This document shows, piece by piece, positions 1-39,262 of a stretch of 39,262 nucleotides of DNA. The stretch is from contig JABMQQ010000208.1 in the NCBI GenBank assembly GCA_013202495.1, positions 1-39,262 of the forward strand. The letters run 5' to 3'. The translations under genes were made by a program, and so were the position numbers. The notes beneath the pieces were generated by a model. It had not been told where the DNA came from. It did not search any database and saw nothing but the letters and a program-made list of their open reading frames with translations. This DNA comes from Fidelibacterota bacterium. GTDB taxonomy: Bacteria; Fidelibacterota; UBA8477; JABMPR01. Numbering within the stretch: the stretch's first letter is position 1; each line of letters opens with the position of its first letter.

Positions 1-2
1 CT

Positions 3-1637
3 CAAGCCACTGTTGCTTATTTCAGTGCTGAAATCGGGATTTCTCCAAGTCTGCACACTTATTGTGGGGGACTTGGAATATTAGCGGGTGACCACATTAA
101 GTCAGCCGCAGATTTAGATGTAAACATGGTTGCTGTAACCCTGATGTACAAAGAGGGTTATTTCAAACAAAGAATGGATGAAGAAGGGAATCAGACTGAA
201 ATTTATCCTCGCTTTGAGCCAGATCCACTTCTGGAAAAACTGGATGGGACCATCACGCTACCACTTAGAGGTAGAGAAGTCTGCGTAGAGGTCTGGAAAT
301 ACACCTTTGTGGGAATAAATGGCACTCCCATAGATGTTCTTTTGCTCGATACTGATGTAGACTGCAACGAGGAAGATGATCGCAGGATTACTTTGAGACT
401 CTATGCCGGTGGTAAGGATCATCGCATCCTCCAGGAGGCAGTTCTGGGATTTGCCGGCATCCGCGCTCTTCGCAATCTTGGTTACAAAGATTTTTCGACC
501 TACCACATGAATGAAGGGCACTGTTCGTTTCTAACTCTGGAACTCCTAAAAGAATTCAACGGAGATGAAGAAGAAGTACGAAAACGCTGTCATTTCACTA
601 CTCACACACCTGTAGCAGCTGGTCACGATCACTTCGCTTCGGATAGAGTCACACGACTGATTGGTGATCTGTTGCCAAAGAATCTGAAGTTGCCTTCCAT
701 GGTACTTAATAGTCGGGTACATATGACTGAGCTGGGACTCTATTTCAGCCGCAGCGCCAATGGCGTTTCTGATCTCCATGGGGTGGTTGCCCGTGAACAG
801 TTCCCTGATTTTAAAATTGGCCATGTCACCAACGGTGTATTTCACAGATTTTGGGTCGGTAAAATATTTAGAGAAGTATTTGATCGGAATTTACCCGGTT
901 GGCGTCAGGATCCATCTCGTCTGCTGGAAATTGATTCGGTTCCTGATGAGGAACTACTTTTTGCCAAACGAGGTCAGAAGAAATTCCTCCTCGATTATGC
1001 AAATTCACAGTCTCAGAGAGCGCTGGCCAATAAGACATTGACCATTGGTTTTGCCAGAAGGGCAGCCGAATACAAACGCGCCCGACTGATTTTTCATGAT
1101 AAAGAAAGATTGGTGAAGCTGGCCAAGGGCAAGGTGCAATTTATCTTTGCTGGAAAAGCCCATCCCCGTGATGATCATGGCAAAGAAATTCTCAAAGAGA
1201 TCGTGCTCCAGGCCAAAGAGTTGTTAGGGGATGTGAAGATTGTTTTCCTCGAGAACTACAACATGTGGCTGGGAAATCTCATCACTGCTGGTGTTGATGT
1301 CTGGTTAAATACGCCACTCCGTCCCAATGAAGCTTCTGGCACCTCAGGCATGAAGGCCACACTTAATGGTGTCCCAAATCTGTCCATCCTGGATGGCTGG
1401 TGGGCTGAAGGTTGTGACGATGGCGTAAATGGCTGGGCCATTGGCGATGCAGATAATGCCAATGATGCTGCAGATGCCGATCACCTCTATCGCTTGTTGG
1501 AAGAAGAGGTTATTCCAACCTATTATGATGATGATCAGACGAAATGGCTTAGTATGGTGCGTGAATCCATTAAAACCGGAGTTCAATTTACCGGGACGCG
1601 TATGGTTCAGGATTATTTGAAGGAATATTATAAATAA
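3..1637 (+). CDS. glgP: Alpha-glucan (glycogen/maltodextrin) phosphorylase, 5'-truncated
   Basis: The reading frame is open from the first full codon of the window, so the gene starts upstream and the internal ATG at 126 is not its start. The product cleaves alpha-1,4-glucans with phosphate to give glucose-1-phosphate in the cytoplasm (GT35 family, PLP enzyme). The first residues read AYFSAEIGI, then YCGGLGILAGDH, a hallmark of the short bacterial phosphorylases of the Thermotoga AgpA type. Further on come a NEGH segment, FTTHTPVAAGHD, and near the C-terminus EASGTSGMKATLNG, whose Lys is the expected PLP-binding residue, followed by DGWW. The gene ends with TAA just before a hairpin terminator. 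Its right-hand neighbours are on the other strand, so it is not part of their operon. The family call is secure; the exact substrate (glycogen or maltodextrin) cannot be told from sequence. Confidence 0.93.
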   Translation, partial: QATVAYFSAEIGISPSLHTYCGGLGILAGDHIKSAADLDVNMVAVTLMYKEGYFKQRMDEEGNQTEIYPRFEPDPLLEKLDGTITLPLRGREVCVEVWKYTFVGINGTPIDVLLLDTDVDCNEEDDRRITLRLYAGGKDHRILQEAVLGFAGIRALRNLGYKDFSTYHMNEGHCSFLTLELLKEFNGDEEEVRKRCHFTTHTPVAAGHDHFASDRVTRLIGDLLPKNLKLPSMVLNSRVHMTELGLYFSRSANGVSDLHGVVAREQFPDFKIGHVTNGVFHRFWVGKIFREVFDRNLPGWRQDPSRLLEIDSVPDEELLFAKRGQKKFLLDYANSQSQRALANKTLTIGFARRAAEYKRARLIFHDKERLVKLAKGKVQFIFAGKAHPRDDHGKEILKEIVLQAKELLGDVKIVFLENYNMWLGNLITAGVDVWLNTPLRPNEASGTSGMKATLNGVPNLSILDGWWAEGCDDGVNGWAIGDADNANDAADADHLYRLLEEEVIPTYYDDDQTKWLSMVRESIKTGVQFTGTRMVQDYLKEYYK

Positions 1638-1657
1638 GTCCTGCAAGATATTGGATA

Positions 1658-1698
1658 AAAAAGAGGCTTTCTCAGAACCTGAGGTAGTCTCTTTTTTT
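1658..1698 (+). terminator. Intrinsic terminator of the phosphorylase gene
   Basis: About 20 bases after the stop codon, an A-rich stem AAAAGAGGCTTTCTCA pairs with TGAGGTAGTCTCTTTT (a few mismatches, short AGAACC-type loop) and runs into seven T residues. This is the normal layout of a Rho-independent terminator for the plus-strand gene. Confidence 0.75.
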
Positions 1699-1739
1699 AA
1701 CCACGGATTCACACTGATTTCCACAGATTTATGCAAAAT

Positions 1740-1960
1740 CCCATCTAGGGTGTAATTTCTGAGCCAAATCAACTCACTTGTGACTATTAAACGACTCTTT
1801 CCTGTTTCCCTGAATATCTTCGACCATAGTTTCATCAGAGTATAGGCAATAGGAACCAATCCAAACTCAATCTTCACTTTTTCAAGACCTAGGAGCAGGA
1901 AATACCTGGAGTGAAGATTTGATTTGACCGAACACTACCTCCATGATATATGTGAATAAC
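1740..1960 (-). pseudogene. Decayed IS1182-type transposase C-terminus
   Basis: Reading the minus strand from about 1960 gives MEVVFGQIKSS. A shift of frame then gives YFLLLGLEKVKIEFGL and VPIAYTLMKLW. The pattern VFGQIK, then FLLRGLEKVK, then EF.L.AIAHNL.KLW is the C-terminal signature of IS1182-family (DDE_Tnp_1-like) transposases. The piece lacks the rest of the enzyme, needs at least one frameshift and has no start codon, so it is a relic. No terminal inverted repeats of the former IS were found. It lies in the gap between the phosphorylase terminator and the ECF operon. Confidence 0.65.
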
Positions 1961-2168
1961 CGTATCCAGTTCCATATTGTCAATCAAATTGCTGATAGTC
2001 GAACCAGGTGGTTCTCTGATATCCATTCCTCCAGACTTGAGATAAGGAGTTGGGGCCGATTTTGTTCGTATGCTTTAAAACTAACTTTAAGGCATAATGG
2101 CTTATCCTATACAACTCTAGTATTAGCACCTTTATACCTTTATACCTCTATACCCCCTTACTTATAAC
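1961..2168. other. Intergenic stretch without a recognisable gene
   Basis: I see no credible coding region here. Near 2131-2160 the unit TATACC occurs three times with an 8-base period. This is probably incidental. Confidence 0.5.
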
Positions 2169-2207
2169 AAACAAAGAGGCCGCCCTTTTGCGACAGCCTC
2201 TTTGTTT
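2169..2207 (-). terminator. Terminator of the sigma/lipoprotein operon
   Basis: A perfect 12-base inverted repeat, AAACAAAGAGGC and GCCTCTTTGTTT, is separated by a 15-base loop. It lies about 20 bases beyond the last gene of the minus-strand operon. Its T-rich arm makes it usable on either strand. Confidence 0.75.
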
Positions 2208-2227
2208 ATGCTATGTAATTGGACGGG

Positions 2228-2665
2228 CTAATGACGTTTGCTCATCTTCTCAAAATTGGCAGCCAATTTATCTCGCTGTGAGTCATCAAGACTGGCATGA
2301 AATTCAGCATAATCTGAGACCATGGCCTTGCGAAAGGTGCTAAATTCGGTTTCAATTTCATCGAATTGCATGTTTAATGCTTCCACATCCAGGTGAGCTG
2401 TACTGAGATTATTACTCAGTGAACTGCTTAATTCTGTGTGATTTGCCTGCATACCGTCTTTGAAGTTTGAAGCATTCTCAAGGACGACCTGAAGTTTTCC
2501 CTGTTGCATCTCGTTCAAATCAAGTTTCTTAGTAATTCGTTTCATCATTTTGGCTTGATCCATGTGATGGGGGCCTTGATGGGCGCCACATGCCACAATA
2601 CCGAGGATGAGTGCTAAAACAAGTAGACCCAGTCCCATTCTTTTATTCAGTTTCACTTTTTCCAT
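2228..2665 (-). CDS. Spy/CpxP-like periplasmic lipoprotein
   Basis: A 145-residue protein with an N-terminal hydrophobic signal (residues 9-25) that ends in the lipobox-like GIVAC, so Cys26 is the likely lipidation site. The mature part is helical and His/Met-rich near its start (HQGPHHMDQAKMM). It carries two LTxxQ-like motifs: LDLNEMQQGKL at about 48-58 and LDDSQRDKLAANFEKM near the end. That places it with the Spy/CpxP/ZraP family of small envelope chaperones and stress or metal sensors. It is the last gene of an operon with a membrane protein and an ECF sigma factor, which suggests it is a target or modulator of that envelope-stress regulon. The start is followed directly by a basic n-region, and the next gene upstream ends only 4 bases away. 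Confidence 0.75.
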   Translation of the reverse strand: MEKVKLNKRMGLGLLVLALILGIVACGAHQGPHHMDQAKMMKRITKKLDLNEMQQGKLQVVLENASNFKDGMQANHTELSSSLSNNLSTAHLDVEALNMQFDEIETEFSTFRKAMVSDYAEFHASLDDSQRDKLAANFEKMSKRH

Positions 2666-2669
2666 ATCC

Positions 2670-3008
2670 TTATTCCTTTTCTAATTCTGCAGATTCTGCA
2701 GATTCTGAAGGTGCTGCTTTGTCTGCATGCACTTCATGATTTTGTTTAAATTCAATTTTCTCTCTCAGGTGAGATTTCCAGGGACCGTGGTGACGGTTTT
2801 TGTGATGACGGCCACCGCAGCCACTTGAAAACAATATTTTAGAGAGAAGGATGAGACCCAGTGCTTGCCAGTATGATATTATGGGACCACTGAACAGGGT
2901 GGGTATCAACCAGTTCCATAGTGTCATAGTAACGGCCGGAAATACAATGATTGCGCCGATAACAAAGATGGCGATTCCTACAATTTTTCCTATTGATGGT
3001 TTATGCAT
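2670..3008 (-). CDS. Small two-helix membrane protein of the ECF sigma operon
   Basis: A 112-residue protein with two hydrophobic segments (about 10-30 and 45-62). The segment ISYWQALGLILLSKILF is typical of small membrane proteins encoded next to sigma factors and Spy-like genes. A His/Lys/Arg-rich stretch follows (GGRHHKNRHHGPW), then an acidic tail (SESAESAELEKE). It sits between the ECF sigma factor and the Spy-like lipoprotein on the same strand with gaps of 17 and 4 bases. It has no clear anti-sigma zinc motif, so an anti-sigma role is only a guess from position. Confidence 0.65.
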   Translation of the reverse strand: MHKPSIGKIVGIAIFVIGAIIVFPAVTMTLWNWLIPTLFSGPIISYWQALGLILLSKILFSSGCGGRHHKNRHHGPWKSHLREKIEFKQNHEVHADKAAPSESAESAELEKE

Positions 3009-3025
3009 GAAAAATTCCTTTCCGA

Positions 3026-3607
3026 TTATACAATTAAAGCTTTTAGTTTTTTGCGCAAAGCCAACACAGCGTACCGCTTTCTGGAGAGTAGCGTGTTTTG
3101 TGAATCTCCAGTGAGTTCAGCAATGTCTTTGAAACTCAGACCCTCAATTTCATGCCATATAAATACTTCCCGCTGCAGTTCGGGTAGTTCTTCAATGGCT
3201 GCTTCAAGTTGTTCCTGAAGCTGAGAATTTTCGAGGAGAGAAGCACTATGTAGCTCTGGATCATGAAGCAGGTTCTCTAAAAACTGCCCTTCTTCAATAT
3301 CACTAGCTTGAACTACGTTGTGGCTACCTTCAAGGGTTCTGGCACGACTACGATAAAAATCACTTACCCTATTCCTGGCAGTTTTATACAACCAGGCTGA
3401 GGTGGCTTCCAGGGAACGGAGCTCATCAAAAGCACCTATAAATTGATGGAAGACATCCTGAACGATATCCTCAGCATCTTCATACCGAGGCACCATGCCA
3501 GTGACTGAATTGAGCAGCCAATCGCGGGCTTCAAGAACAATCGTGCCCTTTCGAAGTGCATTTTTCTGAGGGGATGTTTCAGCTAATTGTGATCTTTTAC
3601 TTTGCAT
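3026..3607 (-). CDS. ECF-type RNA polymerase sigma factor
   Basis: A 193-residue sigma-70 family protein of extracytoplasmic-function size. Region 2 is visible as YEDAEDIVQDVFHQF followed by ATSAWLYKTARNRVSDFYR. Region 4 follows as AAIEELPELQREVFIWHEIEGLSFKDIAELTG, then the recognition helix (NTLLSRKRYAVLALRKKL). It is first in a three-gene minus-strand operon with the membrane protein and the Spy-like lipoprotein, so it probably directs an envelope-stress response that includes its own operon. An AGGTGA sequence just before the ATG acts as the ribosome site. A GGAAC-type -35 lies upstream, but I found no matching ECF -10 at the usual distance, so autoregulation is unproven. Confidence 0.9.
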   Translation of the reverse strand: MQSKRSQLAETSPQKNALRKGTIVLEARDWLLNSVTGMVPRYEDAEDIVQDVFHQFIGAFDELRSLEATSAWLYKTARNRVSDFYRSRARTLEGSHNVVQASDIEEGQFLENLLHDPELHSASLLENSQLQEQLEAAIEELPELQREVFIWHEIEGLSFKDIAELTGDSQNTLLSRKRYAVLALRKKLKALIV

Positions 3608-3663
3608 GTCACCTATATAGACGTTGAATCATGAGAAATATTGTATACTATTTTCGTTCCATA

Positions 3664-3692
3664 CAAAAAGGCGAGGATTCGAATCCTCGCCT
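3664..3692 (-). terminator. Terminator of the TonB receptor operon
   Basis: A perfect 24-base palindrome (AGGCGAGGATTC and its complement, 3669-3692) is followed on the minus strand by five T residues. It lies about 35 bases beyond the receptor stop codon. Confidence 0.8.
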
Positions 3693-3727
3693 GGAAGATT
3701 GATAACACATGTTAAAATTGATATGGA

Positions 3728-6184
3728 CTAAAATTCCAGCGTGATCCCACCAATTGGAAAAGTCTTGAACTGAAGTGCGATATCCTTGGTGCCATCTTCA
3801 TTGTAAACATAATCCCATGGATTATCTCGATTGAAGACATTCATGATATCCCAGAAGGCAACCAGGTTCAGCTTTTCGAAGTAGAAGCGCTGGAGCAGCA
3901 TGATATCAAAGCGATAGTACTCGTCCATGCGCTTGGTATTCCAGTCATCAGAGCTATTGGTGTACCATTTCCTGTAGTTGTGATTATATGTTTTGGGTGT
4001 GTAAGGCTTGCCACCAGCATAGCGTAATCTAAAGCTGATCTCAAATTCGTCAGCAGGGGCCAGAGGCAACCATGATGTTACTGATGCAAACGTCGTTTCC
4101 TTATACCTGTTATACCAGTCATAATCCATATAGCGAATTTTATACCCGCCAACCAGGCTTACCACATCACGGTAGTCATAATCCCAGGGATAATAGACGG
4201 TCTCCAATTTTCGAGGATCAATACCTTCTGACACCGAATGGCTATAGCTGAAAGTACTGTACCAATTTTTTGAAAACTTCTTCTGAATAAAAAACTCGAT
4301 CCCTTCAGATCGACCGGCGCCGATGTTACGGAAGTCTCCCAGACTATCTGCCCCATTTCGATCCACAAGAAACTCTTCCATAGGCATATCCTTGAATTCT
4401 TTTTGATAATATTCCAGGGTTATACGGGTATCCTCGAAGGGAAGGTACTCTATTCCCAGAGCTACTTGATCGGCATGATAGAAGTCCAGGGCTTTGGTAT
4501 CTTCACCACCGAAGATTAGCATGGCGTTAAACGGTGCCTGGTAATAGCGACCCGCAGCCAGGTTTGCCTTGATATTGTGGGCGATTTGATAATTGAGGTT
4601 CAGCCGGGGAGACAGATTTGACTTTTCAATATAAGCATTGTATTCCAGGCGGGCTCCCAGTGTGAGCTCCAACCGTGCAGTGGGATTGTACTTCACCTGT
4701 CCATAAACACCGACACTATTATAGATCTGCTTATAGGTTGTATCTTTTCCAGAATAAGTAGCGATGGTATCAAAGGGCAAGATGACTGCTGTTGTATCTC
4801 CGAAGAATTGATTGTAAAAAATATCCCTTGAGACCGGTAGGGCTGGAGATAATGAATCCGCAGCGTAGCCATAGAGAATTAATTCATCACTAAAGGACAT
4901 CATATCCCAGGTATTGGGTGCTATCTTCAATTTTAGCCCCAAACTTCCCTCAATTTTCTTGGTGAATTTGTGCACGACATCAGCTTTTATGATGGTTTCC
5001 TGCTCAACAGTGATCCCCTCATAGAACGTGTCATGACTCTCTTCCTCAGTCGAACGAAAGGCATCGATATTGATGGTGACATAATTTTGGCCAATGGAAG
5101 CCAGCAGATAGCCCCGGCGGGAGTAAAGGTTCTTATAAGTCAAACCCAGGGTGTGCTGCTGACTGCTGTAATCGACGTTTTCAGCACCGCGGTTCTGGGG
5201 ACTGTCCTCTCCCACAATATTGATGGCATCAATTCCACCAAGATAATTAAGACTCAACTTTTCTTTGGGGCTCAGATCATATACTAATTTGCTCTGAAAG
5301 GTCCAGTAAGTGGGAATTGCCTGTAGTCCACTCTGCTGGATGACAAAATCCAGGAAAGAGCGTTTAATAGAGAATAGATACGAACTTTTTGGGGTCACTG
5401 GTCCTTCAAAGCTGGCTCCAAATCCAGCCATATCAAAACTAACCTTTGATTCATGACTTTCCCGACTGCCCTCCCTCACTGTCACATCCATGACTGAAGA
5501 AAGTTTATCTCCATAGCGAGCAGGGAAAGACCCTGCGAAGAAATCAATTCTTTCAATAAAATCAGTACTCACCATGGTGACAGGTCCACCGCCTGCTCCC
5601 TGCTCGGGGTAATGTACTGGATAGGGGACATCGAGATGATCCATTACAAAGAGATTTTCACCTGGCGCACCACCACGCACAATGATCTCATTGGTCTGAT
5701 CAGCTCCTGAAACAACTGAGGGGAGTGATTGCATCATACTGAGAATATCATAGGCACCCACAGGGTCTGAGCGGATCTCTTCGAAATCAACACTCCTGAC
5801 GCTGGTGGCGGCGTCCTTGACTTTTTCAAAGTAGCCTGCTGTAACCACAATGTCTGAACCTGTGAGCACAGTTGGCTCCAGCGCTACATTTACTACACCG
5901 GGGCGGTTGGCCAAGGAATGCACATTGGCCCTTGCCTGTGATTTGTATCCAATCATATGCACCCGTATGGAATAACTGCCCACAGGTACGTTTCTGATAT
6001 CAAATCGTCCATTCATGTCGGTGGCTGCACCCAAATTGGTACCATCGAGGATTACATTTGCCCCAGGGAGTGGATGCTTGGTATCTCGATCTGTGATGGT
6101 TCCGGTTAGGGTACCAGAAGGCGCATTTGCCATGAGTGTAAGGGCACTTAGCCCAGTCAATATTAGAAGGATTATCTTTTTCAT
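3728..6184 (-). CDS. TonB-dependent outer-membrane receptor with carboxypeptidase-regulatory-like domain
   Basis: An 818-residue outer-membrane receptor. Residues 1-20 form a signal peptide (MKKIILLILTGLSALTLMA). About 24-108 is a carboxypeptidase-D regulatory-like beta sandwich (GTLTGTITDRDTKHPLPGAN), which is common in FCB-group receptors. The plug follows at about 115-235, with ILSMMQSLPSVV and IIVRGGAPGENLFVMD. The remainder is the barrel, ending in Phe (GGITLEF) as expected for the assembly machinery. Such receptors import large or scarce ligands using ExbBD-TonB energy; the ligand here is unknown. It is the last gene of an operon. The regulator upstream ends 1 base before its ATG, which implies translational coupling and control by that regulator. 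Confidence 0.92.
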   Translation of the reverse strand: MKKIILLILTGLSALTLMANAPSGTLTGTITDRDTKHPLPGANVILDGTNLGAATDMNGRFDIRNVPVGSYSIRVHMIGYKSQARANVHSLANRPGVVNVALEPTVLTGSDIVVTAGYFEKVKDAATSVRSVDFEEIRSDPVGAYDILSMMQSLPSVVSGADQTNEIIVRGGAPGENLFVMDHLDVPYPVHYPEQGAGGGPVTMVSTDFIERIDFFAGSFPARYGDKLSSVMDVTVREGSRESHESKVSFDMAGFGASFEGPVTPKSSYLFSIKRSFLDFVIQQSGLQAIPTYWTFQSKLVYDLSPKEKLSLNYLGGIDAINIVGEDSPQNRGAENVDYSSQQHTLGLTYKNLYSRRGYLLASIGQNYVTINIDAFRSTEEESHDTFYEGITVEQETIIKADVVHKFTKKIEGSLGLKLKIAPNTWDMMSFSDELILYGYAADSLSPALPVSRDIFYNQFFGDTTAVILPFDTIATYSGKDTTYKQIYNSVGVYGQVKYNPTARLELTLGARLEYNAYIEKSNLSPRLNLNYQIAHNIKANLAAGRYYQAPFNAMLIFGGEDTKALDFYHADQVALGIEYLPFEDTRITLEYYQKEFKDMPMEEFLVDRNGADSLGDFRNIGAGRSEGIEFFIQKKFSKNWYSTFSYSHSVSEGIDPRKLETVYYPWDYDYRDVVSLVGGYKIRYMDYDWYNRYKETTFASVTSWLPLAPADEFEISFRLRYAGGKPYTPKTYNHNYRKWYTNSSDDWNTKRMDEYYRFDIMLLQRFYFEKLNLVAFWDIMNVFNRDNPWDYVYNEDGTKDIALQFKTFPIGGITLEF

Positions 6185-6185
6185 T

Positions 6186-6497
6186 TTAGTCCTCTGTTCC
6201 TTTTAGCGGCAGCATGTTCTCCAAATAGTGGATATATGCTTTTAGAGCTGTTTTACCTGATGCTGTGAGATTGTAGATGCTCATGGGTTTACGGTCAATA
6301 AAGGATTTCTCAACGTCAAGATATCCAGCATCTTCCAGTTTGCGCATATGCACACTGAGATTTCCATCCGTGGCCCCGACCTTCTCCTTAATGAGGGTGA
6401 AAGTAGCAGGACCCATGGCAGCCAGAGCTGCCATGACGGCTAGTCGAATTCTTGAGTGAATCAGGTCATCGATCTGTTGATAGTCAAAATCGGTCAT
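6186..6497 (-). CDS. Winged-helix transcriptional regulator (ArsR/MarR-like, HTH_34 type)
   Basis: A 103-residue DNA-binding protein that fits a single winged helix. The core reads IRLAVMAALAAMGPATFTLIKEKVGATDGNLSVHMRKLEDAGYL, followed by a wing (VEKSFIDRKPMSIYNLTASG) and a C-terminal dimerisation helix. It has no metal-binding Cys motif. It lies between a membrane protein and a TonB-dependent receptor, 2 bases after the former and 1 base before the latter, so all three are one transcription unit. Membrane-protein and small-regulator pairs of this kind are common in this phylum and usually autoregulate. The palindrome AAAGTACTTT just upstream of the operon is a candidate operator. Confidence 0.8.
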   Translation of the reverse strand: MTDFDYQQIDDLIHSRIRLAVMAALAAMGPATFTLIKEKVGATDGNLSVHMRKLEDAGYLDVEKSFIDRKPMSIYNLTASGKTALKAYIHYLENMLPLKGTED

Positions 6498-6499
6498 AC

Positions 6500-7105
6500 C
6501 TATTCCTCAGAAAAATGAGATTTCCATTGTCTGTTAAAGATGATTCCAGGTACGATTTGCAAACCTATCATCATGAGGATCATGAGAGTGATGGCAATGG
6601 GTCCCTCAATAAAGAATAGGATGATAGAACCGCCCCACCAGGCGAAACCCAAATTCCGAACCCATATTTTGCCGGTGATGACACCCTGGAGAAAGTAGGC
6701 TGTTCCGAGAACTGTATACATTACGGCTGACATGTAGTCTAAATTTATCGCTCCGCTGGCGCCACCTACAAAGCCCAGGATGGTCATTGACAGCAACACT
6801 GCGATCCAGATAGAACCGATAACCTTTCTGATGAGGGGATTGCCGATACTATGCTTTTCCCGTTTTCTATCATAGCTCATCATATATATCCACCCAACAC
6901 TGGCGATGAATACATAGACCCATCCCACGTATTGTGGTAATTGGAGTTGGTCCAGAATAAAAGAAAACAGTCCAGCCAGCAGGATCAGAATGCCCCAGAC
7001 GATGAATCCCATCCCATTGTCAGCCAATACTTTCTGGCTATCATCCATAATTGTTTTAATAAAATCGAGTTGTGCTTGTGGGTCCGGTGTATTCTCGTTG
7101 TTCAT
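6500..7105 (-). CDS. Multi-pass inner-membrane protein of unknown function
   Basis: About 201 residues with five or six hydrophobic segments (for example GMGFIVWGILILLAGLFSFIL and YVGWVYVFIASVGWIYMM) and a short polar N-terminus. An ATG also occurs at 7118-7120, but the one at 7103-7105 has a GAGGA sequence five to six bases before it and is the better start. It is the first gene of the operon with the winged-helix regulator and TonB receptor. Membrane proteins of this size next to ArsR/PadR-like regulators are frequent and uncharacterised. I cannot assign a function. Confidence 0.7.
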   Translation of the reverse strand: MNNENTPDPQAQLDFIKTIMDDSQKVLADNGMGFIVWGILILLAGLFSFILDQLQLPQYVGWVYVFIASVGWIYMMSYDRKREKHSIGNPLIRKVIGSIWIAVLLSMTILGFVGGASGAINLDYMSAVMYTVLGTAYFLQGVITGKIWVRNLGFAWWGGSIILFFIEGPIAITLMILMMIGLQIVPGIIFNRQWKSHFSEE

Positions 7106-7120
7106 ACAATCCTCATTCAT

Positions 7121-7158
7121 TGATAAAGTACTTTAAAAAACAAAGTAACTTAAAATGA
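7121..7158 (-). promoter_or_regulatory. Candidate operator of the regulator/receptor operon
   Basis: Immediately upstream of the minus-strand operon are the 10-base palindrome AAAGTACTTT (7125-7134) and a related CAAAGTAACTTAA half-repeat 17 bases further on. The position suits autoregulation by the winged-helix protein. This is inference from symmetry and position only. Confidence 0.35.
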
Positions 7159-7194
7159 ATTTGCCCCATACCAATAATTTTATTAGTAGCTCTA

Positions 7195-7335
7195 GATATC
7201 AACGCCAACTTTAAATGAAGAAAGTTACAGCTTTAAATGAAACGTTTGATATCAACGCTATTATATTTGCTCTGCCAGTTTATCGACTGGCCAGATTTAA
7301 ACGGCTTTTAAACAGTCATTAATTGATAATTAATG
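7195..7335. repeat. Left-end repeat region of the putative transposon
   Basis: This 3' flank of the cargo operon holds several structures. GATATCAACGC occurs directly repeated at 7195 and 7248. CTTTAAATGAAG at 7209 has a near copy at 7231, 22 bases away. An imperfect hairpin (TCTGCCAGT with ACTGGCCAGA) lies near 7271-7295. TTTAAACGG and TTTAAACAG lie at about 7297-7315. A perfect inverted repeat, CATTAATT with AATTAATG, occupies 7317-7335. The CTTTAAATGAAG pair recurs inverted near 37.38 kb. Transposase binding sites are the simplest reading. Confidence 0.5.
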
Positions 7336-7391
7336 GACCCATTTATATTCAAGTATCAGCACAATTAAGGAACAATTATTTCCAAGTTCAA

Positions 7392-10300
7392 TTATACTTC
7401 ATGGATTTGAATTTCTCCGATACCTTTAATTTTATTCGCCTCTTCCACTATCCGCCTGTGGTGAGTAAATAATATCACTTGGTTCTTTTTTGATAAAGTA
7501 GCTAAGACATTGAGAGTCGCTTTGGATCTGTCATCATCAAAGTTGATAAGGATATCATCTACAATAAAGGGTAAGGGCTCGCTAGTTTCTATACGCGATT
7601 CAATGGTCGCAAGTCTCAGAGCAAGGTAGAGCTGGTCGCAGGTTCCATCACTCATGCCTTCCACCGATACACGAGAATCATCGGGCCGTATGCCTATTAG
7701 GATGGGATTGCCTTTATCATCCATGTCAGCACGCAGACCTGCGAATGAATCAAGGGTCAGCTTAGAAAAGAATTTAGAGGCCAATTGTAGAACCGGATCT
7801 TGATGTTCTTCACGATAGCGCTCAATTTCATCCTTCAGCACCTTGGTAGCCAACTTAATCTTTGTATACTGATCAACAAGACGTTGTATTCTTGCAGCAA
7901 CCTGCTCCATTTTCTCAGCCGCAACAGCTGCCTGACCACTCCCATCCATAAACTGTAACTCCTTGGTTTCTTCACCGATTAGCTTTAAGGCATTTGAAAT
8001 ACTAGGATTAAGTTCCTCTTCAATCTGTCTATTGAGAGAAGCGATTTGGCTGGGTAATTCATCAACAATAACTGCCTCGGATTGGTGCTTAATTTCTGCT
8101 ATAGGAAACCCCTCGCTCACTTTTGCCAGAGAAGATTTAGCATCGGATATCTTCTCATGTAGTCGCTGATATTCAGCAGATTTCCGAATGGCTTCAGCTA
8201 GATCTTCTCTTTCGTCTTTCTGGGCAATTGCTAGTAACTTTTGCATCCGGCCATCTGAACTCAGCAGGGTTTTTTCAGCATCCTCGATTTCAGAAGTTAG
8301 AGCTTCTATTTCCTCATAATTTTTCTTTAAAATTTCATTATCCTGCTTGGTCTTCTCAAGCATGGCCTGCAATTGCAGAACGACCTGATCTGGCGGAATA
8401 TTCTCTAAACTAAGGGCAGTTTGCTTCAATAAACTCTGCACATCTGCATTGAACTTCTCAACATCACGATCCATCCCATCCATCCGGCTTTGAAACTCTC
8501 TTACCTTTTCAAGCTTATCAAAACAGTCGCCAATGGCTTCAAGAAGATCGAGTGCTTCACTTGGAGAGATCTGATCCTCAAGTTTCAAGCCGGTTAAAGC
8601 TTTATCCCATTCCACCTGCCACTCAATTTTGGCTCTCTCAGCCTCTTCCTGCTCACTTTGGAACTTGTTCAACTCACTTTGGACCGAAGCCAGCTTATCG
8701 GTTAACTTCTCGAACTCTGTATTATGGAATCTGATATCATCTAAAATCTTTTCAGCAAAGACCATAATTGGTGTCAATTCTAAGCCAGAATATTCCTCGC
8801 TTTCCCCTAGAGATTTGAGCTCGGCAATAAGAGTTTTCCTGTATTGTTGCCTGATCTTGTCTTTTCCTGAAGCCTCGCGTTCCTTACGGGAATGCTCTTT
8901 TACCTTGAACTGTAGTTTGTCGATATCTGGCAGCCATGAGAGCATTTCCTTTGGAGTACGCGGTGTTATCTTAGTAGGTTCCCATTCAGCCAGCCACTTG
9001 GCTTGTGTTTCCTCTTCTCGAGCTGCTAATTCCACCTTGTGCTGAACAATATTTTGGCTTGTTTCTTCAAGACTTTCGATTTTGGCGCGTAATGATGCCA
9101 TTTTGGCAACCCGTCGGGCTTCCCGTCGCAAGCGGTCAGCGATTGTATCTGCTTGTTCCACCTTCTTTTCATATGCATCATGGATGGGCTGTCCTGGCTC
9201 ATATTCTTCAGCTTCTTTGGAAACATCATCGCCATCGACCCATTGCCTACGCAAGAGTCTCCATCCATCCTGCCGTTTTTTGCGAGATTTATCTAGCTCT
9301 TGCTCTGTGGGAACCTCACCACCGTATATCACTTCATTGTTGTCCGCCTTAGCAATCTTTAGCTCCGTTTCTGCTTTATGGCGATCGTTTTTCAATTGTT
9401 GTGCCTCGATATCAAGCTCACTGTAAATCGTTTCGTAGCGCCTCACAGTTTCCAGTAACGGAGGAGCCAATTCCAAAAAACTATCTAGGTCCCACGTTGA
9501 CAATCCTAATCTCTTTAGTTCAACGAGGCTGCTCTTTTTTCCTATTCCAATCTCGCGGGACATCTCCTCTATTTGATGGTCGATATCACCAGCTTTTCGG
9601 ATAAGTGTAATAGCCTTTTCCAGCCCGCCACTTTCTCTCCTGACCGCCTGACCTGATAAAGTTTTGACAATTTTTGCATGCTCTTTTTTCGCTATGTTAA
9701 TCTGCTTCCGTGTATGTGATGCCTGCTCGTTTAAACTTATAAATTTGGAACTCAAGTCCTGTATAGTTCTCTTTTTGCCAAACACGGGACGCAAAGATTC
9801 AGCATCTTTTAGTTCCAACCCCGGTCGAATATTTTCGATAAGTGCTCTTGCAGCATGGCGATGAGCGATCCGCATTCCATCTAATTTTAGCAGATCTTTC
9901 TGGTCTTTACGATACCTGTCAAGGCGCTGATGCAAGTCTCCTATGGTTTCTGCATGGTCAAGCAGGCCTTGGTTAACTGAGATGCTCAGCTTCTTATGTT
10001 GGAGTTTCTCTAACCTTGATTTGTCTTTTTCTACCTGCAGTTTGATCTCACGAATCTGTTGCTCAACTTCACGGAGCTGTTCAGGAAACTCTAAAGGCAA
10101 CACGACCACATCCCCTAAATCTTGTTGCTGTTCCTGTAGATCTGCAAGTTCCGCCAATTCTGGAATAGCTTTATTTAATCGAGCAAGTCGTTGTAATTCA
10201 GCACTAGTCTGTCTTATTTTTTCCTCAAGTCTCTCATGATCTGCTTCAGCGGTCTGGAGGAGTTTCTGGTGTTCTCTCCATTTACTAGGAAGAAGGCTTG

Positions 10301-10895
10301 ACTCTCTTACAATCCTCTTATGGTTTTTATACTCATTAATGGCCTGGTTTATCAGCTGCTTGCTACCTCGATCTCTAAAAAGTTCATCCGCTTCTACTTC
10401 AAGGGTATCTAATATCTTTTTAAGAGAAGAAATACCTGTGCCAGCGGCAAACAGGGCTTGACCTAATTGACCCTTTTGTGCGAGGATATCTTCACCGCCT
10501 GCCACTAGAGTTCCATGGTCGATACAATAAAGTGATTCAAATAGAGCAGGTTCAACACCATGTAAAAAAATCGCAAGATCACCAGGATCCAAGGGATTAC
10601 CATCAAGGTCTAAAAGATCCGCCTTTCTTTTCTTGCGACGATTGAAGACGAGTTCCTGCCCTGTAGCTCCTTCAATGTGGCCGCCGATCATGAGTCGATC
10701 ATTGGCATGCAGAAAATTATCTGAAGTTCGTTCAGGGAAACCATATAATAGAGCCTTCAGCGCTCGAAGTGTAGTACTCTTGCCTGCCTCGTTGAGACCA
10801 AATATGATGTGGAGACCCGGTTCCTGCGTATCAAACTCAATAGTGTGCTCAGTAAAGAGTCCAAAGGCTTTCAGATTAAGATGCTTTATCCTCAA
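7392..10895 (-). CDS. YhaN-like (SbcC/Rad50-type) coiled-coil ATPase
   Basis: A 1167-residue SMC-like ATPase. The N-terminal half-domain has Walker A GLNEAGKS (33-40) and motifs typical of the Bacillus YhaN group (LFAAGTGISSLK; FRDRGSKQLINQ). A long, mostly coiled-coil middle follows. The C-terminal half-domain has the signature region GMSDGTCDQLYLALRLA, Walker B PFIVDDILINFDDD and a switch His (FTHHRR). I see no CxxC zinc hook, which separates it from classical SbcC/Rad50. It would partner the phosphoesterase encoded just upstream, together acting on DNA ends or foreign DNA. The start is a TTG that overlaps the partner stop codon (TTGA), with AAGGAG 8 bases before it, so the two proteins are translationally coupled. 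It is the last gene of the cargo operon. Confidence 0.88.
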   Translation of the reverse strand: MRIKHLNLKAFGLFTEHTIEFDTQEPGLHIIFGLNEAGKSTTLRALKALLYGFPERTSDNFLHANDRLMIGGHIEGATGQELVFNRRKKRKADLLDLDGNPLDPGDLAIFLHGVEPALFESLYCIDHGTLVAGGEDILAQKGQLGQALFAAGTGISSLKKILDTLEVEADELFRDRGSKQLINQAINEYKNHKRIVRESSLLPSKWREHQKLLQTAEADHERLEEKIRQTSAELQRLARLNKAIPELAELADLQEQQQDLGDVVVLPLEFPEQLREVEQQIREIKLQVEKDKSRLEKLQHKKLSISVNQGLLDHAETIGDLHQRLDRYRKDQKDLLKLDGMRIAHRHAARALIENIRPGLELKDAESLRPVFGKKRTIQDLSSKFISLNEQASHTRKQINIAKKEHAKIVKTLSGQAVRRESGGLEKAITLIRKAGDIDHQIEEMSREIGIGKKSSLVELKRLGLSTWDLDSFLELAPPLLETVRRYETIYSELDIEAQQLKNDRHKAETELKIAKADNNEVIYGGEVPTEQELDKSRKKRQDGWRLLRRQWVDGDDVSKEAEEYEPGQPIHDAYEKKVEQADTIADRLRREARRVAKMASLRAKIESLEETSQNIVQHKVELAAREEETQAKWLAEWEPTKITPRTPKEMLSWLPDIDKLQFKVKEHSRKEREASGKDKIRQQYRKTLIAELKSLGESEEYSGLELTPIMVFAEKILDDIRFHNTEFEKLTDKLASVQSELNKFQSEQEEAERAKIEWQVEWDKALTGLKLEDQISPSEALDLLEAIGDCFDKLEKVREFQSRMDGMDRDVEKFNADVQSLLKQTALSLENIPPDQVVLQLQAMLEKTKQDNEILKKNYEEIEALTSEIEDAEKTLLSSDGRMQKLLAIAQKDEREDLAEAIRKSAEYQRLHEKISDAKSSLAKVSEGFPIAEIKHQSEAVIVDELPSQIASLNRQIEEELNPSISNALKLIGEETKELQFMDGSGQAAVAAEKMEQVAARIQRLVDQYTKIKLATKVLKDEIERYREEHQDPVLQLASKFFSKLTLDSFAGLRADMDDKGNPILIGIRPDDSRVSVEGMSDGTCDQLYLALRLATIESRIETSEPLPFIVDDILINFDDDRSKATLNVLATLSKKNQVILFTHHRRIVEEANKIKGIGEIQIHEV

Positions 10896-12151
10896 CTTTC
10901 ATTCTCCTTACTTTGTATCAGTCTGGCGAGGAGAAGTTCTTTGACCTCTTCCTGCAACTCGCTAGAGTTTTCAGGATGACTCTCCTGCATAGAATTCACA
11001 TCAAGCAGCTCCGCTGGAAGTTTTAAATTTAGCTTGGCTATGTCCGGAACCAGTGTTGATAGTGTACCCTCTTCGAGGTCAAGGCTTTCAACAGCCTGCA
11101 ACAGACTTGTTAGAGGGCTGTCTTTACCGTCAATCTCTTCAAAGCTCGACATTCGATTTGTTCTAAGAATCACCTTTTCAAGCCATACAGCATCAAGGCT
11201 GGCAGCAATACTCCGGATCTCTTCGGTTATTTGTATTGAGCGCGCATGTAGTTCCGCATGTAGAAGACAGCGCCCCTCCAGATGTAACCGTAGCGCTAAA
11301 GTTTTTCCAGATACCAAGTCTCGCTCTTTTTCAATTGCAGACCGGACAATCTTATACATATGCTCTTTAGTATCGCATTCTGATAGATCTACTCGGCAGA
11401 TAGACCAGCGGAGCACATCAAGCACCATCTCTTTGACCTCAGCTATCATACCATCTTCCACAGTCACCAAGGTAGCGCCTTTGGCTCCTGTCTCTTTGAT
11501 ATGTCTACCCTGAATATTTCCAGGGAAAAGTATCAGTGGATCTTCTGAAACAACTTCACGTTTGTGAATATGTCCTAGAGCCCAGTAATCATATCCCTTG
11601 GATTCAAGGTCATTAAGGGAGCACGGTGCATAATTTTCATGCCCCTCCCGGCCAGTTAGTGACGTATGGAGTACCCCTATGTTAAAAAAGTTTGGGTTAT
11701 ATTGAGGATACTGCGAGGCCAAATTTGCTATCACAGCACGAGAAGAATAGCTTTGTCCATGGATTGCAACGTTAATGGAATCAAGTATTTCTGTTTGGGG
11801 TTCCTTCGAAGAGAAAAGAGAAACATTGTCAGGCAGGGGCATTGTCTTAGTGATCTGACTGGCAGCATCATGGTTACCAGAAGCAATGTAAACCTTAATC
11901 CCTGCCTTTTTGAGTCGACCCATCGTAGAGGCAAAATAGATACCGGTATTAGAATCCTTCCAATCCCCATCATAAAGATCTCCGGCGATGAGGATAAAAT
12001 TAACCTCTTCCTCAATTGCTAGATCGATCAGGTTTTCGAATGCCCGCCTTGTCGCACCACGGATCTGCTCAACAGGAGCATATTCATACGCTTCTAGTCC
12101 CTTAAGTGGACTATCAAGGTGGATGTCTGCTGTGTGGATAAATTTGATCAT
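10892..12151 (-). CDS. YhaO-like (SbcD/Mre11-type) DNA exonuclease
   Basis: A 419-residue calcineurin-like phosphoesterase with the metal-binding set of the Mre11/SbcD fold. Visible motifs are HTADIHLDSP (D9, H11), AGDLYDGD (57-63), SGNHDAAS (91-98), a later HTS motif and WALGHIHKRE. The remaining third is the capping and ATPase-contact region. The family cuts DNA ends or hairpins with an SbcC/YhaN-type ATPase, which is encoded directly downstream in a 4-base overlap. A weak AAGG ribosome site precedes its ATG. The gene begins 39 bases after the OLD-family gene on the same strand. In this setting the pair probably serves as the nuclease arm of a defence operon, rather than as the housekeeping repair enzyme. 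Confidence 0.9.
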   Translation of the reverse strand: MIKFIHTADIHLDSPLKGLEAYEYAPVEQIRGATRRAFENLIDLAIEEEVNFILIAGDLYDGDWKDSNTGIYFASTMGRLKKAGIKVYIASGNHDAASQITKTMPLPDNVSLFSSKEPQTEILDSINVAIHGQSYSSRAVIANLASQYPQYNPNFFNIGVLHTSLTGREGHENYAPCSLNDLESKGYDYWALGHIHKREVVSEDPLILFPGNIQGRHIKETGAKGATLVTVEDGMIAEVKEMVLDVLRWSICRVDLSECDTKEHMYKIVRSAIEKERDLVSGKTLALRLHLEGRCLLHAELHARSIQITEEIRSIAASLDAVWLEKVILRTNRMSSFEEIDGKDSPLTSLLQAVESLDLEEGTLSTLVPDIAKLNLKLPAELLDVNSMQESHPENSSELQEEVKELLLARLIQSKENES

Positions 12152-12190
12152 AGAATTAACCTTATACTAGTTTGTCTACTTAATACAACG

Positions 12191-14110
12191 TTACTTCACT
12201 GAACGAGCATATTTCATTAGTTGTTTAGATGCCAGTTTTAGGAGAGTCATGCTGAAGCCTTCTGCAAGTAACATTTCCACAGTTGCGGTGACTACGAGAG
12301 GATTCTTTCTCCGTACACCATTATTAAGAATAAATTTATTTCGCGCCGCTTTTTCGTGGGTATCCCAATTTGCATCTCCAGTTTCTTGAATAATTTCGTC
12401 CATGATTCTAGTTTTCCACATGACGAAATTATTTTCGAGGATGTTTGTCTCCTGGATAGGTTCAAGACTCGAAGACAATAAATTAAGCAGACATTGATTA
12501 TCCCTGATTTGGTTGTTTAGAGAATCCTTACGATCGCAATCGCCATCGAAAACTGTGAACGTTGGTAAACCTAGCCCTTTTGCTATGGCCAAGGGTCGGC
12601 TCATATTGGTCTTTCCATCGCAAACGACAAAGTGACAGCCAAGTCTTCGAAATTCATCCCATTGATCGGTACAACGCAAATACGTTGAGATAAAAGCCAC
12701 ATCTTCCGCACCCTCAACCAAAACAGGGATGGTGCAAAAAAATAATTCAGACTGCGATGGTTGCATAATTTGCTCAACGGCGGCCATCACCTCCGTTGGC
12801 TTCTGTGGCTGATCTCCAAGCGCCTGTGATAACATATCCGCAAGATCAGTGTATTTGACTTGTGATACGCTACTACCCTTAATTGTCGGTCGAGTTCTAA
12901 CCAATCGTATATTCTCGTAACCACGACTACTAACAAAATACGGGCTGTGGGTGGTAATAATAATTTGTGAATCGTGAGTAGAAAGGATCTCTAAAAGAGA
13001 AGCTAAATGCTTTGCCTGTGGAGGGTGTTGATACAACTCAGGCTCTTCAAATCCCAATAGGAGTGTCGGCAAGTCACCTTCACCCGTTGTGGCTAAAACT
13101 CTAAGTAATGCAATCAAAAACGAACGTTGCATTCCATGTCCTGACCGTACTAGTTCACCTAAGAAGTCACCTTCACCAATCTTCGCCCTGGCATAGGGTG
13201 AAGCAAGTGATACTGATTTTTGATCATCGAAATGCCATGCTAGCTCTACCTTAGCTCCAGAATGGGACCAATTCTTCAACTGAGATTGAATTTTTTCACT
13301 AACATCTTTCAGTACTAAATCTTGATCGCTAATAAGTTTCAGATATTGTGAGTTTGTCTGTTGGCGGAGAGCTTCTATAGGTTCAGCAAAGTCTATTTCG
13401 GATCGAATGGTTCTCTGGAGTAAATTGCCTAATGCACTATTACGTTGTTCATCTTGTTCTTCCGTTGGATCCTTTACCGCCGGTAAATAAACCCAGCTAA
13501 TATGTTTCTTGAGTAAATTGGCACCTTTACTCCAGCCATAAAATTGAGTGGGGCTTTCTATGTCTTCGCATAGCTCTAAATTATTTTCTTCGTACTCCCG
13601 TAATGCTGAACGCATGGCGTCTTTTGTGGTAACTAATGGTAGTTCAGGAAATGATGATCTTATACCGGCATAAATTCCTTTTAGCTCTGCGGCCAAAGCC
13701 TTTGCCTCCTCAGCTTGGAAATATGGAACAAAATCGTTCATGATTTTTCGGATACCATATTGTTTTACTTCAGCTCTTAGAGATGTTGGATTCCATTCAG
13801 CTTTGACAGTAACTGCCAATTGACCATGACGAGCGTATGCTTTTAGATCCTCTTTTGCTAGCTCAGACAATTCCTCAAATATGCATATAATTTCGATCGG
13901 TTGGCTGGTATCTCGATTGTGGAAATCTTCCTCTTGAAGATTCACAACATCAGAAGGAGCTTCTGAATTCCTAAAAAAGATATTAAGGGCCATCAATACC
14001 GTTGATTTTCCAGCACCATTGGGTCCAACAAAACATGAATATCGATCAATTGCAATTTCTTGGTTTTTGAAACATCTGTAATTCTTGATGGTGATTTTTA
14101 ATAGACGCAT
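12191..14110 (-). CDS. OLD-family ATP-dependent endonuclease (AAA ATPase plus TOPRIM)
   Basis: A 639-residue protein with an ABC-type ATPase in the first two thirds: Walker A GPNGAGKS (29-36), GHGMQRSFLIALL as signature region, LLGFEEPELYQHPP as Walker B, and ITTHSPYFVS as the switch. A TOPRIM nuclease domain follows, seen in PVLVEGAEDVAFI and, after it, TVFDGDCDRKD. This is the architecture of P2 Old and of GajA-like nucleases. No UvrD-like gajB lies next to it, so a Gabija call is not supported. It has its own strong ribosome site (AAGGAG, 8 bases before ATG) and gaps of 172 and 39 bases on either side, so it may be a later insertion into the cargo operon. Confidence 0.85.
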   Translation of the reverse strand: MRLLKITIKNYRCFKNQEIAIDRYSCFVGPNGAGKSTVLMALNIFFRNSEAPSDVVNLQEEDFHNRDTSQPIEIICIFEELSELAKEDLKAYARHGQLAVTVKAEWNPTSLRAEVKQYGIRKIMNDFVPYFQAEEAKALAAELKGIYAGIRSSFPELPLVTTKDAMRSALREYEENNLELCEDIESPTQFYGWSKGANLLKKHISWVYLPAVKDPTEEQDEQRNSALGNLLQRTIRSEIDFAEPIEALRQQTNSQYLKLISDQDLVLKDVSEKIQSQLKNWSHSGAKVELAWHFDDQKSVSLASPYARAKIGEGDFLGELVRSGHGMQRSFLIALLRVLATTGEGDLPTLLLGFEEPELYQHPPQAKHLASLLEILSTHDSQIIITTHSPYFVSSRGYENIRLVRTRPTIKGSSVSQVKYTDLADMLSQALGDQPQKPTEVMAAVEQIMQPSQSELFFCTIPVLVEGAEDVAFISTYLRCTDQWDEFRRLGCHFVVCDGKTNMSRPLAIAKGLGLPTFTVFDGDCDRKDSLNNQIRDNQCLLNLLSSSLEPIQETNILENNFVMWKTRIMDEIIQETGDANWDTHEKAARNKFILNNGVRRKNPLVVTATVEMLLAEGFSMTLLKLASKQLMKYARSVK

Positions 14111-14283
14111 TCAACCTACTCCTTATTGGCTATAACTCACTTCGCTTGAGCTGACCTCAATATCAATTGTTGTTGCACTTCCCCTTTTTTAATCCGAACA
14201 AACGCTTCCATATACCCATATGACACTCCTATTAAGAATTATTCCTCTGGAGATTATCGTCTGCATGAAAGTTGAATTTCATT

Positions 14284-15159
14284 TTAATGAGTTCTTCGCG
14301 AATGCATTACCAATTCCTTGAAATCACTTTCTTTGATAATGCGAATACTTTGACCAGTTGAAATTAGATACTCCGCTTTTCGATGCTTAGAGCTCTTCTC
14401 ATTACCAGCTAATCTGGAAACATCCTGATCCCCAACAACTAACAGACTTGTTCTTTTATTCACTCCTGAAGCCACCGTACAGCCAATATTTGCAGCTAAT
14501 TCTACAGCCTCCCTACGAGGAATTTCTAATGATCCCGTAAAGACCAAGACTTCACCAAACAATACACCGTCATGATTTCCCTCTTTGGTCATTGCAGAGT
14601 GATATGGTCTCTTTGTTGGATCTATTGGATTTTTAATTCGTTCAAGCCAAGCATTTAGATCTAAACCTGTAGTTTCAATAGCTGCTAAAAGAATCTGACC
14701 TGATGCTTTTGCATCCTCTAGAGCATCATGATGTTTAAATTCATACCCAATTTTCTCGCATAGGTTGACAAGCCCGTATCCACTCCACCTACAATCTTCC
14801 CATGTTCTTCTGGCCACTTTTGCTGAATCAAGCCAAACGCCACTAAATTCCTCGAGATCGTATTTTGTTAAAGCTCGTCCTATTGACACACGGTCAAAGT
14901 GTGTGTGGCAAACACAAACTGAATTATTTAAATAGGTACCCAAGACTTTAGCTACTTCAGGGAGAGTAGGACAACCAATCACATCCTTTTCACTAATCCC
15001 ATGTATATCAACATTGATAGGATTAAAATAATCTTCAGGATCTATTAAAGATGACCATTCATCTGTTATTTTCCCATCCACATATTTGGCAATACCTATC
15101 TGGCAGATAGAAGCCATATCAGCATTCGCAGTCTCTACATCAATTGCTATGAAATTCAA
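14284..15159 (-). CDS. DnaQ-type 3'-5' exonuclease fused to a BRCT domain
   Basis: A 291-residue two-domain protein. Residues 1-170 form a DEDDh exonuclease: FIAIDVETAN gives the first D and E, HTHFDR the second D region, and HHDALEDAKA the H and last D. Residues about 199-285 form a BRCT domain (GEVLVFTGSLEIPRREAVELA ... TSLLVVGDQD), as in DNA ligase and epsilon-like proteins that bind nicks or phosphorylated partners. Translation starts at a TTG that overlaps the stop of the 130-aa gene (TTGA), with GAGG 9 bases upstream. It probably trims DNA in the same pathway as the helicase and ATPase upstream. It is too short to be a polymerase III subunit set, and no polymerase is nearby. Confidence 0.85.
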   Translation of the reverse strand: MNFIAIDVETANADMASICQIGIAKYVDGKITDEWSSLIDPEDYFNPINVDIHGISEKDVIGCPTLPEVAKVLGTYLNNSVCVCHTHFDRVSIGRALTKYDLEEFSGVWLDSAKVARRTWEDCRWSGYGLVNLCEKIGYEFKHHDALEDAKASGQILLAAIETTGLDLNAWLERIKNPIDPTKRPYHSAMTKEGNHDGVLFGEVLVFTGSLEIPRREAVELAANIGCTVASGVNKRTSLLVVGDQDVSRLAGNEKSSKHRKAEYLISTGQSIRIIKESDFKELVMHSRRTH

Positions 15160-15548
15160 GCCACGTGATCCTCAAGATCAGGCTTTACAGACCTTATTAT
15201 ATCTTTAGCATAGATGACTCTCATTCCAGTTTTAGTACAAATGAGTTCAGTTTTTTTTGATACATCAATATCTAAATCTTCACAACGTAGTCCCTGCCAT
15301 TGTGCCAAATAATATAGCGATCCATATTTTTCGTTCTTTTGTGTAGGCTTCTCTGTACCGCCTTTCCAGTTAAGAACCGGCAGTTCCCCTTTCTTTGCCC
15401 TCTCAGCCAATTCAGGCTCTTTCCTGCTTAATTTTCTTCCAACCTCCCAAGAGATTATCAAGCCCTTGTCTGGTCCTTTCCAGCGCTCTTCCCAGGAAAG
15501 TTTCCCTCGTATTGGTTTCTGTACTGATCGAAAAATTGTTTCAGTCAT
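15156..15548 (-). CDS. Uncharacterised 130-residue protein of the defence operon
   Basis: I do not recognise this family. The protein is soluble, rich in Lys, Glu and Trp, with a Trp-containing centre (VLNWKGGTEKPTQ) and SLYYLAQWQG, and no signal peptide or membrane segment. AGAGGT lies six bases before its ATG. It begins 54 bases after the helicase gene and overlaps the exonuclease-BRCT gene by 4 bases, so the last two are translationally coupled. The coupling suggests a partner or adaptor of the exonuclease. Confidence 0.7.
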   Translation of the reverse strand: MTETIFRSVQKPIRGKLSWEERWKGPDKGLIISWEVGRKLSRKEPELAERAKKGELPVLNWKGGTEKPTQKNEKYGSLYYLAQWQGLRCEDLDIDVSKKTELICTKTGMRVIYAKDIIRSVKPDLEDHVA

Positions 15549-15602
15549 GTTGGTACCTCTTAGATGACATAAACATTATTGATGTATGCAGCCTCAAATT
15601 TA

Positions 15603-17852
15603 TTAGCTATTCAATTGCTCATTATGTTGCAAAGTCCTAATTGTTCCAGAAACATTGAGATATCTTGAGGCATAATCAGCGCGGAGTAAATCCTCCCCAA
15701 GATATTGATCATATTTTTCGTTTACCTTGTTGGTAACATTAAAGGCTAACTCTTGCCCATTTATGAGCACCTCAGCTTGAATTGACCTAAGATGATTAAT
15801 CAAATCTTCCGCATCACAATCAGTGACAGTTATAGACAGGCCATCTATCGTTACTTTTAGGCCCTTAGATTTGAGCATAAGGGCAAGAGTATTCTGAATT
15901 CGATCACCCTTCCAAAGAAACACTAAAGAATCTTTACCGGATTTATAGATAATCGATTTTGATAATTGAAATTCTCTAAAGTATTTACGAGCCTCTTCAA
16001 GCAATTCGACTGAAGTCCTATCCAGAAAACGTGGGATCTCCTCAGACATATAAACTCTTCTCATCTCTTCACGAATTCTATCGTCTATTGATCCACCACC
16101 CCCAAGGAATTTTGGAGGTCGACCCCCTTTAGAAGCAGCAAGGTCAATTACCTTCTTCTCATTATCTACAGACATAACGACCCATCGTCTGCCTGCAAAG
16201 ATTAGATACATTCCCTCCACAAGTGGATAGGCAATTGGTAGAGTACCAAGCTGCTTGCCTTCCGCAATTAGTCGATATTCTTCAGGAGTTGAAAAAGCCG
16301 CAAAGAAACTATAGTGGTTGACTATGCGCTCTCCCATTATGTCAAGCAACAGAAGGTTATCCGATGTCTGAGTAATGAGTTCATTTGAACCTAAACCTCG
16401 GAGTAGGGATATGAACATGCTTTGATCTACTCCAGAAAACGGACCAGATTTACATAGGCATTGCCATGCTTCTGATGCCTTAACACCCCCGTATTGAGCT
16501 ATCATTGATAATATTTGTTGAACTAGGGTCGAAAGATGAAGAGCCTCTATTTTGGGTGGTTCATACCACTTTTCCAGGAGGAGATTGACCATAGCAATTG
16601 CCTGCACCATATGAGGTCGTAAGTAATCCTGAATTGGACTCCTGTCAGTTATTTCTCTCTCTTGAACATACATACGTAGAACAGCCGGGTCGTCTCTTCT
16701 CCCGGATCTACCCAGCCGCTGTCTTACTGAAGCGACTGTAAAAGGAACACCAATTTGAGCTATCGAAGAAACTGAGCCAATATCGATACCCATTTCCAGG
16801 GTGGATGTACATACCACGTTAATTGGCAAAGACTTGTCTTTTAATCGATCTTCCACATCTTCTCTTAGATCTTTTGAGATGCTACCATGATGTGGAAAGA
16901 ATTCATTTGGCAGTTTTTCAGTAACACAATAACGACGTAGAAGGTCTGCATACACCTCGACTTCTTGTCTACTGTTTGAGAAAATTAAATTGTTAGTCCC
17001 TCGTAACACTTTAAATAGATGCTTTGCTACTTCTATATAATCACCAGAGATTTTTTGGTTTTCAGTAACACTTTGATTCTTTGTTCTTACTGCATCCTGC
17101 TCAGATTCGATATATCCTCGGATTTGAAGCTTTATCTCAGGCTGGTGACTACTGGAATCAATTAGGGTAGCATTTTCTGCACCACCCTTTCTGAGAAATT
17201 CAGCTGCCATAGGCATATCTCCCAGAGTGGCGCTGAGTGCAATTCTCTTAATTTGTCTCTTTTGAATAATCTCTAGTCGATGGAGTAATGATTGAAGCTG
17301 TTTTCCACGCTCATTGCCAATAAATGAATGGAGCTCATCCACTACGGAATAACTTAAATCGTGGAATAGCATTTTCATTTTAGGTCCGTGAATAACAAAG
17401 AGTGCTTCAAGCGACTCTGGCGTGATAAGTAAAATACCAGATGGTTTATTGAGCAATTTTTTCTTCTTTGCAGCGTCCACATCTCCGTGCCAGCGGTGTA
17501 CGGGAATACCCAAATCTTCACATAGATACTCTAACCTTGAGAATTGATCATTTATCAAAGCCTTTAGTGGACCAAGGTACAGAACACGAACACTGCTATT
17601 TGGAGAATCAGCGATACTAGAGCAGATTGGAAGAAAGGCAGCTTCTGTTTTTCCTCGAGCTGTCGCTGCTGAGATTACTACATCATTCTCCGAATTAAGG
17701 ATACTATCAATTGCTTGTTCTTGTATATCATGAAGCTCATCCCACCCTTGTTGCCAAATCCATCTCTGGATCTTTGGATGGAGAAGATCAAATGAGTTCG
17801 AGGTTCTGGAATTAGAGCTTAAAGGAGGTAAGTTCATCGTCTTCCATATCAT
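15603..17852 (-). CDS. sngC: Lhr/BrxHI-like DEAD/H helicase (Shango SngC-like)
   Basis: A 749-residue superfamily 2 helicase. The Q-motif region is ELHDIQEQAI, with motif I AATARGKT (62-69), Ia GPLKALINDQ, Ib TPESLE, II DELH (172-175) and III SAT (207-209). Motifs V and VI follow as TLEMGIDIGS and RQRLGRSGRRDD. This is close to Lhr-type helicases and to BrxHI of BREX. A C-terminal extension of about 350 residues follows, containing GRRWVVM and a Gly-rich GGRPPKFLGGGGS. Its first codons overlap the end of the ATPase gene by 41 bases; the ATG at 17837 is a possible alternative start. TerB protein, BrxD-like ATPase and helicase in this order is the composition of the Shango anti-phage system, where the helicase is SngC. 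The symbol rests on that synteny. Confidence 0.82.
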   Translation of the reverse strand: MIWKTMNLPPLSSNSRTSNSFDLLHPKIQRWIWQQGWDELHDIQEQAIDSILNSENDVVISAATARGKTEAAFLPICSSIADSPNSSVRVLYLGPLKALINDQFSRLEYLCEDLGIPVHRWHGDVDAAKKKKLLNKPSGILLITPESLEALFVIHGPKMKMLFHDLSYSVVDELHSFIGNERGKQLQSLLHRLEIIQKRQIKRIALSATLGDMPMAAEFLRKGGAENATLIDSSSHQPEIKLQIRGYIESEQDAVRTKNQSVTENQKISGDYIEVAKHLFKVLRGTNNLIFSNSRQEVEVYADLLRRYCVTEKLPNEFFPHHGSISKDLREDVEDRLKDKSLPINVVCTSTLEMGIDIGSVSSIAQIGVPFTVASVRQRLGRSGRRDDPAVLRMYVQEREITDRSPIQDYLRPHMVQAIAMVNLLLEKWYEPPKIEALHLSTLVQQILSMIAQYGGVKASEAWQCLCKSGPFSGVDQSMFISLLRGLGSNELITQTSDNLLLLDIMGERIVNHYSFFAAFSTPEEYRLIAEGKQLGTLPIAYPLVEGMYLIFAGRRWVVMSVDNEKKVIDLAASKGGRPPKFLGGGGSIDDRIREEMRRVYMSEEIPRFLDRTSVELLEEARKYFREFQLSKSIIYKSGKDSLVFLWKGDRIQNTLALMLKSKGLKVTIDGLSITVTDCDAEDLINHLRSIQAEVLINGQELAFNVTNKVNEKYDQYLGEDLLRADYASRYLNVSGTIRTLQHNEQLNS

Positions 17853-19146
17853 CTAAGCTTCCTGACTCCCCATTATCCGAAAGAGGAGAAAAGTCTGGGT
17901 TGCTTTCAGTTTTGACCGAGATTCCAGAGATCAGATCATTCCATGCAACTTGCTCATTTTGTTCAAGCACAGCCATCAAGTCCACGAAGGCAGTAACTGT
18001 ATTACGGGGAGTTCGAAAATAAGCATCACCTATTTTCTTAGAACAATGTTCCATGAAGGCCTTCAAGCCATCATCAGGGAGTAAATATCCACTGGGATCC
18101 CCAAATGCATAAACATGTCTTAGTTTACCAAGGAGAACGTATATGTCTTCGGGTGATAGATTTGATAGTCGGATTACAGGTCCTGTTAAATCAACTAGCC
18201 CCTCTCTAGCAAATGTATTTTCGGTAAGACGTGATTGGAGTGCTTGATAGCTATATAAACCCTTTCGGGTATCCATGAGAAACTCAGGTGTACCACCCAG
18301 AAGAAATCCTAATCCATTGGCAGTACCTTGAAGAGAATCATTCAGAATTCGAAGAATTTGTTCGTAATTAGAATTACGTGCCCTCGTATTCGCCAGCTTG
18401 TACAAATTGACCAACTCATCGAGGCAAACCATCAAACCACTATAGCCACTCAATTTGACAAATCTGGCAAACAGTTTTATATGGTCATATACATTTGAGT
18501 CATCAATGATTGTTCTTACTCCGAGAGCAATCCTAGCATCCGTCTTTGTTGAGAACTCACCACGTAGCCACCTGATGGCACTAGATTTTAGTTCTTCATC
18601 TCCTGTATCGTATCCTCTCCAGTAAGCAGATATCACTTCAGCAAAATCATATCCCCCCACCATCTCAGATAACACTTGAAGCCTTTTTCGAATCACAATT
18701 TCAGGTGATAAACCATCCGCCCTTGATTCTTGTAAAGCAGACGTGACAAATCTTTCAATTACGCTGGGTAAAGCCTCGCCATCAGGTTTGGAACGAGTTG
18801 AGAGATTTCTCATAAGCTCTCTATATAGAGAACGAGCTTGGCCATTCGTCGCATGTAATCTTCGGTCTGGATTTAAGTCAGCATGAACCGTGACGAGCTT
18901 TTTCTCTAGAGCAATAGAGCGGATTAGATTGAGAAAGAAGGTTTTTCCAGATCCAAATTCACCAATAATAAATCTAATACCCGAGCCCCCATCTGCAATG
19001 CGTTCAACATCATTAAGAAGTGCCTTTACTTCAGGTCCTCGACCCACTTGGATATGCTTTTGTCCTGACCGTGGAACGACTCCTGCACGGAGCGATTGAA
19101 AAATGGTATCACGTACTCGTGGGCGAATTTTAAGTTTATCTGTCAT
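17812..19146 (-). CDS. sngB: BrxD-like P-loop ATPase, DUF2791 type (Shango SngB-like)
   Basis: A 444-residue AAA-type ATPase of the size of BrxD proteins. The N-terminal part includes VPRSGQKHIQVGRGPE, where many family members have a similar lead-in. Walker A is GEFGSGKT (62-69), and Walker B LMVCLDE (238-244) is followed by LVNLYKLAN. GFLLGGTPEFL, a sensor-like segment, and ENTFAREGLVDL follow. The start overlaps the TerB gene stop as ATGA, and the end overlaps the helicase gene, so the three products are made in step. In BREX type 2 the same ATPase-helicase pair is BrxD-BrxHI. Here no pglZ, pglX or brxC is present, while a TerB-domain protein is, which fits Shango better. Confidence 0.82.
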   Translation of the reverse strand: MTDKLKIRPRVRDTIFQSLRAGVVPRSGQKHIQVGRGPEVKALLNDVERIADGGSGIRFIIGEFGSGKTFFLNLIRSIALEKKLVTVHADLNPDRRLHATNGQARSLYRELMRNLSTRSKPDGEALPSVIERFVTSALQESRADGLSPEIVIRKRLQVLSEMVGGYDFAEVISAYWRGYDTGDEELKSSAIRWLRGEFSTKTDARIALGVRTIIDDSNVYDHIKLFARFVKLSGYSGLMVCLDELVNLYKLANTRARNSNYEQILRILNDSLQGTANGLGFLLGGTPEFLMDTRKGLYSYQALQSRLTENTFAREGLVDLTGPVIRLSNLSPEDIYVLLGKLRHVYAFGDPSGYLLPDDGLKAFMEHCSKKIGDAYFRTPRNTVTAFVDLMAVLEQNEQVAWNDLISGISVKTESNPDFSPLSDNGESGSLDDMEDDELTSFKL

Positions 19147-21374
19147 GAGAAATACTCCTTAACTAAATCCATCTCGACTTCAATCGGATCGTCTCCCTCT
19201 AAGAGGGGTTCATCGCAAAGTTCGTAGGCTGCATCATTCAGTATGTCTAATGCTCCATCTGGTAATAATCCATGGCGTTCTGCAAGAATTTCAAACTCAG
19301 ACCTTCTCCACTCAGATTGTTTAACCAATTCACGCAAAAGTAACGAATGGGCTGGGTCTAGCGGTCCTATTGTGTTTTCCTTCTGTTGATCACTAAGAAT
19401 AGGTACCTCTTCGGGTTCTTCTTCATCGAAAATATCCCCAAGAATTTGTGTAACTGTGGCTGTTTCCTCAAGTTTTGCCCGCACAATACTCATATCGAGG
19501 TCTACACCGTTCTTCTGTATTTGCTCTATATTAACCTCAGAAGGTACCTTGAAACCATGTTGATCATCACCAGCTTTTTGTATTGTCACTGGAGCATCCG
19601 GAATGTTACCTCCACTCATCATTGAATGGATATGTGTAAAAACCTCGTCTTCACTATATCCTAACATTGGGTACAGCTTGTTTAGGATTTTGATTTCTGA
19701 CGGATCTATGTGACCATCTGCACCTGCTACTCCGAGACAGAAAGCGGCAATTGAGCTTTTTTCACTCGCTTGCAAGGACTCAACCCTCTTCTTCATCCCG
19801 GCTAGTCCGGGTGGGTCATAAAGCAGCCAATCGAGGTGAGCTTTAATTCGTTGTTTTTCACCTTTTGATAGTTTGAGTGCTTTCTCAACGTGTGCCTCTA
19901 AATAATCACGCTCAGACTCGGCAACAGTCCCATCGATACCTGAAATTATTGCTGCAAGTCGTAATAGAACGGTGGCAGCTTGATATTCCTCTGTAGGCAC
20001 TTTAGGAGAGTTCTTCTCTAAGGAAAAGATGATAGCCTTGCCAATTGCTTTTAGATTTGTCCCTCCAAATCTTGGATCGGGTTCGAGGCCATGCCCAAAT
20101 TTTTCAAGTAAGTGAGCTAAGGCGACAGACTCTTTCTTTGAAAGTCCCGCAACATCAGTATCAGTCCAAAGTGCTATTAGCTCGGATGCATCAACAGCTG
20201 TTTGCTGATTATCTCCAAGCTTGTCCGATATCCAGTTCTTGATACTATCTGCAGCAGGATTGGTTTTTGTTTCAATCAGTTCTAGTGGCAATAAACCAAA
20301 AGCCTCTAAACTCCCCTCTTGGTCTGGATTCCTGCCAAGATATCTACTCATTGGATCTAACAAGTCAGTACAATCCTCAATGATTTTTCTGAGCTTATTG
20401 ACTGGTCCTGTCACCCGACTAATATCTGGAAGGTCACCACATGGAATTTTTACTTGGCCAATTCCGTGGCTAGCAGGGTGAATGCTAATATTCAACCTTG
20501 ATTTATTAGGTTTGAGCGTCATCCCATTCCCATATTTAGCGATGTACCTGATATTGAAAAGAGCTTTCAGATCATCGCCGCATCTAGTTGCTGGTGTTCT
20601 TAGTCTTGTATCAGGATGAAGCAGGATCCAAGAATATGCCCATGCTGATGATATTGGTTTCCCTTCAGAGATAAGTTGACCTATTCCCATCCGAAGATTT
20701 ATTGGCAATTCCCATGATGTTCTCTCAATCGGTGGTGGAAAATTGTATTGCCGCTCTGGGCTCTGCATTATCTGGACAGCCTCAAGAAATCTATTCGCGT
20801 ATCCGTTGAAAGACCAATTTGAACCATATATATCAAGCAGACGCTTTACTTCAAACGTAATCTCAGAAATTTCGGACACCGCTTGTTCAGAATTACGCGT
20901 GTCAACAAAAACACGTCGCTCCAGTCCATAGAAGAATAAAAATACATATCCAATACTGTAATTTGGATCACTTCGTCCACTGCTTAACCAATTTATATAG
21001 GCTGCACGACTAGATGGATCAATATCAGCATAACTTGGCCAATATGACATTCCAGAGCCATCTATATCGGGATTATTGAAATTAACGTTCAATTTAGGAT
21101 TGATTAGCGAGGGTTCAACACTAGAGTAACCACCTGCTGGTTGAAGGTAATTGCCAACATATAGCATGCCACCAGGTATATGCTCACCTGAAATGTTCAC
21201 AGGTTTGCCTGATGATACCCAAACAGAGTCAGGGTCAACATTTGCATACCTCTCACGATAGAAGGGCGAGTCCTCAGTTGATACTGAAACCCGTACACGG
21301 GGGCTTGAGTCCATTGAATTTCTTATGAGCAGTATAATTACGATAATTACACCAACGAACAGTAGAACTTCCAT
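19143..21374 (-). CDS. sngA: Membrane-anchored TerB-domain protein (Shango SngA-like)
   Basis: A 743-residue protein. One transmembrane helix lies at the extreme N-terminus (MEVLLFVGVIIVIILLI), followed by a TerB-N-type region (about 60-290, with YWPSYADIDPSSRAAYINWL). A middle region follows with two acidic TerB-like helical blocks (LRLAAIISGIDGTVAESE and CLGVAGADGHIDPSEI, about 475-600). A TerB-C-type end (about 640-743) closes the protein. TerB domains are named after tellurite-resistance clusters and act as metal- or membrane-linked modules. A good ribosome site (AAGGGG) lies 7 bases before the ATG. With the coupled ATPase and helicase it forms a Shango-like set, and the anchor suggests the complex works at the inner membrane, perhaps where phage DNA enters. 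Confidence 0.8.
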   Translation of the reverse strand: MEVLLFVGVIIVIILLIRNSMDSSPRVRVSVSTEDSPFYRERYANVDPDSVWVSSGKPVNISGEHIPGGMLYVGNYLQPAGGYSSVEPSLINPKLNVNFNNPDIDGSGMSYWPSYADIDPSSRAAYINWLSSGRSDPNYSIGYVFLFFYGLERRVFVDTRNSEQAVSEISEITFEVKRLLDIYGSNWSFNGYANRFLEAVQIMQSPERQYNFPPPIERTSWELPINLRMGIGQLISEGKPISSAWAYSWILLHPDTRLRTPATRCGDDLKALFNIRYIAKYGNGMTLKPNKSRLNISIHPASHGIGQVKIPCGDLPDISRVTGPVNKLRKIIEDCTDLLDPMSRYLGRNPDQEGSLEAFGLLPLELIETKTNPAADSIKNWISDKLGDNQQTAVDASELIALWTDTDVAGLSKKESVALAHLLEKFGHGLEPDPRFGGTNLKAIGKAIIFSLEKNSPKVPTEEYQAATVLLRLAAIISGIDGTVAESERDYLEAHVEKALKLSKGEKQRIKAHLDWLLYDPPGLAGMKKRVESLQASEKSSIAAFCLGVAGADGHIDPSEIKILNKLYPMLGYSEDEVFTHIHSMMSGGNIPDAPVTIQKAGDDQHGFKVPSEVNIEQIQKNGVDLDMSIVRAKLEETATVTQILGDIFDEEEPEEVPILSDQQKENTIGPLDPAHSLLLRELVKQSEWRRSEFEILAERHGLLPDGALDILNDAAYELCDEPLLEGDDPIEVEMDLVKEYFS

Positions 21375-21500
21375 AGGATTACCCCTTAGTACCTTGTGCT
21401 AGTTACTCATTTTCGATTTGTTTAACCAAACAACATTTGAGATTCGAGACCGTCAATTTTCGTTGTTTACCCTGCTCTTGGTATTTGTTAGAGGAGTGTT

Positions 21501-22136
21501 TTATTTTTTCCTCTCTCGAATCATACTTTCCATATGCTCTAATACTTGCGCCCCTATCATCAAACTCTCTAAGACCTCTACTGGAGATGGTTCCTTCTGA
21601 AGTACCCCTCCTAATTCACCAACTGTCGATGCGATAAATGCACTTGAAAGACCACCAAGTATTTCTTCAGCACCAAGGAATGATGCACCAGACAAGGTCG
21701 AAGCAAACGAGGCCATTTTGACCATCGATTTTGTTAATTCTTCCGCATTTCCTTGATTAGAAGTAAAAAGGTTCTTGTCGATACTGTCTTTTGCAAAAAG
21801 TTGTATCTCATCCCAATGATATCTGATTATTACGTTCCTATGCGACAGATAATTGCCTGAACTGAACATTGCGGGAGACCTAAGCTGAACCTGTAAAAAG
21901 ACATAAATAGAATCACCCTGATGTTGTCTGTTTAGATTTACCAGCCAAAGAGAGAAGTCCTCGCCAACATCTTCAATAGAAGCCCAACTAGAAGATCTAA
22001 TTGAATGCAGAACACCTTGTTTAGCTATCTGCAGTCTATGTTTCTCCTCCAACTGAGTCTTAACATCAAAGCTGTATTGACCAAAAGTTATTGATACAGT
22101 CAGAAACCCGATGAAGATAACTTTTACGAAGTTCAA
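21501..22136 (-). CDS. Exported protein of unknown function in the cargo operon
   Basis: About 211 residues with an N-terminal signal sequence (NFVKVIFIGFLTVSITFG) and a probable cleavage before QYSFDV. I do not recognise the family. A charged middle (EEKHRLQIAKQG) is followed by a small-residue and hydrophobic stretch (ASTLSGASFLGAEEILGGLS). AAGGAG at 22144-22149 is seven bases from a TTG at 22134-22136 but only one base from the in-frame GTG at 22140-22142, so the TTG is the better start. It lies just upstream of the TerB gene on the same strand with gaps of about 125 bases on both sides. An exported product beside a membrane-anchored TerB protein hints at an envelope role. Confidence 0.6.
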   Translation of the reverse strand: MNFVKVIFIGFLTVSITFGQYSFDVKTQLEEKHRLQIAKQGVLHSIRSSSWASIEDVGEDFSLWLVNLNRQHQGDSIYVFLQVQLRSPAMFSSGNYLSHRNVIIRYHWDEIQLFAKDSIDKNLFTSNQGNAEELTKSMVKMASFASTLSGASFLGAEEILGGLSSAFIASTVGELGGVLQKEPSPVEVLESLMIGAQVLEHMESMIRERKK

Positions 22137-22266
22137 AATCACACTCCTTCTACGACCATAGACCTGAGCCGCCTTTCATCAAAGCATCACTATGTAAATT
22201 CATTGTATCCTTCCACATTATTTTCCTAGACCAATTCCTTGCAGGTGATTACGCTCTAAGCCTTTG

Positions 22267-23085
22267 CTAGAGTCCATATCGTCTCTTCAATAAGTCATGA
22301 GCATGGAGTAATGCAGACCAATGCCCCAACCTACCGAGTGACCAAAGGAGAAGACCATATCGCTCATCCGTAAGTTCACTCACTACAAGTTTTTTTGCGC
22401 TTTTCTGGGGTATCTTGATTTTATTTATAGCTCTTAAATATGTTGCCGTTATTTTGTCGGTCGAGTCCAAATGACTCACATGCTTCATATCGATTGCGGC
22501 CAGTTTTTTGTATACAGGAATTTTATATTTTGTTGTTTCAACTATGGCCAGGATCTTCTCTAGATGGACTCCAATAATTTTCTCATCTAAATAAGACACC
22601 ACTAGTGTGTTTGCTTCTGGGTCTGAGTACTTTTCCCATGCTTCCATCAGTAATTCTCGATAAGGATCAGACCAGTTCTGCTTAAGGTAAGCGAATGCTT
22701 TACGGCGCATACCAACATGCTTATTTGTGAGTAAATATATCAAAATCTCTTTCACAGTCTCATCCGAAAATACATTTAATATTCTGTCAAGACATGTACG
22801 GATAGCACCGCGCTTTTTAGCTAATGCAGATTCATATCGATCTATTAATATTGGCCCCAATTTGTGATATTTATCCCTAGCGACATTTTCTGAAACATCT
22901 CTCTCCATTTTGTTAAGTAGAGCACGCCGAACGTTTGCATCCTGTTCATCACATACAGATAACATCTGAATCACTTCATCCGGATCCAAACAATTGACTA
23001 GAGCTGGAACGAGTGAATACTCGAACACTGATGTTCTGCTAGATGCATATTCCATAATAATTTTTGTGCGATCAACATTTTTCAT
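22267..23085 (-). CDS. Alpha-helical, HEAT-repeat-like protein of unknown function
   Basis: A 272-residue, probably all-helical protein. It has recurring helix pairs of the ARM/HEAT kind (for example DPDEVIQMLSVCDEQDANVRRALLNKM and VKEILIYLLTNKHVGMRRKAFAYLKQ). There is no catalytic motif, signal or membrane segment. It is the first gene of the minus-strand cargo block and has an extended -10 promoter about 90 bases upstream. No clear ribosome site precedes its ATG. HEAT-like proteins in defence operons often act as scaffolds or sensors, but that role is inferred from position only. Confidence 0.6.
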   Translation of the reverse strand: MKNVDRTKIIMEYASSRTSVFEYSLVPALVNCLDPDEVIQMLSVCDEQDANVRRALLNKMERDVSENVARDKYHKLGPILIDRYESALAKKRGAIRTCLDRILNVFSDETVKEILIYLLTNKHVGMRRKAFAYLKQNWSDPYRELLMEAWEKYSDPEANTLVVSYLDEKIIGVHLEKILAIVETTKYKIPVYKKLAAIDMKHVSHLDSTDKITATYLRAINKIKIPQKSAKKLVVSELTDERYGLLLWSLGRLGHWSALLHAHDLLKRRYGL

Positions 23086-23174
23086 ATGTGCAGCTAACTA
23101 TAAATATAACGTAATGCATAACATCTGTGTCCAAATGAAATTATCATTTTGAATATCCTCTATCTAAATTACTT

Positions 23175-23183
23175 ATTATAACA
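23175..23183 (-). promoter_or_regulatory. Extended -10 promoter for the cargo operon
   Basis: On the minus strand the sequence TGTTATAAT is a perfect extended -10 element, about 90 bases upstream of the first cargo gene. The -35 is weak, as is common for extended -10 promoters. It would drive the HEAT-like gene and possibly the whole defence block. Confidence 0.4.
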
Positions 23184-23420
23184 AAAAGACTCGGCTTTAG
23201 GTTGTAGATACATTTCATTCTACAAAAGGGATATTTTGAAATCTTGGGACCCCCCAGTCCACATCTATCGTCAATTATTGATATCAAGATATTCATTTCA
23301 CTAAAAACGACAATCGTTATTTATTTATAATGAGCATTTATGAAAGTTAGGGTAATGAATTCGGTTTTGATCTATAAGCTTGATGTGAGTAAATGGAGTT
23401 AATTCCAAGAATCGTGAATT

Positions 23421-23516
23421 TCGGCTTTTAAAACGGTTATTTGGGATTAGTGGTAAGAGCATACCACTTTAGAATACTTAAACGTTTTTAAACAGTGTTT
23501 GAACGTTTTTAAACGG
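23421..23516. repeat. Direct-repeat array AACGTTTTTAAACRG between transposition module and cargo
   Basis: The gap 23086-23573 holds no credible gene. Within it, AACGTTTTTAAACAG (23481) and AACGTTTTTAAACGG (23502) are direct repeats exactly 21 bases apart, with a looser copy (CTTTTAAAACGG) near 23424. A closely similar sequence, TTTAAACGGTGTTCAAAC, lies near 37130. Two-turn spacing suggests cooperative protein binding. Candidates are the transposase, its stand-alone DNA-binding paralogue or the repressor. Confidence 0.5.
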
Positions 23517-23573
23517 TATGGGGTGGTGACAAATAACCCCATCATGAATCAGAAAGCGATTTCGCCGGAAATC

Positions 23574-23825
23574 TCAGGATTGAGTGTAGTAATTTTGCCA
23601 GACCTTCCACTCTGGGTAGTACTTATCATCATTACAGAAGGGATCTTCACGACACCATTCAATGATAACCAGCCAGTCTTCTCTGCATTCATCTCTAAGA
23701 TCAGGGTTTTCATTCCACAAATTATTGAGGGTGAAAAGATGTACCTCAGCTCGATATGGTTGATCATGGTCTGTGTTCAGGAGACACTTCTTGTTCCACT
23801 TTAATTCATCTCGTGTTGCAGTCAT
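23574..23825 (-). CDS. Small Trp/Asp-rich protein, last gene of the transposition operon
   Basis: An 83-residue unknown protein rich in Trp, Asp, Glu and Asn (RDECREDWLVIIEWCREDPF). Its ATG overlaps the stop of a 19-codon reading frame upstream as ATGA, the same coupling used throughout this operon, and supports translation. No ribosome site is visible. A second frame over the same DNA (23549-23767) looks less protein-like. The gene is the last before the repeat-filled gap that separates the transposition module from the cargo. Confidence 0.5.
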   Translation of the reverse strand: MTATRDELKWNKKCLLNTDHDQPYRAEVHLFTLNNLWNENPDLRDECREDWLVIIEWCREDPFCNDDKYYPEWKVWQNYYTQS

Positions 23826-23881
23826 TTGATAAAATACCCACGATTGGTGTGCTCAGTCCACTCTAATTTAGTGCTGCTCAT
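23822..23881 (-). CDS. 19-codon coupled mini-frame (or 5' part of the next gene)
   Basis: An ATG overlaps the stop of the 66-aa gene (ATGA) and opens a frame encoding MSSTKLEWTEHTNRGYFIK, which ends in a TGA that itself overlaps the ATG of the 83-aa gene. The residue style resembles the 83-aa protein, so the two may once have been, or still be through frameshifting, one product of about 103 residues. Otherwise it is a leader that couples translation. Confidence 0.35.
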   Translation of the reverse strand: MSSTKLEWTEHTNRGYFIK

Positions 23882-24078
23882 TTGGAATTGCTGATTTTTC
23901 GTTTCTTAGCCTTTGCGGACAGATCTCGATAGACAATATCAAAGATGCGTGATGGGGAGAGTCTTAAAGGATAGTCTTTTTCGGATAAAAAATTACAGAT
24001 GGTTTTTACCGGCCAGCCTCGTTTTTGGAGTGCCTCGAAATCTTTACGGATCTGTCTATTCCTCTCATCATGATTCAT
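23878..24078 (-). CDS. Small basic protein of the Mu-like module, possible HTH
   Basis: 66 residues, very basic at the C-terminus (SAKAKKRKISNSK). The central part, KRGWPVKTICNFLSEKDYPLRLSPSRIFDIVYRDLS, has the spacing of a helix-turn-helix used for site recognition. Its ATG overlaps the stop of the GemA-like gene (ATGA). Small basic proteins in the same place in Mu-like elements are usually uncharacterised early genes. Function not assigned. Confidence 0.6.
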   Translation of the reverse strand: MNHDERNRQIRKDFEALQKRGWPVKTICNFLSEKDYPLRLSPSRIFDIVYRDLSAKAKKRKISNSK

Positions 24079-24449
24079 CCAGCAATAGCCCTCATGCCAC
24101 TTATCACCTTGCTGGCTTCTGTCGAGTCTAGATCTTGAACGGATTTTCTGGTGTGGATCTGATGATAGATAAAGTCACGGATCCAGGGAGCATCACGCTT
24201 TAGGACCTTGTATCCGATCCGGTAGATCTCACGCTCTTGTTTTTCAGTAAGTCCGATCTCTAGCTGAACATCTTTTCTGAGACGATCCCTGATAATGATC
24301 AGCTCACTAACCTCCAGGTCCGACCAGGAAGCCACTGCAAATTCAGAATGGACAGATTCAGAGAGTAGGGAATGATCCATATCAAGCCGCCTTGCCAATC
24401 CATGACATTCACGGCTGAGTTTCTTCCAATAAGGATTATTGTTCTGCAC
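24075..24449 (-). CDS. GemA-like (Mu gp16, DUF1018-type) regulatory protein
   Basis: A 124-residue protein. Its second half (GLTEKQEREIYRIGYKVLKRDAP, then SVQDLDSTEASKVISGMRA) resembles the DUF1018 proteins of Mu-like phages, in which a final helix of the pattern S...DL...EA..VI..M is typical. In Mu the equivalent (GemA/gp16) modulates host genes. The start is a GTG that shares one base with the stop of the 47-aa gene (TAGTG). Its position after the MuB-type gene matches the Mu early-gene order, which adds to the call. Confidence 0.55.
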   Translation of the reverse strand: MQNNNPYWKKLSRECHGLARRLDMDHSLLSESVHSEFAVASWSDLEVSELIIIRDRLRKDVQLEIGLTEKQEREIYRIGYKVLKRDAPWIRDFIYHQIHTRKSVQDLDSTEASKVISGMRAIAG

Positions 24450-24592
24450 TAGCTTTTTCTACCCTTATCTATTATCGATTTGCCAAAGGCTTTATCGATG
24501 CTAATATGGAGGGAGTCTGCAATGGACTTATGCCCGATGGCCGCCTCCCCCCAAGCCCTGTCGGGCTTTTTTAATTGGGAGCTGTCCTGCAC
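24449..24592 (-). CDS. 47-residue protein between MuB-like and GemA-like genes
   Basis: A GTG at 24590-24592 opens a 47-codon frame (MQDSSQLKKPDRAWGEAA ... IIDKGRKS) ending in TAG. That TAG overlaps the GTG start of the GemA-like gene. GGAG lies about six bases upstream, and an in-frame TAG just before it rules out a longer N-terminus. The composition is protein-like and hydrophilic. The one-base stop/start overlap is the same device seen at the MuA and HTH genes, so I consider it real. Function unknown. Confidence 0.55.
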   Translation of the reverse strand: MQDSSQLKKPDRAWGEAAIGHKSIADSLHISIDKAFGKSIIDKGRKS

Positions 24593-24629
24593 TGGTTCTC
24601 CCCACTAACTAGAGTTGTTGCTGCTAGAC

Positions 24630-24666
24630 TTAATCTCTATTTAAAGCCACTTTAAATAGAGATTAA
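24630..24666. repeat. Perfect 17-base inverted repeat at the end of the MuB-like gene
   Basis: TTAATCTCTATTTAAAG and its exact complement are separated only by CCA and overlap the muB-like stop codon. The centre contains the TTTAAA unit found at other sites of the element. There is no T run on the minus strand, so this is not a standard terminator. An RNA hairpin controlling downstream genes, or a protein-binding site, is more likely. Confidence 0.65.
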
Positions 24667-25574
24667 TCATTGTATATCATGAAGCGACCAACATCCTTCA
24701 GAAAGGGAATCGTGATATCTTCCTTACGTGCTGAAGAGGTTCTGATAGCTAGTTTCAATAATTTGGACATCTTTCTAAATGATCCACCCCACTTATCATT
24801 GATGACATGATCCCACAAAAACTTGTGGATGTCTGTATTTGTGATACCGTAGCTCTTGGCCACAAGTTTGATATCCTCAAATTCTGGATCTGCGAGGGTT
24901 AGCTTCACACCCAAGCGGCTATATAGCTGAGCAAAGAACTCCGCTTCCTTTCCCATCATTTTTCTGCTTAAGCTGGGTTGTCCCAAATAGACCACACCAA
25001 CACCAGCCTGATCATGAATAGATCTGACGATCTCAAGTGAATCATTTGTGAGGAATTGAGCCTCATCGATAATGAGTAGCCTGTCACTACCCTGTAAGGC
25101 TTTAACGGACATTTGAAATTGTTGATAAATACTCATCCTGGTCATTAGTTCAAGATCTTGGGCGATGGATGAGATGATGACTCCCCTTGAAAATCCTTTG
25201 AAGGCTGTGATCATGATGGTATCGGGATGTTTTGTGGCATATTCAACAGCTGTTACTGTTTTTCCCAATCCAGGAGTACCGTAGACAACGCCCATATCAT
25301 TATGGGTATGGCAGTAGTTGAGGACATCCATTATTTCTTTTGAGATCTCTGTGTCAACAAAGTGCTCATCTACTGAATATGTTTGTCGGCTGTATTCTCG
25401 GGTGAGAAATGCTTCCAATCGTTTCAATAAAGATTTTGATTTATCCTCATACTTGCCATTCAACCATAAGCTCAAAGTTGTAGGAGATATCCCAGCAGCT
25501 CTTGCGACCACATTCTGCGACTTGCCTGAATACTCCATATAATCAATGAATAATTCACGGACTGTATTAGCCAT
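24663..25574 (-). CDS. MuB-type AAA+ transposition ATPase
   Basis: A 303-residue protein. Residues 1-60 hold a helix-turn-helix (KSQNVVARAAGISPTTLSLWLNG), as in Mu B. The ATPase follows, with Walker A GTPGLGKT (99-106) and Walker B LLIIDEAQ (166-173). In Mu, B binds target DNA, activates the transposase and gives target immunity. A frame open further upstream could add 14 residues, but the ATG at 25574 has AAGGAG seven bases before it and overlaps the end of the preceding gene, so it is the start. It belongs to the minus-strand operon after the transposase and its stand-alone DNA-binding paralogue. A perfect inverted repeat overlaps its stop codon. Confidence 0.9.
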   Translation of the reverse strand: MANTVRELFIDYMEYSGKSQNVVARAAGISPTTLSLWLNGKYEDKSKSLLKRLEAFLTREYSRQTYSVDEHFVDTEISKEIMDVLNYCHTHNDMGVVYGTPGLGKTVTAVEYATKHPDTIMITAFKGFSRGVIISSIAQDLELMTRMSIYQQFQMSVKALQGSDRLLIIDEAQFLTNDSLEIVRSIHDQAGVGVVYLGQPSLSRKMMGKEAEFFAQLYSRLGVKLTLADPEFEDIKLVAKSYGITNTDIHKFLWDHVINDKWGGSFRKMSKLLKLAIRTSSARKEDITIPFLKDVGRFMIYND

Positions 25575-26049
25575 TAGTTCGCTCCTTCTGCTTGACTTCC
25601 TGAAGCATTCGCTCAAGTTTCTTCCTGTCCCTCACATCTTGAATTTTCTGATTCTTTTGGATTCTCTTAAATGCTCTGCGAAAAGTTGCATAGCTTATGG
25701 GCTCTTGTTGTAGAATCTCGCAAAAGTGCAAATATTCATCTCGATGAAGTGCCATGAGGTTGGGGCTAGGATTTTTTCGATAAGCTTTATGCAGAAAATC
25801 TACTTGAGCTTCTGACATCTTTGATTTACCACTTCGCCTCTTAGACATTTCATCTACTAAACCCGCTAAACCTCGCTCACGGAAAGCGGTTGACCAACGT
25901 GAGATCGTTTGACGTGACACACTCAATTTCTGACAGGCTTCCTGCTTGGTGTAGCCTTGCTTTTTTAGGGAGGTGTATTGGTCCAGAATTCTGACTCTGT
26001 TTTGAACAACTTTGCATTCGCGTCTATAGAGATCGGAGAGAATAATCAT
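25567..26049 (-). CDS. Stand-alone paralogue of the transposase DNA-binding region
   Basis: A 160-residue protein that lines up without a gap with residues 1-130 of the neighbouring transposase. By hand count about 62 of 130 positions are identical, including ILDQY (21-25), TISRWS, SKRRSGKS (69-76), HR.EYL.FC and SYATF. It therefore has both helix-turn-helix parts but no DDE catalytic domain. It ends in a basic, coiled-coil-like tail (RDRKKLERMLQEVKQKE). It shares one base with the transposase stop (TAATG) and overlaps the MuB-like start, so it is made together with both. It may regulate or compete for transposase sites, or be a structural partner in the transposition complex. I know no Mu counterpart in this position. 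Confidence 0.85.
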   Translation of the reverse strand: MIILSDLYRRECKVVQNRVRILDQYTSLKKQGYTKQEACQKLSVSRQTISRWSTAFRERGLAGLVDEMSKRRSGKSKMSEAQVDFLHKAYRKNPSPNLMALHRDEYLHFCEILQQEPISYATFRRAFKRIQKNQKIQDVRDRKKLERMLQEVKQKERTNG

Positions 26050-27635
26050 TAGTTCACGCTTTCATCATTTTTGGAGAATGACATTTCTTCCAGTGGGATC
26101 TGGGGGACAATACCAGTGATACGCTGATAGTGCTCACGCGTAACTTCTCGCCTGATCTTTTTAGAACTGGCCACCATTGCATAGTCTTCTCCAGTAGCTT
26201 CTGTTGGATGGTTCTTGCCTCTGAGAGGTGCTCCACAGATAAAGGTTCCCTTTGCATCATAGAGGTAGATTTTTGAAATCTCACCTGAGGCATTCTTATC
26301 GGCAGGATCAAAACGCAAGACAACACGCTTGCCTTCCATCTGGTTGATTAATAACAAATCATGGTAATAGTAGTTCTTCCGAAAGTGCACACCGTTGGAG
26401 TGAACCTTGTAAGTCTTACCCTCAACTCGCATCATGAGCATTGTCAGATCCTGCTCTTCAACCATCTGTTTCCAGGTCTCAAATAACTCATAGTCAAAGC
26501 TCTGCTCAAACACAGCTTCTGGTGTCAAGTCCTTTGATTTGAACTGAGCATTTAGGCCGGAATGGTCATGCTGGTTGTACGTCTCAAACATGATGTCAAC
26601 CACATCTGGGACTTCCTCCCAAGTGAGTAATCTGCCTGGATCCAGTTTCTTTTTCTGACCCTTGACCTTGACCCCCGTCTGCATATACTCTGGTTTGTCA
26701 TAGACATTGGCCCCGGTGTAGCCATACTTTAACAGTCTGGCCTGATTGTGGATATAGTTGTGAGCTGGTTCAATGGGTTTGGCTTTAGCGTTGTAGGGTG
26801 TTGCGAAGATGGGTTCGATATGCAGGATGGGGAAAATTCCCTTAATCATGGTCTCGTCTTCCATGATCTCCAGTTTACTGGCCACCTTACCATCAGCGTT
26901 CACACCTTGGAGAGACTTCGATTTGTAATCCTTACCATTATCCAGGTAAGCTTGATTAGGTGTACCGTACGCTTTGATCGCATGTAATAGAGATACTCTG
27001 ATAGTATCCTGATTGGGCTTTAATGTAACCATCCAGGATAGAGCTTTGCGGCTGTGACCATCCATCCACCAGGTAACCCACGGTCTGACCTTTTTCCCAG
27101 CGTGATATACAAAGAAGTTTAGCTGTACATGATCACTAAAAATCACATCCATTGGTTTGACCAAATTCCAATCCCTGATATGAAAAGGATTTGAGTCGGC
27201 AAAAGCTTTGGAGCCTTTGCGATACATGATCTTGACACTCTCAGGAATGTTGTTGAACTCTTTTAAGAATGTTGAATAGCTAACTGGTTTCTGACTCAGG
27301 GAGGCACAGAACTGCAAATATTCTTCTCTATGGATAGTCATTAGCTTTGGTTGATGCTGGGTTAGGGTTGTTCTGTACAGGAAGTTCTTTTGATCGTCAG
27401 TCATAATGGATTTGCCACTACGTCGTTTTGATTTCTTATCAGCTAAGCCCACCATTCCTTTGTTTTCAAGTGCTCTGGACCAGCGTGAGATCGTTGGATT
27501 GGAGTATCCCACCTCTGCGCAAGCTTCAGCTACCTTGTACCCTGAATCCCTCAGACCTTGATACTGATCTAGAATGTCAGCCCGTTTAATGGCTACGTCG
27601 CGTTCACGGTCAGTGAGATCTGAGAAGAGAGTCAT
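26049..27635 (-). CDS. MuA-type DDE transposase
   Basis: A 528-residue transposase. Residues 1-130 form the DNA-binding region with helix-turn-helix motifs (VAEACAEVGYSNPTISRWSRAL). The retroviral-integrase-like core follows with D168 (VIFSDHVQL), D232 (AYLDNGKDY) and E289 (AKPIEP), the expected DDE triad. A mu-C-terminal-like beta barrel runs from about 385-490. The spacing and the phrase VRPWVTWWMD...SRKALSW are typical of Mu-like phages and transposons. All three catalytic residues are intact, and no frameshift is seen, so the enzyme is probably active. The start overlaps the upstream 65-aa gene (ATGA). Confidence 0.93.
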   Translation of the reverse strand: MTLFSDLTDRERDVAIKRADILDQYQGLRDSGYKVAEACAEVGYSNPTISRWSRALENKGMVGLADKKSKRRSGKSIMTDDQKNFLYRTTLTQHQPKLMTIHREEYLQFCASLSQKPVSYSTFLKEFNNIPESVKIMYRKGSKAFADSNPFHIRDWNLVKPMDVIFSDHVQLNFFVYHAGKKVRPWVTWWMDGHSRKALSWMVTLKPNQDTIRVSLLHAIKAYGTPNQAYLDNGKDYKSKSLQGVNADGKVASKLEIMEDETMIKGIFPILHIEPIFATPYNAKAKPIEPAHNYIHNQARLLKYGYTGANVYDKPEYMQTGVKVKGQKKKLDPGRLLTWEEVPDVVDIMFETYNQHDHSGLNAQFKSKDLTPEAVFEQSFDYELFETWKQMVEEQDLTMLMMRVEGKTYKVHSNGVHFRKNYYYHDLLLINQMEGKRVVLRFDPADKNASGEISKIYLYDAKGTFICGAPLRGKNHPTEATGEDYAMVASSKKIRREVTREHYQRITGIVPQIPLEEMSFSKNDESVN

Positions 27636-27829
27636 TTCAATTCGCTTTCTTTAATTAACCTGGATCCCATGAACCGACTTTCTTTAAGACAGCACCAACA
27701 ATTAGCTATTTCAGAATCAAAAAGGGGATCAGAGAAAGCGATGAAACAATAGCAGCAAGGACACTCCAACTGAAATAGGATATCTCTTGGATGTACCTCT
27801 TGCTCTCGCTGTTCTGGTTCAAATATCAT
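27632..27829 (-). CDS. Small Cys-rich (zinc-ribbon-like) protein
   Basis: 65 residues with two Cys clusters, CPCCYC at about 24-29 and CWCC at about 44-47, which suit a small zinc-binding module. It shares one base with the stop of the 139-aa gene (TAATG) and overlaps the transposase start. It is unrecognised; a role in DNA binding or in regulating the transposase is possible from context alone. Confidence 0.6.
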   Translation of the reverse strand: MIFEPEQREQEVHPRDILFQLECPCCYCFIAFSDPLFDSEIANCWCCLKESRFMGSRLIKESELK

Positions 27830-28248
27830 TACTGAATATTCCGAATAATCACGGTGTCTGTGTCGCCCTGTATACGGGTAAGGCTTTGGTGAGTGTTCTG
27901 TAAATAATCACCCATAAAGACACGGGTGATCGTCCTGGGAAGCCTGACTAAAACTTGAGCTTTAGAGTAATGAATCTCAACGAATTTGAGAAGTTGTTCA
28001 ATGAATTCATCCTGTGCTTCACCCATGACATGAAGAAGATCATAGACGCTAGAGTCCTTTGAGGGCATGTGTATCCCTATTGAATCAAGATGGTCCAGAT
28101 AGTTTCCTAGAAAGGTTTTCGTCAGAGAACTTACTGGGATACGGGAAAGCATTTGAATAGATGAATAATGCTCACGTACATACTCAATAACTTGTGTACG
28201 GATTTGATCGGGTTGTTGATCGGTCTCAATGTGAGTATAAGTTTCCAT
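27829..28248 (-). CDS. Unknown protein made of two internal repeats
   Basis: 139 residues. About 19-58 (QVIEYVREHYSSIQML..IPVSS...TFLGNYLDHL) repeats as about 84-124 (QLLKFVEIHYSKAQVL..LPRTITRVFMGDYLQN): each has HYS, a Q.L.R.P segment and F.G.YL. This is a clear internal duplication of a helical unit of about 40 residues. I do not recognise the family. Its ATG has AAAAGGAG seven bases upstream, framed by two GTTTAAAC palindromes, so this is a point of renewed initiation, and perhaps regulation, inside the early operon. Confidence 0.65.
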   Translation of the reverse strand: METYTHIETDQQPDQIRTQVIEYVREHYSSIQMLSRIPVSSLTKTFLGNYLDHLDSIGIHMPSKDSSVYDLLHVMGEAQDEFIEQLLKFVEIHYSKAQVLVRLPRTITRVFMGDYLQNTHQSLTRIQGDTDTVIIRNIQ

Positions 28249-28278
28249 GTTTAAACTCCTTTTAAATCCTGTTTAAAC
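28249..28278 (-). promoter_or_regulatory. Two GTTTAAAC palindromes flanking a ribosome site
   Basis: GTTTAAAC occurs at 28249-28256 and 28271-28278, with TTTTAAA and the AGGAG ribosome site of the 139-aa gene between them. These belong to the TTTAAA-type sites scattered over the element and could be bound by a regulator that would block translation or transcription here. Confidence 0.4.
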
Positions 28279-28285
28279 TTCGTTG

Positions 28286-29131
28286 CTAATCGATCTCTGG
28301 TACTTGGGTGATTAAATTCTTAAGTCTGATGGTTTGAGTCAGGATGGTGGCATCCTCTTCGATATCTTCAGCTGCACTGATAGCTCTTAATGTGGCTTCC
28401 AGGCGGTCAAGGGTTTTTGTATAGGCCAGCCCCAAATCAGAAGGGTTCAGTGTGGCCAGGAGCTTTGTATGTTTCTGCTCCTGTTTATTCAATTTTTCCT
28501 TTACCTTTATCAAAGTGGATTCAAACATATTGGAGTGCTTTGTTGCCAAGTCACGTTCATCTATCAGCTCGGCCTTCTCTTTTAAAGCGGCTTCATCAGC
28601 ACGGTCCTTGACAGAGACATAGGCTTCGTATAAGTCCCTGATTACTTCCTTAGCTTCACCTGCTGATTGAATCGATGGATCAGCCAGCAGAGCAAGAGCC
28701 TTCTCTTTTAGTTCTTTTGGGAATTCGGTTACTCGCTGATGCAACGTAGCTGGCAATCCTAGACGGTCGAACAATTGATAGATCTGGGGACTTGATTTTC
28801 GGAGGAGAATAATTTTATTTAAAATCGTTTTGTATGAGTATCCCAGCTCTTCAACAAAGTCCTTAAAGGTCTTGGATGGAGTGTTTAGTACCATGTCTCC
28901 TGTACCGTTGAACGCATCCTGAATCCTGGCAAGATCAATAATCAATGTAGCCTCACTGAGATGCTGCATTCGCCTCTGTGCTTTTACAGAACCAAGCACC
29001 TCCAGAGAGCTATTCATCGTATACTCGTTCCCGAGTCGGGAGCTACTCGGTTCTTTAATATCAATAACTTGCGAAGCTTCTGTTCCCGAGGCGGGAACGA
29101 TTTCAGCGTTTTTCTTAGATTTCTGACTCAT
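28286..29131 (-). CDS. Predicted DNA-binding coiled-coil protein of unknown function
   Basis: 281 residues. A polar tail (1-55) leads into a helical block, KTFKDFVEELGYSYKTILNKIILLRKSSPQI (about 105-140), that looks like a helix-turn-helix of the ParB/KorB or DUF3102 kind. A long charged coiled coil follows (about 180-250). It is encoded directly after a 123-aa gene (stop, one base, ATG) in the early operon. It could assist replication or partition-like steps, but nothing in the sequence proves that. Confidence 0.55.
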   Translation of the reverse strand: MSQKSKKNAEIVPASGTEASQVIDIKEPSSSRLGNEYTMNSSLEVLGSVKAQRRMQHLSEATLIIDLARIQDAFNGTGDMVLNTPSKTFKDFVEELGYSYKTILNKIILLRKSSPQIYQLFDRLGLPATLHQRVTEFPKELKEKALALLADPSIQSAGEAKEVIRDLYEAYVSVKDRADEAALKEKAELIDERDLATKHSNMFESTLIKVKEKLNKQEQKHTKLLATLNPSDLGLAYTKTLDRLEATLRAISAAEDIEEDATILTQTIRLKNLITQVPEID

Positions 29132-29132
29132 T

Positions 29133-29504
29133 TTAACTCCAGATTAGAGGTTCAACATTATCACTCTCATAAGAGGGATTGAATGCCAGGATTATCAAGT
29201 TTCTTAGGTGCGAAGGAATGGTTTGAGGTCTAGCTGAGTGATAGCCAGGAAAATGGCGACAGAAAAAGCCTTCAGAATCAGAGCAATAGAAAATGATGGC
29301 TTTTCGTAATGGGTTTCCGATTAGAGCACGGATAGGATATCGGCGGAAGTATTCGGGTGTTTCTCTGTATGGAATATGCTTTGAAGACCTGGAAATAATT
29401 GGGGAATATTCCAAAGCTCTAATTCCCTTCTCGGTATCGGGTTTTTTAAGAAGGAGAGGAATACCAGGAAGTCGAGCAGCTGTAACTTCTCTTATCGTTT
29501 TCAT
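29133..29504 (-). CDS. Unknown 123-residue early protein
   Basis: Not recognised. The protein is basic and Pro/Arg/Ile-rich (RYPIRALIGNPLRKAIIFYCSDSEGFFCRHFPGYH), without a signal peptide or membrane helix. Its ATG overlaps the stop of the 84-aa gene (ATGA), and a GAAAGGAC ribosome site precedes it. This supports translation despite the unusual composition. Confidence 0.55.
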   Translation of the reverse strand: MKTIREVTAARLPGIPLLLKKPDTEKGIRALEYSPIISRSSKHIPYRETPEYFRRYPIRALIGNPLRKAIIFYCSDSEGFFCRHFPGYHSARPQTIPSHLRNLIILAFNPSYESDNVEPLIWS

Positions 29505-29755
29505 TTTATAGTCCTTTCAACTTGTTCAAGACTGGGATTCCCATGAGCATCAAAGACGATTCTCCCCAGAACATGATCATGCTCTGGGTCTATCAGGTTT
29601 ATCTCTTCAATGGTAACGAGCTTCAGTGTAGATGCTGTATCACCTAGGTCTAATTGCTCTTTTACCCAGGCTGAAATGTTGGATGTATCTCTGACTCTAG
29701 AGATCACTAGAAGGTGCTCTGTCTCAGGATTGAATGTTTTACGAATGGCTTTCAT
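29501..29755 (-). CDS. Unknown 84-residue early protein
   Basis: Not recognised. Acidic and mixed alpha/beta in appearance (EHLLVISRVRDTSNISAWVKEQLDLG, then LKLVTIEEINLIDPEHDHVLGRIVFD). Overlaps the XRE gene upstream (ATGA) and the 123-aa gene downstream (ATGA), so it is part of the same coupled chain. No function can be suggested. Confidence 0.55.
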   Translation of the reverse strand: MKAIRKTFNPETEHLLVISRVRDTSNISAWVKEQLDLGDTASTLKLVTIEEINLIDPEHDHVLGRIVFDAHGNPSLEQVERTIK

Positions 29756-30246
29756 ATATTGTTCTCCATATGGGATTTTGGTTTTGGTCGGGCTTTCACT
29801 TCACTTGCTTTCATGGTGAACTCACGGATTCGGTCAGGAATGTTGGCTTGGCCTCGTTCATATCTTGAGTAGGTCTTCTTATCAAGCTCTAACACTTCCG
29901 CCATTAGAGCTTGCGGTACACGCCATTGTAGACGCACATTTCCTAGGAGGAGGGAATAGAGTTGATTCCTGAATCGATCTAAGGGAACAACTTCTAGAAA
30001 TGTTTCTTCAAACCCGAGGCCAAGCATTTTGACTATCGCTCTTGGCATTCGTTCTGGGTGTCTCTCCCATATCGATATCTTTGAAACGCTTACTCTAACA
30101 AAGTCAGCAAGCTCTTCCTGGGTTAGGGATTCTAACTCTCTTATTCTTGTTAATTCATCATCCTGCAAAAACACCGGAAAGGATCTCGCACTCATTTTGA
30201 GGCGAGTTTGTTTGGATTCATCAGCCTGCACTAGCTTTTCCATCAT
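29752..30246 (-). CDS. XRE-type regulator with two helix-turn-helix parts
   Basis: 164 residues. A first HTH, IRELESLTQEELADFVRVSVSKISIWERHPERMP (about 36-70), and a second, WRVPQALMAEVLELDKKTYSRYERGQANIP (about 107-137), both have the Cro/CI XRE pattern. The C-terminal tail is basic. It is third in the early operon, after the Ner-like and CII-like genes, and probably helps set the choice between dormancy and transposition. The start overlaps the CII-like stop (ATGATG), so either of two adjacent ATGs may be used. Confidence 0.75.
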   Translation of the reverse strand: MMEKLVQADESKQTRLKMSARSFPVFLQDDELTRIRELESLTQEELADFVRVSVSKISIWERHPERMPRAIVKMLGLGFEETFLEVVPLDRFRNQLYSLLLGNVRLQWRVPQALMAEVLELDKKTYSRYERGQANIPDRIREFTMKASEVKARPKPKSHMENNI

Positions 30247-30695
30247 GCCCTCTCTAATAGTTCGAGTTGATTGCCCATTTCAACTCGCTTCTTTATGCCC
30301 ATGCTCATCTCTGTTATCGAGGTAAGCTGCCCAACCAAATGATTGTGTTGTTTTAATCCTGGATCAGTAAAGAACTGCATCAATGCATCGACTGTCTCGT
30401 TAGCCAGTCGCTGATAGTCAGCTACAACAACATTCTCATCTTCCTTGTTTATGGGTACTCTAGGAATCTTTACTGACAGGTAGCCAGCCCTAGAGTTCAA
30501 TACTTTCAAGATGTCACTTTTACCCTGGATCTGGATCAGTGACCCGACTCTTCTGAGAGCCTTAACAAACTGAGAATCTTCCAGACCCATCTTGTAGACA
30601 GAGTTCTCAGTTAATCCATATAGATCAGCCAGATCTATGACACTTCTTTTACCTTTATGTATGGTATCGTATACTGCTTTTTGAATGGGATCCAT
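30243..30695 (-). CDS. CII-like phage regulatory protein
   Basis: 150 residues. An N-terminal HTH, SVIDLADLYGLTENSVYKMGL (about 18-38), a middle part, and a C-terminal helical pair (ADYQRLANETVDALMQFFTDPGL ... HLVGQLTSITEMSMGIKKRVE) resemble the Phage_CP76/CII group, transcription activators found in P2- and Mu-like elements. GAAGGAC lies four bases before its ATG. It is the second gene of the early operon. Confidence 0.55.
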   Translation of the reverse strand: MDPIQKAVYDTIHKGKRSVIDLADLYGLTENSVYKMGLEDSQFVKALRRVGSLIQIQGKSDILKVLNSRAGYLSVKIPRVPINKEDENVVVADYQRLANETVDALMQFFTDPGLKQHNHLVGQLTSITEMSMGIKKRVEMGNQLELLERA

Positions 30696-30831
30696 ATCAG
30701 TCCTTCAAAAATTGAATTGTTTTTTTAATGGTCATTAGTTGGGATACCTGATATCTTGGGGAGCATTTGGTCCAGCGAGCCGGGAAGCAGAACTGGACCC
30801 TTTGCTTGTCCTAGAGGAGGATTCTGTTGTA

Positions 30832-31044
30832 TCAGACCTGTACAGGTAAATTTTCGAGATATTCAAGCACCCGACGGCTGTTAGCGTCACGGTGGATGAT
30901 CCGGCTTACAGCATTGGATGATATACCCAATTCACGAGCTATCTCTGTTGGTGTGGTCTCGTTTTTGATCAGCAGGATCCTCAAGGTTTGCTTGTCAGCG
31001 ACTTTGTCTCCAGTTAACAGTCTTGATTCAACTTTGGCACCCAT
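30832..31044 (-). CDS. Ner-like small HTH regulator, first early gene
   Basis: 70 residues with one helix-turn-helix (TPTEIARELGISSNAVSRIIHRD, about 31-53). GGAGG stands six bases before the ATG, the best ribosome site of the operon. It begins the minus-strand operon and faces the divergent repressor gene across an inverted-repeat operator, as ner does opposite c in phage Mu. It probably turns down the early promoter and repressor once transposition starts. A frame overlapping its stop continues with about 38 further codons (to 30717), so a frameshifted longer form is conceivable. Confidence 0.7.
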   Translation of the reverse strand: MGAKVESRLLTGDKVADKQTLRILLIKNETTPTEIARELGISSNAVSRIIHRDANSRRVLEYLENLPVQV

Positions 31045-31138
31045 AATAGTCCTCCATAAGGTTTAGGGTTTTGAATGAACTCTCTCAAAGAGAATGGAAT
31101 CGATTAATATTTACGATATCCATTTGCAAAGAAGGTAA

Positions 31139-31192
31139 TGTCGGATAATCACATGCGCAACATAAAACACGATTCAATGTGATTTACCGACA
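31139..31192. promoter_or_regulatory. Operator-like inverted repeat between repressor and early operon
   Basis: TGTCGGATAATCACAT (31139-31154) and ATGTGATTTACCGACA (31177-31192) are inverted repeats matching at 14 of 16 positions with a 22-base spacer. They lie in the 160-base divergent gap between the Ner-like gene and the three-HTH repressor, ending 11 bases before the repressor ATG. This is the expected place of the operator that switches between the two. Confidence 0.7.
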
Positions 31193-31203
31193 TATTATTA
31201 TTT

Positions 31204-32052
31204 ATGAAACTTATCAAAATCAGAAACAAGCTGGAGCTAACCCAAACTGAATTCGCTGGTTTATTGGGGGTTGATAGAACATCGCTTTCAAATTACGAGT
31301 CTGGCAAAACAGAGATTCCTCGATACATTGAGAAATCAGTCTTCGCGATATTTTTATTAAATGAACGCAATAAATTGTCGGATGGTAACATTTCTGAACC
31401 TGACACCAATTTCGATAGTAGAGATTATTTAAAAAGTATTCGTCAATCACGAAAAATGTCACAGACAGATCTCGCAGATGAACTTGGCATAAGTCGTGTA
31501 TCTCTGAGTGATTACGAAACTGGTAAAACAGAGATTCCGCTCTATGTAAAGATCGCTTTATTGAACATCTTTCCACCCGACGATAGCAAAGAGGTAAACA
31601 CATCGGAGGAAAAGATAGCTATTATCCCACTTGTCACAGATGAATGGAGTGACACTGAAAGGCTGAAAATAATCCGTATGGATTTAGGTGTTTCAATTGT
31701 GAAAATGGCTAAAACTCTAGGATTATCAGAAGAGACCTACAAAAGTTATGAGGACGGGGATCGTCAACTTCCAACCAGTGTACTTAGGGATTTCTTGAAC
31801 CTTGGATATAGTTTGAACTGGTTGCTTACTGGGGCTGGTTCCTTTAAAGTTTATAGCGAGATAGTTGATCCTGACCAGGTTGACCAACTGGCTCATTATT
31901 TCTTACAAGATGACTATGACAAATTGAGACTCAAATTTCTTGAATTGACTAACATAATGAATGAGACTCGGGAAAGATTGATTCCAAATTATAAGTTGAT
32001 TGAAGAAAACGAAAAGAATAAAAAGAAGCAAGCGAAACTGAACAAAAAGTAG
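31204..32052 (+). CDS. Repressor with three tandem XRE helix-turn-helix domains
   Basis: 282 residues. HTH 1 (about 3-45) reads RNKLELTQTEFAGLLGVDRT. HTH 2 (about 75-118) reads RQSRKMSQTDLADELGISRV. HTH 3 (about 152-205) reads RMDLGVSIVKMAKTLGLSEE and ends with NWLLTGAG, a common end of phage repressor domains. HTH 1 and 2 are close relatives (SLSNYESGKTEIP and SLSDYETGKTEIP), so one arose from the other. The gene is divergent from the early operon, as c is in Mu. There is no ribosome site; the ATG follows TATTATTATTT directly, so the message may be leaderless. Three DNA-binding units in one chain suit the long inverted operator. Confidence 0.8.
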   Translation: MKLIKIRNKLELTQTEFAGLLGVDRTSLSNYESGKTEIPRYIEKSVFAIFLLNERNKLSDGNISEPDTNFDSRDYLKSIRQSRKMSQTDLADELGISRVSLSDYETGKTEIPLYVKIALLNIFPPDDSKEVNTSEEKIAIIPLVTDEWSDTERLKIIRMDLGVSIVKMAKTLGLSEETYKSYEDGDRQLPTSVLRDFLNLGYSLNWLLTGAGSFKVYSEIVDPDQVDQLAHYFLQDDYDKLRLKFLELTNIMNETRERLIPNYKLIEENEKNKKKQAKLNKK

Positions 32053-32179
32053 AATCACCTAGAACCTTATCAATTAGTTTCCTTGATATTCTTCATAGAT
32101 TCGTTTGCCAACATTGATAAACTAACCATCATTAAACACTCTTTTAGCAGTATACATTCACCTGAACTTTTCACAGTCA

Positions 32180-33319
32180 ATGGTTCTAAAAATCTTAAAT
32201 CTATATAATTCATTAAAGAAGTTACTCTTTCCCGTGAAGGGTATGCTAGAGAGGGGTTCCTTTGACAAATTATTCTGGGATGCTGCTCGAGAAGTTGATC
32301 CAAACTTCGAGCAATCCGCTGATAATCAAGACCTTATCGAAAAAGTAGTAGACAGAACTGCACCCAAATTGGTCACTCTTCTCGAGGAAGAGCTGAGAAT
32401 TGGCTCAAAGTGGAACCTGTGGGAGCGCAGGAGAAATATTAAAAAATTCAAGAAGCGTCTACACAGAGGTTGGGGAGTCGCGATCGACCAGCTAGAAGCT
32501 TTCATCGGATTAAATCTCGAATACGGAGTTGTAGTCTCTGAATCATATAGAAGCTCACATGAAGAGAATACTAAATATGAGGTTTTTCTAAGATTACATG
32601 CAAGGTCATGTCAGGTAGCGTATGAAGTACTTGAACTCATCAAAGGCGGCTTTGCAAACGGAGCCTTGGCTAGATGGCGTACGATATATGAAATCTCTGT
32701 CCTGATAAGATTCCTTACAGATAAGCCTGTTGAATTGACTCAAAGGTATCTTGATTATGGTATTGTCGAAAACCATAGGGAGATTCTCGAGTTTCAGAAG
32801 AACCACAAAAAATTAGGGCTCAAGGCAATTTCCGCGGAAGAGATTAAAGAATCACGTGATGATTTTGAAGCCCTTAAAAAGAAGTATGATAATGATTTTG
32901 TTAAACCATATGGTTGGACTGGTGCATACCTGTCTGATAAGAAGAGACGTTTTTCAGGCATGGAAGAAACAGTTGAATTCAAACACCTACGATCAATTTT
33001 CAAGATGGCGAATAATAGCATCCATTCTGGCTCTATGGGATTCCTTCGTGTATTGGGAACATATAACCAAGGTGAGGTAATGTTGGCAGGTCCGAGCGAC
33101 TACGGATTTTCTGATCCAGGACAATACACAGCCTTCTCATTGTTTCAAGTCTCAATGACACTATTTGATTTTGCACCGCTATTGGAAGATGAGATTTATA
33201 TTCAATTGGGTGAGAAATTGATTGATGGGATAATACGAGATTTTGATGGTATACAATCACAGATAGATCTTGAGCGAGCAAATGAGTTGAAAAATGATCC
33301 TACTAAGGGCAATAACTAA
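32180..33319 (+). CDS. DUF5677-type protein, possible defence gene
   Basis: 379 residues. The segment LHARSCQVAYEVLELIKGGFANGALARWRTIYEISVLIRFL (about 142-182) and a later NNSIHSG are the hallmarks of DUF5677 proteins, a helical family of unknown activity often found in mobile and defence regions. A basic helical N-terminus precedes it. No ribosome site is found at the first ATG; internal starts at 32243 (ATG) or just before (GTG) are possible. It lies between the repressor and the integron cassettes and is outside the cassette boundaries, so it is a separate cargo gene. Confidence 0.65.
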   Translation: MVLKILNLYNSLKKLLFPVKGMLERGSFDKLFWDAAREVDPNFEQSADNQDLIEKVVDRTAPKLVTLLEEELRIGSKWNLWERRRNIKKFKKRLHRGWGVAIDQLEAFIGLNLEYGVVVSESYRSSHEENTKYEVFLRLHARSCQVAYEVLELIKGGFANGALARWRTIYEISVLIRFLTDKPVELTQRYLDYGIVENHREILEFQKNHKKLGLKAISAEEIKESRDDFEALKKKYDNDFVKPYGWTGAYLSDKKRRFSGMEETVEFKHLRSIFKMANNSIHSGSMGFLRVLGTYNQGEVMLAGPSDYGFSDPGQYTAFSLFQVSMTLFDFAPLLEDEIYIQLGEKLIDGIIRDFDGIQSQIDLERANELKNDPTKGNN

Positions 33320-33669
33320 TAATTGATATTCATTTCATAAGAATCAAAATCAGCTCCCCAATAATCATTTAAATAGGGCATTAATCCACGTTTAAATAGT
33401 GTCAAATATTTCTCGTTCATTTCAAGACTCGACACAAACCAGATGACCACCATCTCTATCAACACTTGATTAAATAGCGCAACAGACTACATTTAAGTAA
33501 TTCACTGTGGGGACATATCCAGGTCATCTTATACGGTCAACATAAAATCCCAACAATGAAATGATATGGGGGTATTACATTGATTATCAGAAACTTACAA
33601 GAACAGTCAAAAAGTGTTAATCGGGCGTTTTGATGCAATGTTCATCTTATACGAGACCGTATAAATACT
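33320..33669. other. Gene-free stretch with repeats, upstream of the cassette array
   Basis: No gene seen. It contains TTTAAAT-type sites near 33369, 33388 and 33472. TTATACGGTC at 33529 has an exact inverted copy GACCGTATAA at 33655. TCATCTTATACG occurs directly repeated at 33524 and 33642. The first cassette begins at 33670 with GTTATGTG. Direct repeats just before a first cassette recall an integron attI site, but no integrase gene is present in the window. Confidence 0.45.
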
Positions 33670-33723
33670 GTTATGTGTTTTCAAATTGGCCTAGTAATTA
33701 ATTTTGATAGGGGATAATAGCAG

Positions 33724-35541
33724 ATGAAAATCAAATCATTTAAAATCACAGATTTCAAGCCTATTACCAATATGAGTATCGATAATTTAGGAAGTGTCGT
33801 CATTATTGCAGGGGCAAATGGTTCCGGCAAAACTCGATTAAAAGCGGCAATTGTTAGTACTTTACAAGGCAATGCTTCCATGGATATTACTATAGAGGCG
33901 ACGAGACCTGAAGAAGAAGCTGAAAAATATTTTAACGGCAAGACTATTGAGGTTAAAAAGGGACAACCGAATAATATTCTCAACAATTATATCAATAGCC
34001 GTAAATATGGTTCCGGGCGTTATGTCGGATCCTTAGTCCAAATTGATTCCAATAGGAGTATTCAAACCTTAAGGTATAGTGCAGTCAATTGGCTAGGAGG
34101 GGATCCCGACGATACAGAGTCTGCCAGTAATTTTTACTTTAGCCGATTTGCTGATAGATGGCAAAATTTTATTACCTACATACATCAGAAATCAGCTGCA
34201 CGTGACAAGAAGCTTGCAGATCAGCTCAAAAAAAATCCCAGTACTGGAGAGAAGATAATCGAAGAAAACCCCAACCCATTTGAGAAGTATAAAGCAATAT
34301 TTTCTAGCTTACTGCCAGGCAAGGATATTCTTGAAATTGATCCAGCAAAACCCCAAGAATTTCATTATACAGATGAGTCAAAGCAAAGCCTGCCTTTTAG
34401 CACTTTGAGTTCGGGTGAACAGGAGGTAATCAAGGTTCTATTCGATGTTGCACAAAAGGAAATCCGACATTCCGTAATCATAGTTGACGAACCTGAGCTT
34501 CATTTGCACCCGACTCTTACCTTCAAACTCATTGAAGAGCTTAAAGCTATCGGTGAGCATACAAATCAAATTATTTTTTTAACACACTCCGCAGATTTGA
34601 TATCGACATATTACTCAACCGGTGATGTTTACTTTATTGACTCTTTGCAGACAGGAGAAAATCAGGCGCATCGTCTAAGTGACCTAAATAGCACCCACCA
34701 TCAAATTGTAAAACTTGTCGGGCAAAACCTTGGCCTCTTCGCCGTCGGGAAAAAACTAGTTTTTGTTGAGGGGGAAAATTCTAGCATTGACAGAATAACA
34801 TATCACAGAATTGCCCATACTATTGATCCTGAGATCAAGATAATCCCAGTGGGTTCAGTATATAATATTCTTACACTAAATAGTATAGAAGAACAAATTC
34901 GGAGTTCAATCTTTGGCATCGATATTTTTATGGTAAGAGATCGTGACGGTTTAAGCGATAGCCAGATTGAAGCAATTGAGCAATCGGGTAGAATTAGATG
35001 CCTAAAAAGAAGACATATCGAAAATTACTTTCTTGATGAAGATGTGCTTTTTCGGGTAGCAACTCAATTGTATTTGACAGAAATAAACACTGATCTTAGT
35101 GTGGAATTTATTCAGCGCGAAGTTAAAAGAATCGCTGAAGAAACATTGGCTTTTAACCTCTACAAAAATACAAAAGAGTACCTAAATCAAAACTACAATT
35201 TAAAAGCACCAAAAGTTAGATCTGTTGATGCTAAAACCATGGATGAAGTAAAAGACGAATTGAATCTAGATATTCAAAACAACTTGACCGACCTTGCAAG
35301 CAGGATGAAACCGGAAAATATTAAAACTTGGTTAGACGAAGAGGAAACACGGCTGAGGGAGATGCTGGAAAATGGCGAGTGGAGAAATTATTTCCAAGGG
35401 AAAATACTATTTGCAAAGATTTGTTCGGACGTTCTAAAGGACGATCAGCTGAGAATCCGACAAGCATATGTTGACCTCGCTTTGGAGGACAAACCGGAGA
35501 TATTTGATGATCTAGTTCAAATGTTTGATGCAATGAATTAG
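33724..35541 (+). CDS. AAA ATPase fused to DUF4435 (PARIS AriA-AriB-like)
   Basis: 605 residues. An ABC-type ATPase comes first: Walker A GANGSGKT (30-37), signature LSSGE (228-232), Walker B VIIVDEPELH (251-260) and switch FLTHSA (285-290). From about 340, KLVFVEGENSSID, then FMVRDRDGL (402-410), then KRRHIENYFLDED (428-440), mark a TOPRIM-like DUF4435 nuclease domain. The two-protein PARIS anti-phage system is AriA (such an ATPase) with AriB (DUF4435), and single-chain fusions are known. AGGGG lies ten bases before the ATG. The gene fills the first integron cassette. An OLD-type nuclease is the alternative; the DUF4435-like RHIENY motif argues for the PARIS reading. Confidence 0.75.
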   Translation: MKIKSFKITDFKPITNMSIDNLGSVVIIAGANGSGKTRLKAAIVSTLQGNASMDITIEATRPEEEAEKYFNGKTIEVKKGQPNNILNNYINSRKYGSGRYVGSLVQIDSNRSIQTLRYSAVNWLGGDPDDTESASNFYFSRFADRWQNFITYIHQKSAARDKKLADQLKKNPSTGEKIIEENPNPFEKYKAIFSSLLPGKDILEIDPAKPQEFHYTDESKQSLPFSTLSSGEQEVIKVLFDVAQKEIRHSVIIVDEPELHLHPTLTFKLIEELKAIGEHTNQIIFLTHSADLISTYYSTGDVYFIDSLQTGENQAHRLSDLNSTHHQIVKLVGQNLGLFAVGKKLVFVEGENSSIDRITYHRIAHTIDPEIKIIPVGSVYNILTLNSIEEQIRSSIFGIDIFMVRDRDGLSDSQIEAIEQSGRIRCLKRRHIENYFLDEDVLFRVATQLYLTEINTDLSVEFIQREVKRIAEETLAFNLYKNTKEYLNQNYNLKAPKVRSVDAKTMDEVKDELNLDIQNNLTDLASRMKPENIKTWLDEEETRLREMLENGEWRNYFQGKILFAKICSDVLKDDQLRIRQAYVDLALEDKPEIFDDLVQMFDAMN

Positions 35542-35552
35542 GTAAAAAGAAA

Positions 35553-35676
35553 CACATAACAAAGGCTTAGAGCGGACTCACACGAAGAGAAGTGGAAGAC
35601 AAAAATGATGTGGAGGGATACAATTATCGAACAAAGCGAGTCTGTTTCGGGAAGCAGCTCAAGCCTAGCGTTAGAA
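35553..35676 (+). other. attC recombination site of cassette 1
   Basis: It begins with R'' CACATAAC and ends with R' GTTAGAA (from 35670). The inner arms AGGCTTAGAGC and GCTCAAGCCT, and GGACTC with GAGTCTG, pair imperfectly with unpaired bases, as in folded attC sites. The length is about 124 bases. It lies 12 bases after the stop of the ATPase gene. Confidence 0.85.
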
Positions 35677-35756
35677 TGACAAAAACAATTTCGCCCATGG
35701 AACTTTGGAATAGCTAATGTAGTTTAAGCTTCAAATCAAACCTCAAAGGGGTAGTC

Positions 35757-36377
35757 ATGATTATTCATAGAAGAATTATTGTTTTCGCAGTACTCGTTTC
35801 CGTGTCGTTTGCTGGAACCTATCCATCATTCTCAATCCGACTTGGCGGTGCTCGACCATCTCATTTTGACAATCGATGGGAAATCTGGAATCCTGGTAAT
35901 TGTTATACAGGTGAGCTCTCTGTAGCGCTTTCGGAAGGCGTGACCTACAGTCTCCTGATGGGAAATTGCTCCTTTACCTTCAATGAGAACTATCTGACTA
36001 GTTCTGATCCTGGATACATGAGCGCGAGCGGAAAGTATCAGAGAGTGGCCATTGCAATACGAACACGTCCAATAGAACATCTAGACATTAGTAAATATGT
36101 CTCTCCCTTTTTTACGAGTGGTTTCGGAACGATGACGAGAAGCGAGACTATAGATCGCTTAGGAGAGGTGGAACCGTTCAGTCTTGTGTACAAGCATGCA
36201 GTAGATTTTGCACTCTTTGGAATCGGAATTGACTTATTACCCGAAAACAGGATCAATCTCTTTTTCGAATATCGCTGGGAATATGAAATCAACCTTCATA
36301 CACAAAATCATCGGCCCGAACTAGATCCTGTGAACTTTGATTACCTTAATCTTGGATTCAAAATCAATCTGCAATAA
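35757..36377 (+). CDS. Exported beta-barrel-like protein, cassette 2
   Basis: 206 residues with a signal peptide (RRIIVFAVLVSVSFAG, cleavage near 20). The rest alternates polar and apolar residues as in small outer-membrane barrels (SIRLGGARPSHFDNRWEIW; INLFFEYRWEYEINLHT). It ends with the strand-like YLNLGFKINLQ. AAAGGGG stands five bases before the ATG. It is carried on an integron cassette between attC 1 and attC 2. I do not recognise the family. Envelope proteins are common among cassettes of environmental integrons. Confidence 0.7.
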   Translation: MIIHRRIIVFAVLVSVSFAGTYPSFSIRLGGARPSHFDNRWEIWNPGNCYTGELSVALSEGVTYSLLMGNCSFTFNENYLTSSDPGYMSASGKYQRVAIAIRTRPIEHLDISKYVSPFFTSGFGTMTRSETIDRLGEVEPFSLVYKHAVDFALFGIGIDLLPENRINLFFEYRWEYEINLHTQNHRPELDPVNFDYLNLGFKINLQ

Positions 36378-36392
36378 CTATCAGAAACCAGC

Positions 36393-36500
36393 ATTCTAAC
36401 AAGCTGCTTAAAGCTGACTCACTGAAAGGATGTGGATGGAGATAATTAATGTACAAAGCGAGTCTGTTTCAGGAAGCAGCTCAAGCGCGGTACGTTAGGC
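36393..36500 (+). other. attC recombination site of cassette 2
   Basis: R'' is ATTCTAAC and R' is GTTAGGC. The inner arms CTGCTTAAAGCTGACTC and GAGTCTGTTTCAGGAAGCAG pair with interruptions. The 3' half (AAAGCGAGTCTGTTTC) is nearly the same as in attC 1. The length is about 108 bases. The somewhat different 5' half marks it as the most divergent of the three sites. Confidence 0.83.
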
Positions 36501-36507
36501 AAACAAA

Positions 36508-36981
36508 ATGAATAGCACAATTCAGCTTACTAAAATGGACAATCAAGAATTTGATAAATTTAAAACCAGAACTATCAATTCGTATGCAAATGAAATTGTT
36601 GAAAACATTGGAATATCTGAGGAAAAAGCTTTAGCAAAATCAAAAGAGGAAACCGACTCAATTCTCAAAGATGGGATTAATACTGATAACCACATTTTTC
36701 TATCCATCTCAAAGAAGAACAATCTGGAAAACATCGGACATATTTGGATCCAATTGTATAAAGACCGGAAAGAAGCTTTTATATATCACATCGAAATTAT
36801 TAAGAAATATAGGGGGCAAGGACTTGGTGGAAAAGCTATTGAATTACTGGAAAACTATTTGAAGCAAGAAGGTATTTCAAGACTCAGACTTAATGTGTTT
36901 CAGAAGAATGTGGTAGCTAGGTCTCTCTATGAAAATAATGGGTTTCATATTACTAATGTACAAATGCAGAAAGATCTGTAA
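36508..36981 (+). CDS. GNAT-family N-acetyltransferase, cassette 3
   Basis: 157 residues. The acetyl-CoA binding loop is plain in IIKKYRGQGLGGKAIELLE (motif A), preceded by IYHIEI. Motif B follows in RLRLNVFQKNVVARSLYENNGF. The substrate (small molecule, antibiotic or protein) cannot be inferred. The ATG comes eight bases after the cassette-start GTTAGGC and has no ribosome site, which is usual for cassette genes that rely on read-through from upstream. The stop lies just before attC 3. Confidence 0.88.
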   Translation: MNSTIQLTKMDNQEFDKFKTRTINSYANEIVENIGISEEKALAKSKEETDSILKDGINTDNHIFLSISKKNNLENIGHIWIQLYKDRKEAFIYHIEIIKKYRGQGLGGKAIELLENYLKQEGISRLRLNVFQKNVVARSLYENNGFHITNVQMQKDL

Positions 36982-36987
36982 AATATT

Positions 36988-37103
36988 GCCTAACATAGGC
37001 TTAGAGCGGACTCACACGAGGGGGAGTGCAAAACGAAAATTATGTGGACGGATACAATTATTGTACAAAGTTAGTCTGTTTCGGGAAGCAGCTCAAGCCT
37101 AGC
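36988..37103 (+). other. attC recombination site of cassette 3, missing its final core
   Basis: R'' is GCCTAAC, and the inner sequence is almost the same as in attC 1 (AGGCTTAGAGCGGACTCACA; GTTTCGGGAAGCAGCTCAAG). The 3' side ends in AGCCTAGC as in attC 1, but the expected GTT core is replaced by ACACGAT. The array is therefore broken exactly at the last core site. Confidence 0.8.
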
Positions 37104-37107
37104 ACAC

Positions 37108-37404
37108 GATATCTATGATTTAAATCCTCTTTAAACGGTGTTCAAACATTTGAGGTTTTCAATACCTGATGTCCTCTCAGATGATCATTATGTGAATGAT
37201 TGTATTATATAATTCGGTTTTAAATCGATCTTTGAGACATGATTTGTATCATAAAAGTCAGAGATAGTATCATAAAAGTATCATTAAACACACTGTTTGT
37301 TCATTTAAACCTGTGTTACGGATTTTTCAATAATCGCCCACAAGTATCTAATATAACAATCGCTTACAGGCTCTTCATTTAAAGTTCTATTTCTTCATTT
37401 AAAG
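37108..37404. repeat. Right-end repeat region of the putative transposon
   Basis: This gene-free stretch holds TTTAAATCC and CTTTAAACGGTGTTCAAAC near 37120-37150. GTATCATAAAAGT occurs at 37246 and 37267, with a partial third copy at 37278, at 21- and 11-base steps. TTCATTTAAAC lies near 37300, and CTTCATTTAAAG at 37373 and 37393. The last pair is the inverted form of the pair at 7209 and 7231. It is the counterpart of the left end and probably binds the transposase. Confidence 0.5.
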
Positions 37405-37480
37405 CTACCCCCCATACTAGACTCCAATTATCATTATTATTTATCCATCAGAAAACTGTATTTGCTCAAAGGGGGGGCAG

Positions 37481-39262
37481 ATGATGGACAACACGAGATT
37501 CAATATCAATAGTCAATGCTTCTCTAAATCAATCTTTGTCTCGTCTTTTCGAGGGTGGCAGACAATTAAAATCCTCACACTCATTTTATTTGCAACCACT
37601 AATCTCTCAGCATATGAGGCAGTTTTGTCAAATTCTAACGGTCTCTCGAATGTGAACTTCACAGGGTGGACCGGTGACTATTTTATGCAGGTCTTTGTCC
37701 CACCTGCTGATGGATATGTAAACTCAATGGATTTCTACTTTTCTGATCTTCCTGATACTTCAGGTGGAGGTATCTCAATTTGGATCTATGAACCAAACTA
37801 TCCCTGGGATGAGATTAACACTGAAGAAATTGCTGATGAAGCCCCCCAATCCCATCTGGGATATTATGACGCAGACACTGCTTTATATCCAATAGGTGAT
37901 AATTGGGTTTTCGGTGGCATTAACAATGTGGCGGGTGCTGTCTCAGATTATGCCTATGATCCCCTGGGTGAACAGGTGTGGCCGGCATTTGGTTCAGGAT
38001 CTATGTCCATAGAGCCAAATTCAGATGATGGTGGCTTGATACGGTATACTCCAGTAACCTTTTCACAATATCAATTCCTTGCGAACGAGCCCTTCATCGT
38101 TGTGGTCCGTTTCAATGGCTTTCCCGATGAGGGAACGGATAATGAAGCTTATCGCATGGGATTTACTTCAGGCACTCAGCATCGTGATCCACAGCCCTGC
38201 GCAAAATTTTATAATACCAACTCAAGTCCAGAAGGTCGCAGTGGCACCAATGACTGGGGTTGGCATATTCGCTCCTATGTTTGGGAATGGGCCATTAATG
38301 TGGAGCTCTTTAGCTCACCACGTCCTTTGGTCATAGATGTAGAGTCCCTGGGAACAACTGTTTCCACAGAGGATCGCACTGTCACTGCCATTATTTATGA
38401 TCATAGTCCCTCAGGACAGGAAACCATAGATTCAGTATCACTATGGTATACCGTTGATGGAAGTGCCAGTATTGCAGTGCCCATGCTGGGCGAGGATAGT
38501 CTGTATACAGCTGTTATTCCTGGTCAGGATCCAGGAAGTGTGATTCAATATTGGGTTGAAGTCACCGACATTTTAGGTGATACCTACGATAGCTCACCTC
38601 ACTCATATACAATATTTCAGCCGACTCATCCCACTTTAGTGGTTTTCAATGGTGGAGCTACCACAGGTTTTCCTTATGAGGACTATTTCGGACCTGCTGT
38701 ATTTCCACATGATGTCTGGGATGGCGAAATTATTCCTGAGTTAGCAGCAGAATATACAGCCATTTATGAAATTGCTCATTTTGGGAATGGTCCTGCCTTC
38801 GACAATAGAGAAGTTATCTCAGACTGGTTAGAAACTGGCGAAAAGAACTACTGTCTTGCTGGTGATGAGAACTTTGGGTCATGGACCAATTGGGCTGATC
38901 AGGATTACGCGCCTGGCGACTTCGAATATGATATCCTGGGGGTTTCTCATATCTACAACGATATCTCTGCATTTTCTGCAGCTGTTACACCTGTGGAAGC
39001 AGTCCCTGGTAACTTTCTCAGCGATAGTCTATATATTATTCATATGGCCGCCGGTGATACGCTCATGTACGATCCTGTATATGAAGTTGGTGGTTTGAAC
39101 TGGTTGGACGGATTCGATCTTGTTGATCCCGGTTCTGCAAATATGGTTACTTTTGCTGACGGAATGCCAATTGGGCTAGACAGAATATCCGGTGATGATA
39201 AAATCGTCCTGTTTGGATTTGATCCTATCAGTATCAATGCAAGCCCCTACGAGTGGTATGGC
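37481..39262 (+). CDS. Large secreted protein, 3' end outside the window
   Basis: The frame is open to the last base, giving at least 594 residues. An ATG pair at 37481/37484 follows a GGGGGGG ribosome site. A basic N-terminal region leads into a hydrophobic signal segment (IKILTLILFATTNLSA, about 35-50). The mature part is acidic and aromatic-rich. It has a segment VSLWYTVDGSASIAVPM followed by YTAVIPGQ, then IQYWVEVTDILGD, the pattern of Ig/fibronectin-like beta units in secreted proteins of the FCB group. A type IX sorting tag, if any, would be beyond the window. It is a host flank gene just outside the transposon. A small hairpin-free leader of about 75 bases lies between the last repeat and the start. 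Confidence 0.8.
   Translation, partial: MMDNTRFNINSQCFSKSIFVSSFRGWQTIKILTLILFATTNLSAYEAVLSNSNGLSNVNFTGWTGDYFMQVFVPPADGYVNSMDFYFSDLPDTSGGGISIWIYEPNYPWDEINTEEIADEAPQSHLGYYDADTALYPIGDNWVFGGINNVAGAVSDYAYDPLGEQVWPAFGSGSMSIEPNSDDGGLIRYTPVTFSQYQFLANEPFIVVVRFNGFPDEGTDNEAYRMGFTSGTQHRDPQPCAKFYNTNSSPEGRSGTNDWGWHIRSYVWEWAINVELFSSPRPLVIDVESLGTTVSTEDRTVTAIIYDHSPSGQETIDSVSLWYTVDGSASIAVPMLGEDSLYTAVIPGQDPGSVIQYWVEVTDILGDTYDSSPHSYTIFQPTHPTLVVFNGGATTGFPYEDYFGPAVFPHDVWDGEIIPELAAEYTAIYEIAHFGNGPAFDNREVISDWLETGEKNYCLAGDENFGSWTNWADQDYAPGDFEYDILGVSHIYNDISAFSAAVTPVEAVPGNFLSDSLYIIHMAAGDTLMYDPVYEVGGLNWLDGFDLVDPGSANMVTFADGMPIGLDRISGDDKIVLFGFDPISINASPYEWYG

What the first reader, a model, noticed from the sequence alone, without database searches (positions are those of the whole stretch)
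7392..23085. Shango-like core extended by four or five nuclease-linked genes in one operon
Shango is described as three genes (TerB protein, ATPase, helicase). Here the trio is followed in the same direction by a 130-aa unknown, an exonuclease-BRCT protein, an OLD nuclease and a YhaO/YhaN pair, and preceded by an exported protein and a HEAT-like protein. Start/stop overlaps link SngA-B, B-C, 130aa-Exo and YhaO-YhaN. Such coupling suggests a larger machine: membrane sensor, motor, helicase and DNA-end nucleases. This is the best candidate here for an undescribed multi-gene defence system.
Basis: partly seen in the sequence, partly recalled or inferred. Interest (0 to 1): 0.88.

Follow-up and report, generated by a model that had tools for sequence, protein, structure and literature searches.

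The report
Shango defence operon inside Mu-like transposon
The gene row is real: it is a known bacterial anti-phage system (Shango) with added DNA-cutting genes, carried as cargo on a 30-kb mobile element descended from a Mu-like virus. Of the added genes only the exonuclease is independently tied to Shango in other bacteria; the others look like separate passengers.

Summary
In detail: SngA, SngB, SngC, a 130-aa orphan, an exonuclease-BRCT protein, an OLD nuclease and YhaO-YhaN run in one direction with the stated overlaps (4, 41, 4, 4 bp). The reading "one larger Shango machine" is only partly supported. (1) A same-genus genome holds the empty site. The operon is cargo of a 30,220-bp insertion (7197-37416) with a 5-bp target duplication (CTAGA), mirrored end repeats (TTTAAATGAA, found only at the ends) and Mu-type MuA/MuB. 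Its nearest relatives are Mu-like phages, but it has no recognisable virion genes. (2) Among 70 other Shango loci with enough downstream sequence, none has the 130-aa gene or YhaO-YhaN in the trio's operon. YhaN lies within about 13 kb in two, convergently. OLD follows in two or three. (3) The DnaQ-type exonuclease does recur: fused to the helicase SngC in five actinobacterial loci and one Rhodobacter plasmid, and adjacent in two more, on at least four separate lines. Most likely: Shango plus an exonuclease partner (helicase-exonuclease, like MrfA-MrfB), travelling with independent OLD, YhaON and PARIS-like modules on a Mu-derived defence transposon. New variant of a known kind.

The parts
7197..37416 (.). 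30,220-bp Mu-like transposon (whole insertion)
   Evidence: Empty site in same-genus genome G227: window 7196 joins L101:7608 and window 37417 joins L101:7604
7192..7196 (+). target-site duplication CTAGA, left copy
   Evidence: Read against the empty site in L101
37417..37421 (+). target-site duplication CTAGA, right copy
   Evidence: Read against the empty site in L101
7210..7241 (+). left end: two TTTAAATGAA sites (7210, 7232), first one 13 bp from the end
   Evidence: paired pattern unique among 19 genomes of the genus
37300..37403 (-). right end: three inverted TTTAAATGAA sites (37300, 37374, 37394), outermost one 13 bp from the end
   Evidence: the 10-mer occurs nowhere else in the window
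22267..23085 (-). 272-aa all-helical (HEAT-like) orphan
   Evidence: No Pfam/PADLOC; low-confidence helical repeat model; no plasmid relative
21501..22142 (-). 213-aa predicted exported orphan
   Evidence: Signal-like N-terminus; no relatives found
19143..21374 (-). SngA, membrane-anchored TerB protein
   Evidence: Pfam TerB_N/TerB/TerB_C; PADLOC SngA; N-terminal hydrophobic helix
17812..19146 (-). SngB, BrxC/D-type (ORC/Cdc6-like) AAA+ ATPase
   Evidence: PADLOC SngB 606 bits; tree
15603..17852 (-). SngC, SF2 DEAD/DEAH helicase
   Evidence: PADLOC SngC 944 bits; nearest solved sequences YprA/MrfA and Lhr-type helicases
15156..15548 (-). 130-aa orphan translationally coupled to Exo
   Evidence: No relatives in plasmids, viral contigs or fetched loci; no usable model
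14284..15159 (-). DEDDh (DnaQ-type) exonuclease with C-terminal BRCT
   Evidence: catalytic motifs aligned
12191..14110 (-). OLD-family ATPase-TOPRIM nuclease
10892..12151 (-). YhaO, Mre11/SbcD-like phosphoesterase
7392..10895 (-). YhaN, Rad50/SbcC-like ATPase
   Evidence: Pfam AAA_27 240 bits
26049..27635 (-). MuA-like DDE transposase
   Evidence: Pfam DDE_2, Mu-transpos_C; phrog_310; 57-66% to phage contigs; D168, D232, E289 invariant
25567..26049 (-). stand-alone paralogue of the MuA N-terminal DNA-binding domain (46%)
24663..25616 (-). MuB-like ATPase
   Evidence: Pfam AAA_22, Phage-MuB_C; 61-63% to phage contigs
24075..24449 (-). 124-aa Mu gp16-position gene, conserved in related phages
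   Evidence: 62% in L114-L116
23574..24078 (-). two small phage-conserved genes (23878-24078 and 23574-23825), the last ones before the defence cargo
   Evidence: Matches in L115/L117
27829..31044 (-). other Mu-like early genes (139, 281, 123, 164, 150 and 70 aa)
   Evidence: Matches to L112, L114-L117 for the 139-, 281-, 150- and 70-aa genes
31204..32052 (+). repressor-like multi-HTH protein, divergent from the transposition operon
32180..36981 (+). right cargo: DUF5677, AriAB (PARIS)-like ATPase 33724-35541, 206-aa unknown, GNAT

Best explanation
A 30.2-kb Mu-like transposable element, derived from a Mu-like phage whose virion genes are missing, inserted into the host chromosome and carries defence cargo on both sides of its transposition genes. 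The left cargo is a Shango system (membrane-anchored TerB protein SngA, ORC-like ATPase SngB, helicase SngC) with a DEDDh exonuclease accessory, joined by an OLD nuclease and a YhaO-YhaN (Mre11-Rad50-like) pair that are separate modules transcribed in the same direction. Proposed working: SngB loads SngC on invading or replicating phage DNA, SngC unwinds it and the exonuclease digests the exposed 3' strand, much as MrfA (helicase) and MrfB (DEDDh exonuclease) pair in Bacillus repair; OLD and YhaON act on nicks, ends or hairpins on their own account. Shown: the insertion, its ends, the target duplication, the gene families, conserved MuA catalytic residues, the recurrence of SngC-exonuclease fusion and adjacency. 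Inferred: the order of action, the loading step, anti-phage activity in this host, and that the element still moves.
For: Empty site and 5-bp duplication in G227. Five copies of TTTAAATGAA, all within about 120 bp of the two ends and mirror-oriented, the outermost 13 bp from each end; the paired pattern is unique in 19 genomes. MuA/MuB with 57-66% relatives in phage contigs that carry terminase, portal or head protease, none of which is found in the window. SngB absent from 244 other genomes of the phylum, YhaN absent from 18 other genomes of the genus. SngC-exonuclease fusion in L002, L003, L030, L035, L153 and L123; adjacent exonuclease in L039 and L079; the label needs 6 changes on the SngB tree. 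YhaO is elsewhere or absent in 49 of 50 Shango genomes, and YhaO-YhaN occurs as a free pair on plasmids.
Against: The window's exonuclease is closest to a free-standing plasmid copy (56%, L122), not to a Shango-linked one, so here it could be a chance neighbour. YhaN lies near Shango in two unrelated genomes and is their only copy, more than pure chance suggests. No phage assay of this operon exists. The phage origin rests on a few incomplete relatives.
Confidence: 0.72

Rival explanations
1. One integrated machine: SngABC, the 130-aa protein, Exo-BRCT, OLD and YhaON act together as membrane sensor, motor, helicase and end nucleases.
For: Same strand, 4-bp couplings, intact motifs; the exonuclease link recurs; YhaN near Shango in G249 and G250, where it is the only copy; other Shango loci carry AddAB-like nuclease-helicase genes.
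Against: No other Shango locus has this set; the 130-aa gene has no relatives found; OLD and YhaON are mostly unlinked to Shango; gaps of 54 and 173 bp separate the blocks.
Confidence: 0.12
2. A phage satellite: the element keeps Mu early genes and is packaged by a related Mu-like helper phage, with defence genes that exclude rivals.
For: Retains repressor, transposase and early genes in phage order but no virion genes; a related Mu-like element lies in G227:C21.
Against: No packaging or capsid-redirecting gene recognised; the helper is unknown; G227's element is cut by a contig end.
Confidence: 0.1
3. Plain defence island on a transposon: Shango, Exo, OLD, YhaON and PARIS-like genes accumulated independently, and the exonuclease here has no functional tie to Shango.
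For: The window exonuclease is closest to free-standing copies near other defence or repair genes; OLD genes are common defence genes.
Against: Fusions of the same enzyme class to SngC in actinobacteria and Rhodobacter.
Confidence: 0.25

Closest known systems
Shango (SngABC; Millman et al. 2022, Johnson et al. 2023, PMC10250203)
   Same: All three proteins, order and overlaps; PADLOC matches of 308, 606 and 944 bits; SngB falls in the Shango clade
   Different: Described as three genes; here followed by an exonuclease, OLD and YhaON, and carried on a Mu-like transposon
Mu-like transposable phages
   Same: MuA, MuB, repressor, early gene order, 5-bp target duplication, repeated end sites
   Different: No recognisable virion genes; defence cargo follows the early region; ends begin TAT rather than Mu's TGT (the Mu comparison is from memory)
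Tn7-like transposons with defence cargo (Benler et al. 2021, PMC8649781)
   Same: Mobile element with DDE transposase, ATPase, repeated end sites, 5-bp duplication and defence cargo
   Different: MuA/MuB of phage type; no TnsA/D/E-like genes among the Pfam matches
MrfA-MrfB (YprA-YprB) helicase-exonuclease (PMC11194089, PMC12458937)
   Same: SF2 helicase with a DEDDh exonuclease, adjacent or fused; YprA/MrfA is the best solved-sequence match of SngC
   Different: Repair of mitomycin damage; no TerB protein or SngB-type ATPase
SbcCD / Mre11-Rad50 (YhaO-YhaN branch)
   Same: Phosphoesterase plus long coiled-coil ATPase, intact motifs
   Different: YhaO-YhaN branch rather than SbcCD; here cargo of a transposon

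Membership tests
Shango | TerB-domain SngA | tested here: met
   TerB_N, TerB, TerB_C; PADLOC SngA 6.9e-92
Shango | SngB ATPase, distinct from BrxD | tested here: met
   606 against 149 bits for BrxD; in the 99-row clade apart from 16 BrxD-like rows
Shango | SngC helicase | tested here: met
   944 bits
Shango | anti-phage activity | not testable with these tools
   Needs a phage challenge; known for the P. aeruginosa trio (PMC10250203)
Extended Shango operon as a conserved system | 130-aa gene, OLD and YhaON recur beside the trio | tested here: not met
   0 of 70 loci with the 130-aa gene or YhaO-YhaN in the trio's operon; OLD after SngC in 2-3
Shango-exonuclease variant | DEDDh exonuclease fused or adjacent in several lineages | tested here: met
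   6 fusions and 2 adjacent genes; 6 label changes on the tree
Mu-like transposon | MuA-type DDE transposase and MuB | tested here: met
Mu-like transposon | defined ends with repeated sites and 5-bp target duplication | tested here: met
Complete Mu-like phage | terminase, portal, head and tail genes | tested here: not met
   None by Pfam nor by tblastn of related phage frames
Type 2 BREX | PglX, PglZ, BrxC, PglW | tested here: not met
   No such Pfam match in the window apart from SngB's own BrxC/D domain

The most novel reading that the evidence does not exclude
Shango has a modular nuclease arm: the SngABC core recruits interchangeable DNA-degrading partners (a DEDDh exonuclease fused to SngC or beside it, AddAB-like nuclease-helicases, possibly Mre11-Rad50-like YhaON). 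The window is a fully loaded version moved by a Mu-derived transposon that lost its virion genes and carries immunity genes instead.
Probability: 0.3. Interest if true: 0.75.

Novelty: new variant of a known kind. Interest (0 to 1): 0.55.

Why it matters
The literature held here describes Shango's parts and activity but no mechanism for it. Repeated fusion of SngC to a DnaQ-type exonuclease points to the likely chemistry (unwind, then digest the 3' strand) and gives a direct test. The mapped element also shows a Mu-like backbone serving as a defence-island carrier, comparable to Tn7-like carriers, with ends and empty site precise enough to test mobility.

Tried and rejected
Conserved extended Shango: rejected for the 130-aa gene and YhaON. 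A first reading that the BRCT part was fused to SngC was wrong: the fused part is the exonuclease (residues 1-85 of the window protein). Many actinobacterial SngB-profile hits proved to be BrxD-like (about 42%, separate clade, no SngA match), so they were not counted as Shango. Folding the 130-aa protein gave nothing. Relatives of the 130-, 213- and 272-aa proteins: none found. Other copies of the element by its end pattern: none in the genus. Promoter and terminator scan: no excess over shuffles. No paper in the held library was found that describes Shango with an exonuclease.
Full report
Observation. Overlaps of 4, 41, 4 and 4 bp join SngA-B, B-C, 130aa-Exo and YhaO-N; the joins SngC-130aa (54 bp), Exo-OLD (173 bp) and 213aa-SngA (126 bp) are looser. 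Catalytic motifs read intact in the sequence: SngB GEFGSGKT, SngC DELH, Exo DVET with the aligned DEDDh motifs, OLD GPNGAGKST and TOPRIM LVEG, YhaO GNHD/GHIH, YhaN GLNEAGKST.

A transposon frames the operon. The left flank (1-7196) is syntenic with same-genus genomes. In G227 the two flanks meet: window 7196 corresponds to L101:7608 and window 37417 to L101:7604, so 7197-37416 (30,220 bp) is an insertion with a 5-bp duplication, CTAGA. Both ends carry TTTAAATGAA repeats facing inward as mirror images: 7210 and 7232 on the left, 37394, 37374 and 37300 on the right, the outermost 13 bp from each end; the 10-mer occurs nowhere else in the window and the paired pattern nowhere else in 19 genomes of the genus. 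MuA and MuB lie in the middle. Their closest relatives (MuA 57-66%, MuB 61-63%, the gp16-position gene 62%) are in IMG/VR contigs L114-L116; L114 and L115 were checked and encode terminase with a head maturation protease or portal protein. None of those virion genes is found in the window. The conserved phage genes stop at 23574 and the defence genes begin at 23085. A second cargo arm (32180-36981) holds an AriAB/PARIS-like ATPase. The finding is therefore cargo of a Mu-derived defence transposon.

Horizontal arrival. SngB occurs in 1 of 245 genomes of the phylum and YhaN in 1 of 19 of the genus. The window's SngB sits, weakly supported, near sequences from Myxococcota, Acidobacteriota and Nitrospirota assemblies.

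Is the extension conserved? Eighty named genomic loci and six plasmid loci were scanned with the window proteins. Of these, 70 hold at least 2.5 kb beyond the trio and 32 have a codirectional gene next, of mixed families: UvrD helicases and PD-(D/E)XK nucleases, OLD-type ATPases, transporters and others. UvrD (AddA-like) genes lie beside the trio in L007, L041 and L048. None of the 70 carries the 130-aa gene or YhaO-YhaN in the trio's operon. YhaN lies within about 13 kb of the trio, convergent, in L042 (G249, with YhaO 44%, L167) and L079 (G250), and each genome has that one copy. Of 50 Shango genomes 8 have a YhaO relative, and only G249's lies near Shango within the sequence held. OLD-like proteins follow SngC in L076 and L073, weakly in L083. 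YhaO-YhaN also stands alone as a pair on plasmids.

The exonuclease is different. The window's exonuclease residues match C-terminal extensions of SngC in L003, L030, L035 and L153; reading the frames shows SngC fused to a DnaQ-type domain there and in L002, and in the Rhodobacter xanthinilyticus plasmid L123 (open frame of 929 codons). Separate exonuclease genes lie about 0.6 kb after SngC in L039 and directly before SngA in L079. On the SngB tree the label needs 6 changes, and the exonucleases themselves fall in at least four lines. Caveats: the window copy is closest to a free-standing plasmid exonuclease (56%), and the profile used for counting was trained on the linked copies, so its low background (one other hit in 2.03 Mb) is optimistic.

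Mechanism. Known for Shango: anti-phage activity of the trio (PMC10250203); no mechanism was found in the held library. For the related BREX pair, BrxD has been proposed to load the BrxHI helicase (PMC12839542). SngC's best solved match is YprA/MrfA, whose partner MrfB is a 3'-5' DEDDh exonuclease (PMC11194089), adjacent or fused in that family (PMC12458937). I infer that SngB loads SngC and that Exo digests the strand exposed by SngC; OLD, YhaON and the PARIS-like gene are most simply separate defences on the same vehicle.

Verdict. Observation confirmed; interpretation partly supported. Known kind (Shango), with a recurrent exonuclease variant that I did not find described in the library held, on a Mu-like carrier.

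Noticed in passing
window 33724-35541: AriAB (fused PARIS)-like ATPase (PADLOC 1e-58) with DUF5677, a 206-aa unknown and GNAT in the element's right arm: a second defence cargo.
   Followed up: partly
window 25567-26049: Stand-alone copy of the MuA N-terminal DNA-binding domain (46% to MuA) encoded between MuA and MuB; possible end-site competitor or regulator.
   Followed up: no
L007 (Phaeobacter plasmid), L048 (Omnitrophota), L041 (Phormidesmis): UvrD (AddA-like) helicase genes beside Shango trios in three unrelated phyla, with a PD-(D/E)XK (AddB-like) gene in L007: another recurrent nuclease-helicase partner.
   Followed up: partly
L150-L152, L154-L166: PADLOC's SngB profile matches BrxD-like ATPases at E below 1e-160; family-only calls of Shango in actinobacteria may be false.
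   Followed up: partly
window 1655-2209: Non-coding stretch whose two ends (about 1657-1740 and 2130-2203) recur many times in this genome and its genus: a dispersed repeat or MITE-like family.
   Followed up: no
G227:C21 (L112): A related Mu-like element in the sister genome, cut at a contig end inside MuA; its cargo side was not resolved.
   Followed up: partly
window 27829-28248: 139-aa protein whose two halves both match the single 98-106 aa phage homologue: internal duplication.
   Followed up: no

What the first reader, a model, noticed from the sequence alone, without database searches (positions are those of the whole stretch)
33670..37103. Integrase-less integron array with exactly matching cassette boundaries
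Three attC sites, and three cases where the cassette start is the exact complement of the start of its own attC (8, 8 and 9 bases), define cassettes of about 2.0, 0.8 and 0.6 kb. Integron cassettes inside a Mu-like transposon of an FCB-type bacterium are unusual and could travel with it.
Basis: seen in the sequence. Interest (0 to 1): 0.82.

Follow-up and report, generated by a model that had tools for sequence, protein, structure and literature searches.

The report
Integron array inside Mu-like transposon
A 30-kilobase jumping element descended from a Mu-like virus carries, besides anti-phage genes, the landing site and three gene cassettes of an integron but not its integrase gene, so cassettes could ride the transposon while an integrase encoded elsewhere in the cell shuffles them.

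Summary
A covariance model built without the window's sites scores the three attCs at 136, 92 and 120 bits. Each cassette start is the exact complement of its own attC start (11, 9 and 9 bases), and across the genome this pairing beats all 20,000 permutations.

Three additions change the picture. (1) Two congeneric genomes hold the empty site. Window 7197-37416 is one 30,220-bp insertion with a 5-bp target duplication (CTAGA) and TTTAAATGAAG-type inverted ends, so the array lies inside the Mu-like element, about 310 bp from its right end. (2) The array is led by a complete ~145-bp attI (33527-33670). The same site lies between intI and the first cassette in relatives, so this is an attI-led integron lacking intI, not a bare attC cluster. 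(3) The genome (Neomarinimicrobiota) has an intact intI on another contig, ~43 attCs and four further attI sites, at least three opening exact cassettes.

The element keeps Mu repressor, A and B but no virion gene, and carries Shango, OLD and SbcCD-like genes; cassette 1 is PARIS-like. The best explanation is a transposon-borne cassette platform worked by integrase in trans. Integrons on Tn7- and Tn402-type transposons are known. I found none reported on a Mu-type element: a new variant.

The parts
7192..7196 (.). Left target-site duplication CTAGA
   Evidence: Single CTAGA in the empty site of G013:C42 (L154); two copies flank the insertion
7197..7241 (+). Left transposon end, TAT..CTTTAAATGAAGAAA..CTTTAAATGAA
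   Evidence: Inverted copy at the right end; exact CTTTAAATGAA pairs occur only at the two ends
7392..12151 (-). Cargo: SbcC/SbcD-like pair (7392-10895, 10892-12151)
   Evidence: Pfam AAA_27 and Metallophos; PHROGs SbcC/SbcD-like
12191..14110 (-). Cargo: OLD-type ATPase-TOPRIM protein
   Evidence: Pfam AAA_15 and OLD-like_TOPRIM; PADLOC Old/AriA
15603..21374 (-). Cargo: Shango anti-phage system (SngC 15603-17852, SngB 17812-19146, SngA 19143-21374)
   Evidence: PADLOC SngC 1e-284, SngB 1e-182, SngA 7e-92
22149..22273 (-). Fourth, decayed attC on the opposite strand, after a HEAT-like ORF (22267-23085)
   Evidence: Covariance model 69.6 bits, E 2.5e-14, several broken pairs
24663..25616 (-). 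MuB-like transposition ATPase
   Evidence: Pfam AAA_22 and Phage-MuB_C; PHROG 296 4e-69
26049..27635 (-). MuA-like DDE transposase
   Evidence: Pfam DDE_2 and Mu-transpos_C; PHROG 310 4e-86
31204..32052 (+). HTH repressor, divergent from the early operon as in Mu
   Evidence: Pfam HTH_3, three copies
32180..33319 (+). DUF5677 cargo gene, occupying the place intI has in relatives
   Evidence: Pfam DUF5677 9e-27; no intI remnant found here
33527..33670 (+). attI site; crossover at G33670|T33671; core TTATACGAGACCGTATAAATACTG|TTA at 33647-33673
   Evidence: Aligns with the intI-to-first-cassette interval of G012:C73 and G002:C47; leave-one-out core score 39.2 against 7.3 for the next best site
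33671..35670 (+). Cassette 1 (2000 bp): AriAB/PARIS-like ORF 33724-35541
   Evidence: PADLOC AriAB 1e-58; ends match over 11 bases
35550..35670 (+). attC1
   Evidence: 136.3 bits
35671..36494 (+). Cassette 2 (824 bp): protein of unknown family with a signal-peptide-like start, ORF 35757-36377
   Evidence: No Pfam or PHROG family; ends match over 9 bases
36392..36494 (+). attC2 (shorter loop arm)
   Evidence: 92.0 bits
36495..37104 (+). Cassette 3 (610 bp): GNAT acetyltransferase ORF 36508-36981
   Evidence: Pfam Acetyltransf_1 1.8e-14; ends match over 9 bases
36986..37104 (+). attC3, right G|TT lost
   Evidence: 119.8 bits; reads CTAGC|ACACG
37374..37416 (-). Right transposon end
   Evidence: Inverted copy of the left end
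37417..37421 (.). Right target-site duplication CTAGA

Best explanation
Window 7197-37416 is a 30.2-kb transposon descended from a Mu-like phage. It keeps the repressor, transposase A and ATPase B, has lost the virion genes, and carries anti-phage genes as cargo. Near its right end it carries an integron platform without an integrase: a complete attI followed by three cassettes, the first of them PARIS-like. Shown: the attC and attI sites, exact cassette ends, transposon ends, target duplication, empty site, and an intact intI elsewhere in the genome. Inferred: MuA/MuB move the whole unit as one piece, and an IntI made in trans from a chromosomal locus excises, inserts and reorders cassettes at the transposon's attI and attCs, so the transposon is a shuttle between chromosomal cassette arrays of the genus. 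The integrase was probably lost when the attI-array segment joined the transposon, or decayed afterwards.
For: Empty site: G013:C42 and G009:C26 lack everything between the left host genes and window 37417; in G013 the join is exact (7196 to 37417) with a single CTAGA. Inverted ends with paired CTTTAAATGAA motifs. MuA and MuB families; the nearest MuA relatives sit in IMG/VR viral contigs, and the closest (L240) has terminase, portal and protease. attC: independent covariance model, covarying stem with two extrahelical bases. attI: homologous to the intI-to-cassette interval in relatives, and in seven attI-led arrays the first cassette starts exactly at the attI G|TT with 9-11 bases complementary to its own attC. 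intI: full length, 446.7 bits against a cut-off of 265, with its own attI and first cassette. The genome has 43 attC matches and 5 attI cores, with none for the reversed pattern in 60 genomes. One locus (C158) shows intI decaying in front of a retained attI-like site.
Against: The resident IntI has a different attI type (47% identical to the window's attI), so insertion at the transposon's attI by that enzyme is not assured; attC x attC exchange is less demanding. No cassette body of this array was found in 60 relatives, so recent exchange is not shown. attC3 has lost its G|TT. The transposase is found in only 2 of 245 genomes of the phylum, so movement between hosts is not documented. The termini read TAT..ATA, not the TG..CA of Mu.
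Confidence: 0.55

Rival explanations
1. Relic cargo: the attI and the three cassettes are a frozen remnant that travels with the transposon but is no longer recombined. intI was lost, the sites are decaying, and cassette 1 is kept only for its defence gene.
For: No intI on the contig; attC3 lost its G|TT; a fourth attC is decayed; the resident IntI prefers another attI type; other intI-less attI loci suggest repeated intI loss.
Against: All three R box pairs are still exact over 9-11 bases and attC1 scores among the best sites of the genome. The attI core differs from the genus consensus at one position.
Confidence: 0.37
2. The array is a chromosomal integron next to which the Mu-like element inserted, or the contig is a chimera, so the array is not transposon cargo.
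For: The genome is a fragmented MAG (255 contigs, 86% complete) and attI and attC are repeats.
Against: Both transposon ends and both copies of the 5-bp duplication flank the unit with the array inside, at a site that is empty in two relatives. A chimera would need two joins that keep the target site intact. Full-length copies of attI and attC in this genome are at most ~88% identical to each other, too different for ordinary misjoins.
Confidence: 0.04
3. The cassettes entered the transposon at a secondary (non-attI) site, as a CALIN, by IntI acting in trans.
For: CALINs away from intI are common, for example in about half of Xanthomonas genomes (PMC12444791).
Against: The sequence before cassette 1 is a full ~145-bp attI, 85% identical to an attI-like site in G005 and 72% to one behind an intact intI in G012. 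A chance G|TT site would not be.
Confidence: 0.04

Closest known systems
Tn7-like transposons with integrons (10% of 6,549 examined; PMC8649781), including class 2 integrons of Tn7
   Same: A cargo-carrying DDE transposon bears an integron or partial integron, and such transposons also carry phage-defence genes.
   Different: Here the transposase is of the Mu A/B type from a phage lineage, with Mu-like repressor control, no intI, a non-clinical host phylum and no recognised resistance cassettes.
attI-led CALIN in Shewanella prophage M16-3 (PMC9892861)
   Same: An attI heads a cassette array without an adjacent integrase inside a phage-derived element.
   Different: M16-3 is a P2-like cryptic prophage with virion genes that also carries intI. 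Here the vehicle is a Mu-type transposon without virion genes, delimited by a target duplication and an empty site.
CALIN (clusters of attC lacking intI; IntegronFinder, PMC9024848)
   Same: attC array without a neighbouring intI.
   Different: This array has an attI. The paper says IntegronFinder does not detect attI sites outside class 1, so attI-led arrays are filed as plain CALINs.
Mu-like transposons carrying CRISPR (CASTs; PMC11656645)
   Same: Mu-family elements turned into cargo carriers.
   Different: No CRISPR genes were seen among the ORFs examined; the cargo is defence genes plus an integron platform.
In-line (reverse-oriented) chromosomal integrons of the same genus (G007:C51, G012:C73, own C30)
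   Same: Same attC family; attI directly downstream of intI in the same orientation.
   Different: Those keep intI and are not seen on a transposon.

Membership tests
Integron cassette array (attC-bounded cassettes) | attC sites with complementary R and L boxes, an unpaired spacer and extrahelical bases on the bottom strand | tested here: met
   19-pair structure 91.3% paired, covariation above all 500 shuffles; window sites 92-136 bits with a model built without them
Integron cassette array (attC-bounded cassettes) | Cassette start complements the start of its own attC (circular intermediate) | tested here: met
   11, 9 and 9 bases; genome-wide 0 of 20,000 permutations
Complete integron | attI site at the head of the array | tested here: met
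   33527-33670 aligns with attI of intI-bearing relatives
Complete integron | intI gene next to attI | tested here: not met
   No TIGR02249 match on C204 and no remnant by tblastn; intI is on C30
CALIN | At least two attCs without a neighbouring intI | tested here: met
   Three attCs, no intI on the 39-kb contig
Mu-type transposable element | DDE transposase of the Mu A family with a Mu B ATPase | tested here: met
   DDE_2, Mu-transpos_C, Phage-MuB_C; PHROG 310 and 296
Mu-type transposable element | 5-bp target duplication and paired transposase sites at inverted ends | tested here: met
   CTAGA twice, single in the empty site; CTTTAAATGAA pairs at both ends; that the transposase binds them is inferred
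Mu-type transposable element | TG..CA termini | tested here: not met
   Termini read TAT..ATA
Mu-like phage (prophage) | Virion genes (terminase, portal, capsid, tail) | tested here: not met
   None among the ORFs searched in 7197-37416; present in IMG/VR relative L240
Active integron worked in trans | IntI recombines these sites | not testable with these tools
   Needs an attC x attI assay or read evidence
PARIS (AriAB) | AriA ATPase joined to an AriB nuclease | tested here: inconclusive
   PADLOC fused AriAB 1e-58 over residues 176-570; no Pfam domain hit on the C-terminal part

The most novel reading that the evidence does not exclude
A distributed integron: one (or few) chromosomal IntI serves several attI-led cassette arrays scattered over the genome, one of them aboard a Mu-type transposon, so that cassettes flow between fixed and mobile platforms. 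Five attI cores lie in this genome (C30 with intI; C35, C88, C158 and the transposon without), and three in G012 (one with intI), each genome with one intact intI found.
Probability: 0.35. Interest if true: 0.78.

Novelty: new variant of a known kind. Interest (0 to 1): 0.63.

Why it matters
Integrons are not mobile by themselves, and the best known vehicles (Tn402, Tn7, plasmids, a few phages) come mostly from proteobacteria and clinical settings. Here the vehicle is of a different transposon lineage, in an uncultivated marine phylum, with its ends and empty site visible. It carries the attI as well as cassettes, so it is a mobile docking site that depends on the host's integrase. It also joins two routes for spreading anti-phage genes, fixed transposon cargo (Shango, OLD) and exchangeable cassettes (a PARIS-like gene), in one element. 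That attI-led arrays without intI recur in the genus suggests that some CALINs may keep working landing sites that standard software does not look for.

Tried and rejected
Single-sequence DNA folding of the three attCs gave no significant z-score; expected for long loops, so the test was moved to covariation and a covariance model. A first alignment mixed strands and was discarded. An intI remnant between the DUF5677 gene and attI was looked for and not found. Sharing of the cassette bodies with 60 relatives: none. The attI pattern and an attC pattern in IMG/VR viral contigs: no match. A second, decayed attI opposite the array (23095-23121, minus strand) is the best minus-strand match and sits where expected, but scores no better than shuffled sequence, so it is not claimed. 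A promoter scan of 33300-37420 found 20 sites against 13.4 +/- 3.6 in shuffles, so no cassette promoter is claimed. Literature searches for integrons in Marinimicrobia found nothing; the papers found for integron with Mu-like did not, in what I read, describe this combination.

Full report
What was checked. The window is the whole of contig C204 of a 3.95-Mb draft genome (255 contigs, 86% complete). The three repeats lie where stated. Cassette ends are exact complements over 11, 9 and 9 bases. The bottom-strand consensus of 32 attCs from this genome and its genus has an R stem, an unpaired spacer, a 14-pair L stem with covariation, two extrahelical bases seven positions apart and a long variable arm. 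A covariance model built from those 32, with the window's sites left out, finds the three sites at 136.3, 92.0 and 119.8 bits and a fourth, decayed one on the other strand at 69.6 bits. The rule that a cassette's start complements its own attC holds across the genome beyond chance: 172 observed, 0 of 20,000 permutations.

The array is inside the transposon. In two congeneric genomes the host DNA lacks the element. In G013:C42 window 2194-7196 is followed directly by window 37417-39240, with a 5-bp overlap. G009:C26 shows the same right-hand boundary at 37417, with its left-hand match ending at 6221. The window carries CTAGA on both sides (7192-7196 and 37417-37421), the empty site of G013 has it once, and the ends are inverted copies with paired CTTTAAATGAA motifs found nowhere else exactly in the window. 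The element is therefore 30,220 bp, much larger than the Mu genes suggest. From left to right it holds an SbcCD-like pair, an OLD-type protein, an exonuclease, a Shango system, a HEAT-like gene with a decayed attC, the Mu early genes with B and A, a divergent repressor, a DUF5677 gene and the integron array. No virion gene was found among the ORFs searched. The closest relatives of its transposase in IMG/VR are 37-66% identical, and the closest (L240) has a terminase, a portal and a head protease, so the element looks like a phage that became a transposon (inference). Within the phylum the transposase was found in only 2 of 245 genomes. The second, G013:C21, is cut by the contig end inside the transposase gene and shows different cargo beyond its repressor.

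The array has an attI. The 145 bases before cassette 1 align with the stretch between the intI stop codon and the first cassette in G012:C73 and G002:C47, which carry intact intI. The core TTATACNAGACCGNATAAACANNGTTA, with up to three mismatches, occurs five times in this genome and never in reversed control form in 60 genomes. With the window left out of the matrix, the window site scores 39.2 and the next best site in the window 7.3. In seven attI-led arrays checked, including the window, C30, C35, C88 and three of G012, the first cassette begins exactly at the attI G|TT and complements its own attC over 9-11 bases. So the array is an integron minus its integrase gene rather than a plain attC cluster.

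Where the integrase is. The genome has one intact intI found, on C30 (446.7 bits against a cut-off of 265), with the catalytic residues and the IntI-specific patch visible in its translation (read by eye), followed on the same strand by its own attI and first cassette. Its attI is only 47% identical to the window's; the window's attI is closest to those of G005 (85%) and of own C35 (77%). On C158 a 41-residue intI relic with a stop lies just upstream of an attI-like site, which shows one way such arrays arise; its first cassette is a weak match (5 bases). In the window no relic remains and DUF5677 stands in that place. Eleven of 19 genomes of the genus have an intI over the cut-off, so an integrase able to act in trans is often at hand. 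The genome is 86% complete, so a second intI in the missing part cannot be excluded.

How it most likely works. Shown: the ends, target duplication and empty site of the transposon; attI, attCs and cassette boundaries; an intact intI elsewhere in the genome. Inferred: MuA/MuB carry the unit to new sites; IntI in trans exchanges cassettes between the transposon and chromosomal arrays. The anatomy (an attI-led, intI-less array as cargo of a Mu-type transposon) I hold at about 0.92; the live exchange in trans at about 0.55. The mismatch between the resident IntI and the transposon's attI type, the lost G|TT at attC3 and the lack of shared cassette bodies keep the relic reading open at about 0.37.

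Known and new. Integrons on transposons are well known: 10% of Tn7-like transposons carry an intact or partial one (PMC8649781). An attI-led CALIN has been described in the P2-like Shewanella prophage M16-3 (PMC9892861). CALINs away from intI are common and can be mobilised in trans (PMC12444791). I found no report of an integron on a Mu-type transposon, nor of integrons in this phylum, in the open-access library searched; subscription journals are not covered. Hence a new variant of a known kind.

Noticed in passing
22149-22273 (minus) and 23095-23121 (minus): A decayed attC after a HEAT-like ORF, facing the other way; the best minus-strand attI-core match of the window lies just upstream of that ORF. 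Possibly a second, worn attI-led cassette on the far side of the Mu genes.
   Followed up: partly
L032 (C35) 10799-10951; L224 (C88) 13760-13808; L037 (C158) 5857-5883; L221 997-1142 and L222 6386-6478 (G012:C231): attI-led arrays without intI recur in the genus. Those on C35 and G012:C231 sit among ordinary chromosomal genes.
   Followed up: partly
L030 19247-19367, L032 13517-13639, L035 5015-6740 and similar on C203, C131, C82, C45: attC-like elements whose R boxes are replaced by palindromes (CCCCGCTTAGCGGGG at one end; AAAGTTTCTCTTTTGTGG-type hairpins at the other). They look like a repeat family derived from attC.
   Followed up: no
25567-26049 (minus): A short ORF repeating the N-terminal part of the MuA-like transposase (46% identical), between A and B.
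   Followed up: no
15603-21374, 12191-14110, 33724-35541: Shango, an OLD-type protein and a fused AriAB/PARIS-like protein on one transposon: two as fixed cargo, one as an integron cassette.
   Followed up: partly
L133 1-6100 (G013:C21): A related Mu-type element cut by the contig end inside its transposase gene, with different cargo beyond the repressor.
   Followed up: partly
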